Source: Cordylochernes scorpioides (Eukaryota > Arthropoda > Arachnida > Pseudoscorpiones > Chernetidae). Taken from it: a stretch of 64,000 nucleotides of DNA. This document shows positions 1 through 64,000 of the stretch, one piece after another (position 1 is the stretch's first letter; each line of letters begins with the position of its first letter). A model generated the notes under the pieces. It was not told the DNA's origin. It worked only from the letters and a program-made list of their open reading frames with translations, and searched no databases. The stretch covers positions 107,370,099-107,434,098 of the forward strand of contig CP092863.1 of assembly GCA_030710605.1 (NCBI GenBank), in the 5' to 3' direction. The translations under genes were made by a program, and so were the position numbers.

Positions 1-290
1 ATAAACGTTTAGTTTATTTTTGCTCCACTAGATGGCGCTCTGCCATATAAAAAGCACATGTGCTCGTGATCAGGAGATGTTTTTTTATTTTTAATATAAA
101 TATATATAACGCGCTATATATACATAAGAAATGAAAGTATTAAGAAAACGAATTAGAATATAAGAATAAATTAGGCATATCCTGACCACTAACATGAATG
201 TGTTTTTTTTTAGATTTCTGTTCCACTAGATGGGGATCTGCTATCTGAAAAGCGCTCATGTTAGTGGTCAAGAATATTTATTTATTTATT
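1..290. repeat. Two MITE-like hairpin repeats
   Basis: This stretch has no gene. It holds two copies of a short hairpin repeat whose centre reads like CACTAGATGGCGCTCTGCCA. The second copy is bounded by inverted arms at 183-196 and 257-270 (CATGTTAGTGGTCA and its complement). Related copies lie near 14185-14255, 36215-36265, 31510-31580 and, more distantly, 33280-33360, 47425-47560 and 61375-61500. The hairpin form and dispersed copies point to a non-autonomous element; the superfamily is not clear. Confidence 0.55.
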
Positions 291-394
291 TATTTTATTT
301 GTAAGTATATAACAAATGCCATTTTAACGCTGCTTATTTTTATTTAAATAAAGAGGAAATTTCCGAATTGTGTGTTCTTTCATCTTATTAAAGG

Positions 395-520
395 TACAAA
401 GCTACATTTGTAAATGCAAAAGTCAAACTGGTATCTACATAGGTAGACATATGGTGTACTTACGGTAAGAACAGTCTACAAATACTACTCACCATGATTA
501 TCATGGTCTGTACAAGGTAT
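395..520 (+). repeat. 3' fragment of the tRNA-derived SINE
   Basis: This matches the body and 3' half of the SINE seen complete at 21630-21928: the segment resembling ACATTTGTAAATGCAAAAGT, the pair of TCTACA/TGTAGA motifs, and the 15-nt palindrome CCATGATTATCATGG near 492-506. The tRNA-like head is missing, so it is a truncated, inactive copy. Confidence 0.75.
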
Positions 521-527
521 ATATATA

Positions 528-1285
528 TGTTATATTAAAATATTATTCTATTTAAAAGTATATTTCATAGATTTAAATACTCTGCTAAATCGACCGCCAG
601 AGGTCACACTACCCCTATAAAAACTCGTTGTTGTTCTATCCCAATGGTCGGCTCAAAACTGTTGTACATTATGTAAATAATCTTTTCTTTTCCTTATTCT
701 ACTCTCCTTTAGCCAGGCATTACTTTTATCAAATTATGTTATTTTATATATTCCTTTATCACAATTAAAGCAATTACTGATCAAAACCATATTATTATTT
801 TTATTTCAAGATTATTCAACAACGACTGCACCGCCATAGCTTAATCCTCAAGATAACCAAAATTAAGATAATCTCAACAATTCTAAATACAAGCATAATA
901 TATTTTTTTCTTTATATAAGATATATATATGTGTGTTATAAAAAAAAAGAGATTTCTGCTTGATTTTGGTTATCTTGTGGATTATGCTATGGTAATGCAG
1001 TCGTGGTTAAAATCTTGAATGTAAAATAAAAATAGTAAAGATTAGAAATAACTTTAATTGAGCTAAAAGAATATAAAAAAAACATAATTTGATAAAAAGT
1101 ACTGCCTGGCTTAAGGCGTAAGAATAAAAAAATGAAAATCTTATTTACATAATGTACAAAAGGTTTGAGCCGGCCAACGGGGAACAACAACAATGAGTTT
1201 TTATAGGGGAAGCGTGACCTCTGGCGGTCGATATAACAGAGTATTTTATATATGAAATATATTTGAAAAACATTTTTATATAACA
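528..1285. repeat. Foldback pair of an LTR-like repeat
   Basis: A repeat of roughly 350 bp occurs here twice, head to head, around a centre near 906 (left arm from 528, right arm ending at 1285). Each arm starts TGTTATAT, then has the conserved block TCGACCGCCAGAGGTCA, a TATA-like box (CTATAAAAACTCGTTGTTG), a CATTATGTAAATAA block and an AATTAAAG or AATAAAA block before CCACGACTGCA. Single copies lie at 10064-10390 and 35663-36010. The TG start, TATA box and late A-rich signal resemble a solo LTR, but I could not define a clean CA end. No convincing coding sequence is present. Confidence 0.6.
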
Positions 1286-1295
1286 TATATATGTT

Positions 1296-1462
1296 GAACG
1301 ACATTTGAAAATTATCCCCCATTGTGTTTCTTTTAAACAAAAAATCGAAATTTATTTTAAGGAGAAATAGGTTATTATAAATAACCACCTATTTCTCCTT
1401 AAAATAAATTTCGATTTTTCGTTTAATAGAAACACAATGCGGGATAATTTTCAAATGTCGTT
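1296..1462. repeat. Palindromic MITE
   Basis: A near-perfect inverted repeat centred at about 1378. Arms run outward from GGTTATT/AATAACC through TTTCTCCTTAAAATAAATTT to GACATTTGAAAATTATCCC. Single-arm relatives lie at 31582-31700 and 58110-58250. Inverted arms with dispersed half copies are typical of foldback or MITE elements. Confidence 0.65.
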
Positions 1463-1808
1463 CTACAATCATTAGCAGCATTATATTGTATTATATATAT
1501 ATATATATATATGACATAATAAAAATATAATTTTTATTATTCATTAATATAATTATATTTTAAATAATCATAGAATTAACACAGAGTTAATTTTTAAAAT
1601 CCTTAACAAAAGGAGTACAACCCAAGATGTTTTTTGTATATACTTAGATTATATTTATAAAATTATATGTATGCAAACTTTTTGTTCTTAAACTATAATC
1701 ATTAAAAAAAATACAATTTTGAATATAAAAGTTATCATTTCACTTCAATCCACGACTGCATGAATGAATTGGTAACGTACCTAAAATACATCTTTTTTAT
1801 GACATATA
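1463..1808. other. AT-rich spacer
   Basis: AT-rich DNA with an AT dinucleotide run near 1493-1512. I see no gene or repeat structure in it. It ends with the TATA target duplication of the LTR element that starts at 1809. Confidence 0.6.
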
Positions 1809-2401
1809 TGTAGTATATTTTGACATAGATAAATCACAATCTTCTTCTAATACTTATAATTACCCCATATCTATATAAAATATGTATCAAACTTGTAATA
1901 ATAGAAGTGACAATAAAATAAAGATGTAGAGGTAGACGACGCGACAAAAGTCCAGACGACAAAGGCCAGACATGATAAACAACCCAGACTAACAGGTGTT
2001 TATGCTAATGAGTTCATTCCCCCGTCAGCAGGTGGCCGAACACGTGGCCAGACATAATTAATAACCCAGCGCTTGACAGGTGGCGTGATTACGGGAACCA
2101 ATCAGAACTCGCCGCCATCTGCGAGCGTCTCATATAAAAGCCCCCCAAGATTGGGACAAAGTTAGTTGTTCAGTTAGCTGTTTTCAGAGCCACGCCGTTA
2201 TACGGTCGGGTCTCTCACCCCTATCCGCGATGTAGGCATCCGCGGCGCCCGTGGTTCGACTTGCCTTCGTCCGTGGTCTGCCTCTACCTTCTTGGAGTTA
2301 CCATCAAGACCTGCCTCTGTCTCTTGCTGTCCCAGTGCGGGAATCCCATCACGCACCCACTACCACGACTGCCCAGTACATTCCACCTCGGGATTACTAC
2401 A
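1809..2401 (+). repeat. 5' LTR of non-autonomous element 1
   Basis: Begins TGTAGTATATTTTG and ends GGGATTACTACA, the first member of the direct-repeat pair. It contains a promoter (CCAAT box and TATA box, listed separately), which fixes the transcription direction as plus. An open frame runs from the LTR into the interior without a stop. Confidence 0.88.
2096..2140 (+). promoter_or_regulatory. LTR promoter: CCAAT box and TATA box
   Basis: AACCAATCAG at 2096-2105 is followed about 27 bases later by CATATAAAAG at 2131-2140. Initiation would be expected about 25-35 bases downstream, near AGTTAGTTGTTCAGT. The same pair occurs in the 3' LTR and, inverted, in the LTRs of copy 2 (ATTGG near 49502 and TTTATATAC near 49472), so it is conserved in the family. 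Confidence 0.7.
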
Positions 2402-2422
2402 GAACCCGTTAAAGTCGACAGG

Positions 2423-2692
2423 ATGACTGAGGACAGCAGTATGCAGAGGATGATGGAGGTCAGGGACGACTACTTCGCGGATGCCCTCACCAACATGCAA
2501 CTCCACTGCGACGAACTAGTAAGCCGCCTAACAGACGCCATTCGGGGGCTAGCCATGCCTCGTGCGGAGGAAGCCCTCATCTCCCCTTTCGACGGATCCC
2601 ACACAACAAGCAGCCTTTTCCAAACAACCATCTCCAGAGATCAACTCCAGCCAGCATCAGCCATTTCAAGGTACTTTAAACTTTGTTTCTGA
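2423..2692 (+). CDS. Short conserved protein of the non-autonomous LTR element
   Basis: An 89-residue frame from ATG 2423, just inside the 5' LTR. It starts MTEDSS and contains the core FADALTNMQLHCDELVSRL followed by TDAIRGLA. The second element (minus strand, 54264 down to 54013) encodes a clearly related peptide with ADALTNMQPHCDELVSRL and TDAIRGLA. Codon use is GC-richer than the surrounding AT-rich interior, and substitutions between copies keep the frame over the core, which favours real coding. I chose this ATG because both copies have MTED here, although the frame stays open upstream into the LTR in both (ITHPLPRLPSTFH is shared). At 2670/2671 the sequence TTTCAAG/GTACTT could be a splice donor. 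The acidic, helix-like core could belong to a small Gag-related or coiled-coil protein; I recognise no family. Confidence 0.55.
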   Translation: MTEDSSMQRMMEVRDDYFADALTNMQLHCDELVSRLTDAIRGLAMPRAEEALISPFDGSHTTSSLFQTTISRDQLQPASAISRYFKLCF

Positions 2693-3452
2693 CATTTTCC
2701 CCATAAATTTTATACTTGTATTTTCACTTTAAGCATTTTAAAATCAATTATAACCTTTCTTATAACATTTTTATCCAAATTTTAAAACTTTCACACTCTC
2801 ATTTATCATTTTTACTTTATTTTAATCAAATTATAAATTTTAATTAATCATTTTCAATTTTATTATTAAAAATATTCAATCACGCATTTTTGCCAATTTA
2901 TTAATCTTACATGCCTTTCTTAAATTCACCTAAAATGGCATTATCCGAATATGCAACTTTCAACTTCACATAAAAAATCATATTATGTTTTAATTACTCG
3001 AATCATATTTTCTAAACTTATTTGTGTGTTTTTTCTAATACCTTATTTATGGCCATAGTATTAATAATTAAATTTATTACGCTCTTTAATTTACTTAACC
3101 TATTACTATTTCAATTGATATTTCTCAATATTTAAAAGTTTTAAAAATTAGTCCTAGGTTTGTATTCTTATAAATATCAATTTTAAATTATCTCATCTCA
3201 AAATGTGCCTCCCATTTTTCCCACAATTACAAATACAACTATAAATGTAATAGGCGAAAACTAAATAACATACCATAAAATTTCCATATCCCATTGCATT
3301 CCATTCCTGCCTGTGTTAACTTGTTAATTACGAAACTCTACCGAATTTTGTACCCATGCCATAACCTTTTCTCAGAAAAATTTCGTAAAGTCATTATTTT
3401 ATAATTTTTCTAAACCTAATCACCGCTAATAATCTCCAATCTAACGTTTGTC

Positions 3453-3575
3453 TGAACATCTTGACGCAAAACTTACTGAGAAACTAAGGTTATTTCATCT
3501 AGATAATCCCAGAACCTCGTGGACGAAGTTAATTAAGATAGTTGACAACCAACTCAAGGACGCACTGAGCTCCGC
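3453..3575 (+). CDS. Possible second coding block of the LTR element
   Basis: A short open stretch reading SEHLDAKLTEKLRLFHLD then about 20 more hydrophilic residues, within an otherwise AT-rich interior. The equivalent place in copy 2 (minus strand, about 53220 down to 53150) reads SKHLNAKLTEKLR before diverging, so the start is conserved at the peptide level. It could be a downstream exon of the frame at 2423 or a remnant of an older gag. No start codon or clear splice acceptor supports it. Confidence 0.3.
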
Positions 3576-3639
3576 CCTAGTTTTTTTGCTACTTCTAAAG
3601 GGGTGGAATGACCGTTGTACCCACCATTAGCAGCCTGTC

Positions 3640-5540
3640 AATCATTCAATTATAGGCCTTCCATACTTCTCTTAGCCTTCTCTATTAGCCTTCTATGCCT
3701 TCGTTCTAACCTCCCCTCGTCCATTGCAGAGTTCCTGTTTGCCGATTTTTTTTATTTACGCCCAGGTCGCCGTCCCAGCATTCTTTATTTCATTCTTTTT
3801 TCCTCAAACCCGGGTTCAATCAATCACCGACAGCAGTGCAACTCTTGAGACACCATCTCTTTTTAACCTCTCTTAGAAAATATTTCTTTCCCATATTCCC
3901 CCATTACCTACCTCTCCTTCGATCTTCACGCCTTTTGCCTATCTGATCTAATGCTACTTACAGAACATCTTGAGATTGCTGAACCTTGAAAACAATACTT
4001 CGCTTCTAAGCTCGTAGTGCAGGGCAGGACTCCTGAGATGTCCTTTGCAGAAACCAATTCAGACCTTCTTCCTTTATTCCTCACTGCGTCACTACCTATC
4101 GCAAACCTTTTGCTTAAGTCAATTTTCTTTTATATTTTATTTTACTTTTATTATCTCTACTTCTCCTCCTTCCTGTATTACATCCCTGAAACTATGTTGT
4201 AAATACTTAAGGCACCTTAAGTAACAAAAAACTGTAACTAGTATACCAACTTTCCCAAATATTTACTTTCGCTATTGTGTGTGTTTACTTTAAATTTATC
4301 CTTCCTATGTACTCCTCTTATATATTTTTGGTAGTTTTATAATATTATATCAGTGTGTCACCACTACTCCCCTTTATCTTTATTTTTATTCTAGTAACTA
4401 ATTTTTGTGCCCCAAATTATTTCCCATTTAATAGGTTTGCTAGCTTTTCTCTCATTTAATTGTAAATAGACTTACCATTTTACTAGTTTTGTGGTGTTGG
4501 AATTTGTTTTTTAACTTACAGATGTAGATAAAATATTTCACTATTAATCGATAATATCATTTTGTTTATTAATCAACATTAATGCCTTAAACTACCAATC
4601 AACCCTTTATATATTATTACCTTTAATATTTTTATTTTCTCTTTTTCTCATCATGTTCAGACTTAGCATTTTACAACTTCAACTATCTTAGGCACCATTT
4701 AAAAAACCTACAACTAACAATATTTATAATATTTCTTGAACAGATAAAACGTTTATCATTTTATTTTTCTTAATAGATTTTCAAAACGTTATTTTTGACG
4801 CTTCCCTTACAACCTCTTAACTCTATCCCATGAACCTTTCCTCCCAACCTTTCCCTCCATCAAGAGTTTATTGTTCGTCAGCCATTTTCTTTTTTTTTTA
4901 TTGATTAACCTAACTAGAAGACCCTTCCTCGCTGTACATCTCCCAACAGTGAGCTCAGGAGACCCAGTTAGTTTTTTTTTTCTCTCATCGTCCGGCTCAT
5001 CATTTTTTCATTTTTCAACTTTTCTTTTCACCACACAAGCCGGACACAATCAAAATTGACAACAATAAATCTCTTACACCCACCTCTCCTTTTCCGCATC
5101 CTTCAAGCCTCCAACCTTCCAAGGGATTCCAGTTCGCCGAACATTTTTGTTTTTTTTTCATTGATTAATCCGACTGGAACAATCCTTCCTCACTATACCA
5201 TTCCCAATAATGAGTTCAGGATATCCAGCGCGATATTTTTTTTTTCTCATCGCCCGACGCATCATATCAATTCATCATATTTTCAACTTTTCACTTTTTT
5301 TTTCTCTCATCATTCAACCGGGCATAATCATTATGGACAACAGGGATCCCTCTTACCTCTACCTCTCCCTTTTACCTCCATCAGTCTTCCCACCTCTTCT
5401 CACTGTCTGAGCTAATGATGCAGACGGATTGTCTTAGACCTTCTGTTAATGAAAACAATGCCTCACTTAAACAAGTTCGCATTGCATTGCAGAATGTTTG
5501 GGATACTACTTTTGCAGAAACATGCTCAGATACCCCTTTC
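3640..5540 (+). repeat. Pyrimidine-rich degenerate modules inside LTR element 1
   Basis: The interior contains repeated modules of roughly 220 bp built from a T-run, TTGATTAAYC, CTTCCTC, a GAGYTCAGGA block, a second T-run with CTCATCG, and CAACTTTTC. Clear units start near 4890 and 5150. A longer motif ending TTTTGCAGAAAC followed by TCAGA occurs at both 4045-4075 and 5510-5535. Copy 2 holds the same modules inverted at about 50100-52160. Open frames here are low-complexity F/S/L translations and I do not treat them as genes. Confidence 0.6.
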
Positions 5541-5915
5541 CCTTTTTCAACCTTAGCGTCACATTATACGTTCAGTTAATAAACTAACTAAATATTTTTC
5601 TCCTCTCATCTTTTATGCAATAAGATATTATTTTCCTTGTACGATTCATTTTAACATATTTAACATTTTGTGTTATATACTTTCCCTTAATCTTTTATCA
5701 TTCATTTTGTGCGTTTTTATTTTTATAACCGTGATTTTTTCATTGATACACCACCATTACAACATCTTTCTCTGTTTAACTTGTAACTTTATAATAATAT
5801 TAACTAATTTGTATACAAATTATTTCTTTTATTTTTTTTTTATAATAGGTTTGTTAGGTTATCATTCATTACATGTCATTCCCCCAATCAAACCTTCATC
5901 ACCGGGGACACATTC

Positions 5916-6508
5916 TGTAGTATATTTTGACATAGATAAATCACAACCTTCTTCTAATACTTATAATTACCCCATATCTATATAAAATATGTATCAAACT
6001 TGTAATAATAGAAGTGACAATAAAATAAAGATGTAGAGGTAGACGACGCGACAAAAGTCCAGACGACAAAGGCCAGACATGATAAACAACCCAGACTAAC
6101 AGGTGTTTATGCTAATGAGTTCATTCCCCCGTCAGCAGGTGGCCGAACACGTGGCCAGACATAATTAATAACCCAGCGCTTGACAGGTGGCGTGATTACG
6201 GGAACCAATCAGAACTCGCCGCCATCTGCGAGCGTCTCATATAAAAGCCCCCCAAGATTGGGACAAAGTTAGTTGTTCAGTTAGCTGTTTTCAGAGCCAC
6301 GCCGTTATACGGTCGGGTCTCTCACTCCTATCCGCGATGTAGGCATCCGCGGCGCCCGTGGTTCGACTTGCCTTCGTCCGTGGTCTGCCTCTACCTTCTT
6401 GGAGTTACCATCAAGACCTGCCTCTGTCTCTTGCTGTCCCAGTGCGGGAATCCCATCACGCACCCACTACCACGACTGCCCAGTACATTCCACCTCGGGA
6501 TTACTACA
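5916..6508 (+). repeat. 3' LTR of non-autonomous element 1
   Basis: Direct repeat of 1809-2401, same length. Differences seen: one base in the CACAATC/CACAACC block and one in CTCACCC/CTCACTC. It is followed by TATA, completing the target duplication. The sequence just before it (ATCACCGGGGACACATTC) is conserved in copy 2 but is not a classical polypurine tract. Confidence 0.88.
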
Positions 6509-6654
6509 TATATATATATATAGTGTAAAAACTATATAATAAAAATATAACAGTGATTCTACATTTAAAGCTTAAGGAGCAAACTGATAAGAATGATAAA
6601 TCATATCATGTAGATTTGGTTAGATTAGCAAGCTAAATCTAAATTAATTATAAA

Positions 6655-8225
6655 AATAAATAGTTGTATAGTTTTATAGTTAAGTATTTTATTAAAATTA
6701 TCTTCATTATTTTGATTATTTAAATTCAAATTATAAAATTTGTAAAATGTTATTATTTAGTATAGATAGAGCGAAAAAAAATTCTTTACTTCTAAAACAT
6801 CATCTAGTTAATTATATATTTATAATTGATAACAATAAAATTTAACAACGTAACGTCTTTTGTATCGGCTTTTACACGTCATTTAGACATACTCTAATCC
6901 TATATATAGAATAATAGAAGTGAGAATATATATGATAGTTAGAAAAAAGAGAGAAAGACAGAACCATGCACTTTTAATCAAACTAATAATAAGAAAACAA
7001 AAAGTTTTGTAAAGAAGGTAGATAAGATTGTTAGTATATATATATATATTTTTATAATTTTATATTTTATCCTTTTTTTTTAAATGATTTTTTATTTTTT
7101 TTTATTTTAAAATATGAATATAAATAGTTGTATTTAGTAATATATCTATATTATTAATTAACTTTTATTATAAGTTTGGTTATTATGTTTTGAAACCCTA
7201 ATGGTAGACCAGACATATACAGAAAAAATTTAAAATTGGAGTAATTATTGAAAAAAGAGATCTGCTGAACCGGGAATTCTCAAATAGAAATTCAGCGGCG
7301 TTTCATCCCTTCTCTATTACGTCATAGATCTCTTTTCAACCGGATTTTATGTGTTAATATAAAGTTATTTCAGTGAAACATTTATATGAACATATATAAC
7401 AAATTCCATTAACAAGCTCCAATCGTGACCTACCTTGCCCGCGGCGTCTTCAACTGTAAACATCTTGTTAATGGAATTTGTTATATATGTTCATATAAAT
7501 GTTTCACTGAAATAACTTTATATTAACACATAAAATCCGGTTGAGAAGAGATCTATGACGTAATAGAGAAGGGATGAAACGCCGCTGAATTTCTATTTGA
7601 GAATTCCCGGTTCAGCAGATCTCTTTTTTCAATAATTACTCCAATTTTAATTTTTTTGTATATGTCTGGTCTACCATTAGGGTTTCAAAACATAATAACC
7701 AAACTTATAATAAAAGTTAATCAATAATATAGATATATTACTAAATACAACTATTTATATTCATATTTTAAAATAAAAAAATTTAAAAAATCATTTAAAA
7801 AAAAAGGATAAAATATAAAATTATAAAAAAATATATATATATACTAACAATCTTATCTACCTTCTTTACAAAACTTTTGTTTTCTTATTATTAGTTTGAT
7901 TAAAAGTGCATGGTTCTGTCTTTCTCTCTTTTTTCTAACTATCATATATATTCTCACTTCTATTATTCTATATATAGGATTAGAGTATGTCTAAATGACG
8001 TGTAAAAGCCGATACAAAAGACGTTACGTTGTTAAATTTTATTGTTATTAATTATAAATATATAATTAACTAGATGATGTTTTAGAAGTAAAGGATTTTT
8101 TTTCGCTCTATCTATACTAAATAATAACATTTTACAAATTTTATAATTTGAATTTAAATAATCAAAATAATGAAGATAATTTTAATAAAATACTTAACTA
8201 TAAAACTATACAACTATTTATTTAT
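6655..8225. repeat. Palindrome 1, centre about 7440
   Basis: Two arms of about 760 bp are inverted complements around a 47-nt loop at 7417-7463. The innermost stem is CCATTAACAAG / CTTGTTAATGG. Arms include the blocks GAACCATGCACTTTTAATC, ACCCTAATGGTAGACCAGAC and GCTGAACCGGGAATTCTCAA. The loop is GC-rich in an AT-rich setting; read on the minus strand it has an ATG, nine further codons and a donor-like GTAGGT. Confidence 0.85.
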
Positions 8226-8246
8226 ATGTATATATATATATAATAA

Positions 8247-9925
8247 TAATAAATAGTTGTTTAATTTTATAGTCCAGTTTTGTTTTAAAATTATCTTCAC
8301 TATTTTGATCAATTAAATTTAAATTATAAAATTTGTAAATAGTTATTATTTAGTAGAGATAGAGAAAAAAAATCTTTTACTTCTAATACATCATCCAGTT
8401 AATTATATATTTATAATTAATAACAATAAAAATTAACAACGTAACGTCTTTTTCATCGGTTTTTACACGTCATTTAGACATACTCTATCCTATATATAGA
8501 ATAATAGAAGTGAGAATATATTTAATATTATAAATTTTAGTAGTTAGAGAAAAGAGAGAAAGACAGAACCATGTACTTTTAATCAAACTAATAATAAGAG
8601 AAAAAAAAAGTTTTGTAAAGAAGGTAGATAAGATTGTTAGTATATATATATATATATTTTTATAATTTTATATTTTATCCTTTTTTTTTTTTAAAGATTT
8701 TTTGATATTTTTTTATTTAAAATATGATTATAAATAGTTGTATTTAGCAATATATCTATAATATGAATTAACTTTTGTTATAAGTTTGGTTATTATGTTT
8801 TGAAACCCTAATGGTAGACCAGACATACACAAAAAAAATTAAATTGAAATAATTATTGAAAAAAGAGATCTGCTGGACCGGGGATTTTCAAATAAAAATC
8901 CAGCTGACATTTCACCCCTTCTTTATTATGTCATAGACCTCTTTTAAACCGGATTTTATGTGTTAATATTAAGTTACTTCAGTGAAACATTTATATGAAC
9001 AGATATACCAAATATAATTGTTAACAAATTCCAACTGTAAACCTACCTCGTCCGCGACGTCCTCCATTGTGACCATCTATTTCCAGAAATAGATGGTCAC
9101 AATGGAGGACGCCGCGGACGAGGTAGGTTTACAGTTGGAATTTGTTAACAATTATATTTGGTATATCTGTTCATATAAATGTTTCACTGAAGTAACTTAA
9201 TATTAACACATAAAATCCGGTTTAAAAGAGGTCTATGACATAATAAAGAAGGGGTGAAATGTCAGCTGGATTTTTATTTGAAAATCCCCGGTCCAGCAGA
9301 TCTCTTTTTTCAATAATTATTTCAATTTAATTTTTTTTGTGTATGTCTGGTCTACCATTAGGGTTTCAAAACATAATAACCAAACTTATAACAAAAGTTA
9401 ATTCATATTATAGATATATTGCTAAATATAACTATTTATAATCATATTTTAAATAAAAAAATTTCAAAAAATCTTTAAAAAAAAAAAGGATAAAATATAA
9501 AATTATAAAAATATATATATATATATACTAACAATCTTATCTACCTTCTTTACAAAACTTTTTTTTTCTCTTATTATTAGTTTGATTAAAAGTACATGGT
9601 TCTGTCTTTCTCTCTTTTCTCTAACTACTAAAATTTATAATATTAAATATATTCTCACTTCTCTTATTCTATATATAGGATAGAGTATGTCTAAATGACG
9701 TGTAAAAACCGATGAAAAAGACGTTACGTTGTTAATTTTTATTGTTATTAATTATAAATATATAATTAACTGGATGATGTATTAGAAGTAAAAGATTTTT
9801 TTTTCTCTATCTCTACTAAATAATAACTATTTACAAATTTTATAATTTAAATTTAATTGATCAAAATAGTGAAGATAATTTTAAAACAAAACTGGACTAT
9901 AAAATTAAACAACTATTTATTATTA
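8247..9925. repeat. Palindrome 2, centre 9084-9085
   Basis: Arms of about 835 bp meet at ATCTATTTC-CA-GAAATAGAT with a 2-nt spacer, and I saw only scattered mismatches. It is a diverged copy of palindrome 1. The apex is GC-rich on both sides and on the plus strand reads ATGGTCACAATGGAGGACGC followed by a donor-like GTAGGT. Such long, nearly spacer-free arms would form a very stable cruciform and are normally unstable, so either the insertion is young or this is a propagated structure. Confidence 0.88.
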
Positions 9926-10063
9926 TAATTAATTTAGATTTAGCTTGCTAATCTAATCAAATCTACTTGATATGAGTTATCATTCTTATCAGTTTGCTCC
10001 TTTAGTTTTAAATTTGGAATCACTGTTATAATTTTGTTATATAGTTTTTACACTATATATATA

Positions 10064-10390
10064 TGTTATATTGATGTATTATTTTATTTAAAATTATATT
10101 TCATCGATTCAAATACTCTGTTAAATCGACCGCCAGAGGTCGCTGTTTTCACTATAAAAACTCATTGCTGTTATTCCCCGATGGCCGGCTCAAACCTTTT
10201 GTACATTATGTAAATAAGTTTTTGTTTTCCTTATTCTACTCGCCTTAAGCCAGGCATTACTTTTATATATCAAATTGTTTTTATATAAATTCCATGGGTT
10301 CAATTAAAGCAATATATGATCAAGACTATTTTTATTATTATACTTTCAAGAATTTTAACCACGACTGCATTACCATCAACATGATCTAAA
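10064..10390 (+). repeat. Single copy of the LTR-like repeat
   Basis: Same repeat as each arm at 528-1285: starts TGTTATAT, has ACCGCCAGAGGTC, CACTATAAAAACTCATTG, CATTATGTAAATAA, AAGCCAGGCATTACTTTT and CCACGACTGCATTACC. It directly follows the composite foldback element. Probably a solo LTR or a related non-autonomous unit. Confidence 0.6.
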
Positions 10391-11040
10391 ATACAACAGA
10401 AAATATCTTCTTTAAAATATATATAAATAGTAGGGATAATAGAAATAAGAAATATATGTGCACTTTAGAGATATAATAATGAAGAATTATAATGTATATT
10501 TAGAAGAAAAATAAATCATTACTCTTTTAAATTATTTAAAATATTGAAATAATATTTTTGTTGAGTTATAGTTGAGGCGTCTGTGAGACCAATTCAAATA
10601 TTTATTATTATAAATATTTAAAATAGCCGTTTGTCTTTTTTGAAACTTTGTTTTTAGAACTATTTACATATTTAAAAACTAAATTATAAATAAGCCATGT
10701 CTATTATATATAAGTGTAGTTATAAACCTTTTATAATTTATATATATATTCAACACCATATACAAATTTAATATTTTATAGAAAAATTATTCTCAAACGT
10801 AGATTTTAATATTTATATTACAAACAAAATAAGGGTATCTGTATTTTAAAATAGTGTGGGAGTAAAAACTAATGTTTTATTATTGAAATATTTAAGGAGT
10901 TTTAAATATTTATATCTTTTTAAAATTATAAATTTACACAATTTTTAGAGCGAATTTTTAATGATCAATTTCGTCTGATGTATATTTTAATCTCGATGTA
11001 AGAGTGAAATATTGTAAATATTTTCTCTTTAAATATATAC
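10391..11040. other. AT-rich spacer, nothing recognised
   Basis: AT-rich sequence with no open frame of note, no inverted arms and no similarity that I can see to other parts of the window. Confidence 0.55.
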
Positions 11041-11041
11041 A

Positions 11042-11875
11042 TTCATGGACAGAACTTAGGGAAGTTGTACCTTTTAGCATGTATATCGGGATTCAGACAA
11101 TAACTCTGAAAGATACACTCATGGATAGAACTCAGGGAAGTTGTACCTTGTAGCATGTATATCGGGATTCAGACAATAACTCTGAAAGATACACTCATGG
11201 ACAAAACTTAAGAAAGTTGTACCTTTTAGCATGTATATCGGGATTCAGACAATAACTCTGAAAGATACACTCATGTGTAACACTCAGGCAATTTGTACCT
11301 TTTAGCATGTATATCGGGAATCAGACAATAACTCTGAAAGATACACTCATGTGTAACACTCAGGGAATTTGTACCTTTTAGCATGTATATCTGGATTCAG
11401 TCAAAAATTCCGAAAATATACTCATGGACAACACTTAGGAAAGTTGTACCTTTCAGCATGTATATCGGGATTCAGACAATAACTCTGAAAGATACACTAA
11501 TGGACAACACTTAAGGAAGTTGTACCTTTTAGCATGCGTATCGGGATTCAGACAATAACTCAGAAAGATACACTCATGGACAAAACTTAAGGAAGTTGTA
11601 CCTTTTAGCATTTATATCGGGATTCAGACAATAACTCTGAAAGAAACACTCATGGACAACACTTAAGAAAGTTTTAACTTTTAGCATGCGTATCGGGATT
11701 CAGACAATAACTCTCAAAGATACACTCATGGACAAAACTTAAGGAAGTTGTACCTTTTAGCATGTATATCGGGATTCAGACTATAACACTGAAAGATACA
11801 CTCATGGACAACACTTAAGAAAGTTATACCTTCTAGCATGTATATCGGGATTCAAACAATAACTCTGAAAGATAT
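11042..11875 (+). repeat. 76-bp minisatellite array, about 11 units
   Basis: The unit runs from ACTCATGGACAAAACTTAAG through GTTGTACCTTTTAGCATG, TATATCGGGATTCAGACAAT and AACTCTGAAAGATAC. Units differ by scattered substitutions. Other arrays of the same unit lie at 39305-40912, 54990-55190 and 58465-58840, with inverted partial units at 16870-17060. Confidence 0.92.
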
Positions 11876-12172
11876 TACAGTGACCTTTATTGAAGACACA
11901 CGAGATAACCAAGTGTGGAGAGCCTCTGTCTCCTTAAAAATAACAGACAACTGGCGATATCGGTATCTTTCTAGTGTGTTCTCAAGGAATTGGATGATTT
12001 TTGATGTCGCCGGTCGTCTGTTTCTTTTTTTTTCTTTTAGGAGACAGAGGTTGTTCACACTTGGTTATCTCATGTGTCTTCAATAAAGGTCATTTTAATA
12101 TCTTTCAGAGTTATTGTTTGAATCCCGATATACATGCCAAAATGTTGCCTTAAGTTTTGTGTCCGTAAGTAT
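11868..12172. repeat. Hairpin module joined to the 76-bp array
   Basis: The array runs into a hairpin: GACCTTTATTGAAGACACAC and GATAACCAAGTGTG on the left pair with CACACTTGGTTATCTC and GTGTCTTCAATAAAGGTC on the right, around a spacer that includes GATGTCGCCGGTCGTCTG. The right arm continues into an inverted minisatellite unit (CTTTCAGAGTTATTGTTTGA). The same module flanks the arrays at 16619, 55180 and 58840, so hairpin and satellite form one mobile unit. Confidence 0.75.
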
Positions 12173-12660
12173 ACATATGTAAGTATTAAACGATTAGGAA
12201 CTCTTAATAATTGGTTTATACGAATAAAAATATAATAAAACGATAGGAGGAGCTTCTTTTATAAATTTTAATGCGCAAGCTTTCGGACCTAACGTCCTTC
12301 TACAGGCATGGATAGTGGTAATACTAACGAGTATAACCTAACATTGAGCCATAATAAAGAGGATAATATTTACATAAATATATCAGTAGAAACCTAAGAG
12401 GAATAAAATAAAATAAATTTATGACTTAGAATTTGCATGTATGAGATTGGAGAACTAAAAAAAAAGAAAATTAAAATTTGAACTGAAAGTATAGAATTAA
12501 AATTAACAATTCAAATATTTTACATATATAACATATAATATACTACGGTATAATATATAAAAATTACTAAAATAGCTTTTTACAATTGTATCTTGAATTA
12601 TATGACTCATATATGTACATATATATATGTATTGACGTTATGTGGCGCTGAGTTTGTTGT
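12173..12660. other. AT-rich stretch with a degenerate ribozyme-like motif
   Basis: Mostly AT-rich with no gene. On the minus strand at 12274-12306 it has CCTGTAGAAGGAC, a short loop, then GTCCGAAAGCTTGC. This is the architecture of a hammerhead core (CTGANGA, stem II GGAC/GTCC, GAAA) with the fourth base of the first box changed. A matching variant is at 61300-61331. Both look like decayed Penelope-like repeats. Confidence 0.4.
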
Positions 12661-12762
12661 TGACACACATTAATATGTTATAACACCTTGATAAAGGTTG
12701 GCGTTTAGCCAACTGAAATATTGGGAAAATAAATGATATTTTGATTCAATATATGCCTTTTT
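12661..12762 (-). repeat. MITE end with GCCAACC/GGTTGGC stem
   Basis: One end of a recurring MITE: CTTGATAAAGGTTGGCGTTT, AGCCAACTGAAATATTGGG, then TGATTCAATATATGCC and a T-run. Other copies lie at 14409-14510, 29651-29812 (complete), 42650-46985 (split by Copia 2), 56757-56850 and 60014-60078. Confidence 0.65.
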
Positions 12763-13780
12763 ATTTAAAAATATATATATGTATTTCTGACGTATATATT
12801 TATTTGACTTTGTTTATTTTAATGATATATCATGAGGTTATTTAGATTCTATGAAAGTATATATAATTATAGTAAATATTTCATTTCCTCCCAAAGGATA
12901 AATTATATATTTAAATCAACTCTATTTTTTTATTGATATTTCGGCATTACCTACGCATATAATGAAAATATTAATTAAATATATATTAAGTTATATTTAT
13001 TCATGTTTATTTATTATTATTATTAGCTTTATGAGAAAGAGAACGGAAGTAGGATTTCTCTTCTTCATAGAGTCCCTACTTCCGGTCAACGTGGTCAAAT
13101 TATTTATTCCAATCTACTCTTATGATTATTGTTCCGCACGTAAAGATAAAGCTCTGTCAATCTGAACATGGTCAAATAATTTATTCTATCTTTTCTCCCT
13201 TTTTTTTATTTTCATTGATAGCTAGTAATATAAACATTTTATTGTAACTCTTTTTCTCGGTTTCTTTTTTTGGAATTTATATATATATATAACTTTATAA
13301 TTTTTGAAAATATTTATTTTTAAGCTTTATTTTATCATTAATAAAAGTTTTTTTTTTTCATACACAATCTCATGGACAAAACTTAAAACTATTTCATATA
13401 TTCTCCTTATATGCCTTTTTTAGGGATTTTAATGGCTTTTTAATTATAGGGAATATATGCTGTTTTATGTGTATTCTCTATTTTCGAGACTACATTGATG
13501 GGAAAACTTAAGGAAGTGGAAAGTCTTCGATGTCGCCGGTCGTCTGTTTTTTTTTTTTCTGTTCACACTTAGTTATCTCCTGTCTCTGCCCTCCCTATCT
13601 CAATTTCTGTTCATTGCACTATAAGAAATATAGAAATTGTGATTTTTTAAAATCATATATATATATTTTTAAAGAAAATTAGCGGTAAAAATATATTGCT
13701 AATTTTCAGCGATAGAGTGTGATAATCTGATGATGATATTTAAATTCATTATATCTCTCTAGGTATGAATATCCACGTAT
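12763..13780. other. AT-rich spacer with one minisatellite-module fragment
   Basis: No gene. At 13490-13590 there is a piece of the 76-bp minisatellite hairpin module (AAACTTAAGGAAGTGGAAAG, GATGTCGCCGGTCGTCTG, CACACTTAGTTATCTCCTGT). An inverted pair of CTACTTCCG/CGGAAGTAG lies near 13045 and 13076. The rest is AT-rich and unassigned. Confidence 0.5.
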
Positions 13781-14159
13781 TCTATATACAGTTACGAGCG
13801 TCATTCTTCGTCGCCTCTGTCACGGTTTGCTTTTTTTTTTGGAATGGCGCCCTCCTATTGGTCGGCTACGATCACGCCACCTTTGCCCCCCCATTTTTGT
13901 AACTATTGTGTTGGAGCGGGTTGCTCCTTAAATAAATGCATATATTAGTTAATAACCAAATGGAATCCTCTCTTTCTTTTTCCCAGTAAGAGACGCCTAC
14001 GGAAGCCAACAGTACATAGACAGATAAAGCACATATGCTATAGTTATTAACTAACATATGCATTTATTTAAGGCGCCAATTTATAATTGTAACAAATAGT
14101 ATTTGAATAAAAACATTCAATCGGGTAAAACACGGGCGTTGCCCGGGTCATTCGGCTAG
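13781..14159 (+). mobile_element. Non-autonomous Helitron-type element, family A, copy 1
   Basis: Starts TCTATATACAGTTACGAGCG and ends with a hairpin-like CGGGCGTTGCCCG followed by GGTCATTCGGCTAG, then host T. A 3' GC-rich hairpin about ten bases before a terminal CTAG is the Helitron signature, and there is no target duplication. The base before TC is T in all five copies. Inside lie a GGAATGGCGCCCTCCTATTGG block, an inverted pair around ATAAATGCATAT/ATATGCATTTAT, and a pyrimidine tract ending CCCAG. No Rep/helicase is encoded. Other copies: 32300-32630, 33502-34005, 47248-47420 (5' part only), 56333-56748. Confidence 0.8.
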
Positions 14160-14165
14160 TATAAA

Positions 14166-14255
14166 TATATATTCGAAACAAAAAGGCATATCCTGACCGT
14201 TCACATGAGCATTCTATATGGCTGAGCGCCATCTTGTGGAACAAAAATCAACTAA
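14166..14255. repeat. MITE-like hairpin fragment
   Basis: Contains AGGCATATCCTGACCG, a GAGCGCCATCTTGTGGAACA block and AATCAACTAAACGTTGAT, the inverse of the repeat at 1-60. Part of the ATGGCGC hairpin family. Confidence 0.5.
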
Positions 14256-14326
14256 ACGTTGATCTAACTTGTTTCGTGATATTTGGCTAAACCATTATTT
14301 TAAAAGTATTAAGGAAAGCCAACCAA

Positions 14327-14365
14327 CCACGTACGCATTTTGGGCTGTTGGCCCTCGTCAGGACC
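14327..14365 (-). ncRNA. Decayed hammerhead ribozyme motif
   Basis: On the minus strand the order is CTGACGA, stem II GGGC/GCCC with loop CAACA, then AAAA where GAAA is required, then TGCGTACGTGG. It is the sister of the better copy at 47617-47656. The loss of the G in GAAA makes it unlikely to cleave. Confidence 0.45.
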
Positions 14366-14408
14366 TGACAATTTTTCAGTTTTTTTTCTTATTTTTTCAT
14401 ATATATAT

Positions 14409-14510
14409 ATTAGATAATAAAAAGGCATTTATTAGATTGAATAAAAGATTTATTTGCCAACATTTCGGTTGGCTGAACGTCAAACCTTTATCAAGGCATT
14501 ACATTTTTTT
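14409..14510 (+). repeat. MITE end, same family as 12661-12762
   Basis: Reads AAAAAGGCATTTATTAGATT, GCCAACATTTCGGTTGGCTG, then CAAACCTTTATCAAGGCATT. The stem GGTTGGC and the word TTATCAAGG match the family, although this copy is diverged. Confidence 0.55.
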
Positions 14511-14884
14511 TAAATGTATATATGTATGTTATATTCAATTTAATATTTTATAATATATAAGTATTTTCATCAAATTTGACCAAAAAACAAAAAGCTTTTT
14601 AAAATTATTATTTTTGTTTTGTTGTATATATATATATATATTTTTTCTTTTGGGTTAGTTAAATGTGTGGGTTTTTTTTTAATATTTAATCAAATTTAAT
14701 TATTAAATATTAAATCAAGCGATGCGCCAATAGCCACTCACCCAGGTCAGATTATTTCTCTTGTTACTTTAGCATTACATTCACATTCTTACTAACCATC
14801 ATACCAGGTATTTATGGACATTTGCTAGTAAAAATAAAAATTAAAAAAGTTTTTTGTTTTTTGGTCAAATTGAATATAACATGT
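14511..14884. other. AT-rich spacer
   Basis: AT-rich sequence. It has an inverted pair of words around TTTTTTGTTTTTTGGTCAAA (14855-14875) and its complement near 14576-14595, matched again near 62740-62765, so it may be an old foldback repeat. I see nothing else. Confidence 0.4.
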
Positions 14885-15051
14885 ATATATAGATGGAAAT
14901 TCTTTAGAGGGAGGAAATAGATCTAAAAAAGCATAGGGCACCTCTCCCTTTCAAATAAACGTCAAAACTAAACGCCATCTTTTGACCTTTGCGCGTCTTC
15001 GGGTCGGTGACAAAGCCACAACACCAGCTTTGGAAAACTGAGAAGTCTCCA

Positions 15052-15095
15052 CCTGGAGACCATGGGTTTGGGCTAATGGCCCTCGTCAGTCTAGG
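15052..15095 (-). ncRNA. Hammerhead ribozyme motif, damaged core
   Basis: Minus strand: stem I CCTAGA, CTGACGA, stem II GGGC/GCCC-like arms, then CAAA instead of GAAA, a short stem III CCCATGG, GTC cleavage triplet, and TCCAGG closing stem I. All parts are in order, but the GAAA box is mutated, so cleavage is doubtful. Confidence 0.55.
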
Positions 15096-15323
15096 GCGGA
15101 CTTTATTCCATGAATCACACGGGATCTAATGTAATTCTTACAATCTGCCAAAGAGGTGTTTATCTAGCAAAGTGGCTAGGCCAAATCTATGGCCAATATA
15201 TAGATGGAAATTTGGCCGGTAATAATTGATCTCTCAATAAAAGCATAAGGCGCCTTACCCGTAAAAGTTAGGATTGTGAAGATTCCATTAGATCCATAGT
15301 GTATCTCACGGAATAAAGTCGGC

Positions 15324-15367
15324 CCTAGACTGACGAGGTCCATTAGCCCGAAACCATGGTCTCTAGG
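15324..15367 (+). ncRNA. Hammerhead ribozyme motif
   Basis: Order on the plus strand: stem I strand CCTAGA (15324-15329), box CTGACGA (15330-15336), stem II GGTCCATTAGCCC, box GAAA, minimal stem III CCATGG, cleavage site within GGTC, then TCTAGG (15362-15367), which pairs perfectly with CCTAGA. Both conserved boxes are intact. Stem II has one mismatch in four pairs. The tiny stem III is typical of ribozymes in Penelope-like elements, which are thought to act best as dimers. Self-cleavage is inferred, not shown. Confidence 0.72.
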
Positions 15368-15612
15368 TGGGCGCTTCTCAGTTTGTAAAAGCTGGTGTTG
15401 TGGCTTTGTCGCCGATTCGAGGTCGCTAGTTTGCGGCGATGGTCAATAGATGGTGTTTATCTTTGACGTCTATTTTGAAGGGAGAGGTGCTCTATGCTTT
15501 TGTAGATATGTAAAACTTTAAAAAGGCTTAGAACTAGATGGTGTTGGTAGAACGTTCCAATATGCTATAAATATTGAAGAGTCAACATTTTTTGACAACA
15601 CCAACAATTTGA

Positions 15613-15738
15613 ATGATGATATATAAAACTGAAAGCATAGAAGAAATGACCCACTATATCTCTGAATGCACTATTGTTAACGAGGAACGGAATAAGATCT
15701 TAAAGAACATTATCCAAATCTACGCGAACCCAGTTTAG
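15613..15738 (+). pseudogene. LINE C-terminal remnant
   Basis: A 41-residue frame containing KTESIEEMTHYISECTIVNE then ERNKILKN, ending at TAG 15736-15738, with a stop codon directly upstream (TGA 15610-15612). The TE-x-IEE-x-x-HYIxEC pattern is the end of the cysteine-histidine motif found at the C-terminus of non-LTR retrotransposon ORF2 proteins. The catalytic part is absent. A 3'-UTR-like stretch follows up to the SINE at 15989. Confidence 0.6.
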
Positions 15739-15988
15739 ATAATCATTATAATGTCCGAGAAAAAATATATAGCGATAATATTGCTTAACTTTCATAAAGC
15801 GTTAGAGAACAAGGTAATCTCTAAGAACTAAAATTACAGAACAATTTCCTTTCATTGTTAATTTGTATAGGTATGTTGAATACTTTGATTTCATTTTCCC
15901 TTCTCTCCTTTGTTTATTTTTTTTCCTTTTCTCCATGAAAATGTTGTATGGCGAGTCCTTACAAGACGGAAATGTCCTTATAAAGCTG

Positions 15989-16300
15989 TTTTTTTTTTAT
16001 TATCCCTAGTACACGTGATACAGGCCATGATAATCATGGTGGGTAGTTAGCGACTGCTTTTACTGTAAGCGCACCACATGTCTACACATGTGAAAAGCAG
16101 TTCGACTTTGCACTTACAAATGTGCCAGAGCCCCGTTTGGTTACTTGCACTCGCTGGTGGAGTTGAACTTTTGCAAGATTCGGGGACCATTGGAGCATTT
16201 ATTTTTAAACAGAAAAAGTGTCCAATGCGGGAATCGAACCCGGGTCGTAGTGGTCGAAAACCAAATGGTTTAACCAGCCTTCCACCGACCCCCCGGTCGG
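15989..16300 (-). mobile_element. tRNA-derived SINE, copy 1
   Basis: Read on the minus strand it starts GGGGGGTCGGTGGAAGGCTG (A-box region) and has GACCCGGGTTCGATTCCCGC, a canonical RNA polymerase III B box. It then has a unique body, the palindrome CCATGATTATCATGG, and TACTAGGGATAAT with an A-run tail. Flanks TATAAAGCTG (15979-15988) and TATAAAGCAG (16301-16310) are a target duplication with one change. Other copies: 20365-20760, 21630-21928, 30181-30445, 38141-38672, 59248-59556, and fragments at 395-520 and 31796-31890. Confidence 0.85.
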
Positions 16301-16618
16301 TATAAAGCAGTTGTTGTATATAAAACACCTCACATTTCAAATATGATCATTATTGTATAATTGACTTCAAATAGTTATTCAATCAAGTGTGTTCTGTGAG
16401 GATTTTGTTGACATTGGGAGTCAATTACATCCATCTAATTAAGTCCCCTAATTATTCTCTAATTAGTTATCTCTCTTAATGAGAGGTGACTTTGTTGACA
16501 TATACCTTGTTGGCTTTCAGACCGACAGACAAACATCACACGGTTGTCGTCTTATGAAAGATGTTTATGTTAAGGTGGTTGTTTTGTTGTGGTGATACGC
16601 CCCTAGAAATATAAAAGA
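16301..16618. other. Spacer, nothing recognised
   Basis: Ordinary AT-rich sequence with a weak internal duplication of CTAATTA/TAATTAG words near 16435-16475. No gene, no repeat that I can assign. Confidence 0.45.
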
Positions 16619-16623
16619 AAATA

Positions 16624-17060
16624 AAACGACTGTCGAAATTAGAGACTTTTCACTTCCTCAAGTTTTGTCCATGAGTGTATATCGTCTTGGATAATAAACA
16701 ATTTATATATCCATATATAAATTGTTTATTATCCAAGACGATATACACTCATGGACAAAACTTGAGGAAGTGAAAAGTCTTTAATTTCGACAGTCGTTTT
16801 TTTTTTAGAGAGAGAGAGACAGAGGCAATGTTTTGTTCACACTTGGTTATCTCTTGTGTTTTCAATAGAGGTCACTGCAATATATTTCAGAGTTATTGTC
16901 TGAATCCAGATATACATGCTAAAAGGTACAACTTCCTTAAGTTTTGTCCATGAGTGTATCTTTCAGAGTTATTATCTCAATCCCAATATACAAGTATATG
17001 TATAAGTACTTGTATATGCTAAAAGGTACAACTTCCTTAAGTTTTATCTATGAGTGTATT
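16624..17060. repeat. Palindrome plus minisatellite hairpin module
   Basis: 16624-16799 is a nearly perfect palindrome centred near 16712 (TATATATCCATATATA). Its arms carry CACTCATGGACAAAACTTGA and its complement, i.e. the terminal sequence of the 76-bp unit. It then continues into the hairpin module (GAGACAGAGGCAATG, CACACTTGGTTATCTCTTGT) and inverted minisatellite units to about 17060. This shows the first ~27 bases of the unit acting as a terminal inverted repeat. Confidence 0.75.
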
Positions 17061-17214
17061 GTCTTTTGCTAAAAATAGAAAGCAAAGAAAATATTCCAGA
17101 TCGTTTGATCGTTTTAAGAAAAAAAGGAAATATGAACATAGTTTAGGACCCATTTCATTGTTTTGATGTTTTGATTTATTCAACTCCCGTCGTTCAAATG
17201 ACTTGCTGTCACTC

Positions 17215-17640
17215 TCCTCAGGGGAATGATGGAACGAGGACATGACAATTGACAATTAAAAAACAGTTTATTGACATCTAGTCAACAGTAGGGAGAGAGG
17301 TTACATGTTAAAATAGGGATAAATATATACAACAGACGGAGGGACGTCTGGATTTCATCAGGAGCTTAAAGCCGCCTTGAGTTCGGACAGGCCGTTGCGA
17401 GTTATGGAATCCATTTCCCCAACATTCTCAATGACAGTGTTAAGGAATTTGACAAGAATAATCTTGCGTTCAGTCGAGAGTCCCGTGAGGAAATGCTCCC
17501 TAATAGGGGAACAGTACCGCAAGCACGATATCGTCTATGACCATCCCTCGCTGGGGCCTCAGAATAGTTTCATCGTTCAGTTGTTGGAAGCGGGGAATGA
17601 GGACATGTAAGAGCCAGTCACTGAAACGTCAGGAATTGAA
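17215..17640 (+). repeat. Unclassified dispersed repeat with conserved frame, copy A
   Basis: Starts with GACAATTGACAATTAAA, TATTGACATCTAGTCAACAG, then GGGACGTCTGG and an open stretch on the plus strand reading FGQAVASYGIHFPNIL then NDSVKEFDKNNLAFSRESRE. Copies at 20955-21270 and 21290-22015 (minus strand) keep the same pattern: QAL-x2-YGV-x-VP-x-ML, then EE-x3-NNLVYRRES. Conservation of peptide positions across three diverged copies suggests an old coding exon carried by the repeat, or a captured host exon. I recognise no family. Confidence 0.45.
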
Positions 17641-17809
17641 TAAATAATTAGTTGATGTAGTCACATATATTTTTCTAAATAAACATTCAACCAACAAACA
17701 ATCTTCAATAATAATTCTATTTGAAGTAGAAATTTGATTTATGTGTGGAAGAAACATTCGCCTTTTAATCTTTTCATTTGGTATATATAGATGGCGTGTT
17801 ATTGATTTA

Positions 17810-17970
17810 CAGTTATATCTGTCTATAGCGCCCCCTCTTGGGACTCGTCAAAATAGGGTGCTATAGAGAGGGGGGTGCTATAGACATGTCACTTTTAATG
17901 TAAATCGCATCGTACTACGTATTTAAAATCGGGCGCTATTTAGAGAGGGTGCTATAGACAAGTTTAACTG
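17810..17970. mobile_element. MITE with CAGTT ends, TA target site
   Basis: 161 bp bounded by TA on both sides (17808-17809, 17971-17972). Left end CAGTTATATCTGTCTATAGC and right end GCTATAGACAAGTTTAACTG are inverted repeats, with inner GCGCCCCCTCT/AGAGGGTGC arms. CAG ends, TA duplication and short size fit a pogo/Tigger or Tc1-mariner derivative. A second copy is at 29450-29610. Confidence 0.75.
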
Positions 17971-17979
17971 TATATTAAT

Positions 17980-18633
17980 AATTCTATTATTTTCATCTTT
18001 AGGAATGCGCAAGAATTGTCACAATTAAAAAAAAAAACTTATAGATGATCATCTTAAGGATGGCGTCATCAACCAGTTGTTTCATACTCAGCCCTACAGG
18101 TAGGATGGGCGCTAGATGATGGTGAAGTGTCCAATGATGTGAATTCTGAAGTAGAGACAGTACTTATAGTCATACGACAGATCATTGGATCCACAGGAAA
18201 ATCAAAGACTGTCAAGATTGTCAATAGATGATGATATGTCCATTCTGCTCGAAGAGTTCTTTCTTGTAGAATGCATCCACATTCTCCCAGCTAAACAGAA
18301 GGGACATTGCTAACACCAACCTAGCTTCCCCCAACAATCATTACTTCCCAGCTAAATCCAAGTTATCAGAGGCTTTTCTCTAATGGATGGACTCAACAAA
18401 TGGACTCACCTAACTATTTCTTTCTGTGATTAATGTACAAGACGGTAGGAGAATTAATAGTTAACCTTTTGTGTAGTTTGCAGAAGATCTATTGTGCTTT
18501 CTCACACCTCTCTCCACTTCTGGGATAGGTCAAGTAGCCGATAGATTATAAATATTATTAGAAATTGATTCGAATGTTTATTTTTGAATATTTTCAATTT
18601 ATCATAACAGATGGCGTGCTAACTCATCAATAT
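17980..18633. other. Unassigned region, possible exon remnants
   Basis: No clear gene. Two short stretches look faintly coding: LIDDHLKDGVINQLFHTQPY near 18047-18100, ending at CAG/GTAGGA, and EVSNDVNSEVETVLIVIRQI continuing about 15 residues near 18122-18230, ended by stops. An A-run interrupts the first. They may be fragments of an old element or gene; I have no family match. Confidence 0.25.
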
Positions 18634-18815
18634 TGCCACGTGGAAAATTAGGGAAGGCCAACTTCGGGAGGAGACAGCAATTTATTTAAGGCAAGAACAA
18701 ACTATGAATGGCAAACAAAAGATAAGAAAAAGAGGGAAGAAGTGTACAGAGTGTATAGCAAAATATAAACATAAAAAATCATACTATGCTAATAAATAAT
18801 AATTACCATGTTACA
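18634..18815 (-). repeat. LTR of the TRIM-like element (3' LTR)
   Basis: Plus-strand ends TGCCACGTGG and ATGTTACA, matching a TG...CA LTR. It is the 3' LTR because the primer-site-like sequence adjoins the other copy. Confidence 0.65.
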
Positions 18816-19146
18816 TAGCTTCTTCCCTATGGGAGCTGTGACCCACAGCTTGCAATTATTGTAGTTACTGACATAAATTTGACGTGCTTCTGCTAAGGAT
18901 TCCATCGAAGTCTTGGAACTTTGTCCCTAGTACCTTTGCGTCTTTTTTCTTGCAGCATGAAGAGCAGCTTTGTCGTCGTATCGTCTATAGAGACATCGTC
19001 ATCTTGGAGGGAAGTCTTGGCTTTGACACGGCAGTGGAATCCTGGAACCAGTCTCTGAAAATGAGATCACAGCACCCATGGCTTCGAGGTCTTCTCGGCG
19101 GTCTTCAGTTTTGTCCTACCTAATTTACCCAGCATCTCCACCTATA

Positions 19147-19326
19147 TACCACGTGGAAAATTAGGGAAGACAAACTTCAGGATGAGACAACAATTTATTT
19201 AAGGCAAGTACAAACTATGAGTGTTAAACAAAAGATAAGAAAAAGAGGGAAGTGTACAGAGTATAGCAAAATATAAACATTAAAAATAATACTCTGCTAA
19301 TACAATAATAAATATTTTGTTACAAT
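19147..19326 (-). repeat. LTR of the TRIM-like element (5' LTR)
   Basis: Diverged direct repeat of 18634-18815, now starting TACCACGTGG and ending TTGTTACA. The alanine-tRNA-like primer site lies immediately inside it (19133-19146 region). LTR divergence is much greater than for the other LTR elements in the window, so this is an older insertion. Confidence 0.65.
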
Positions 19327-19429
19327 ATTATTGCTGAATAACACTCGATTACCGTCGTAGACAACGATAGGTTTACGATATTGTGTTCGTACTCTGGTAA
19401 TATTGGCAGATATATTGTGGATTAAGTAG

Positions 19430-19700
19430 TATATTTATAGATGGAAATTTTGCCGCGAGGATATTGATCTATAATGATAAAGGTAACCTCTCCTGTCAAA
19501 ATAGACGTCGTCTATTTTGTGATCTGGAAATATTTCCAGGTATGCACCTCTTTGGCGGATTGTGATGATTTCGTTTGATCCCTTGTGGATCTCATGGAAT
19601 AAAGTTCGTCCTAGACTGACGAGGGTCATTAGCCCGAAACCATGGTCTCTGGGTGGACGTTTTTCAGTTTGCTGAAGCTGGGGTTGTGGCTTTGTTACCG
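19430..19700 (+). repeat. Penelope-like repeat fragment
   Basis: Carries ATAGATGGAAATTTTGCCG, an AATAGACGTC block, CATGGAATAAAGTTCGTCCT, a hammerhead motif and TGGGGTTGTGGCTTTGTTAC, in the same order as the right half of the inverted pair at 15200-15510. Confidence 0.65.
19610..19653 (+). ncRNA. Hammerhead ribozyme motif
   Basis: CCTAGA, CTGACGA, stem II GGGT/GCCC with loop CATTA, GAAA, minimal stem III CCATGG, then the cleavage triplet GTC and TCTGGG. Stem I pairs CCTAGA with TCTGGG including one G-U pair. Both invariant boxes are intact and stem II is the best of the family. Together with 15324-15367 it defines the family consensus. Confidence 0.75.
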
Positions 19701-19750
19701 ACATGAGTCTTCTAATAGGTCTCTTCTTCTTCTTTCATATCTCCAATCAA

Positions 19751-19954
19751 TCACACTAAGGTATCAAACTTGTAAAGCTTGAGAATTTTGATGGTGTCTG
19801 CCGGGGAAGAGTAGAGATCATCAATGGATGAGTCAATACAGTCAATAATATGTTTTGGGGGTGCAGGTTGACACTTATTACATAGTGGGAAAACCTTGCA
19901 ACCATTCTGGAAAGCCATTGTCCGTAGATGACCAGACTTAAGTCTAGAAATCAA
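19751..19954 (-). pseudogene. LINE C-terminal fragment
   Basis: A 67-residue frame starting MISRLKSGHLRTMAFQNG, then VFPLCNKC, PPKHIIDC and DDLYSSPADTIK. The RLKSGH motif followed by C-x2-C and an HIIDC end is characteristic of the RNase H/zinc-knuckle tail of Jockey- or I-type LINE ORF2. Only the extreme C-terminus is left. The start methionine is just the first ATG in the remnant. Confidence 0.7.
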
Positions 19955-19999
19955 AGACTGTTGTTTTCTCCTCTAATATGTGGTAACGGTCAATACTTT

Positions 20000-20230
20000 T
20001 GACGGGAGAGGTGACTTTGTGGGGGAGTGATACATAAACGGTTTTAAAATACCGGGGATCGAATCCCGAATTGGGCACTTTTTTCTACTTCAATGTAGAT
20101 GACAAATCTAGTTTTGACGTCTATTTTTACAGGAGAAGTGACCTTGTGTTTTGTGGGGATTGATACACAAACGGGTTTAAAATATCCGGGATCGAATCCC
20201 GAATTGAGCACTTTTTTATTCTTCAAATAT
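20000..20230 (-). repeat. Duplicated B-box-like tRNA fragments
   Basis: Two units about 120 bp apart each hold AAACGGGTTTAAAATA-like sequence, GGGATCGAATCCCGAATTG and GCACTTTTTT. On the minus strand this gives CGGGATTCGATCCC, a B-box-like word, so they are probably old SINE heads. The preceding ACGTCTATTTT and GAGAGGTGAC blocks belong to the Penelope-like family. Confidence 0.45.
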
Positions 20231-20364
20231 CGCCTATTCTTTCACAAGTCCAACCATACCAATGAGGGCAAGAAACCAAACGAGACTCTGGCCACCTTGC
20301 ATGTGCAGAAGTCCAAATGCGCTCTCTACATGTTTAGACATGTGGTAACCTTACATTAAAAGGC

Positions 20365-20760
20365 AGTCATTAACTACCTACCGTGATTATCATGGCCTGT
20401 ACCACGCGGGATTAGTTGAATATTAGTTATCATTTGCTGCGGGAAGATGGTATAGAGAAAGAGACATCTCTCCCTTTAAAAAATGCATTAAGCCTATCGA
20501 TTCTATATCTGGCAGAGAGTGATATTAAAAACAAAATAGGCATATCCTGACAAGAACCACATGTGCCTTTCAGAAGGCAGAGCGAATTGCACTAACAAAT
20601 GTGCCAAAGCCCCGTTTGGTTACTTGCACTCGTTGGTAGGATTGGACCTTTGCAAGAATCGGGGGCCATTGGAGCATTTTTTTTAAATCAGAAAAAAGTG
20701 CCCAATGCGGGAATCGAACCCGGGTTATAGCGCTCGAAAACCAACTGTTTAGACCACCCT
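20365..20760 (-). mobile_element. tRNA-derived SINE, copy 2, interrupted
   Basis: The tail half (TAACTACCTACCGTGATTAT to GTACCACGCGGGATTAG) lies at 20365-20415. The head with the B box (minus-strand GGGTTCGATTCCCGC) lies at 20570-20760. About 130 bp of unrelated sequence, including a CATATCCTGAC hairpin fragment, separates them. It is a damaged copy. Confidence 0.7.
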
Positions 20761-20954
20761 TGTCTGAGAGAGAGTGGAATTCTTAATAAAAGCCGACGAC
20801 TACGGAGTTCTGATTCAATAAGACTGTAATTAATGGTGTTCAGAGATGGTCCATTCTGCACATGTAGTGCAACTGTATTGGTACAATTGTTGTCCTGTCT
20901 GTTACAACCATCCTTCAAATCCTTCTATCCTCTCTCTCTGTTATCTGCGCGGTT

Positions 20955-21270
20955 CTATACTGCCCTGAGAGGAAGGAAGTCCTCGAGATACTCTCGCCTT
21001 AACACAAGAAAATTCTGTGCGAATTCTTCAACATTGCCATTGAGCATGTTGGAGACAAAAACTACACAATAAACAAGGGCTTGTCTACACTCAGGACGGC
21101 TTGTAGCACCTAAACCAGACGTCCCTTCAGAGAAGGCTTGATGTCTGGTATAAATATTTTCTATTTTTATTACAATACTGTATTTTAATTTGTCTCTAAA
21201 TTTGTTATTTTGCTGTTGACTAGAAGTCAAGAAAGTTGTCATTTGTCTCTCTGTTATTACTCTAGGACGA
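20955..21270 (-). repeat. Unclassified dispersed repeat with conserved frame, copy B
   Basis: Minus-strand peptide ECRQALVYCVVFVSNMLNG then NVEEFAQNFLVLRREYLED aligns with copies A and C. It also shares TTCTAGTCAACAG and GGGACGTCTGG with copy A. The segment just before the conserved frame ends GAGTGTAG, which could be a splice acceptor. Confidence 0.45.
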
Positions 21271-21289
21271 TCTGAGGCAAGTTTTCTTT

Positions 21290-22015
21290 AAATTTTCTCT
21301 TCTTATAACCACTGAGATTGTTTCCTTACTAACAATACTTTAATTGCAGCCTACTCTCAAAGCAAGGGCAATACAACCAGGAATGATATCGTATATGCGT
21401 TCTTTCACGCCTGTAATAGGAATTATCTCATAAAGCGACTCTCGCCTGTAAACAAGATTATTCTTGCTAATTTCCTCAAGTCTGCCAGCGAGCATCTTGG
21501 GAACATTAACTCCATAACCGGCGAGGGCCTGTTTAAACTGCAAGAGGCTTTAAACTCCTGATAGGATCCAGACGTTCCTTCGCAGAAGGCTACGTCTATT
21601 GTAAATACCTCTCTTTCTACTATTATTATGGGGGTCTGTGGAAGGCTGGATAAACCGTTTGGTTTTCGACCACTACGACCCGGGTTCGATTCCCGTATTG
21701 GACACTTTTTTCTGATTAAAAAAAAAATGCTCCAATGGCCCCCGATTCTTGCAAAAGTCCAACCCCACCAGCGAGTGCAAGTAACCAAACGGAGCTCTGA
21801 CACATTTGTAAGTGCAAAGTCGAACTGCTTTTGACATGTGTAGACATGTGCGCTTACAGTAAAAGCAGTCGCTAACTACCCACCATGATTATCATGGCCT
21901 GTACCACGTGTACTAGGGATAAAAAAAAACTATTATTATTACTCTTATAACTCTCTTTGAGTGTATAGATTGACGAGATGTCAATAAAGTTGTTTAATTG
22001 TCAATTGTCTCTCAA
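21290..22015 (-). repeat. Unclassified dispersed repeat with conserved frame, copy C, split by SINE
   Basis: Minus-strand frame from 21543: FKQALAGYGVNVPKMLAGRL, EEISKNNLVYRRESLYEI, then IPITGVKERIYDIIPG, ending near 21340. It is the longest and cleanest version of the conserved peptide. The repeat continues beyond the SINE to GACAATTGACAATTAAAC at about 22010. A CTTGCAG acceptor-like end precedes the peptide. A member of an undescribed repeat family or a captured exon; function unknown. Confidence 0.45.
21630..21928 (+). mobile_element. tRNA-derived SINE, copy 3 (complete)
   Basis: Full-length: head GGGGTCTGTGGAAGGCTGGA, B box ACCCGGGTTCGATTCCCG, body with CCAGCGAGTGCAAGTAACC, two ACATGTGTAGACATGTG words, palindrome CCATGATTATCATGG, then GTACTAGGGATA and an A tail. 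Perfect 11-bp target duplication ACTATTATTAT at 21619-21629 and 21929-21939. It inserted into the unclassified repeat copy C. Confidence 0.9.
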
Positions 22016-22149
22016 AGCAATTCCTATAGTCGAAATTCTACCTTCTCTAATACCTATGATTCTACCTTTTATAAAATCAGAAATTTGCTTGTAAGTGTTT
22101 GTGGTGAATCTAAAAAGTACTTCTCTTTCTAAAATATAAATTTTCTTTA

Positions 22150-22375
22150 TTGAAGGTACAAGAAACATAAATTATTAAATATATCTAAGTAAACATTACT
22201 AATAAAATAACATCACTCTAACCACACATCTCTATTTATTCATTTATTTCGTCTCAATTTACAGGTGTTACATTCGAGTCACCTTGTCCTGGCTATTTAC
22301 ACAGTTGGTGGAGTAGAGGTGGTTCCCCCGGACCTTGCAGGAGGGCAGCTGTTGGGCGATGAGCTCTTAACTAAG
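22150..22375 (-). pseudogene. LINE 3' end, distal part (beyond Copia 1)
   Basis: Continuation of the LINE frame at 26813-27060, separated only by the Copia insertion. It carries a short hydrophilic tail and then a 3' UTR with GAAATAAATGAATAAATAG on the minus strand, a polyadenylation-like A/T-rich end. It contains stops and is inactive. Confidence 0.5.
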
Positions 22376-22591
22376 TGTTGAAGTTTGAGATTCAATCAAG
22401 GAATAAAAAGATTATTTATTAAACAAAGTAACTTAAAACAAGATGTTAAAGTAGCAACATTTTAAAGGCAAGTCGATATAGGAAGGCGAGGGACAAAGAC
22501 TATATATTGACGTCGACCGCAGCGCCGCCGCGGCCGTTGATTGGTCGATCCTCCAATGCTCCATGCCAATATTTTGATCGCTATTCCAACA
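22376..22591 (-). repeat. Copia 1, 3' LTR
   Basis: 216 bp, TG...CA ends on the plus strand as TGTTGAAGTTTGAG and GCTATTCCAACA. It differs from the other LTR at GAGATTC versus GAGATTG. Confidence 0.93.
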
Positions 22592-25439
22592 CTCCCTCTC
22601 GATCCAAAATGTTCAGTAGACCTCTTAAGTAGTGGAATTGGTTACGTGGAAGAGGTTTAGTCATTATATCAGCTAGCTGTTCTGAGCTGCAAACATTATG
22701 CACTTTAAGTTCATCTTCTTCATGTTTGGATCTAATGAAGTGGTAGCTAACATCAATATGTTTCGTTCGTTTGTGGAATACTGGATTTTCAACAAGTTTT
22801 ATTGCTGCTTGGTTGTCGATATAAAGTTCAGTTTCTTTAGTAATATCACAGCCGATGCCCTGTAGAAGTCTTCTGATCCAAATCAATTCCTTAGCAGCAC
22901 TGCAGGCAGCGATGTATTCACTTTCGGTGGTTGAAAGTGCGATAATTGGTTGTCGTTGGCTTGCCCAAGAAACAGTTCCTCCGTTCATCATGAAGGCATA
23001 ACCAGTCGTACTTTTTCTGGAGTCAACATCACGAGCAAAATCACTATCAGAGTAGCCAAAAAGTTGGTCTTGTCCAGTGAAGAGAATTCCCATGTGTGGA
23101 GTGCCTTTCAGATAACGGAAAATATTCTTCACTGTTGTACAATGTGCAGGTCCTGGATATTCTAGGAATTTACTCACTTGTGAAACTGCATATGTGATAT
23201 CTGGACGTGAAACAAATGATGCAAACATAAGGGATCCAACAGCTTCTCGAAAAGGGAATTTAGGCATCTTTTCCTTTTGTTCTGGAGTAGGACAGTCCTG
23301 TTTTGTTAAGATGACAGAAGGATCCATAGGCACCGAAGCAGGAATACAGTCAGCCATATTAAATTTACTCAAAATTTTGTCAATATATGATGACTGGTGA
23401 ATGAAAATACTTGCCCTATCTTCTGACTGCTCTATTTGTAGCCCAACAAAAAAGTTAACACTTCCAGATGTAATATCAAATGCGTGTTCTAACTCATCCA
23501 TTATAATAGCTATTGCCTCTTTATCTTTAGATAGAATAATTCCATCATCAACATAGAGAGCTAAGATAACATTTGAATCATTGTGTGTTCCAATGAAAAT
23601 GCACGGGTCGGCGTCTGATGTTTTGAAATTATGGCTATTCAAAAAATTGGTAAATTTCTTATTCCAATTTCTAGAAGATTGTTTAAGACCATACAGACTT
23701 TTATGTAATCTATAGCAGCTATTATCATCTCTCTTGTAGCCTTCTGGTTGTTCAAGATAAACAAGTTCCTCTAATTCGCCATTGAGAAAAGCTGTCTTTA
23801 CATCGAATTGCTTAAGAAACATCCTTTCAGAAGCAGCGTGTGATAAAAGAATGCGTAACGAATCATACCTGACTACTGGGCTAAACGTATCGAAATAGTC
23901 AAAATTTTTGATTTGAGAATAGCCTTTTGCAACTAATCTGGCTTTGAACCGTTGAATTGTACCATCGGACTCCGTTTTAATTTTATAAACCCATTTACAA
24001 CCGATAGGTTTATGACCATCTGCCAGACGTTCTAAAGTCCATGTTTTATTTTTATTTAATGCATCAATCTCTTCATCCATGGCTAATTTCCATCTTTCTG
24101 AATATGAACTTGTTATTGCATCTATATAGTTACTGGGTTCATCAGCGAGCGCAAAGTTACATTGGCTATCCGAAACTTTAGAGCGTGTTATCATTGGATG
24201 CGAACTGATATCGGATACTGGCAGCATTTTCTGCACTGGGAAGTTTGTTGTTGCAACTGGTGATTCATCCGGAGCGCTGTTAATCTGAAATATTATTTCT
24301 TTCGGTTTGGTAAATTCTCTATCTGAATGTGGAGTAGCTTTCTCATCGAATGTGACATCTTTAGAAATTCTTATTTTTCTAGTTTTCCAATCCCATAATC
24401 TAAAATTTTTGCTTGTATTCTCATAACCTAAAAACATAAGTTTTATCGATTTATTATCCCACTTTTTACGGTTTTCTTTGGGAATATGCATATAAGCATT
24501 ACAGCCAAATATTTTATAGTTAGCTACATTAGGCTTTGTGCCAAAGAAAAGTTCATAAGGTGTCGTTCCAGGAGTTTGCTTAGTCGCACTTCTATTTAGA
24601 ATATAAGTTGCTGTGTTACATACCTCAGCCCAAAAAAATCCTGGAAGATTTCGTGAATTTAGCATGGACCTGGCTGCTTCCACAATCGTACGATTGTCTC
24701 TCTCTATACGTCCTATCTGTTCGTGCACATAAGGTGCAGTGAACTCGTGAATTATCCCAAATCTTTTACATAAATCTGCAAAATTATCGCTTTTGAATTC
24801 TAGCGCATTATCAGTCCTAAGAACTTTTATCTTATTTCCAGTTTGAGTATAGATTAGAGTAGCATATTCTTTGAATATATCTAGCACATCTGATTTGTTT
24901 TTAATAAAATAAATATGGCGATAACCACTAAAGTAATCTTTAAATAAGCAGAAATACAGATATTTACTTAATGATTGAGTCTGCATTGGGCCACAAATAT
25001 CAGCATAAATAAACTCACCTAGCTGGTAGTTTTTGCCATCTGAGGGATAGCACGACTTTCTATGGGCTTTTCCAAGTTGGCATCCTTCACAGAAGAAAAA
25101 TTCTCCCTCTAAATCTTGAGGCTGCAGACCATCCACCAATCCTTTGGTCGCCATCTCTCGAAGTGTAGCAACTGGAAGATGCGCAAGTCTCTCGTGCCAC
25201 AACTGAAGCTTGTTCTCGCTGGTGATGTATCCTTGTGATGATGACGTAACCTTGAAGAGCATCCTGTAGAGGTCGTCATGACGCACTCCTACGGCTTTTA
25301 GATCATTATCCATGAAGATCTGTAGCTTGTCATGTTTGATAATGACGTTGAATCCTCTTCTTGTGGACGTAGAAAGGCTATACAAATTTTTCTTTAGTTG
25401 CGGCGAGTAGAGCACATTTCTTATGTACGTATTGTACAT
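22581..25439 (-). pseudogene. pol: Copia 1 integrase, reverse transcriptase and RNase H
   Basis: 952 residues in the minus strand, overlapping the LTR at the end. Order: GAG-pre-integrase region; zinc finger H82, H87, C117, C120; integrase catalytic triad D147, D210, E246 (D-62-D-35-E spacing as in the family); reverse transcriptase from about 450 with KWVYKIK, KARLVAKG, the DVKTAFLNGELEE block and active-site YVDD at 629-632; RNase H from about 790 with YSDSDFA, ALSTTESEYIA and IDNQAA. All catalytic residues that I can check are present. The frame starts inside the region joining protease to integrase, and its ATG is probably not a true start: the normal polyprotein is continuous with the Gag frame. 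The frame is offset by -1 from Gag, so this copy cannot make the full polyprotein without frameshifting. I call it a pseudogene on that basis. Confidence 0.9.
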
Positions 25440-26479
25440 CCACCGTCGACGTAGGCTTGAATCTCGATGTCTCCCATGCCTTCTGCAAGTAGTGTCGAGT
25501 TGTCTCCCAAGTAGATTGGATGATCACTGGTGAACGGCGTGTAGGTCTTGAACCACTCTCGTCGAAATGTCATGCTGCAGCTTGCACCGCTGTCAGCATA
25601 CCAAATATCATTGGGCTCTACTTGATTATCGCACAAAATAAGTCCATAATCACTTGAACTTCCTTTTGAATCATGAATATTTTTGGATTTATTTTTCTCA
25701 TTAGCTAATCTTTTTCTACATTCGCGGCTCCAATGTCCAATTTTGTGACAATAGTGGCATTTAGTGTTCTTCTTGGCATCTTGAAAAGAACGTTGTGTAT
25801 CTTTAGGCTTCGTTCGTGCTTGCCTGTGTAGTAAGGCCTCATCTTGTTTAGAAGAACCGCTTTGTTGATTCCTTGTTTCTTCAATCAAAAGCCTTGCAGT
25901 TAAATTGTTAAGAGTTTGAGCTTTCGGATCTAACGATTCCCACGCTGCAACAAAGTAGCGCATACTCGAAGGCAAAGTATTTAAAATTTTTGCTACCTTT
26001 TGATCTTCCGTTATGGTTCCGCCCATTTGTGAAATTTGTGCAGAAATATTTTCAATTTTTGCTATGTAATCACTTATTGTTTCCGATGTCAATCGTGCAT
26101 CGAAGAATTGTTGCCAAAGTAGGCCAATAGTAAATTCGGATTTTTGTTCATGAATAGCAAGTAATTTCTGCCACATTTGTGAAGCGGAAGTACAGTTCAT
26201 CAGGGGCTGAAGAAACCTTAATTCGATTGCCTGTGATAACAACATCCTTGCCTTAACGTCCTTTGATTTCCAATTCTGTAGTGAACTTTCAGAGTTACTG
26301 TCGGAGGAAACAACATTCGGCTTTATTTCTAAGCCTTCCAATAATTCTAGTAATTTTTGTTGTTCCATAAGAAGCCTGAATTGGAATTTCCATAGTGAAA
26401 AGTTTTCACCATTAAAAACTTTAATCCTTGAAAGACAATCTTCGCTCATCTTCTTTGTCTTGGAATCGGCCAACGACAA
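25421..26479 (-). CDS. gag: Copia 1 Gag and protease part
   Basis: 352 residues. The N-terminal half is the helical Copia-type capsid region (motif FNGENFSLWKFQFRLLMEQ near 22-40). A CCHC zinc knuckle (C-x2-C-x4-H-x4-C, residues 241-254) follows, then the aspartic protease active site DSGAS at 296-300. The frame stops at 25421, soon after the protease motif and before the integrase. Upstream, between the ATG and the 5' LTR, lie about 117 bases including the primer site. Capsid and zinc knuckle would package the RNA; protease would cleave the polyprotein. The protease C-terminal part is cut by the frame change, so it is probably defective. Confidence 0.9.
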   Translation of the reverse strand: MSLADSKTKKMSEDCLSRIKVFNGENFSLWKFQFRLLMEQQKLLELLEGLEIKPNVVSSDSNSESSLQNWKSKDVKARMLLSQAIELRFLQPLMNCTSASQMWQKLLAIHEQKSEFTIGLLWQQFFDARLTSETISDYIAKIENISAQISQMGGTITEDQKVAKILNTLPSSMRYFVAAWESLDPKAQTLNNLTARLLIEETRNQQSGSSKQDEALLHRQARTKPKDTQRSFQDAKKNTKCHYCHKIGHWSRECRKRLANEKNKSKNIHDSKGSSSDYGLILCDNQVEPNDIWYADSGASCSMTFRREWFKTYTPFTSDHPIYLGDNSTLLAEGMGDIEIQAYVDGGCTIRT

Positions 26480-26565
26480 AAAGAAACTAGGGTTATGGTT
26501 GGCGGTTGACGCCTAAACTTCGAGCAAAACAGAGGCTTACTCACTGCTGGCGGTTAATCCTTTTA

Positions 26566-26596
26566 GGCGCAGTGGAAGCGTGCTGGGCCCATAACC
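26566..26596 (-). other. Copia 1 primer-binding site, initiator tRNA-Met half
   Basis: Directly inside the 5' LTR, the plus strand reads GTGCTGGGCCCATAACC, preceded by GCGCAGTGGAAGC. Together these match the D-arm through anticodon loop of animal initiator tRNA-Met over about 30 nt with one mismatch. Copia is known to prime from an internal 5' half of this tRNA, usually over about 15 nt; the longer match here is notable. Confidence 0.85.
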
Positions 26597-26812
26597 TGTT
26601 GAAGTTTGAGATTGAATCAAGGAATAAAAAGATTATTTATTAAACAAAGTAACTTAAAACAAGATGTTAAAGTAGCAACATTTTAAAGGCAAGTCGATAT
26701 AGGAAGGCGAGGGACAAAGACTATATATTGACGTCGACCGCAGCGCCGCCGCGGCCGTTGATTGGTCGATCCTCCAATGCTCCATGCCAATATTTTGATC
26801 GCTATTCCAACA
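26597..26812 (-). repeat. Copia 1, 5' LTR
   Basis: 216-bp partner of 22376-22591. On the minus strand it would hold the promoter; the GC-rich part with GCGCCGCCGCGGCCG stands out in an AT-rich window. Followed by CTAAG, the target duplication. Confidence 0.93.
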
Positions 26813-27060
26813 CTAAGAGTCAGGGCCGGGTCGTCGGAATCGGGGATTGATATCTCCTTTATTTTGTAGAATATCTTGTATGGTTGGGTTATTTGAATTT
26901 TGCATTTGAAGGTATAATTTCTTAACGGAGGTTTGGTACATATCTTCTAGATCGGGTTAGTTCAAGTCCTTCTTCAGTATCTTGTTTGATAGGTTGAATG
27001 GAGCTCCTATACTTGTCCGAAGGCAGATTCTCCTAAATGCGTTTATCCTATTTTTCACAT
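26813..27060 (-). pseudogene. LINE ORF2 C-terminal fragment, split by Copia 1
   Basis: On the minus strand: RRICLRTSIGAPFNLSN, KILKKDLN, stop, PDLEDMYQTSVKKLYLQM and NNPTIQDIL. The RxxLxxxxGAPxxxSNxxLxxDL pattern followed by an NPTI motif is typical of the region after reverse transcriptase in Jockey-type LINEs. It continues on the other side of Copia 1 at 22375. An in-frame stop shows it was already dead or decayed later. Confidence 0.65.
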
Positions 27061-28758
27061 CTCTATTAATTCTCACCTATATCCTTATATCTATAAAAAT
27101 GAAATTCAAAATCGATGTTTGTTATCGCATAGCGCAAAATCTACTGAATCAATCATTATGAAATTTCGCATGTAGGTAGCTGAAGATTTCGTTTAACATA
27201 TAGGCTATTCAAAAAACAAAAAAAGTTAATGTGCTTTTTTAAAAAAATAAAAAACCAACAAGCGATAGTTCCAGACTTTTACCGCTTGAGCGCAGCACTG
27301 GTCGCGACGATAAATAAATTTGATTGGTTAATAATTAACACGTGGTTTGTTTACACGTTGAATGTTAGTTTGTTCACACGATGAATGTTTTTAAAAGGTA
27401 AGATTATCCAATCGCCGTGAAACTTTAGGAAGTTATTTACTATACTACTGGGAAGATTTCTGGTTTGAACTCGATTCGAAATAAATATTCTTTGCAATTT
27501 TATTTGCAAATTTTCTACTTTCACTCGCAAGCAGCGCCTCTCGCGGTTTCTGGTGAAATTACATTTATAAATTGTAAAAATGCTAAAATATGTTCCAAGT
27601 ATAATAAATTTAATTAGAAATATGGTAATATAATATTCCAAAGACGCGTTGTAAAAAAACTAGGCATTTCAATATTAATATATATTTAAAGGAAATATTG
27701 TAACGTTTTTGTGTTAAATGTTAAAATATTGTAATGTTAAAATATATTTTTACATTGTTAATTGAATTTGCTGTTGTTTTATAATAACGAAGATGCAAAT
27801 TTAATTGTTGTTTATTTTATCGTTTGTTTATATAAAAAATTACATTGTATGTGATGATGATAACAAAAATGAATTTTTAAATTAATATACATAATTCATT
27901 GAGAAAAAAAAAGAAATAATTAATTATAAAATCCACAAACGCGTGAAAATATCTTATTAAAAAATTAATGAATGTTTAAAAAAAAATTATGTTTCAAAAA
28001 TATATTCAAACGCATATAACAATATTTATATACCTTTATAAATCTATATATAGGTGGATTGGATGTTTTCTAGAATCGTTTTAGTAAATGTTCGTTAGGC
28101 AAACTTTTACTCGGGTAAAAACCAGGGAAGCCGCGTACATTCGCTGAATACAGTTATTTACAAATGTTCGTTTGTGGCAAGATACTATTCCTTCAACTTC
28201 GAATTACTGAGTGGACCAATTAATATTGATTTTATTCAACTTATCGAGTATTTTTAAAGGGACCTAGAAAAAATTTAAAATTATCGAGAGTATAGACAAG
28301 TGTAGATTCAATATAGGGATTGGATGTTTGCTAGAATCGTTTTAACAAATGTTCGTTAGGCAAACCTTTACTAGGATAAAACCGGCGAAGCAGGGAACAT
28401 ATATATATATATATATGTTTGTCGGCTATGCACGCCCTCAATATGTAACTAAACTCGCTGAAATTTGAACAGGACAGAGAGTTAAATTTGGAAGAGTTTT
28501 TTGTCGCGCTTTAACCAAGAAAAATTATAAATAACCAGGTACTGAGCAAAAATATTTTTTAGTCACAAATGATGATGACAATATTGCTGCATCATGCTTG
28601 ATTGACATAAACAAAATTCTTTAGGGGAATATTCACTAAAACAGACCACGGGCGAAGCCAGATAATAATTTTCAGTAGGCAGGAACAAAATTCTACCTGC
28701 GAAACATTCACTCGAGCAGAAGACACACACGAAGCCAGGTCATCTCAATATATAAAAT
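27061..28758. repeat. Degenerate Helitron-type fragments, family B
   Basis: No gene. Several pieces recur elsewhere: CCAATCGCCGTGAAACTTT (27400-27420), CTCGCAAGCAGCGCCTCTCG (27524-27543), GTCGGCTATGCACGCC (28423) and GATGATGACAATATTGCTG (28571), the same blocks as at 61740-62170 and 63105-63245. Two decayed 3' ends (GTTCGTTAGGCAAAC, then GGTAAAA and a broken CCGGG hairpin) lie at 28090-28135 and 28350-28398. The layout suggests repeated insertion of related Helitron-type elements into each other. The minus-strand 96-residue frame at 27351-27641 is an artefact of this repeat. Confidence 0.55.
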
Positions 28759-28806
28759 ATCGTTTCTCGACCTTTTGGCTAAGATCGTGTAGTTTATCTC
28801 TAGATA
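28759..28806 (+). pseudogene. U2 snRNA 5'-end fragment
   Basis: Starts ATCG, then TTCTCGACCTTTTGGCTAAG and ATCGTGTAGT, which follows the first ~45 nt of U2 snRNA (the branch-site-pairing word GTGTAGTA is GTGTAGTT here, and two bases are missing after AAGATC). The Sm site and 3' stem-loops are missing. It is a truncated pseudogene or the head of a U2-derived SINE. It lies at the end of a Helitron-type fragment; the related place at 62283 reads ATCGCTTATCAG. Confidence 0.75.
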
Positions 28807-28959
28807 TTTTAATTTATATATATCTTTTTAAAAATATATTCAGTAGAGAGAGTGGATATGTTTGCTCGAAAAATATATTTATATATTATATAAAAATATA
28901 ATGCAACGAATATTATTATCATTATTATCATAATATTCTGTGTGTTCCGGAATATTATT

Positions 28960-29029
28960 ATCAATAATATTCGTTAGACAAACTTTCACTCGGATAAAAC
29001 CCGGGCGAAGCCGGGTACACATCCGCTAG
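28960..29029 (+). mobile_element. Helitron-type 3' end, family B
   Basis: GTTAGACAAACTTTCACTCG, GATAAAACCCGGGCGAAGCC, GGGTACACATCCGCTAG, then T. The hairpin CCCGGGCGAAGCCGGG sits about 11 bases before CTAG, the canonical Helitron 3' structure. It is the best-preserved family B end; the 5' end is not certain. Confidence 0.75.
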
Positions 29030-29449
29030 TATATATATATTCCTGACACTACAGAATTTAAGTCACAGATTATTACAATCACAGAATAATATTTGACAAT
29101 AACATCCAACAGTAAGACGTCCTATTTTTCTGCTTTGGCAATCTACAAATTAAAGATGATCTTAAAAATTCAAGGAGAAAAAAAAAACAAGATAAAACCT
29201 TAATTATAATGATAAACACTAGAAGGTTATTTAAATACCCTTTCATGGAAAAAAACAAGGAAATTTTGATGCACTTATATTCTAGTTAAGGTGTTAGAAA
29301 ATTGATCATTTACCTGCCTCAATGTTCCTATTAAGTGTGTCAATTTTCTGAAATTTTACTAAAGTGTTTATAAGTGATGCCATTTTTGTGGCCAGTGTAT
29401 AATTTTTGACCCAATTATAAAGTGATCTAAACACAAATATATAAATATA
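29030..29449. other. AT-rich spacer
   Basis: AT-rich sequence without a recognisable gene or repeat. Confidence 0.5.
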
Positions 29450-29610
29450 TTTAAACCTGTCTATAGCGCCCTCTCTTGGGACTGACCAAAGTAGGATGCT
29501 ATAGAGAGGTCACTTTTAATGTAAATATCACATCGTACTACGTATTTAAAATATGTTGCTATAGAGAGGGAGGCGCTATTTAGAGGGGGCGCTATAGACA
29601 GGTTTAACTG
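29450..29610. mobile_element. MITE, second copy of the CAGTT/TATAGCGCCC family
   Basis: Left arm TTAAACCTGTCTATAGCGCC and right arm GGCGCTATAGACAGGTTTAA are inverted repeats, with TCACTTTTAATGTAAAT and CATCGTACTACGTATTTAAA shared with 17810-17970. The left terminal CAGT has been lost. Confidence 0.75.
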
Positions 29611-29650
29611 TATTTTTAAAAATAGAGCAATCCATAAATAGATCTTAAAA

Positions 29651-29812
29651 TAAAAAGACATATATTGGATCAAAATATTATTTATTTTACCAATATATCA
29701 GTTGGCTGAACGCCAACCTTTATCAAGGTATTATAACATATTAATATGTTAGTTCAGCCAACAGAAATATTGGAAAAATAAATTATATTTTGATCCAATA
29801 TATGCCTTTTTA
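29651..29812. mobile_element. Complete MITE with GGCATATATTGGATC ends
   Basis: Inverted arms AAAAAGACATATATTGGATC ... CAGTTGGCTGAAC and GTTCAGCCAACAGAAATATT ... GATCCAATATATGCCTTTTT surround CAACCTTTATCAAGGTATTA. It is the reference full-length copy of the family. The GGTTGGC/GCCAACC stem followed by GAAA-like sequence resembles the middle of a hammerhead fold, so the family may derive from a Penelope-like terminal repeat. Confidence 0.75.
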
Positions 29813-29936
29813 ATTAAAAAAAAATATATATGACATTAAAAATATACTTAGGTTTGTAAAGTATATTATATATTTTGTCGCTAAAAATTATATAGTAATA
29901 CTTTTATGATGCAATAGCTCTCGAATTTGTTATGGA

Positions 29937-30175
29937 AATTCTAAACCATTATAGACGTGTATGATTATTTTGAAAATTAAACAATTTCTATTGCCCTTAC
30001 TGAAATGGAAAAAATTAATTACTCTTTTACAGTTAAATTGGCGAAACCGCTGGGAGGGTTCACCACTGATGAGCCAGGCCCTTCCATTGCTTTTATATTG
30101 CAGTAAGGGCTGTAGAAATTGTTTAATTTTCAAAAGAATCATACGCGTCTATAATAGTTTCGAATTTTCATAGGA
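29937..30175. repeat. Foldback repeat with permuted hammerhead-like core
   Basis: Inverted arms of about 70 bp (GTGTATGATTATTTTGAAAA, TTAAACAATTTCTATTGCCC against GGGCTGTAGAAATTGTTTAA, TTTTCAAAAGAATCATACGC) bracket a conserved core: TTGGCGAAACCGCTGGGAGG then GTTCACCACTGATGAGCCAG. Copies of this family lie at 55445-55662, 31981-32300, 34540-34660, 57955-58050 and 41700-41780. Confidence 0.7.
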
Positions 30176-30180
30176 TACCT

Positions 30181-30445
30181 TTGTTTATCCCTAGCACACC
30201 TGGTGGTAAAGGCAATGATAATCATGGTGGATAATAGTTGGTGATTACTTTTATTCTAAGTACACCATATGTCTACATATGTAGAAAGCGGTTCGACTTT
30301 TGAACTTACAAATGGACCAAAGCCCCGTTTGAATACTTGAAATCATAAGTGGGGTGGAATTTAACAAGAATCGGGAGTCATTATACCAATTTTATTTATT
30401 CCAAAAAAAGTTCCCAATGCGGGATTCGATCCTAGGTCTTGTCGG
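30181..30445 (-). mobile_element. tRNA-derived SINE, copy 4 (diverged)
   Basis: Carries TATCCCTAGCACACCTGG, AATGATAATCATGGTGG, CACCATATGTCTACATATG, AAGCCCCGTTTGAATACTTG and the B-box region (minus strand GGATCGAATCCCGCATTG). More substitutions than copies 1 and 3. Confidence 0.75.
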
Positions 30446-30555
30446 AAAACAACGTTAATGTCACTCTTCAAACCCTCATCATATACATTATGTTATTAAT
30501 ATAATTTACATAATTACTATTCATGATAAAATTGTGAAAAAGTATTAAAATTACA

Positions 30556-30975
30556 ATTATATTCTCACAATGAGTATCTTTTTATTTTAAAAAACGCTAG
30601 CTTTGAAGCGTTAATCGCTCTTCAACGGGCTTACTATAATCCCACCAGAATCTCTCGTTTCCAATGAATATAACAGCATAAACAGAAAAATAGATTTACC
30701 ATCACAATACCTTAGATATCTCGGAAGAAATCAATTTTATAGGTTCTGGATGCCCTAAAAATTAAAATAGACATATTTCATAAAATAGTTAAAATAGTTA
30801 AATTACAAACCAATTTAAAATTTTCAGTTATAAATATCCACGCTGCGCGCGTTTGCTTTTGTAAATATTTCTGGTGGGATCAAGTAAGCCCGTTGAAGAG
30901 CGATTAACGCTTGAAAGCTAGCGTTTTTTTTAAATAAAAAATATACTCATTGTGAGAATATATTTGTAATTTAAA
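30556..30975. mobile_element. Foldback/MITE with ~95-bp inverted arms
   Basis: Arms ATATTCTCACAATGAGTAT, AACGCTAGCTTTGAAGCGTT, AATCGCTCTTCAACGGGCTT, ATCCCACCAGAA and their complements at 30868-30970, centre near 30766, with about 220 bp between. No frame inside. A class II non-autonomous element by structure; TSD not resolved. Confidence 0.75.
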
Positions 30976-31580
30976 TAATTAATTACATTTATTCCCATTA
31001 ATTAAACACCAATAAATATTTTAAAATATCAGACGAGAGAGAGAGATTTTTAATAAGATAACTTTATCATTATACGTAGATAATAGTCGTTTTTTTTTCT
31101 AATTAATCTATGAAGCAATGTTGCCAGGCATTGTCACAGATTTATTACCAATAATATTTATCGTTTAATTTTTTTTTGCTTCGCTCTATAAAAACTAATT
31201 ATTTTAAAGGACAATAAAACATTATTATGGGGTTATCTTTTCTTATATTTCATTTAATCTGTTTCGCCTTTAGGGCAAGTTTGTGAAAAATCAATTTTTG
31301 GGGTAAAAATAAATTCGTTTTTAATTTCTGACTGACAAGGAACAAGGTTTACTATGTTTCTAATCTTCAACAAAATGTTCTAAGAATAATGAAAAACGCT
31401 TCTCTGTAATATTCGAAAACATGATTAATCATTTTATTTTGTTTTTAAATATATATATATATGAAAAACAATAGAAAAAAATAAAAGATAAGTAGGTCAG
31501 GTGTTGATATTAAAAATAAAGAAAGCATCTCGTGTGCTCGTGGTCAGGAGATGCCTTCATTATTTTTAATATATATATTT
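30976..31580. other. AT-rich spacer with a hairpin fragment
   Basis: No gene. At 31510-31575 a short hairpin: AATATTAAAAATAAAGAAAG-type arms around CATCTCGTGTGCTCGTGGTC, related to the repeat at 1-90. The rest is unassigned. Confidence 0.45.
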
Positions 31581-31581
31581 T

Positions 31582-31980
31582 AAAACGACATTTGAAAATT
31601 ATCCCGCATGTGTTTCTTTTAAACGAAAAATTAAATTTATTTTAAGGATAAATAACGATTATTTCTAACCTTAGAGATGGGGTATGATAAGATGAATTGT
31701 GAAGAATAATGATGAACGGAAAGACCGGGCAGATACCGGGCAGATGCCATGTCCACTAGGCTACCCTGTATTATATATATATATTTAATCCCAGGTATAC
31801 ATGGTACAGACCATGATAATCATGGTGGATAGAAGTTGGTGACTGCTTTTACTAAAAGTGCACCACATGTCTATACATGTGAAAATCAGTAAATATATTT
31901 TTAATAATTGAAATATATTGATCTTGGTAATTATGTATAAAATGAAAGGAATTAATAGCACGAATGTTTCTTTTAAACAT
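31582..31980. repeat. MITE arm and SINE tail fragment
   Basis: 31582-31700 matches one arm of the palindrome at 1296-1462 (ACGACATTTGAAAATTATCC, then TTTATTTTAAGGA) plus flanking GGGGTATGATAAGATGAATT shared with 58110-58250. 31796-31890 is a SINE tail with CCATGATAATCATGG. Confidence 0.6.
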
Positions 31981-32300
31981 AATACAAACTTCTACTGCCC
32001 TTACTGCGATGAAAAATATATTGGGAGGGCTTGGCTCATCAGTGGTGAACCCTCCCAGCAGTTTCGCTAATTTAATCTACTAGACCGCCTCTCAGATCTC
32101 TAATACTGTATTGGATGATTCTGCTTATATACGCAGCACTGAAGGGTGGAATCTCAGAAATGGTTTTCAAGAAAACTATGGACATAAGACAGTAGAATTA
32201 CATTCAAATATTTGCATCGAGCAATGCTCTTCCGCAAACAATAAAGACAAGGCCAGTTAGGCATAAATTAATACTAAGCAGGACAGTAGAAGTTTGTATT
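31981..32300. mobile_element. Element with 17-bp terminal inverted repeats
   Basis: Begins AATACAAACTTCTACTG (31981-31997) and ends CAGTAGAAGTTTGTATT (32284-32300). It contains the conserved core TTGGCTCATCAGTGGTGAAC and CCCAGCAGTTTCGC, the complement of that in 29937-30175. No transposase. A family A Helitron-type copy begins exactly at its right end. Confidence 0.65.
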
Positions 32301-32630
32301 CTATATACAGTTACGAGCGTCATGCGTCATCTCTGTCACCGTTTGCTTTTTCTTTGGAATGGCGCTCTCCTATTGGTTGGCTACGATCACGTGGCTACGA
32401 TGACGCCGCCACTACGCGAGACACTTTGGTTTTGACTTTGCTCCCCCCACTCGCTCTTTGGTTTTTGTAACTATTGTGTTGGAGCGGGTCGCTCCTTAAA
32501 TAAATGCATATATTAGTTAATAACTAAATGGAATCCTCTCTTTCTCCATTTATAATTGTGTAACAAATAGTATTTGAATCAAAACATTCAATCGGGTAAA
32601 ACACGGGCGTTGCCCGGGTCATTCGGCTAG
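32300..32630 (+). mobile_element. Helitron-type element, family A, copy 2
   Basis: Starts TCTATATACAGTTACGAGCG and ends GCCCGGGTCATTCGGCTAG before T. It lacks the segment between TCTTTCTCC and ATTTATAATTG that copies 1, 3 and 5 have (an internal deletion removing one arm of the ATGCAT inverted pair) and has an extra TGGCTACGATGACG stretch. Confidence 0.8.
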
Positions 32631-32639
32631 TTATGTATA

Positions 32640-33501
32640 AAAAAAAACATTTGTGCTTTTAAATCCTTTCATTTTATATATAGAGATGGCGCGTTTTTGC
32701 TTAGTATATTGAACTTGGTAATTTTGAATATATAATGAATTCTTTCGTTATTTATAAATTTTTAGTTCTCAAAAAATAGATTGCGAAAGGTTTCAATTTA
32801 TTAACATATTGAATTCGACAACTGTACTTTAAGATAACAATGATATTATTATCAGTAATTGTTTCTTCCTTTTCTTGTATATAGTAATATATATAATTGT
32901 TTCTGATTAACAATTGTGTAAATTGAAGCAATTATCCTTGGCGTGGATATCATGTTTTATGTGTTTGAAATAAAATATTGTAACAAAGTATTAATTAATT
33001 TTATTATTTTTATTAACAGAGTGTTCATTTTTATGTTTATAATTTGCTACTCTGTAAATTTCCCTCGTGGCTTATATTTTGTTTACCATTCATAGTTTGT
33101 CCTTGCCTGAAATAAATTGTTATCTCATACCGAAGTTGGTCTTCCCTAATTTTCCACGTGGGAATATAATTAGCAAGAAATAAATTTAAATTAATAGGTT
33201 TTTGGGGATTTTTAAAACACAATTAATAAATATTGGCCAATTCTAAAATAATCAAAAATCAACCAATAGTTGATATTTAATCCGATAGATGGCGCAAGCC
33301 ATCAGCAACTTCCAGTTATACGATAAGGAGATGCATTTTTCTTAATTTATGCACCTTATCCCAATACAATTTCCCATTTGTACTATTTTTTTCACATATT
33401 CATGTACTAAAAGAGGCACCTCTCCCTTTAAAATGTGCATCAGAACGATGACCCTATTGCATCACCCGAGTTAAAAGACTTTACTAGTCATGATAAAGAA
33501 T
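32640..33501. repeat. Diverged LTR and MITE fragments
   Basis: 33005-33172 is a plus-strand relative of the TRIM-like LTR (TGCTACTCTGTAAA, TTCATAGTTTGTCCTTGCCT, TTCCCTAATTTTCCACGTGG). 33280-33360 holds an ATGGCGCAAGCCAT hairpin repeat. 32655-32695 (CTTTTAAATCC, ATATATAGAGATGGCG) recurs at 17750 and 34970. No gene. Confidence 0.55.
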
Positions 33502-34005
33502 TCTATATACAGTTACGAGCGTCATGCGTCATCTCCTAATCAACAATCAGTCATCAGTTTTCATCTCTGTCACCGTTTGTTTTTTTTTTTTGGAATGGCG
33601 CCCTCCTATTGGTTGGCTACGGTCACGCCACCTTTGCCCCCCCCCCACACTTGCCTTTTTTTTTGGAATGGCGCTCTCCTATTGGTTGGCTACGAACACG
33701 CCACCTTTGCCCCCCATCATGCCCCCACTCGCTATTTCGTCTTTGTAACTATTGTGTTGGAGCGGGTCGCTCCCTAAATAAATGCATATATTATATAATA
33801 ACCAAATGGAATCCTCTCTTTCTTATTCCCAGTAAGAGACGCCTACGGAAGCCAACAGTACATAGACAGATAAAGCACATAGGCTATAGTTATTAACTAA
33901 CATATGCAATTATTTAAGGCGCCAATTTATAATTGTAACAAATAGTATTTGAATCAAAACATTCAATCGGGTAAAACACGGGCGTTGCCCGGGTCATTCG
34001 GCTAG
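33502..34005 (+). mobile_element. Helitron-type element, family A, copy 3
   Basis: Same ends as copy 1. It holds an internal direct duplication of about 75 bp: GGAATGGCGCCCTCCTATTG at 33594 and GGAATGGCGCTCTCCTATTG at 33665, each followed by GCCACCTTTGCCCCCC. Longest copy of the family. Confidence 0.85.
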
Positions 34006-34339
34006 TATATATATATATGTCGTGAATGAATGTACAACCGTTATACTTACAATCCCCAAGAATTAGTTCCAGCCAAGTGAGCAGTGACGTGCCGTAGCAT
34101 TCGCCCGCGATGTCTGCCACGTTTATTTTTGTACAGTTTTTAATAGATGAATTTGCATATTTACATTTTAACACAACATATATATATATACTTATTTTGG
34201 CGAAAAGAAATTATACATCTTGGATATTATACTAATTGTGACATATATATGATATAGGTAAAGCAAATTAATTTTCGTATTTAAAAACGATAAATTATAT
34301 AAATAGATTTAAAATTTTCCGAAAGAATACTATTCCATG
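34006..34339. other. AT-rich spacer
   Basis: No gene. Minor AT dinucleotide runs. The minus-strand frame crossing from the Helitron end into this spacer has no protein character. Confidence 0.45.
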
Positions 34340-34670
34340 GCGCTTCCTAATTTTCCAAAGCTGGTGTTGCGGCTTTGACACCGACCCGAGTCCGCTAGTT
34401 TACGGAAAAGGTCAATAGATGGCGCCTAGATTTGACATCTATTTTGACGGGAAAAAAGGCGATATCTATTGTCATATTCTCATAAATATTATACCGATTC
34501 AAAGTAGAGGGATTAGTTTAAAAAGTATATCTACCATTAATCTACCAAGTATATTAAATGATGAGCCAGGCCTTCCCAATAATTTATCATTGCATTAAGA
34601 ACAGTTGAATAAATATATATATTTTTTAAATAATCATACGCGTTAACAAATAATAGTTTGAATTTCTTAT
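34340..34670. repeat. Penelope-like and foldback fragments
   Basis: 34350-34450 has AAAGCTGGTGTTGCGGCTTT, CACCGACCCGAG and AATAGATGGCGCC, then ATCTATTTTGACGGGA, the ends of the Penelope-like repeat without its ribozyme. 34558-34660 holds ATGATGAGCCAGGCC and AATAATCATACGCG, part of the 29937 foldback family. Confidence 0.55.
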
Positions 34671-35662
34671 AAAGTGTGAATTATATAAAGTATAAAGTTT
34701 CCATTAAACAAAAGGTTGTTAAGTATACATTACACAATGCATAAAGCGTATATTAAACAAAGTAAAAAGTTTCTATTACGCAAAGTATAAAGTGTAAAAT
34801 ATATAAAATATACTTGAAGTAGAGTGACAAATAATTATATTTAAATACATACTTGTATATATATAAAAAAATGAACACAAAGCAATAACGCGCCATCTAT
34901 GCATATAAAATGAATGATTTAAAAGGATTTAGAATTTGTAATGTGTATAAAAGAAACATTCGTGCTTTTAAATCCTTCATTTTATATATATTAAAAAATA
35001 TTTAAATATTTACATAGTTTATTTTATTCAAAATGGGAAGCAAGCTTTCATACGGTCGCGCTTCATCAGGTCACTGGCTCCGCAAAGGCGTACAACACAC
35101 ATATAATATATATTCACGTTATATATAAAGTATACATAAATATAGGGTGTATACATTAAACAAAGTATATTTATAAAGTGTATAAAATACATATATAAAG
35201 TATATATATATATATAAGGCTGTTCTATCACAGGAGCCAATTCCATGAGATCCTGAATGATAGGCGTTCCTTACACCCCAAATCTCCTTTCTGTCAGGGA
35301 AGGATAATCTAAAGGATAAACATATCTGGACGGTAAGATAGTGACGTCATACCTTGTCACTTTCTCCAAGGAGATAGGTTGTTGCAAGTCTTGTGTTATA
35401 AACACGCCATCTGGTGTTTGAAACGACTTATAAGGTGTTTGATTCTTTCAGAGAAAATTTATTCTATTTAAAACATCTTACATGTCTCGTTAATAACTCG
35501 AATTTACAAAGTTTTATATATTGTGGACAATTATTCCGCGTACTTTTGTGTTATATCAAAACAGAAATATGTCATACACAACGCTAGGTTTATTTTTCTA
35601 TGTTTTAAAGCGTTTGGTTGATCCATCTATCAAACAAATTTATAAAAACGCACGTATATATA
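34671..35662. other. AT-rich spacer with a decayed ribozyme-like motif
   Basis: Contains repeated AAAGTATAAAGT words (34680-34800), a hairpin of GGATTTAGAATT / AAATCC words near 34925-34985, and on the minus strand at 35040-35070 CCTGATGAAGCGCGACCGTA then TGAAAGCTTGC, a hammerhead-like order with a broken stem II. No gene. Confidence 0.4.
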
Positions 35663-36010
35663 TGTTATATTAAAATATTATTTTATTTGAAATTATATAT
35701 TTCATAGATGCAAATACTCTGCTAAATCGACCGCCAGAGGTCACACTTCCCCTATAAAAACTCGTTGTTGTTTTTCCCCGTTGGTCGGCTCAAAACATTT
35801 GTACATTATGTAAATAAGCTTTTCATTTTTTTTATTCTTACGCCTTAAGCCAGGCAGTACTTTAATCAAATTATTTTCTTATATAATCCTAAAGCTCAAA
35901 TAAAACAATCTCTTATCAAAACTATTTTTTATTATCATTACTTTCAAGATTTTAGCCACGACTGCATCACCAATACCATATATTACTAAAAAGAACCAAC
36001 AAATAACTCC
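35663..36010 (+). repeat. Single copy of the LTR-like repeat
   Basis: TGTTATATTAAAATATT start, ACCGCCAGAGGTCACAC, CCCTATAAAAACTCGTTG, CATTATGTAAATAAGC, CCTTAAGCCAGGCAGTACTT, CAAATAAAACAATC and CCACGACTGCATCACC. The AATAAA here supports an LTR-like reading (TATA box and polyadenylation signal in one repeat). Confidence 0.6.
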
Positions 36011-36301
36011 ATAGCATAATCCCCAAGATGATCATAAACACAAGCAGAAAATCAAACCTCATTTTTTCATATAATATATATATATATATGAGTCCAAATT
36101 TTAGTCGTAGCGGTACAGTCTGCACCATGCTGACATGGATCAACAGCCTGAAACGTGTTCGGGGTTGGCTTTTCTTGATTTATTGAGAATTGGGTTGGCC
36201 AAATATCAGTTAAATAAACGATTAGTTTATTTTTGTTCTACTAGATGGCGCTCTGCCATTTAGAGATGTTCTTGTTTTCAGCCTCTTTTGTTTATATATA
36301 C

Positions 36302-37265
36302 ATTATATAATCTAAAATGCAAATATTTTATTTTTTTAAAAACATATATTTCATTTTCATTCATTGACTGCTCTATATTTTTTGACCATAGATTTAGAAG
36401 ATAACACTTTAATTATTGTTGTAAATATGTATAGTTAACCTACCTATTTATGATAGTTGAATTTAATCTTTCTACTTTTGCAGCTATTAGATATATTTTT
36501 AGGTGGTTTGGCATTCCATCTGTAAGTGCTTCTAATAAAAGGGTTTTTTCTAGATTAAGTTTTTTGGCTAAGGCAGATTTTTCCTTAAAATATTGTTCAA
36601 GATCATTTTTATCATTATATTTTAAATTTATAAACCTACTGAATAAATTTGAATCTTTAATTGTAAAATATGTTATCAATTTTTGTTCTAAATCCCCCCA
36701 ATTATTTTTATCTTGTAATTCTTCTATATAATAACTGAAAGCTTCACCCTCGAGATAATTTGATATATTAGTTAATTTGAAATCTTCATCAAGAAGTTTC
36801 TGCAAACATTTTTTGTTGAAATATAATTCAAATCCTGTCGGCTTAAATTGTTATGATTATATTTTGTTGTTGAAAAATAGGTTCAGTCGTGGAAAAAGAA
36901 AGATAGTTATTTACCTTTCAAGTAGTTTTTATTTTGAATTACTTGAAGTAAATTTACACATAAAAATTATTAATCACAGCAATATAGAATTTATAGAATG
37001 AATTCTATAATCGTGTTTAAATAAATAAATGTAGATATAGAATTCTTCCTGATTTGAAATTAAACGAAAATTCCTTCACCATGTTTTTTCATTTAATCTA
37101 TAATCGTGATTTTAAAAAAATAGGTAAGGTTAACTATACATATTTACAACAATAATTAAAGTGTTATCTTCTAAATCTATGGTAAAAAAATATAGAACAG
37201 TCAATTAATGAAAATGAAATATATGTTTTTAAAAAATAAAATATTTGCATTTTAGATTATATAAT
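36302..37265 (-). mobile_element. TIR-flanked element carrying a Gag-like frame
   Basis: Two inverted arms of about 140-150 bp bound this 964-bp segment: left 36302-36447, right about 37117-37265. They start ATTATATAATCTAAAATGCA and run through TTTGACCATAGATTTAGAAG (one base differs) to GTATAGTTAACC. The interior codes on the minus strand for a capsid-like protein. Retrotransposon Gag between long terminal inverted repeats is not the normal arrangement for either element class. A Tigger-like MITE sits at its right end, which blurs the target duplication (possibly TATATA). Confidence 0.75.
36440..36805 (-). CDS. Gag-like (capsid) protein fragment
   Basis: 121 residues from the first ATG; the frame stays open somewhat further upstream, so the start is uncertain. 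The sequence has the retrotransposon Gag hallmarks: ISNYLEGEAFSYYIEEL near 14-30, NNWGDLEQKLITYF near 34-47, NLKYNDKNDLEQYFKEK near 61-77 and LLEALTDGMPNHLKIYL near 90-106. This is the L-x-G-x-A-x-x-Y / W-x-x-L-x-x-x-L / F / Y / L-x-x-G-L pattern of the Ty3/Gypsy Gag central domain (Retrotrans_gag). No zinc knuckle, protease or other Pol part follows; the frame stops within the left inverted arm. It may be a fragment of a Gypsy Gag caught by an inverted-repeat element, or a small self-standing capsid-like gene. Function unproven. Confidence 0.65.
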   Translation of the reverse strand: MQKLLDEDFKLTNISNYLEGEAFSYYIEELQDKNNWGDLEQKLITYFTIKDSNLFSRFINLKYNDKNDLEQYFKEKSALAKKLNLEKTLLLEALTDGMPNHLKIYLIAAKVERLNSTIINR

Positions 37266-37266
37266 A

Positions 37267-37537
37267 CACCTATCCCCCGATTTACACGGTAGATATGTTC
37301 CTGAGAAAAACGTGTAAATCGGGGGATAGGTGAACACAGAAATAAAAATAAAATGCATTGACAGGTTAAAATATGTAGTCAGCACATAAGCTCGGGATTC
37401 CTCGTGAGATGTGTACACAGCGCATGTGTTCAATCACAGTAGCATTTAGTATAGTGCGATAAAAAAAAACTTATTTGGAAAACCGTGTAAAATCGAAAAC
37501 GTGTAAAACAAGTACCGTGTAAATCGGGGGATAGGTG
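37267..37537. mobile_element. Tigger/pogo-like MITE
   Basis: 271 bp flanked by TA (37265-37266 and 37538-37539). Ends CACCTATCCCCCGATTTACA and TGTAAATCGGGGGATAGGTG are inverted repeats. The subterminal CTGAGAAAAACGTGTAAATC copies the same word, so the left end forms its own small hairpin. CGATTTACACG-type ends with a TA duplication are typical of Tigger-like elements. No transposase. Confidence 0.8.
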
Positions 37538-37745
37538 TATATATAATTTATATTTTTTTAATATTCTATTTATTTCTCTCTCTTCTTTCATATATATGTT
37601 CTCCCATAACCTTATGTTGTAATATTGTCTGATCGTAATCTAGCCTGAAAATCGGCCCTTGTTACTTCACCAGCTTAAACATATGTTTGGTAAATTTGAC
37701 CGATTCCATCACTCCTCTCGTAGGATGTTATGGAATTGAAGCCGT

Positions 37746-37788
37746 CCCTGTACTGATGAGGGCCATAATCCGAAACCATGGTATACAA
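37746..37788 (+). ncRNA. Hammerhead ribozyme motif
   Basis: CCTGTA, CTGATGA, stem II region GGGCCATAATCC, GAAA, minimal stem III CCATGG, cleavage site GTA, then TACAAG. Stem I pairs TGTA with TACA plus one outer pair. Both invariant boxes are intact; stem II is weak (two G-C and one G-U). A diverged member of the 15324 family. Flanking TGGAATTGAAGCC and GGTGTTGTGG words are from the same Penelope-like repeat. Confidence 0.6.
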
Positions 37789-38140
37789 GTAGGCTCCTTG
37801 TCTAAATTTATCAAAAATGGTGTTGTGGTTCATATTTATTACCACTAATACGTTTTGTATTGGAGTAATTGTAAATAACATTGTTTTAATGAATTTTTAA
37901 AGGGAGAGGTGCCACTTTTAGTATATTAATACCATCCTCCTATAACTTTATATTATATAAATATTAAAGCATTACCTCGTCGTACCTCTAACTGGACAGT
38001 TCAAAAAGAAATCAACTTTAAATATTTTCAATATGATAAACCCTTATTTTTTCTCAATCTGTTATATTTTTTCTATTACACAAAATAAGAAGATCAAGTG
38101 TCATAATACGATATGTCGATACAATACAAATCAATTTATT

Positions 38141-38672
38141 GTTTATCCCTTAGTACACGTGGTAGAGGTCGTGATAATCATAGTGGGTATTTAGCAACTG
38201 CTTTTAATGTAAGTACACCATATGTCTACAAATATAGAAATGTGGTACAAATGTTGTTATTATGTTCGACTTTTGCACTTATAAATGTGCTAGAGTGCAT
38301 GCAACAACTGTCCTGGTGTGGTACTAACACCTACCCACATATTCTCATGCCCAGCAATGGCCACAGCCTTGCAGAAAATTGACTTAGACCCAGAGCAGAA
38401 GCTTTACACACCCAAGATAGTGGATATTTCTGCTGCTGTGATGGAGATGCATGGAGACATCTGAGACTCTTCTTTGGACACGACAACAACAACAATAGTG
38501 TGCTAGAGTTCCGTTTGGTTACTTGTACTCACTGGTGGGGTTGGAATTTTGCAAGATTCAGGGACCATTGGTGCAATTTTTTTATTCAGTCAAAAAGAGC
38601 TCAATGCGGGATTCGATCCCGTGTCGTAGCTGTAAAAAACCCGACTGTTTATATCACTCATCCACCCATCCC
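38141..38672 (-). mobile_element. tRNA-derived SINE, copy 5, split by a LINE tail
   Basis: SINE tail at 38141-38295 (TTATCCCTTAGTACACG, GTGATAATCATAGTGGG) and head at 38499-38672 (GTTACTTGTACTCACTGGTG, minus-strand CGGGATCGAATCCCGCATTG). The two halves join perfectly once the insertion at 38296-38498 and its duplicated TGTGCTAGAG are taken out. Confidence 0.85.
38296..38498 (+). pseudogene. 5'-truncated LINE tail inside a SINE
   Basis: Codes SACNNCPGVVLTPTHIFSCP, then AMATALQKIDL, YTPKIVDISAAVMEMHGDI and stop (38461-38463 region), followed by a short UTR and a CAACAACAACAAT tail. The C-x2-C...TP-x-HIFSCP motif is the zinc-knuckle-like end of non-LTR ORF2. A perfect 10-bp target duplication TGTGCTAGAG (38286-38295 and 38499-38508) flanks it. 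5' truncation, simple-repeat tail and TSD show target-primed reverse transcription. Confidence 0.85.
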
Positions 38673-39304
38673 AGGTCAAAATATAATATATATATATATA
38701 TATATTTTCCAAACACATTATATATACAACTCAGAAGTATATGTATTTATAAAGAGTATATAGGTATATAGAGATGGAATGACAAAAATGAATATTTGGG
38801 ATTACCAGAAATAAAAGAATAACCTAACATTGGATAATAAAACCTAAGATATTATATTTGATCTAGAACCTTGTTGATTAATGCTTTGCTATAAAAATAC
38901 AACACGCTAATTGGCTGATTGAAATCACGTGTTAATAAAGAACCAATCACCGAACACATTAAAATTGGACCCTACCACTGTAAACAAATATAGTACATAA
39001 ACCAATAAAGGAGAATATTATAGTAGATTTTAATTATTAAAATAATAGAGAAATTACGGCTCTCTGTGAATTAATAATGTATAGAATGAATGTGTCGAGA
39101 GAGTAAAAGCTATTTTCTGTGATTTATTTTGTAAATATTGAAGCCATTTCTCTTCGTTATCAACTCCCTTGAAGAACGGGTATGTTTGTACGTGAGGAGA
39201 AAGACATTACGTTATATTTATACAGAGATAAATTGCTATAGTATAATGTCCTTTCTGAAATATTTATAACTCTTTTATATCTTAATGGGGTTTTACTAAG
39301 TGTC
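38673..39304. other. AT-rich spacer, nothing recognised
   Basis: AT-rich sequence between the SINE and the minisatellite, with an AT-run near 38687-38705. No gene, no repeat that I can match. Confidence 0.5.
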
Positions 39305-40912
39305 CTGTATAGACACTCATGGACAAAACTTAAGGAAGTTGTACCTTTTAGCATGTATATTGGGATTAAGACAATAACTCTGAAAGATACACTCATGAAC
39401 AAAACTTAAGGAAGTTGTACCTTTTAGCATGTATATCGGGATTGAGACAATAACTCTGAAAGATACACTCATGGACAAAACTTAAGGAAGTTGTACCTTT
39501 TAGCATGTATATTGGGATTAAGACAATAACTCTTAAAGATACACTCATGGACAAAACTTAAGGAAGTTGTACCTTTTAGCATCTATATCGAGATTGAGAC
39601 AATAACTCTGAAAGATACACTCATGGACAAAACTTAAGGATGTACCTTTTAACATGTATATATCGGGATTCAAACAATAACTCTGAAAGATACACTCATG
39701 GACAAAACTTAAGGAAGTTGTACCTTTTAGCATGTATATTGGGATTAAGACAATAACTCTGAAAGATACACTCATGGACAAAACTTAAGGAAGTTGTACC
39801 TTTTAGCATGTATATCGGGATTGAGACAATAACTCTGAAAGATACACTCATGGACAAAACTTAAGGATGTACCTTTTATCATGTATATATCGGGATTCAG
39901 ACAATAACTCTGAAAGATACACTCATGGACAAAACTTAAGGAAGTTGTACCTTTTAGCATGTATATTGGGATTAAGAAAATAACTCTGAAAGATACACTC
40001 ATGGACAAAACTTAAGGAAGTTGTACCTTTTAGCATGTATATTGGGATTAAGACAATAACTCTGAAAAATACACTCATGGACAAAACTTAAGGAAGTTGT
40101 ACCTTTTACCATGTATATCGGGATTGAGACAATAACTCTGAAAGAAACACTCATGGACGAAACTTATGGAAGTTGTACCTTTTAACATGTATATCGGGAT
40201 TCAGACAATAACTCTGAAAGATACACTCATGGACAAAACTTAAGGAAGTTGTACCTTTTAACATGTATATCGGGATTCAGACAATAACTCTGAAAGATAT
40301 ACTCATAGACAAAACTTAAGGAAGTTGTACCTTTTAGCATGTATATCGGGATTCAGACAATAACTCTAAAAGATACACTCATGGACAAAACTTAAGGAAG
40401 TTGTACCTTTTAGCATGTATATCGGAATCGAGACAATAACTCTGAAAGATACACTCATGGACAAAACGTAAGGAAGTTGTACCTTTTAGCATGTATATCG
40501 GGATTCAGACAATAACTCTGAAAGATATACTCATAGACAAAACTTAAGGAAGTTGTACCTTTTAACATGTATATCGGGATTCAGACAATAACTCTGAAAG
40601 ATATACTCATAGACAAAACTTAAGGAAGTTGTACCTTTTAGCATGTATATCGGGATTCAGACAATAACTCTAAAAGATACACTCATGGACAAAACTTAAG
40701 GAAGTTGTACCTTTTAGCATGTATATCGGAATCGAGACAATAACTCTGAAAGATACACTCATGGACAAAACGTAAGGAAGTTGTACCTTTTAGCATGTAT
40801 ATCGGGATTCAGAAAATAACTCTTAAAGATACACTCATGGACAAAACTTAAGGAAGTTGTACCTTTTAGCATGTATATCGGGATTCAGACAATAACTCTT
40901 AAAGATATTACA
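39305..40912 (+). repeat. Large 76-bp minisatellite array, about 21 units
   Basis: Same unit as at 11042-11875. Unit variants alternate in higher-order blocks: GGGATTAAGACAATAACTC, GGGATTGAGACAATAAC and GGGATTCAGACAATAAC types recur in patterns, and a short variant (AACTTAAGGATGTACC) appears twice about 230 bp apart. The block near 40205-40500 is repeated at 40510-40810 almost unchanged, which indicates recent segmental expansion. Minus-strand open frames are artefacts of the repeat. Confidence 0.93.
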
Positions 40913-41930
40913 GTGATAGTGGCCATATCAGTGGTGGTAGTGTCTTGTCCAATTGTTGTTCTATGAAAAAAAGGGGGGGAGGGTGCCATTGTTCCGCTAG
41001 TCAGCCACAATTCAGAGTTTCTTGTTCATGGTTACCGTAGTGGCTCACGACACCGTACTACAGGGCATTCTCTCATTTGGCCATATCAATATAAAGCTTA
41101 TAAAACTGCTTTACTTTGTTCATGATCTTTTTGAATCGAAATACTATGTAATTTAATGCATCGTGATTTCAAGATGTTTACAAAATATCGCCAAATATGG
41201 GGGGGAAATAGCAATTATATGGGTTTACTGGTAATCAGTCTCTTTCTAGCAAAGTATAGATAAAAACAAAATGAATTTGGGATTCCATGAATGAAATATT
41301 CCCCCATATTTACATTATCCCTTCCTGCATATTATCTCCATGGTTTAATGGCTCAATTAATTTCAAGAAATTCAAACGGGATCTCGGGGGAGTATTTGTT
41401 ATTAGCATTTGAGAAATTTAATAAAATGGAAATGAAGCAAAGTTCTCCCTTCCTTTATTCCCTTACTTTGCAAAATATTAATAATAAAAATTGCTTGGCT
41501 TGAAGACAAATAGCGGTATTCAAATTCTGGCATACCTCTCATGTATTCTCTCCATTTTGTATTTGCATATTTACTGTTTTATAGCGTTTTATTTTAAATG
41601 GCTCATATCTCTGCTATATTATGTGGATTCTGTTATAGCATTTTATAAAAATACGTTTTTGGATAAAATATGTAAGTCGATGTAAAAATATGTAAACTTT
41701 TTTGACGCGTATGATTTTTTTTTAAATAAAAATATTTTATATTGCTCTCTTACTGCAATGATGAATCTTATAAAAGAGAGCGCGCTAATGCATAATATTA
41801 TAAATTGATGTTTTTGTCATATTTTTGTTGTGTTGTTCTTGTGTTTCATATTTTGAGTGTTAAATTAATGTAGTATGTTTTGTTGTAGTATGGTGCTTTT
41901 TTTTTAAATTATTAATATAGATAGATATAT
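40913..41930. other. Spacer with a foldback fragment
   Basis: No gene I can support. Begins with the array's GATATTACAGTG junction word. 41700-41780 has GACGCGTATGATT and a TATTGCTCTCTTACTGCAAT block of the 29937 foldback family. The frames at 41291-41503 and 41491-41685 have no recognisable domain. Confidence 0.4.
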
Positions 41931-42310
41931 AGGTTTTTAACTTTTAATTAGACAATTTCAATTTATATTTAGACATTTTAATTTAGACTCGTTCTTTATT
42001 TTAATTTAGATATTTTTCATTTCAATTTAGACATTTTTCATTTCAATATAGACTTTTTCATTTTAATTTGGACACATGGACGTTTTATAGAAAGGTCCAT
42101 GTGTCTAAATTAAAATCAAAAATGTCTAAATTAAAATGAAAAATGTCTAAATTGAAATTAAAAATGTCTATATAAAAATGAAATGTCTAAATTAAAATGA
42201 AAAATGTCCAAATTAAAATGAAAAATATCTAAATAAAAATGAAAGTGGCTAAATTATAATGAAAATGTCTAAATATAAATAGAAATTGACTAATTAAAAG
42301 TTAAAAACCT
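41931..42310. repeat. Palindrome built from ~21-bp tandem units
   Basis: Ends AGGTTTTTAACTTTTAATTA and TAATTAAAAGTTAAAAACCT are inverted repeats. Each arm is a tandem run of about eight units like ATGTCTAAATTAAAATGAAA on the right and its complement on the left, meeting at CACATGGAC...GTCCATGTG (42072-42104). Overall a 380-bp hairpin. A foldback element whose arms grew by unit expansion. Confidence 0.8.
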
Positions 42311-42649
42311 TTAGATAGAATATATATTTTATATTATTTTGATAGATTATATATTTTGCAATTGATTATAATTGAGTTAGAGCTATTTTATCATTAGAAA
42401 TCATGCTTTTCCATTGTTTAGGAATACGTTTCTATGTGGTATGGTGTTATGCGTGTACTTATATAATTGGTCGTTATTATGTGTTCAGCGTGTTGTAACA
42501 ATGTTATTTATATTGTCGTTTGTGTTGTGTATGATTAACGTGCTGCCTGCATTATATATATTGTAGAAAGGTATTTATTATATTTTATATACAGATTATT
42601 ATTATTATTTTTTAAATATTTATATTATTATTTTTTTTTTTAATTAAAA
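42311..42649. other. AT-rich spacer
   Basis: AT-rich with T-runs near 42608-42645; no gene or repeat that I can identify. Confidence 0.45.
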
Positions 42650-42702
42650 AGACATATATTGGATCAAATTATCATTTATTTTACCAATATTTCAGTTGGC
42701 TG
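42650..42702. repeat. Left half of the MITE split by Copia 2
   Basis: AAAAAGACATATATTGGATC, then ATTTATTTTACCAATATTTC and AGTTGGCTG. The MITE resumes at 46940 with GGCTGAATGCCAACCTTTAT. GGCTG is duplicated, so Copia 2 landed in the MITE. Confidence 0.85.
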
Positions 42703-42911
42703 TGTTGTAAGATTTAGGTACTTACAGCTTGTAGGAAGGCATGAGGACGTTGAGGATTATATGATAATAATCTTTATTATCCATTTAGCAAGAAAGACAA
42801 AGTTATGGTAGCGAACAGTTATTGAAGTATAGAGAAGAAAGGTAAACAAACAGTTGTGATGATGATAGGTCCAGTGTGGCGCTAGCTGTCGTAGCATTCA
42901 GTTATCCAACA
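42703..42911 (-). repeat. Copia 2, 3' LTR
   Basis: 209 bp; overlaps the last codons of the polyprotein by about ten bases (frame ends at 42902). Confidence 0.93.
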
Positions 42912-45900
42912 AATCCCCGGCATGAATGTGGAGACATCACGAGGTTGTAGCGTAACTTCTCAAATGTCGGCCTTGGTAGCGGCTTGGTCAGAATGTCCGC
43001 CTTCATGTCGCCAGTTGGGCAGTAGATCATTTTTATCACTGTCTTCTTCTGAAGATCCTTCAGGTGATGGATCTTGGTTGCGATGTGCTTGGTTCTAGAA
43101 GACACTTTTTCGGATGAACATATCTTGAGACATGATTGATTGTCTTGGTGGAAGTAGATTGGAGCTTTCTGTTCCAGTTCGAGATCCTTTAGCAAGTCGA
43201 GAAGCCATAACAGTTCTTGTGAGGCTTCAGCTGCGGAGATTAGTTCCGCTTCGGTGGATGAGAGAGATACGCAACCTTGTTTCCCAGTCATCCATGAGAT
43301 GGGGTTTGATCCCAGTAGGAACAAGTTTCCGCTTAGTGATTTTCTGTCGGTGTTGTCGCTTGCCCATGTGGCATCACTGTATGCTTCCAGTGTGGGAGGT
43401 TTTTGGTTAGATATGCGTAGCTCGAGTTCTTTAGTAGTTTTTAGATATCTTACGATTCTTTTTGCTGCATTCCAGTCACAATTTCTAGGATTCTGGTTTC
43501 TGCTGCTAAGTATGCAGACTGGAGCTGCGATATCTGGTCTGGATACTACGCTTAGGTACAATAGTGAGCCTATTAGTTGTTGGTATTGGACGTTGTTTGG
43601 TAGAAGTTTTTCATCAGATATACCGGGATATCCGCTTTCCATGGGAGTGAAAGTAGGTTTCGCTTCTTGGAGGTTGTACCTTTCAACTAGTTCTTGGATT
43701 TTATTCTTTTGGCTCAGTAGGAGTTCACCTTCTCTGTTCCTGGAGATTTCTATACCAATGAATTGAGTGGGGTCTCCAAGGTTCTTTATTTCGAATTCTT
43801 TTTCGAGAGTTTTTACAGTGTTTTGGATGATTATCTCGGAATCGCTTGCGAGGAGCATGTCATCCACATATAGAATCAAGTAGATGGAATGGTTTTCTTC
43901 ATTCTTGGTGAATAGGCATGGGTCTACAATGCTCTGTTTGAAGTTATTTTTAATTAGAGTGCTTGCAATTTTTGTGTTCCAAGATCTTCCAGCTTGTTTT
44001 AGACCGTAAATTGCCTTCTTTAGTTTGCAGACTTTGTTTGTTTGTTTTGTATGGAGTCCTTCTGGGAGTTCCATGTAGAGTTCTTTATCTAGGTCGCCGT
44101 GTAGGAACGCTGTCTTGACATCGAGGTGGTTCACTTTCATCCCTTTGTAGACTGATGCAGCTAGGAAGGCTCTAATTGTAGAATGCTTCACAATTGGTGC
44201 AAAGGTTTCTTCGTTGATTGCTTGAGCTTCAGTTTTGTACAGCATGTAGTCATTTCTTATGGGAGGTATTCCCTTTGTTGGTCTCGTGGATCTTCTTTGT
44301 GTGACCACTTGTGTTCCTGTGCTTGTACCGGGTTGAAGGTAATCCTCGGTTTCTGAGTCCTCAAGGTTTTCGGGTTGTGTTCTTGGTTCCTGACTTTCCT
44401 CTGCATTACCAAAATGATTGGAGGAAGTTAGATCTGTACTTAGTACTTGTGGTGAAGTTGTTTTTGTGGAAGTGTGGTGAAAACCATTTTCTTTTTCTAG
44501 AAATTTTACGTATCTGCTGATTGTGATGTTGTCGGTGTCGTGCAGGATTCTGTATCCTTTGCTTCGATCATCGTATCCAAGAAAGATCCCTTCGATAACT
44601 TTGCTATCCAACTTGTTTCTTTTTATCTTGGGAATATAGGCGAAGGCTTTACATCCGAATCTTTTTAGATGCTTCAGACTGGGCTTCCTGTTGGTCCATA
44701 GTTCAAAAGGAGTCTTGTCTGTAGCTTTCGAGGGTATTCGGTTGTGTAGGTAATTAGCTGTGGTAACCGCTTCCGCCCATAGAGACTGTGGGAGTCCTGA
44801 GTCAAACAGCATGCATCTTGTCATCTCCATTAGTGATCGATTTTTCCTTTCTGCTACTCCGTTCTGGGCTGGTGAGTAGGGGACTGTTAGCTGATGTTTG
44901 ATTCCGCTTTGGTTCAGGAAATCTTCGACTTGTCGGTTTACGTACTCACGACCGTTGTCTGTCCGTATGGTTTGGATATTTTTTCCAAATTCCGTGTGTG
45001 CTGAGATGACGTAGTCTTTTATTTTTTCATAGGCTTCGTCTTTTCCTTTCAGGAGGTAGGTCTTCGTGTATCTGCTGTAGTCATCAGTGAAGGTGATGAA
45101 GTATCTCTTACCGCTGAGAGAGTTAGTTGGTAATGGACCGCAGATATCACTGTGGACAAGTTGAAGCGTTTCAGTTGCTCTGTACTCTGTCTTCTTTGGA
45201 AATGGGGTTTCGGTGAGTTTTCCTTGAATGCACTGAACGCAGTCTGTGCTGTGCGAACAGTTATTTAGACTTAGTCCTCTTGCTAGGTTCTCATTTCGAA
45301 TCTTCTTAATTGATTCTATATTTCTGTGTCCTAGTCTGTCGTGCCAGAGCATGAGGCAATTTTTGTTCTTGCAGTGGTTTTGTTTTGCAACATTTGCTTT
45401 GAATGTGCGAGTTTGGAGGTTGTCATCCAGGTGGAGTCGGTACATTCCATTGTCAAGTATACCGTTCGCGAAGGCTGTGTTGTCTCTTTCGATGGTACAC
45501 CAATCTCTGTTGAACGTCACTTTACATCCGTTGGAGGTGGCCGCACTCACTGACAGAAGGTTGTCTGTTAGTTCCGGGATGTAGAGAACTTTTGTGAGAA
45601 GTAAGGTGTCAGTTTTTCCTTGGGGTGTGATGACTTTGATTTCTCCTTGTCCTATCCCTTTGACCTGCAGCTTATTGCCATTAGCAACCACAACATTTTG
45701 TGTTTGTTCTCTGTTAAGTTCAGTGAAGAAGCTTTCATCGTACGCCATATGAGATGTGGCTCCAGAGTCGATGAACCAGTTGTGTACACTTGCTTCTCGT
45801 TGAGTGCAATTGAGAGCTTTTGGGTTTGGTCCTTTTGTTGTTCTCTGATTTGTTGGTTGTTCTTGGGTGACACTCGACTGATTTGTGTACTTTGGTACGT

Positions 45901-46657
45901 TTCCTCTTCTCAAGTTTTCATATTTGTTCTCTTTGTTGCTGTTGTTTCGCTTTTGATAGTGCCAACATTCTTCTTTGGAGTGGTTTGGTTTGTGGCAGAA
46001 AGAACAGGATTTCTTCTCTTTTTCTCTTCTTTGGCTTGAAGCTCTGTGGAGGCTTTTTAAGGCTTTTGATCCGGTGCTTTCGTCTTTCGAGCTTTCTACT
46101 CTGCGTGTGTGTTCATCAAGGAGTTTGTTCTTGGTAAATTCAAGCGTTAGCTCGTCATCAGGCCTTGATTCCAACATCGTGATGAGATTGGAGTAGCTCT
46201 TTGGAAGCGAGCAAAGCAGTATAGCCGTGATGTGAGAGTCCCTTAGTGTTTCGCCAATGGTTCGCAGTTTGTCAACTAGTTCCATCATGGTAGTGATGTG
46301 CTGTTGCATGTCTTTGTCTTCTTCGAGTTTTAAGCTGTATAGTTTCCTTAGCAAATAAATTTTTCCTGAGAGTGTTTTTCTTTCATAGATATTTTTAAGA
46401 GTGTCCCAGGTAGCTTTGGCTGTTAGTAGGTTTTTGACATGCACTATTTGTGAGTCGGCGATGCTTAGATTAATGATAGCTCTAGCTTTTGAGTCTTTCT
46501 TTTTCCATTCGATTTTAGGTTCATCTGGAATATTTTCGGTGACAACTTCCCAAAGATCTTCCTTTTGCAAGAGCATTTCAATTTTGAAAGACCATAGTGA
46601 GTAGTTATAGCCGTCGAGCTTATCTAGGGTTACATCGTGGCTCGGGAGTGACGCCAT
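42902..46657 (-). CDS. Copia 2 Gag-Pol polyprotein, RT internally deleted
   Basis: 1251 residues. Gag with GYNYSLWSFKIEMLL near 16-30; CCHC zinc knuckle at 218-231; protease active site DSG at 297-299; integrase zinc finger with H439, H444, C473, C476; integrase triad D504, D567, E603 (D-62-D-35-E); reverse transcriptase with NHLDVKTAFLHGDLDKELY, YGLKQAGRSWN and YVDD at 930-933; RNase H with YSDATWAS, SLSSTEAELI and HQDNQSC; end near LTKPLP. Odd: at about residue 812-817 (near 44215) the chain passes from the end of the linker straight to ETFAPIVKHSTIRAF. The segment that normally precedes it (catalytic-palm start with KWVFK and KARLVAKG motifs, roughly 80-90 residues, present in Copia 1 at 450-518) is missing in frame. 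The rest is intact. The ATG chosen follows the leader by about 70 bases after the LTR. Confidence 0.93.
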   Translation of the reverse strand: MASLPSHDVTLDKLDGYNYSLWSFKIEMLLQKEDLWEVVTENIPDEPKIEWKKKDSKARAIINLSIADSQIVHVKNLLTAKATWDTLKNIYERKTLSGKIYLLRKLYSLKLEEDKDMQQHITTMMELVDKLRTIGETLRDSHITAILLCSLPKSYSNLITMLESRPDDELTLEFTKNKLLDEHTRRVESSKDESTGSKALKSLHRASSQRREKEKKSCSFCHKPNHSKEECWHYQKRNNSNKENKYENLRRGNVPKYTNQSSVTQEQPTNQRTTKGPNPKALNCTQREASVHNWFIDSGATSHMAYDESFFTELNREQTQNVVVANGNKLQVKGIGQGEIKVITPQGKTDTLLLTKVLYIPELTDNLLSVSAATSNGCKVTFNRDWCTIERDNTAFANGILDNGMYRLHLDDNLQTRTFKANVAKQNHCKNKNCLMLWHDRLGHRNIESIKKIRNENLARGLSLNNCSHSTDCVQCIQGKLTETPFPKKTEYRATETLQLVHSDICGPLPTNSLSGKRYFITFTDDYSRYTKTYLLKGKDEAYEKIKDYVISAHTEFGKNIQTIRTDNGREYVNRQVEDFLNQSGIKHQLTVPYSPAQNGVAERKNRSLMEMTRCMLFDSGLPQSLWAEAVTTANYLHNRIPSKATDKTPFELWTNRKPSLKHLKRFGCKAFAYIPKIKRNKLDSKVIEGIFLGYDDRSKGYRILHDTDNITISRYVKFLEKENGFHHTSTKTTSPQVLSTDLTSSNHFGNAEESQEPRTQPENLEDSETEDYLQPGTSTGTQVVTQRRSTRPTKGIPPIRNDYMLYKTEAQAINEETFAPIVKHSTIRAFLAASVYKGMKVNHLDVKTAFLHGDLDKELYMELPEGLHTKQTNKVCKLKKAIYGLKQAGRSWNTKIASTLIKNNFKQSIVDPCLFTKNEENHSIYLILYVDDMLLASDSEIIIQNTVKTLEKEFEIKNLGDPTQFIGIEISRNREGELLLSQKNKIQELVERYNLQEAKPTFTPMESGYPGISDEKLLPNNVQYQQLIGSLLYLSVVSRPDIAAPVCILSSRNQNPRNCDWNAAKRIVRYLKTTKELELRISNQKPPTLEAYSDATWASDNTDRKSLSGNLFLLGSNPISWMTGKQGCVSLSSTEAELISAAEASQELLWLLDLLKDLELEQKAPIYFHQDNQSCLKICSSEKVSSRTKHIATKIHHLKDLQKKTVIKMIYCPTGDMKADILTKPLPRPTFEKLRYNLVMSPHSCRGFVG

Positions 46658-46711
46658 TTTTGCTAAGCCTTTTTTCTTTGTCTTAACTCGTTAGTTGAAT
46701 TTCATGCAATA

Positions 46712-46730
46712 CTCAGTCTCATAATCTAAT
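46712..46730 (-). other. Copia 2 primer-binding site, elongator tRNA-Met half
   Basis: Just inside the 5' LTR the plus strand reads CTCAGTCTCATAATCTAAT. CAGTCTCATAATCT is the anticodon arm (anticodon CAT) of animal elongator tRNA-Met. Priming from an internal half of this tRNA parallels Copia 1's use of initiator tRNA-Met. Confidence 0.75.
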
Positions 46731-46939
46731 TGTTGTAAGATTTAGGTACTTACAGCTTGTAGGAAGGCATGAGGACGTTGAGGATTATATGATAATAATC
46801 TTTATTATCCATTTAGCAAGAAAGACAAAGTTATGGTAGCGAACAGTTATTGAAGTATAGAGAAGAAAGGTAAACAAACAGTTGTGATGATGATAGGTCC
46901 AGTGTGGCGCTAGCTGTCGTAGCATTCAGTTATCCAACA
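46731..46939 (-). repeat. Copia 2, 5' LTR
   Basis: 209-bp partner of 42703-42911, apparently identical. Followed by GGCTG and the rest of the interrupted MITE. Confidence 0.93.
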
Positions 46940-46944
46940 GGCTG

Positions 46945-47247
46945 AATGCCAACCTTTATCACAAGGTGTTATAACATATTTAACATATAAATATTATTTA
47001 TATTTTGCTACTTTGGAAACTTCTCTCATTTCTTATCTTGTATCTTATAAATGTTGATTTTGTGGTTGTCTTAAATAGATTGCTGTGTTATCCTGAAGTT
47101 TGACTTTACTAATTTTTACGTTTACATTTGGTGGAGATAGTGGGTAGAATTAGGGAAGACAAACTGAAGATCTCCGAGAAGACCTTGAGACCATGGGTGC
47201 TGTGATTTACCATATGTTCTCTTGTATTCCACTATATTCTGTAGAAT
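46945..47247 (+). repeat. MITE right half and TRIM-related LTR fragment
   Basis: 46940-46985 completes the split MITE. 46990-47215 is a plus-strand relative of the TRIM-like element: TTTTGCTACTTTGG, AAATAGATTGCTGTGTTATC, then an LTR end TTTACATTTGGTGGAGATAG with the alanine-tRNA-type primer site, and AGATCTCCGAGAAGACCTTG as in the 18634-19326 interior. Truncated, no coding. Confidence 0.6.
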
Positions 47248-47420
47248 TCTATATACAGTTACGAGCGTCATGCGTGGCCTCTGTCACGGTTTGCTTTTTT
47301 TTTTTTTTGGAATGGCGCCCTCCTATTGGTCGGCTACGATCACGCCACCTTTGCCCCCCCCATTTCTGTAACTATTGTGTTGGAGCAGGTCGCTCCTTAA
47401 ATAAATGCATATATTAGTTA
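47248..47420 (+). mobile_element. Helitron-type element, family A, 5' fragment
   Basis: TCTATATACAGTTACGAGCG through ATAAATGCATATATTAGTTA, then abrupt change to unrelated sequence. The 3' hairpin and CTAG are missing. Confidence 0.75.
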
Positions 47421-47424
47421 AGAT

Positions 47425-47560
47425 CCTTAGCGCCACCTATCGAAATAAATTAGAACTAATTTATCAATTGCAATAAAAGGGCATTTCCTGATCGTGCAAC
47501 TAAAAGGAATTGATGGCTTGAGCCATCTATCGGAATAAATATCAACTAATAGTTGAATTT
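47425..47560. repeat. ATGGC hairpin repeat
   Basis: GGCATTTCCTGATCGTGCAA, GATGGCTTGAGCCATCTATC and AATCAACTA-type words, shared with 33280-33360 and 61375-61500. Fragment of a dispersed repeat. Confidence 0.5.
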
Positions 47561-47616
47561 TTTTATTATTCCAGAATTGACCAAATACCATTTCTTGATT
47601 AATCAAGAAAAGCTAA

Positions 47617-47656
47617 CCACGTACGCGTTTCGGGCTGTTGGCCCTTATCAGCGTGG
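47617..47656 (-). ncRNA. Hammerhead ribozyme motif, one core change
   Basis: Minus strand: stem I CCACG, CTGATAA, perfect stem II GGGC/GCCC with loop CAACA, GAAA, minimal stem III CGCG, cleavage site TA, then CGTGG closing stem I in five pairs. All helices are perfect. The only core defect is A for G in the CTGANGA box. A second family, distinct from 15324, with a sister at 14327-14365. Confidence 0.65.
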
Positions 47657-48731
47657 TGCAAGCTGTACCTCAATGACCAAAAAAGATGGCCTTTGATGCA
47701 TCTTGAATAAGTATGGAACAGGTATTTAGGCCGGAAGATCCTGAGAACGCCATTCAATGTGAAACATTGTTTTCACATTAATTTATCAATGGTACTTCTC
47801 TTATTTTTGTTCAAATATTTATAAGGAAAAGTTATTTCTACAATCCTTATACTGAAATGCATAAAATATGAAAGATGGAAGGCATGGTATATCAGGAGTT
47901 GACTATTCAAGCGAGTTTCTCCAGTCAAATCATCAGACCACTCTACTATTGTATTAGACTGATTCGGTTCCAAAATTACCTTATTAGGTACCGCTCAACA
48001 AGAACAACCTAGTTTTTGATATTTACAACAATGAATGTGAAGGTTATTTACTTATTAGACAAAATGTTAACGTGGGATTCAATTCCGGTTCATGGCTGTC
48101 GGGAATCGAGGGTGTTACCTACTTGTCCACCTGCTCAATATTAGACTGAATTTCTCTTATATGTCCTGAATTTGTTATAGAATAGAGTAAATGGGTGTTT
48201 TAAAAGCGAAATCTGATCAAAATCTTCTTTTTAACGAATATTTTAAGTGCAATAAAACAAAGGGCGTTGTGGGAACCACAACAGACAAATTGTCCTATGC
48301 GACAGAATAGATGACCATCCTGCTGTACCATGGTTTAACCAGTAGATTTGTATTCTACGGCGGCTTGCTAAGTACATGGTAATGAGCCTGTGTGTGCCTC
48401 GAGTTCCAATTATATCCATAGTGGACATGGATGTGTTCCATGTGTTGGACATTCTAACTAGGGCTATCTATCATCGGAGAACTAGGTTCCCTTGGTAGTC
48501 CTTGGTGTGTCTATGTAATATCTATTATAGGATGAGTATTTTTAGATTATTCTGGTAACCCTCTTGTTACATAGATTGTCTATCATCTCGGATCATTAGT
48601 ATGGGGTGATAGTTTATTATTGGAGAGGTAGTTTAACTCCAATATGTTTATTAGCTTTACCATCTCTCTATTTATCATTATCTAATATTATTTATTAATT
48701 TTTGTATTTAACCTCATATATAACCTATATA
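47657..48731. other. Spacer with a possible decayed SINE head
   Basis: No gene. 48066-48125 has GTGGGATTCAATTCCGGTTC, a B-box-like word in minus orientation, possibly an old SINE head. The rest is unassigned; open frames here show no domain. Confidence 0.35.
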
Positions 48732-48997
48732 CAACAACAACAACAAAAAGCCTTTATTCATGGTCACTGACCCTATACAGGATTCACCAGAGGTATGCAA
48801 AAGAACAAAGCAGTGAGACAAAGGAAATAACGATACAGACAGAAGAAAAAGAAAAAAAAAACAAGAAAGAGAAAGAAGGAAGCAAGAAAGACAACACAAA
48901 AAGAGTAGCAGTAAGGAAGTGAGGAGTGAGTGTCACTTGGCCTTCTTCTGAGATACGGACTTGTGGAAACGCCGTAGCAATATACTTATTCTGGGTC
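48732..48997 (-). pseudogene. 5'-truncated LINE or retroposed 3' end
   Basis: On the minus strand a short frame with AFPQVRISEEGQVTLTPHF, a pyrimidine-rich UTR, the polyadenylation signal in ATGAATAAAGGC, and a tail of TTGTTGTTGTTG. Perfect 14-bp target duplication ATATAACCTATATA (48718-48731 and 48998-49011). 5' truncation, triplet tail and TSD indicate target-primed insertion. The encoded piece is too short to assign a clade. Confidence 0.75.
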
Positions 48998-49011
48998 ATA
49001 TAACCTATATA

Positions 49012-49235
49012 TACATTATAATAAAATAGTTTTAATCTCAAAATCTCTCTCCTGCAAGAAATAAAAAAAAGAACGATAGAAGTGTTCAGTTTCTCATAAA
49101 AAATGGCCATAGATTCATTGATACTTCTTATCCAAAAATATCTTTATAGTAACGGGAACAAAGGCAAAATGTCCCAATATCATATTAGACGTCCGCATGC
49201 AATATATACTCATGGACAAAACTTTAATATATATA
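49012..49235. other. Short spacer
   Basis: Ordinary sequence ending in CTCATGGACAAAACTTTAA, the terminal word of the 76-bp unit, and the TATA target duplication of the next LTR element. Confidence 0.45.
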
Positions 49236-49691
49236 TGTAGTAAACCCGTTGTGGAATGTGCTGGGCAGTCGTGGTAGTGGGTGCGTGATGTGGGATTCCC
49301 GCACTGGGACAGCAAGAGACAGAGGCAGGTCTAGATGGTAACTTCAAGAGGAAGAGGTAGACCACGGATGAAGACTGTCGCGGATGCCCTAGCCGACCGT
49401 CTCACGGCGTCGCTCTGAAAACAACTACCTGAATAACTCCCTTTGTCCCATTGCTGGCCTCTTTATATACTCTGGGACGCTCGCATATGTGGCGATTCCT
49501 CATTGGCTACTGTAATCACGTTACTTTATGGCGCCAGGTTGTTTTTCGTCTGGCCTTTGTCATCTCTGGTCTACCTCTTTCTTTGTTTTATTTGCTTCCA
49601 TTGTTCGATACATATTTTAATATATAGATATGGGGTTATATAATGAATATCAGAAGAAGGTTGTGAACCATATAACTCAAAATATACTACA
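49236..49691 (-). repeat. 3' LTR of non-autonomous element 2
   Basis: Begins TGTAGTAAACCCG and ends AATATACTACA on the plus strand. Carries ATTGGCTACTGTAATC (inverted CCAAT) and CTTTATATAC (inverted TATA). Confidence 0.9.
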
Positions 49692-52600
49692 GAATGTGCC
49701 CCCGGTGATGAAGGTTTGGTTGGGGGAATGACATGTAATGAATGATAACCTAACAAACCTATTATAAAAAATAAAAGAAATAATTTGTATACAAATTAGT
49801 TAAAATTATTATAAAGTTACAAGTTAAAAAGAGAAAGATGTTGTAATGGTGGTGTATCAATGAGAAAAAAAATCAAGGTTATAAAAATAAAAACGCACAA
49901 AATGAATGATAAAAGATTAAGAAAAAGTATATAATACAACATGGTAAATATGGTAAAATGATTCGTACAAGTAAAATAATATCTTATTGCATAAAATGTG
50001 AGCGGAGAAAAAGTTAGTTTATTGGTTGAACATATAATGTGACGCTAAGGTTGAAAAAGGGAAAGGGGGTATCTGAGCATGTTTCTGCAAGGTAGAATCC
50101 CAAGCATTCTGCAATGCAATGCGAACTTGTTTAAGTGAGGCATTGTTTTCATTAACAGAAGGCCCAAGATATTCCGTCTGCATCGTTAGCTCAGACAGTG
50201 AGAAGAAGTGGGAAGATTGATGGGGTAAAAGGTAGAGGTAGGAGGGTAAGAGGGATGCCTGTTGTCCATAATGATTGTGCCCGGTTGAATTATGAGAAAA
50301 AAAAATGAAAAGTTGAAAAAATGGTGAATTGATATGATGAGTCGGGCGATGAGAAAAAAAAAAATATATATCGCGCTGGATATCCTGAACTCATTATGGG
50401 GAATGGGTATAACGAGGAAGGATTGTTCCAGTCGGATTAATCAATGAAAAAAACAAAAATGTTCGGCAAACTGGAATCCCTTGGAAGGTAGTTGGAGGTT
50501 TGAAGGATGTGGGAAAGGAGAGGTGGATGTAAGAGATTTATTGCTGTCATTTTGATTGTGTCCGGCTTGTGTGATGAAAAGAAATGTTGAAAAATGAAAA
50601 AATGATGAGTCGGACGATGAGAGGAAAAAAAATAAAAATCTAACAGGGTCTCCTGAGCTCACTGTGGGGAAATGTACAGCGAGGAAGGGTCTTCTAGTTA
50701 GTTTAATCAATAAAAAAAAAAAAGAAAATGGCTGACGAACAATAAACTCTTGATGGATGTAAAAGGTTGGGAGGAAAGGTTCATGGGATAGAGTTAGAGG
50801 TTGTAAGGGAAGCGTCAAAAATAACATTTTGAAAATCTATTAAGAAAAATAAAATGATAAATGTTTTATCTGTTTAAGAAATATTATAAATATTGTTAGT
50901 TGTAGGTTCTTTAAAATGGTGCCTAAATTAGTTGAAGTTGTAAAATGCTATGTCTAAAAATAAAAATATTAAAGGTAATAATATATAAAGGGTTGGTTGG
51001 TAGTTGAAGGCATTAATATACAAAATGATATTATCGATTAATAGTGAAATGTTTTATCCACATCTGTAAGTAAAAAAAAAAAACAAAGTCCAACACCACA
51101 AAACTAGGTAAACTGTAAGTCTATTCACAAATAAATGAGAGAAAAGTTAGCAAATCTATTAAATGGGAAATAATTTGGGGCACAAAAATTAGTTACTAGA
51201 ATAAAAATAAAGATAAAGGGGAGTAGTGGTGACACATTGATATAATATTATAAAACTACAAAAAATATATAAGAGGAGTACATAGGAAGGATAAATTTAA
51301 AGTAAACACACACAATAGCGAGAATAAATATTTGGGAAAGTTGGTATACTAGTTTCAGTTTTTTGTTACTTAAGGTGCCTTAAGTATTTACAACATAGTT
51401 TCAGGGATGTAATACAGGAAGGAGGGGAAGTAGAGATAATAAAGTAAAATAAAATATAAAAGAAAATTGACTTAAGCAAAAGGTTTGCGATAGGTAGTGA
51501 CGCAGTGAGGAATAAAGGAAGAAGGTCTGAATTGGTTTCTGCAAAGGACATATCAGGAGTCCTGCCCTGCAATACGAGCTTAGAAGCGAAGCATTGTTTT
51601 CAGGGTTCAGCAATCTCAAGATGTTCAGTAAGTAGCATTAGATCAGATGGGGAAGGTAGGTAAGTTGAAAGAGTAGAAATGGGAAAGGTGGAGTCAAGAG
51701 TTGTCTGTTGCCAATGATGATTGAGCTCGGATTAAAAGTTAAAAAAAAAAGTAATAAAATGGTAAAATGATGGTTGTGATGATGATCCGAGCGTTGAGAA
51801 AAAAAAACAAAAAAAAACTCGAACTGGTCGCCTGAACTCATTGTTGGGAAATGTACAGTGAGGAAGGTAGAGCCAGCTGGTTGAATCAAAATAAAAAAAA
51901 TAAAAGTTTGTTTGGCGAGCAGGAGACTCTTGACTGCGGGAAATATGGAAGGTAAAGGGTACTGTTGCCAATGATGATTGAACAACCCGACATAGTTGAA
52001 TGTAATGAATGATGTTGTCGGGTGATGGAAAAAAAAAAAAGAAATAATCTTTGGATTTCCTGAACTCGTTATCGGGAATTGTATACCGAGGAAGGATGGT
52101 CCAATAGATGAATTAATAATAAAAAAATAAAATGGGTGGCAACAGGAACCCTATGGGAGACTATGAGGTTGAGAGGAGGTGGGTTAAGGAGGTGTGAATA
52201 AGTGGTATAGGATGGGAAGATAGGATCGAGAGAGAGAGGCGTCAATATGAGAAAATAATAATAATCTAATTAAAAAAACAATGATATCAGAAATAAGACG
52301 ATCTTAAGGTATTTTTAAAAATATATAAATGTTATATAAAAAACTCAAATGATGTTTAAAAAGCGTGAATTTGTAACGTTTTAGAATCTATATATGCTGA
52401 CAGATGAAAAAATAGTCGAATAGTAGTATTCCAAATGATTGCTGATGGTCCAATATTCTAAGATATAAGAAGGGACAGTTGGTATAAGGCGTCACTATTA
52501 AAACAAAATGTTTAAGTTAAATTAGCTTAGACGTAGGCCATGGAAAATAAAAACAAATGACGTCAAAGAATATAAGGCCTCAGGTTATATTTATATAGGT

Positions 52601-54285
52601 TGGCCAATGGTTTAGGGATGGAAGGAAAAGAAATATCTTAATGTAAAAGAAATATCCTAAAATATATGGATTGATTCTAAAATATAAAATGGCACACATC
52701 AAGGATCGTAAAAATATAAATGAATAAGATTTTAAAAAATATAGTAAGTATTTAGGTTAGTGTGTTCCCCACGTGATGCAATACTTATAAACGCAAATTA
52801 GACGATGTTTGGAATAGTGTCGTGGCGATGGACGCCATTTTGGGGATTTAATTTTTAAACGGGTTGACAAAACAATAAACTATTCTATAACATTATAAAA
52901 ATAAGATTTGCTATAAAAGGGATTTTATATAATTTTCCTATCCGTTTTAATCTGGCAGGTTGTTTGGTGGACACGAAGTTTAGAATACCGGTGTGCCACT
53001 ATCTTATGTAATCTCTTTGTCCTGCGAGTTGGAGCACGTGTGTACTGAAACTAGAGATGTCAATATGGCCGCCACTGTGGGGGCTGTGGATGACACACCG
53101 CGCGGCGGTAATAAAAACAAACAAGAGATGACAATCACTGTGCCAAATTGTTTTTCTCGACCTTCTGGGATTCTCTAGTTGAAAACCTTAGTTTCTCAGT
53201 AAGTTTTGCGTTAAGATGTTTAGACAAATCGTTGGATTGGAGATTATTAGCGGTGATTAGGTTTATAAAAATTATAAAATAATGAATTTACGAAATTTTT
53301 TAAGAGAAAAGGTTATGGCATGGGTACAAAATACGATAGAGTTTCGTAAATAACAGTTTAACGCAGGTAGGAATGAAATGCGATGGGGTATGGAAATTTT
53401 AAGGTATGATATTTAGTTTTCGCATATTACATTTATAGTTGTATTTGTAATTGTGGGAAAAATGGGAGGCACATTTTGAGATGAGATGATTTAAAATTGA
53501 TATTTATAAAAATACAAATCTAGGACTAGTTTTTAAAACTTTTAAATATTGAGAAATATCAATTGGAATAGTAATAAGTCAAGTAAAATAAAGAGCGTAA
53601 TAAATTTAATTATTAATACTATGGCCATAAATAAGGTACTAAAAAAAAACATACAAATAAGTTTGCTGTGATGATATGAAATAATATGATTCGAGTAATT
53701 AAAATATAATATGATTTTTTATGTAAAATTGAAAGTTGCATATTTGGATAATGCCATTTTAGGTGACTTTAAGAAAGGCATGTAAGATTAATAAATTGGC
53801 AAAAATGCGTGATTGAATATTTCTTAAAATAAAATTGAAAATGATGAATTAAAGTTTATAATTTGATTAAAATAAAGTAAAAAGGATAAATGAGAGTGTG
53901 AAAGTCTTAAAAATTGAATAAAAATGCTATAAAAAAGGTTATAATTGATTTTAAAATGCTTAAGGTGAAAATATAAGAATAAAATTTATGGGGAAAATGG
54001 TAGAAACAAAGTTTAAAGTACCTTGAAATGGCTGATGCTGGCTGGAGTTGATCTCTGGAGATGGCTGTATGGAAGAAGGCTGATTGTTGCGTGGGATACG
54101 TCGAAAAGGGAGATGATGGCTTCCTCCACACGAGGCACGGCTAGTCCCCGAATGGCGTCTGTTAGGCGGCTTACTAGTTCGTCGCAGTGGGGCTGCATGT
54201 TGGTGAGGGCATCCGCGACGTGTTCGTCTTCGACCTTCGTCATCCTCTGCTTGTCCTCAGTCATCCTGTCGACTTTAACGGATTC
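49692..54285 (-). other. Interior of non-autonomous element 2
   Basis: 4.6 kb with no enzyme frame. From the 3' side: ATCACCGGGGG-type block next to the LTR, inverted pyrimidine modules (50100-52160; units near 50300, 50600, 51780 and 52010), AT-rich stretches, a GC-richer segment at 52980-53180 missing from copy 1, and the conserved peptide near the 5' LTR. It is larger than the interior of copy 1 mainly because it has more module units and this extra segment. Confidence 0.7.
54013..54264 (-). CDS. Short conserved protein of the LTR element, copy 2
   Basis: Frame from the conserved MTED start (54264). Reads MTEDKQRMTKVEDEHVADAL, TNMQPHCDELVSRLTDAIRG and LAVPRVEEAIISLFDVSH; the last ~20 residues differ in frame from copy 1, so an indel lies near the end. 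It stays open upstream through the LTR junction as in copy 1. Core identity between the copies is high while flanking noncoding sequence is more diverged. Confidence 0.5.
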   Translation of the reverse strand: MTEDKQRMTKVEDEHVADALTNMQPHCDELVSRLTDAIRGLAVPRVEEAIISLFDVSHATISLLPYSHLQRSTPASISHFKVL

Positions 54286-54741
54286 TGTAGTAAACCCGTT
54301 GTGGAATGTGCTGGGCAGTCGTGGTAGTGGGTGCGTGATGTGGGATTCCCGCACTGGGACAGCAAGAGACAGAGGCAGGTCTAGATGGTAACTTCAAGAG
54401 GAAGAGGTAGACCACGGATGAAGACTGTCGCGGATGCCCTAGCCGACCGTCTCACGGCGTCGCTCTGAAAACAACTACCTGAATAACTCCCTTTGTCCCA
54501 TTGCTGGCCTCTTTATATACTCTGGGACGCTCGCATATGTGGCGATTCCTCATTGGCTACTGTAATCACGTTACTTTATGGCGCCAGGTTGTTTTTCGTC
54601 TGGCCTTTGTCATCTCTGGTCTACCTCTTTCTTTGTTTTATTTGCTTCCATTGTTCGATACATATTTTAATATATAGATATGGGGTTATATAATGAATAT
54701 CAGAAGAAGGTTGTGAACCATATAACTCAAAATATACTACA
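54286..54741 (-). repeat. 5' LTR of non-autonomous element 2
   Basis: Apparently identical to 49236-49691. Would drive minus-strand transcription from its TATA box. Confidence 0.9.
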
Positions 54742-54745
54742 TATA

Positions 54746-54975
54746 TATTGCGTATGATATTGTTTTTTACAGCACAATACAACAATGTTGGCAAGTTTCT
54801 CTAGAGTGGAATGTCGAGGTGACGAATCCACTCCAGGGCCTCCTCTGTGCACCGGTGGATATCCCCAAGTGTTCCCTGGAAGAATCTTCGAGGACAGTCC
54901 CTTAGGATATGGTGCATTGTTTGTATTTGTCCACAGTCGCAGTTCTGGTCTGGACTCATGTTCCACTTATTTAAA
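54746..54975 (-). pseudogene. LINE ORF2 C-terminal fragment
   Basis: Minus strand: NKWNMSPDQNCDCGQIQTMH, HILRDCPRRFFQGTLGDIH, then TEEALEWIRHLDIPL and stop. The CDCG-x2-QTMHHIL-x-DCP motif and the AL-x-WI-x-x-LDI end are classic for the C-terminus of non-LTR retrotransposon ORF2. It is followed by a short UTR, and LTR element 2 inserted just beyond. Confidence 0.75.
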
Positions 54976-54989
54976 CTTTAATAATTTAT

Positions 54990-55345
54990 AGCTTGTAGCA
55001 TGTATATCGGGATTCAGACAATAACTCTGAAATATACACTCATGAACAAAACTAAGGAAGTTGTACCTTTTACCATGTATATCGGGATTCAGACAATAAC
55101 TCTGAAAGATACACTCATGGACAAAACTTAAGGAAGTTGTACCTTTTAGCATGTATATCAGGATTCAGACAATAACTCTGAAAGATATTACAGTAACATT
55201 TATTGAAGACACACGAGATAACCAAGTGTAAACAAAGGTGACTCTGCCTCCTTCAAAAATTAAATAAATAAATAAATCATTGACGACCGGCGACATCAAA
55301 GACTTTCCACTTCCTTTAGTTTTTTCTATGAGTGTAATAAAACGG
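54990..55345. repeat. 76-bp minisatellite (about 3 units) with hairpin module
   Basis: Units at 54990-55190 then GATATTACAGTAACATTTAT, GAAGACACACGAGATAACCA and GACGACCGGCGACATCAAAG, ending CTTTTTCTATGAGTGT-like words near 55330, the inverted terminal sequence. It shows the complete small form of the element: terminal word, hairpin module, few units. Confidence 0.8.
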
Positions 55346-55444
55346 TCTGTTGGATTGGCCAAAACGTTAAGAGGATATTACACTGATATTCATAATAATC
55401 CTAATATATTTTTCATAAGTAAGAAAAATTGTTTATATATATAA

Positions 55445-55662
55445 AGAAAATTTGAAACTATTATAGATACGTATGATTCTTTTTAAAAATTGAACAATTT
55501 CTACTTAACTTACTGGAATGTAAAAATTAATGGGAGAGCCTGGCTCATCAATGGTGAACCCTACCAGCGGTTTCACCAGTTTAATCTACCATACCGCTAT
55601 TAAATTGTTTAATATTTTAAAAATAATCATACATATCTATAATAGTTTTGAATTTTCATAAC
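55445..55662. repeat. Foldback repeat, second full copy of the 29937 family
   Basis: Arms AAACTATTATAGATACGTAT, GATTC...AATTGAACAATTTCTA against AAATTGTTTAATATTTTAAA, AATAATCATACATATCTATA, core on the minus strand CTGGTGAAACCGCTGGTAGG then GTTCACCATTGATGAGCCAG. Confidence 0.7.
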
Positions 55663-56332
55663 AGATATCGCGATAATGTATCATCATATATTAAAAAAGT
55701 AACTAAAAATGACATCATTATTGTATTATAGTGTAAAAATCAATTCTTGGAATGTGTGAAAGTATTTTTTGATGACGTCAGTACAACCAGTCGTCAATTA
55801 TTAACAACACTATCTACAGCTAGGGAATATCGAACAAACAAGTAAAGAAATATTTTAAAGATGATTTTACAAATACAGAGTAATATATATTTTTATAATC
55901 TGTTTGATATATTCATTGAATGATATTAAATTAATTAATAAATTATTTCTTCTTCGTCAGAGTATAATAGAGAGATATAACAGAGAATTAACTAATCAAA
56001 TCTTGTCCATCACACACAAGCCAGGCAAGGGGTAACGATATATCGTATCATAGAGAGAGAGAGGGATCAAGTCCAGTAAATTAGTCGTCTGATACCTCCC
56101 CAGCTAATCATCTCCCCACTCCATTAATTATACCCCACCTACTTCCTAGTGGTAATATGGCGTAATGCTGGGATTTAGGCTTCGTACTCACTACTTTATA
56201 ACAGCTGCTATAATATATAGCAGAAATGTCACCTCATTTTGTCAACAAATTGTCTTCATATCTTTTATGTTGTTTCTTAAAGAACAAAAATGAGTAGTAT
56301 TGACAAAAATTTAGATAACAATTCTATATTCA
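55663..56332. other. Spacer, nothing recognised
   Basis: AT-rich sequence with a GAGA run near 56055; no gene or repeat assigned. Confidence 0.45.
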
Positions 56333-56748
56333 GTTACGAGCGTCATTCCTCATCTCCTAATCAACTCTGTCACCGTTTGCTTTTTTTTTTTTGGAATGGC
56401 GCCCTCCTATTGGTTGGCTACGATCACGCCACCTTTGCCGCCCCCCCCCCCCCCCCATCATGCCTCCCCCACTCGCTTTTTCGTTTTTGTAACTGTTGTG
56501 TTGGAGCGGGTCGCTCCTTAAATAAATGATTTATTAGTTAGTAACTAAATGGAATCCTCTCTTTCTTTTTCCCAGTATGAGACGCCTACGGAAGCCAACA
56601 GTACATAGACAGATAAAGCACATAGGCTATAGTTATTAACTAATATATGCATTTATTTAAGGCGCCAATTTATAATTGTAACAAATAGTATTTGAATAAA
56701 AACATTCAATCGGGTAAAACACGGGCGTTGCCCGGGTCATTCGGCTAG
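56333..56748 (+). mobile_element. Helitron-type element, family A, copy 5
   Basis: Starts TCTATATTCAGTTACGAGCG and ends GCCCGGGTCATTCGGCTAG before T. Has a run of 15 C near 56442-56456 in the GCCCCCC block and both arms of the ATGCAT inverted pair. Confidence 0.85.
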
Positions 56749-56756
56749 TAGCTAAT

Positions 56757-56850
56757 AAAAAGGCATATATTGGATTGAATAAAAGATTTATTTGTCAATA
56801 TTTCGGTTAGCTAAACGCCAACCTTTATCAAGACATTACGTTTTGTATAA
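56757..56850 (+). repeat. MITE end, GCCAACC family
   Basis: AAAAAGGCATATATTGGATT, ATATTTCGGTTAGCTAAACG, CCAACCTTTATCAAGACATT. Closest to the copy at 14409-14510. Confidence 0.65.
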
Positions 56851-56929
56851 ACAAACTCATCGCCGCATAGTGTCATTATAATACAGTTAAAACAATATTT
56901 TAAAAATATGATATATCATACATAATTAT

Positions 56930-57465
56930 CAGGCATAAATATAGTTTTATGCATGAATGGATCAAAGGTCTCAATTCATTTCTAATCATGGAAATATCAG
57001 AAGCGTTTTAAAAAGAATTAAAGCAGTGGAAGACTCGAGCTGTTTTTGTGGACATGAAGAACAAACCTCAATACATCTTTTACTGGATTGTCCTCTTTTT
57101 CAAGACTATAGAATCGAAAATAATTTAATAGTAACAGATTCAAGTATTTTTATTTCCAGTAAAGAAATGTATATTAAATTCAATACCTTTTGTAGATATA
57201 TTTTAAATTATATAGCAACAAATATCTTTTAAGTAACTGATAAATTATATTATGCTGATTGTACATATTGCCAGACACTTCTTTCTTTTGTACACAGGTA
57301 TTTTTTCTCTTTCTCATTGTTAACATCATATGATTATTCTATTCACGGCCTAAAATTATTGTATATATATGTATATACAAATGTAAAGACATACATGTAT
57401 GACAGCGTAAGTGTCCCTAGGGGGACATAGCGCTTTAAATTGAAATAAAATAAGGTAAATGTTGG
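56930..57465 (+). pseudogene. LINE 3' end with C-terminal coding part and UTR
   Basis: A frame ending at 57232 reads MDQRSQFISNHGNIRSVLKR, IKAVEDSSCFCGHEEQTSIH and LLLDCPLFQDYRIENN. The SCFCG-x-EEQTSIHLLLDCP motif (C-x-C-x6-H-x4-C) is the C-terminal cysteine-histidine motif of Jockey/I-like LINE ORF2. The ATG at 56957 is only the first in the remnant. A UTR follows with TAGCGCTTTAAATTGAAATA and AAATAAGG, ending near 57465. Confidence 0.75.
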
Positions 57466-57954
57466 TAGGTTGATTTGACCATATATTATTATAGATTGAT
57501 TCTTGGAAGATGGATGATATTGGACAGAAAATCTCAAATGGATCCTAAAGAACTGATTCAGATAAGAAATGCCTGAGTTAAAAACAGTATTACAAGGCAG
57601 TCAGCTCTTTTATTCCAGAGTCAGCAACAAAGAAGGCAACCATTGGAACCTCACTTATCTTAACCCTACAGCCAAACTGGGAATTATTGTAAAAGTACGG
57701 AAGAAAATATATGCAAAATAGGCAACCTTTCATTTATATCAAAAGATAGACTTAGCTTTTTAACTCGGGTATATGTATATTGTCGCACAGTTTGTTAGCT
57801 TCTTGTGAAAACTTAACAATCAAAGTTGTGACGAGGTACAAATATTTCTTATATTTATAAAGTTCATTGACATTTATCTTTATATAAATTTTGTAACAAT
57901 TTAAAATTTTCGGCAATGTGTCTTTTTTATATATGTCATCAAATATGATCTCTA
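57466..57954. other. Spacer, nothing recognised
   Basis: No gene or repeat that I can assign. Confidence 0.4.
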
Positions 57955-58250
57955 AAAACCTTACTGCAATGAAAAAAGTTATTGAATGAGAGGGCTTGGT
58001 TCATCAGAGGTTTCGGCAAATTATTCTCAAGAACGCTCTACTTCGAGAACAAAAAAATACCTATATATTTACATATCGATTTTTTACAATATAATGCGGC
58101 TTATGATTGTAGAACATTTGGAAATTATCCCGCATGTGTTTCTTTCAAACGAAAAATCGAAATTTATTTTAAGGAGAAATAACGATTATTTTTAGTCTTG
58201 GGGATGAAGTATGAAAGGATGAATTATGAAGAGCAATGATATAAAGGGAA
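57955..58250. repeat. Foldback and MITE-arm fragments
   Basis: 57955-58050 has GAGGGCTTGGTTCATCAGAG and GTTTCGGCAAATTATTC, a partial core of the 29937 family. 58110-58250 matches one arm of 1296-1462 with TCCCGCATGTGTTTC and TTTATTTTAAGGAGAAATAA. Confidence 0.55.
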
Positions 58251-58464
58251 ATATACATTTTTCTTGTTCATAATAAATTATTTAAAAGAGAATAAATGGA
58301 GAGAGAAAATAATGAGTCAAGTAGAGAAAGGTGATGAAAAACAAAAATATAAGAAAGGTTTCAAGGTAATTTATTTTAAACAAAACATTACAATTTCTAC
58401 GCATATTATATTGAATTTTAAAAAGTTTGGAATAAAATGATAAATATAGTATATTATCATATTT

Positions 58465-58985
58465 AGACTCATAGACTTAAGTAAGTTGTACCTTTTAACA
58501 TGTATATCGAGATTCAGACAATAACTCTGAAAGATACACTCATGGACAAAACTTAAGGAATTTGTACCTTTTAACATGTATATCGGGATTCAGACAATAA
58601 CTCTGAAAGATACACTCATGGACAAAACTTAAGGAAGTTGTACCTTTTAGCATATATATCGGGATTCAGACAATAACTCTGAAAGATACACTCATGGACA
58701 AAACTTAAGGAAGTTGTACCTTTTAGCATGTATATCGGGATTCAGACAATAACTCTGTAAGTAACACTCATGGACAAAACTTAAGGAAGTTTTACCTTTT
58801 AGCATGTATATCGGGATTCAGACAATAACTCTGAAAGATATTTGATACACAGTTAACTTATTTGAAAACACATGTGATAACCAAGTATGGACAAAATTGC
58901 CTCTGTCTCCTTCAAAAAAAATAGACGACCGGCGACATCAAAGACTTTACACTTCCTTAAATTTTGTCCAAGAATGTACACTGTA
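58465..58985. repeat. 76-bp minisatellite (about 5 units) with hairpin module
   Basis: Units 58465-58840, then the module with GATAACCAAGTATGGACAAA, GCCTCTGTCTCCTTCAAAAA, GACGACCGGCGACATCAAAG and TTCCTTAAATTTTGTCCAAG at the far end. Confidence 0.82.
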
Positions 58986-59247
58986 TGAGTTTAAACATTC
59001 GGAATTATTTCTTCAAAAAGCCTATATTAGAAATATTTTAGAGTTCTTTCAATATGGAAACAAAAAGGTCATTTAATTTTGATAACCATTCTCTAATTAA
59101 TTATAAGAACACATAAGCGTTAAATAGCAATGCTAGTTATAATAATTATACTAATAAATAAATAAAATAGCAAATAAGTTTGTCGGAATAACAGGATCAG
59201 GGCTCCAATGATACCGCTCATCTTAAAGTTAAAAACACAAATAACTT

Positions 59248-59556
59248 TTTTTTAATAACCCACATGCACGTTGTACAGATCATGATAATCATGGTGGGTA
59301 GTATTTAGCGACTGCTTTTACTGTAAATGCATCACATGTCTACATATGTAGAATGCAGTTCGACTTTTGCACTTACAAATGTGCTAGAGCCCCGTTTGGT
59401 TACTTGCACTCGCTGGTGGGGTTGGACTTTCACAGAATCGGGGGCTATTGGAGCTTTTTTTTTTAATTAGAGAAAAAAGTGCCCAATACGGGATTCGATC
59501 CCGGGTCGTAGCAGTCAAAATCCAACGGTTTAGATCACCCTTCCATCGACCCCCTT
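59248..59556 (-). mobile_element. tRNA-derived SINE, copy 6 (complete)
   Basis: Minus strand: head GGGGGTCGATGGAAGGGTGA, B box CCCGGGATCGAATCCCG-like region, body, CCATGATTATCATGA, and T-run on the plus strand. Perfect 11-bp target duplication ACAAATAACTT (59237-59247 and 59557-59567). Confidence 0.88.
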
Positions 59557-59734
59557 ACAAATAACTTGGTTAAAGTAGGTCTTGTTTCAATTGAAATGTT
59601 TTTGTAACTATTAGCTTAACTAACATTTTAACTATTCATACTGAAAGTAGATAAAACTATTGAAAAGGCGTTGGTCCTGAGTGGGTAAATTCTTTTGGTG
59701 TCGTGAATTCAATCTCCGAATTAGTGTGTTGAAG

Positions 59735-59897
59735 TATTATGCAAATATACACAAGTTGTATGCAAATATAGGGAGGAATTATGCAAATATAGGAAAGCAT
59801 TATGCAAATATAGGAAAGCATTATGCAAATATAGGAAAGCATTATGCAAATATAGGCAAGTATTATGCAAATATACGGAAGTATTATGCAAATATAT
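59735..59897 (+). repeat. Tandem array of ~21-bp units containing ATGCAAAT
   Basis: Eight units like ATTATGCAAATATAGGAAAG. Each includes ATGCAAAT, the octamer recognised by POU-domain factors. The central units are 21 bp and near identical; outer units vary in length and sequence. Because 21 is a multiple of three the array is open in several frames (YANIGKH repeats), which does not imply coding. Confidence 0.85.
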
Positions 59898-60013
59898 AAT
59901 TGATAAGGAAAATATGAAAGAGGGTATATGTTTGAAATGATAGATTTAATAGACATTTAAAAACCTATATAGAAGCGTTTTGAAAATAGAGCAATCCATA
60001 AATAAATCTTTAA

Positions 60014-60078
60014 TTAAAAAGGCATATATATAAAAAAGGTAAAATAAATGATATTTTGATCCAATATATGCCTTTTTA
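60014..60078. repeat. Short MITE remnant
   Basis: AATTAAAAAGGCATATATA at the left and TGATCCAATATATGCCTTTT at the right are the two ends of the 29651 MITE family with almost the whole centre deleted. Confidence 0.7.
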
Positions 60079-60099
60079 ATTAAATATAGAAGCGTGTAA

Positions 60100-60965
60100 C
60101 AGAAAAAAAAAACAAATATCCAGATAAAGAAAGGTTACCTCTCCCGTCAAAATAAACGCCACAACTAAACGATATCTATTGACCGTCTTTGTGTTTTTTA
60201 TTATTATTAAAAGAGGTAATTTTTTTATGAATAAATTCACACACAAAATCCTTTATTAGGGACTTGCTCCATACAGATTCTCCCAATTGGGTAAGGTAAT
60301 AATCATCTTGTGTTATTTACATAGAAATTGAACTGGCTTTATTCTTCATCTCAAAGTCATTCACTTGTTGACTGGTCCTTACATAATGATGATCTAAAAA
60401 AAATAAAATAAGCTATTGCATTAGATTTATTCGCTGATATTTTTGAAAGCAATACGTAGGTTGAAATGTTGGTACATTTAATTTGTTGATATAGGGCCTT
60501 CCTCTCTACATCAAGGGCTGTATAATTAAGCAGGTAATGGGGGATTTCTTCAGTAATTTCTTGTCACACAGTGTACTTATTAAGTTTTTGGGTTCAAACG
60601 TCAGAACGTGGTCCTTAGACATAACTGACTTTCAGTAAACGACAATTTTGATAAAGTGGTCTGATGTCTACTGACGTACTGACCGACGACTCAATGGCAT
60701 ATTTTTATCGACTTTCCGGGATTTCTGGTCGATCAAACCTTTCAGAACTTATTACTCCAAGATAGAACACGGAAGTGTCATTTGTTAATGACGTGTCTTT
60801 AAGGTGAAGATATAATGGTTAAATTGAGACCGAACAATATATTATAAGGAAAATTTCGGTAATGTATTTCAATATTGTATCCCTACTAACCTTTCTAAAC
60901 CTCTATATTTTTGTATAGTTATGTAAGTTATTTATGCATGAACACAATATTTATATATAAAAAAT
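60100..60965. other. Spacer with a Penelope-like scrap
   Basis: 60130-60190 has GGTTACCTCTCCCGTCAAAA and AACGATATCTATTGACCG, the border of the Penelope-like repeat. The rest has no gene or repeat that I recognise. Confidence 0.4.
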
Positions 60966-61190
60966 AGACACTTCGTCCAGTTGGAGTTTTTTTATATTCT
61001 CAACGTTTCTACAAAAAAATTGTCTTTGTTAGGAGAAGTAAATAAAAATAAAGCATTTGGCAAGGCGTTAAAAGGAACAATTTTTAACGCCTTGCCAAAT
61101 GCTTTATTTTTATTTACTTCTCCTAACGAAGACAAATTTTTTTTGTCGAAACGTTGAGAAAATAAAAACTCCAACTGACCGAAGTGTCTA
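60966..61190. repeat. Foldback repeat, centre about 61079
   Basis: Arms AGACACTTCGTCCAGTTGGA, TTCTCAACGTTTC, AGGAGAAGTAAATAAAAATA, AAGCATTTGGCAAGGCGTTA and their complements, with an 8-nt spacer. The right arm reads CTAACGAAGAC, then GTCGAAACGTTGAG, a hammerhead-like order with a mutated first box. Confidence 0.75.
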
Positions 61191-61296
61191 TTTTTTATAT
61201 AAATATGAATACCGGCCAGGCAACGTCTATCTTCACGATGAACCCAATAGTGTTTTATAAAATAAATAAAGTTTCCAGGGTTAAGTTTCTTGTGAA

Positions 61297-61540
61297 ACAA
61301 TTTTCAAGCTTTCGGACTTGTCAGTCCTTCAACAGGATTATCACTTTAACAACTTAATAATAATGAAAAAAGGTATCTCCTTATCGTACAACTGATAATT
61401 ACTGATGGCTTGCGCCATCTATCGGAATAAATATCAACTACTCTCGTTGATTTATAATTATTCCAGAGAGGAGATGCCTTTTTCATAATGTATACACCTT
61501 ATCCCAGTACAATATCACATATGTACTATTTTTTTCATCT
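61297..61540. repeat. Decayed ribozyme-like motif and ATGGCGCAAGCCAT repeat
   Basis: 61300-61331 on the minus strand: CCTGTTGAAGGAC, loop, GTCCGAAAGCTTG, parallel to 12274-12306. 61375-61500 is the ATGGCGCAAGCCATC hairpin repeat. Confidence 0.45.
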
Positions 61541-61708
61541 TAATAATATATACAATTTTTATATACATATTATTATATACATATTTTAAATACTTATTAT
61601 ATGTTGAGAGAAGAATATATTACGTTATTTTTGTGTGAAAAACGAAATTTTGAAAATATACGTGTATGGTAGATGATACGTGCTGGTTGTACGATATCTC
61701 GAGACTTC

Positions 61709-62556
61709 ATCCCTATATATATAAAAGTCAGTGTATGTATGTGTGTATGTGTGTTTGTTCCTATGTCGGCTATACACGTCCACAATACGTAACTAATCTG
61801 ACTGAAATTTTAACAGTATATAAAGTAGAATCTGGAAAATTTTATAGTGAAAATTTCAGGTCTCTATCCCGAATATTTTTCGAGTTATTTGCAAATTTCG
61901 TTGCAAATTTGCCCTTTCGCTCGCAAGCAGCGCCTCTAGCGGTGAATATGGGAGGTAATATCAGCTGACCTGATAGACATGTAAAACGTGTTTTAACAGG
62001 ACATAGAGAAACATCTGGAAGAGATATTTATCAGATTTTCAACCAAGAAAAATTTAAATTGACAGGTTCTGGGCAAAAATAGTTGTTTTTTAGTCAGAAA
62101 ATGATGATGACAATATTGCTGTATCATGTTTGATTATCAGACACAAAATTATATCGGGAAAATTTTCAAAAAGCAGAGACCACGGGTAAAGCCAGTTCAT
62201 TTTTAATATGCAGGAACAAAATTTTAACAAAAAACATTCATTCGAGCAGAAGACACAAAGCCAGATCATCTCTCTATAAAAATATCGCTTATCAGACACA
62301 AAGTTTGGAGCGGGACGTTTCACAAGAGTGACATCAACGGCGCCAATTTTTAATTGTAACGAATAGTATTTGAAAATCATAATAATAGAATTTTCAAATA
62401 TCGTTGTGGAATTTACATTTTTATTATTTTTTATTTTAAAAAACACAAAGTTTGGAGCGGGACGTTTCACAAGAGTGACATCCACGACGCCAATTCATAA
62501 TTGTTACGAATATTATTTGAATAAAAACATTTAATCGGGTAAAACCCGGGTCGAAA
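61709..62556 (+). mobile_element. Helitron-type element, family B, 3' end lost
   Basis: Starts TCCCTATATATATAAAAGTC followed by a GTATGTGTGTATGT tract, a layout common at Helitron 5' ends. It contains CTCGCAAGCAGCGCCTCTAG and GATGATGACAATATTGCTG (shared with 27524-28590). Near the 3' side a 155-bp segment starting CACAAAGTTTGGAGCGGGAC is present twice (62291 and 62446). It then has ATTTAATCGGGTAAAACCCG but no hairpin-CTAG end. Confidence 0.55.
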
Positions 62557-62829
62557 GCAAATTTTACTTCCAAAAAGAAAGAAGAATGAAATATCAATTA
62601 ATAGCAAATATGTTTATATTTTATTTTAAACAAATTTACCTATATAATATTTTTGGCAAATGAGTTTATTAAAAAAAAACACATTTAACCAACCCAAAAG
62701 AAAAAACAAATTTATATTCAACCGAACAAAAAATAATTTTAAAAACATTTTGTTTTTTGGTCAAATTAGAAAAAAAATATATAAATATTTTTCCCTTTAA
62801 AAAAATTATATTGAATATAACACATATAT

Positions 62830-63015
62830 ATATAAAGAGACATGGGTCGCCTCTCCCGTCAAAATAGACGTCTAAAACCAGACGCCATCATTGACCGTCG
62901 CCGCAACTAGCGGCCTCGGGTCGGTGACAAAGCCGAGTGATGGCGTCTAGTTTTAGACGTCTATTTTGACTGGAGAGGCTACCCTTGTCTCTTTAGATCA
63001 ATTTCCTCCCGGCAA
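62830..63015. repeat. Palindromic Penelope-like border repeat
   Basis: AGAGACATGGGTCGCCTCTC and AAAATAGACGTCTAAAACCA on the left mirror TCTAGTTTTAGACGTCTATT and GAGAGGCTACCCTTGTCTCT on the right. GGTCGGTGACAAAGCCGAG near the centre is the Penelope-like repeat word. No ribozyme core remains. Confidence 0.6.
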
Positions 63016-63031
63016 AATTTCCATCTACCTA

Positions 63032-64000
63032 TCTATATATATATATATATAATGAATGTCTGTCTGTCTGTGTGTGTGTGTGTACTCTATGGATTCAAAA
63101 ACCATACATCCAATCGCCGTGAAATTTTGGGATATTATTAGGTGTATCCCCGGAAAGGTTTACGAAAAATAATTTATTGAATATCTTGAATATCCTTAGA
63201 GTTATTTGCAGATTTGTAGCTTTAACTCGCAAGCAGCGCCACCATTGAGACCGAGATAGGCTTAGGTTTTGGTCCACGCCTGATGACCTTGGGTCTTTCA
63301 GGGCTAATATATTAAGTAAAACTAATTCAAATATTAGTGCTTTAGTGCTATCTCCTTGAGGTTACCGATTTAAAAGTTTATTTTCTAATTTTAGATTGTA
63401 TAAGAATAGATATATAAAAATCAAAAGAAATAATGAGTATCGTTTAAATATAAAATTCGAATAAATATAAATGCGATACTAAAAATTAAATTTCTATTCA
63501 ATGAATTAAATAATTTATTCTTATGAAGATTATCGATTAAAGATACTTATATATAATTAAATATATATATATAATTAAAGGTACTCATAAAGGTTACCGA
63601 TTTAAAAGTTTATTTCATAATTCTAGATTGTATAAGAAACATATTTTCATTTAAGTAGTGTACTTTATTTTAAAAAGATTAAATAATTGTGGGGTTTTGT
63701 AATAATGTATAAAATTAGGAAAGACAAAATTATGAAATAAACTTTTTTAGGGACCGGGAAAAAATGTTCACTAGATAAAACGATGATTTTTTAATGTAGA
63801 AAATTAGGAAATACAAAATTCAGGATGACACGGCACACAGGGACCGGGGAAAATGATCACTTTATCGAGAGATTCAAATTTACGAGTTTCAAATTATCAA
63901 AATAAATCTATTATTTTTTTTATATGTTTATAGAGAATTGTTTTAACAAATGTTCGTTAGACAAACCTTTACTCGGGTAAAACCTCGGGCGAAGCCGGGT
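63032..64000 (+). mobile_element. Helitron-type element, family B, cut by window end
   Basis: Starts TCTATATATATATATATA, then AATGAATGTCTGTCTGTC, ATACATCCAATCGCCGTGAA and CTCGCAAGCAGCGCC. The last bases are GTTCGTTAGACAAACC, CGGGTAAAACCTCGGGCGAA and GCCGGGT, the 3' hairpin. The terminal CTAG, if present, would be a few bases beyond the window. No Rep/helicase frame; non-autonomous. Confidence 0.7.

Follow-up and report, generated by a model that had tools for sequence, protein, structure and literature searches.

Hammerhead ribozymes in the window

The window, i.e., the whole 64-kb stretch of Cordylochernes scorpioides DNA that was analysed, contains intact and decayed hammerhead ribozymes, two-armed insertions and fragments of a repeat unit of 319 nt (Table 1). 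Copies 1 to 3 had been proposed in an initial annotation, and all three were found where it had placed them, with both core boxes intact. The stem I pairing it had given was also recovered, namely, CCTAGA with TCTAGG at 15324 and CCTAGA with TCTGGG at 19610. Two details of the helices are corrected here: copy 1 has a U.C mismatch within stem II (GGUC/GCCC) and copy 3 has a C.A mismatch within stem I. In copy 2, both the core and the stems are intact, with wobbles. In the hammerhead at 47602..47671 (-), core G8 is replaced by A. With an open stem I, CUGANGA and GAAA boxes and an NUH cleavage triplet, these are by sequence type I hammerheads, for which self-cleavage is predicted. The term minimal, which had been applied to them, is apt for a type I hammerhead with a very short stem III but not for stem I of the main family, which, judged by eye, is extended by an internal loop and an outer helix (GUCC/GGAC). 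The core pattern CTGANGA-N6-22-GAAA-N5-GT occurs three times in the window, in copies 1 to 3, versus 0.10 expected, and none of 100 shuffles contained three or more matches.

Table 1 Hammerheads and copies of the 319-nt unit in the window; bits and E are those of the covariance model built from genomic copies, and unit positions are numbered from the predicted cut site
Feature	Position	Strand	Bits	E	Remarks
Degenerate third-family hammerhead	14308..14381	-	22.4	0.00018	
Insertion 1, left arm	14887..15266	-			Unit 177 round to 112, ~1.2 units; outer end of long (177) type; 81% identity to 319-nt consensus, E 9e-102; supported by inverted repeats I3 and I11
Fourth hammerhead copy	15037..15109	-	67.7	4.6e-19	GAAA box destroyed, reads CCCAAACCC
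Insertion 1, right arm	15272..15507	+			Unit 230 to 145; outer end short (141/145); 87.3% identity, E 2e-79
Hammerhead copy 1	15324..15367	+	79.5	7.3e-23	Predicted cut after 15361 (GUC)
Insertion 2, short left arm	19436..19509	-			Unit 176 to 103; long-type outer end; without ribozyme
Insertion 2, right arm	19532..19702	+			Unit 204 to 55; match stops at 19702, where other sequence begins; right end lost
Hammerhead copy 2	19610..19653	+	75.3	1.7e-21	Predicted cut after 19647 (GUC)
Fragment of 319-nt unit	34341..34452	+			Unit 11 to 121
Degenerate third-family hammerhead	36110..36179	+	19.6	0.0016	
Hammerhead copy 3, second family	37746..37788	+	72.2	1.7e-20	Predicted cut after 37783 (GUA)
Third-family hammerhead	47602..47671	-	35.8	9.3e-9	Stem I CCACG/CGTGG; palindromic stem III
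Fragment of 319-nt unit	60138..60187	-			Unit 125 to 76
Miniature two-armed insertion	62842..63027	.			Lacks ribozyme; adjoins (TA)n tract; ends of short and long type, one each
Miniature insertion, minus arm	62842..62934	-			Unit 132 to 41
Miniature insertion, plus arm	62939..63027	+			Unit 87 to 174

The initial annotation had put forward a covariance-model check and had named background scores as grounds for giving up the ribozymes. The outcome differed between the models used. Scanned with Rfam at the gathering score, the window gave no match. When tiny stretches were searched, copy 1 gave sub-threshold matches to Hammerhead_HH9 (16.2 bits, E 0.069) and to RAGATH-1-hammerhead (12.8 bits, E 5.2), copy 3 gave one to HH9 (15.6 bits, E 0.11), also sub-threshold, and copy 2 gave none. 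Taken literally with Rfam, the proposed check would have failed the hammerhead finding. The use of Rfam as judge of this ribozyme was rejected because an intact genomic 319-nt unit yielded no hammerhead match with it either. A covariance model was built from 23 copies, none of them from the window, of the 2.62-Gb assembly (24 contigs), and with this model copies 1 to 3 were found at E values of 7e-23 to 2e-20; two more rows, at E 0.15 and 0.23, were treated as chance. The 23 copies were taken from 30 loci, of which L001, L002, L013, L016 and L022 were omitted by eye as non-hammerheads and L005 and L026 were also omitted. Invariance of the boxes among the 23 is no evidence, since the same boxes were used to fetch them. 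In the whole genome, 34,675 matches to the core pattern were found, versus 5,968 for the reversed control. An exact 38-nt perfect ribozyme is present in 7,697 copies versus 0 for the reversed control, and an exact 140-nt stretch in 454 versus 0.

Three hammerhead families were distinguished. Stem I is CCUAGA/UCUAGG in family 1, CCUGUA/UACAGG in family 2 and CCACG/CGUGG in family 3. Stem II is GGGC/GCCC, with GCGC/GCGC in part of family 3, while stem III reads ACCAUGGU in family 1 and ACGCGU in most family 3 copies, both being self-complementary. Descent of copies 1 to 3 from one ribozyme, as had been suggested, does not stand in the sense of a single recent ancestor, as copy 3 comes from the second family, whose stem I differs but is compensated (CCTGTA/TACAGG) and whose cleavage site is GUA, and the window also has hammerheads of a third family.

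In an alignment of 14 hand-picked copies from the three families, 94.6% of the pair cells were paired, compared with 19.6-40.6% in slid controls. Doubly changed cells numbered 32 versus 10.3 in shuffles and the covariation score was matched by none of 500 shuffles, the signal residing mainly in stem I and in one pair of stem II; the number of pairs with a double change was unremarkable (6 versus 4.8 in shuffles, 126/500). The 23-copy set, mainly of families 1 and 2, was 88.4% paired and had 18 doubly changed cells versus 10.5 (1/500). Its covariation score was likewise reached in 0/500 shuffles, and its pairs with a double change, two, were fewer than in shuffles. Stem III was invariant in both alignments, which is partly fixed by the search pattern. 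As judged from the aligned sequences, the helices are preserved by compensatory change, with stem I co-varying across the three families.

Cofolding of two 55-nt family 1 cores gave -51.6 kcal/mol, versus 2 x -22.2 for the single cores, and the minimum is a double hammerhead with an 8-bp stem III joint, in which the register of stem I is slightly shifted. When copy 2 was cofolded with itself, stem III was kept and the remaining hammerhead stems were replaced by other pairing. At minimum energy, the full hammerhead does not form in a single-strand core, as is expected for so short a stem III.

A non-coding element of 319 nt

In young arrays the ribozyme repeats every 319 bp, 69 of the 74 same-strand neighbours at 48 loci and in the window being spaced by exactly this distance. 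The 319-nt unit has a GC content of 49.5%; its longest stop-free frame is 78 aa, or 49 aa from an ATG. Its RNA folds at -129 kcal/mol (z -6.94), a stability attained by none of 100 shuffles. Copies 1 and 2 are old copies of this non-coding element, which is of the metazoan retrozyme kind: it combines a non-coding unit of 319 nt (within the range of 170-400 nt) with a type I hammerhead, tandem copies and high self-pairing. The ORF for a reverse transcriptase (RT) and a GIY-YIG endonuclease that marks an autonomous Penelope is absent from the 319-nt unit.

A reading of the 4.3-kb interval from copy 1 to copy 2 as a single Penelope element with direct repeats was rejected: the two copies are separate two-armed insertions, and the interval contains no such ORF. 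Between 15.3 and 19.6 kb there is no frame of 150 aa. The phrase Penelope-like repeats, used for these sequences in the initial annotation, can be kept for repeats of a mobile element with probable Penelope-like machinery but not in the sense of pseudo-LTRs of a Penelope ORF. The proposal, derived from locus L003, of a family 2 hammerhead upstream of a Penelope ORF was also dropped, since the RT-like part starts ~400 nt downstream, beyond unrelated sequence. Searches of phage and viral collections yielded nothing useful.

Other repeats were observed in the window. A satellite unit of 75-76 bp, seemingly identical throughout, is present at 39313-40907, 11037-11874, 58475-58840 and 54992-55187, and a near-perfect hairpin with 93-nt arms at 16618-16805 consists partly of this satellite sequence. 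Regions of Copia-type polyprotein were recognized by eye at 22581-26512 (-) and 42902-46690 (-), the latter with an uninterrupted frame of 1,262 aa. Short repeats at 20022-20226, 16213-16281 and 20693-20761 contain a tRNA-like B box GGGATCGAATCCC and may be remnants of SINEs (by eye). Insertion 2 is interrupted at 19703-19975 by a stretch whose minus strand, judged by eye, resembles a non-LTR retrotransposon at its RNase H end.

Anatomy of the insertions

The divergent layout of the insertions, with its two fixed ends, is the most informative feature of the element and was absent from the initial annotation. It was mapped in 20 regions, which are all listed 140-nt places with at least two close exact matches. 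In 18 of them a left minus arm is followed by a right plus arm, their 5' sides meeting centrally; L066 and L078 are one-armed. Arms vary from 0.2 to 13 units in length. The outer ends fall at unit positions 134-145 (mostly 141) or 173-177 (mostly 177), 36 nt apart and mostly in (TA)n.

One short end (134-145) and one long end (173-177) were combined in 20 of 21 scorable two-armed insertions. These are the 18 mentioned above plus three further two-armed ones in the same regions; L069 was counted though its plus arm is split by other sequence, and the count excludes L066 and L078, with their single arms, as well as two fragments (L079 2657-2761, L080 3044-3146). The exception was L071, with both ends at 177, which was counted as a miss. 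Judging from its left flank, which resembles an inverted copy of the right flank, L071 may have been changed secondarily. Mixed ends were also found in all 12 scorable cases among 19 further loci, with looser limits for older copies (short 124-151, long 172-181), the other seven being unscorable. Two copies in the window follow the same rule, 14887-15507 (177/145) and 62842-63027 (132/174).

The ends were also examined by a route that needs no alignment: across the genome, 933 exact long ends and 514 exact short ends run into (TA)n, versus 0 in the control. On contig C1, which is complete in both end lists (87 long, 39 short), outward-facing neighbours within 2 kb were mixed in 14 of 14 cases, three of which overlap the earlier sets, and no long-long or short-short outward pair occurred. 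A random draw on this contig would give ~43% mixed pairs and hence, by simple arithmetic, a chance of ~7 in a million for 14/14. Apart from these, the close neighbours on C1 were two short ends on the same strand, which belong to adjacent insertions, and two long ends that face inwards at a distance of 4.6 kb. The ribozymes themselves show the same orientation: among the 100 matches listed, opposite-strand neighbours within 1,500 bp comprised 10 divergent pairs and no convergent one, and at 48 loci and in the window 21 divergent pairs were counted versus 3 convergent ones, of which at least two lie between separate insertions. The inverted head-to-head arms with a one-sided tail of 30-40 bp that characterize a Penelope-type product were found here, the end difference being 36 nt. 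Target duplications are unreadable inside (TA)n; outside it, duplications of ~10-11 bp were seen by eye at L065, L019 and L028, with a mismatch in two of them.

The two arms of an insertion also share sequence variants. Bases that were arm-fixed, i.e., non-consensus in all of at least two units of one arm, recurred in the other arm at all 14 array sites concerned, which came from 6 of the 16 two-armed arrays tested (L066, L078, L079 and L080 were omitted), and no counter-example was seen. Some of these shared variants are subfamily marks rather than private ones; for example, those at 98 and 181 occur together in four arrays. Within arrays, another 78 sites were polymorphic, most of them through singletons, a pattern consistent with later mutation.

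The inner joins lie mostly at unrelated phases of the unit, with an overlap of up to 7 nt or up to 10 extra nt. The inner ends are scattered in phase, the largest difference being 148 of 319 positions, with pairs such as 98/207, 318/120, 73/124 and 61/105; a few are close, i.e., 27/17, 169/185 and 147/165. Unrelated phases point to the end joining of two cDNAs, as one folded-back cDNA would give equal phases.

Penelope-like enzymes in the genome

A first look at the genome gave 17,015 GIY-YIG candidates; 146 of the 150 that were scored passed the cut-off, with open frames of up to 828 aa. On seven contigs, GIY-YIG neighbours within 6 kb were divergent in 11 cases and convergent in none, the rest of the list being without a close pair (by eye). 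RT frames at L070 and L080 were over the Pfam cut-off and that at L003 was just under it, while the endonuclease at L071 was under its own cut-off; the name Penelope for these loci rests on the co-occurrence of RT and GIY-YIG. Penelope-like machinery is probably involved in moving the 319-nt element. Against this stands the one Penelope 3' end that was compared, that of L070, which has only 11 nt in common with the 319-nt unit, so that no start-site RNA sequence shared with a Penelope family was found.

Some further traces of Penelope elements were noted. At L071 (981-1630), a Penelope copy consists of two divergent endonuclease ends joined centrally and adjoins the retrozyme array. In the window, a scrap at 30648-30725 (+) resembles the C-terminus of a Penelope GIY-YIG protein (tblastn E 4e-4). 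Hammerhead-like minimal motifs lie on the minus strand at 14495-14458, 56832-56796, 12305-12276 and 61335-61305, and such motifs, CTTGATAAAG..CCGAAATGTTGG and CTGTAGAAGG..CCGAAAGCTTG, we take to be of the kind found at the 3' ends of Penelopes. A short (TA)n follows ~60 nt downstream of the motif at 14495-14458 (-), and the Penelope copy at L070 has a like hammerhead motif ~90 nt before its (TA)n end.

A model for insertion and its alternatives

The element is quite probably a non-autonomous one of the retrozyme kind that spreads when a Penelope-like enzyme copies it bidirectionally, by target-primed rolling-circle synthesis; of this scheme, we infer the enzyme, the circle and the cleavage. 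Multimeric transcripts would be cut by the ribozyme, probably as dimers paired via the palindromic stem III ACCAUGGU, and the 319-nt monomer would then be closed into an RNA circle. A Penelope-like RT/GIY-YIG enzyme would cleave both strands of a (TA)n site, and each free 3' end would prime copying at one of two adjacent internal RNA sites. Each RT would run round the circle, often for several laps, and the two cDNAs would finally be united centrally by end joining. What counts against this scheme is that long linear multimers transcribed from one genomic array would also yield identical units.

A more specific form of the model has a dimeric Penelope-like RT, loaded with one circular hammerhead RNA, firing simultaneously on both (TA)n strands from starts 141 and 177, and here the case for and against is evenly balanced. 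Both start sites end in UAU, which counts against a Penelope-like enzyme, as pairing with the TA target DNA may help to choose them. If the paired starts are real, every insertion consists of two divergent rolling-circle cDNAs, and the inverted repeats and one-sided tail of Penelopes would be explained without self-priming.

It is unlikely that the element was instead inserted through twin priming by an enzyme of the LINE type. Twin priming, as known from work on L1, likewise yields divergent arms, and a LINE-like remnant lies in the window (19703-19975, by eye). The flanks shown have no A-rich 3' end, however, and such an enzyme would have to account for a (TA)n target and for two fixed internal start sites that are each used once. 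The GIY-YIG pairs, 11/11 divergent, moreover show a layout that matches that of the 319-nt element and so speak for a Penelope-like enzyme.

Self-priming, in which a single cDNA folds back and copies itself into an inverted repeat with a palindromic centre, is improbable. It would give the inverted head-to-head arms, and it is the model proposed for rotifer Penelopes in 2013 (PMC3846280, in the part consulted). It would also require the arms to meet at a near-equal position of the unit, whereas the inner ends scatter, and it offers no reason for two different outer ends.

Slightly less probable again is an origin as ordinary satellite arrays that expanded by unequal exchange and were inverted by chance. 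The first animal hammerheads known were indeed those of satellites, according to the sections of PMC7229834 compared, and the arrays here are made of identical tandem units. Against this, dispersed copies share two end positions in (TA)n (the 933 long and 514 short exact ends), and variants are common to both sides of the inversion. It is very improbable that the element is a DNA transposon (MITE) bounded by terminal inverted repeats and carrying the hammerhead by chance, for although the copies in the window resemble elements with such repeats and include a palindrome at 14.9-15.5 kb, there are up to 13 tandem units per arm, arm lengths vary freely and we know of no transposon with such ends.

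Comparison with known systems

A parallel to the bidirectional copying preferred here is offered by the Penelope PAc of the anole. In the part of the report consulted (PMC11167929), its protein cleaves and extends both target strands, and the enzyme is predicted to be a dimer. Reverse transcription begins at two neighbouring positions within the RNA, and the 30-40 bp tail corresponds to the segment that separates them. The start site of PAc is not homologous to its target, whereas the start sites of the 319-nt element end in UAU and could pair with TA. Rotifer Penelopes, as far as the sections compared of PMC3846280 go, typically have an inverted pLTR, mostly head-to-head, with a 31-bp tail that is optional on one of them; self-priming was proposed by the authors and left open.

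With the Penelope pLTR elements of these sources (PMC3846280, PMC11167929), the 319-nt element shares inverted head-to-head arms, a one-sided tail and AT-rich targets, as well as two adjacent internal RT starts and a hammerhead in the repeated part. Unlike Penelopes, it has no RT ORF, a unit of 319 nt and rolling-circle-like concatemers in both arms, and its ribozymes differ from the hammerheads of Penelopes in the internal loop of stem I.

The metazoan non-LTR retrozymes (Cervera and de la Pena 2020, PMC7229834) resemble the element in their type I hammerhead, a unit of 170-400 nt, tandem copies and high self-pairing, as set out in the sections compared. The GC content of the element, 49.5%, lies below the 50% stated in the text of that paper but exceeds the 45% given in the legend of Figure 1. 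Those same sections mention neither arrays with two divergent arms, nor two fixed outer ends, nor a preference for (TA)n targets, and the word 'inverted' occurs 0 times in the main text. Among the hammerhead repeats covered there, HHR_Amex1 and 2 of newt and axolotl are alike in having units of 330-350 nt, a short stem III with a tetraloop and dimeric action, and the stem III of HHR_Amex1 is palindromic, as in the 319-nt element. They are of another sequence family and are described as tandem repeats (PMC7229834).

No description of divergent rolling-circle retrozyme arrays was found in the literature searched, which most subscription papers fall outside. As judged from its sequence, the 319-nt element would be a new family of animal retrozyme with an insertion anatomy for which no description was found there. 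The conjecture that retrozymes are moved by Penelopes has been made before (PMC7229834, PMC7761336, in the parts consulted), and Penelope-like elements have been named strong candidates for mobilising metazoan non-LTR retrozymes (PMC7229834); the insertion signature is what is added to it here. The element bears on how Penelopes insert, why their repeats are inverted, what the one-sided tail is and what moves animal retrozymes. Being small, young, high in copy number and without an RT gene, it displays the insertion products cleanly, with two starts, one per strand, and several laps. It also provides a direct and cheap substrate for studies of bidirectional target-primed reverse transcription of a circular RNA.
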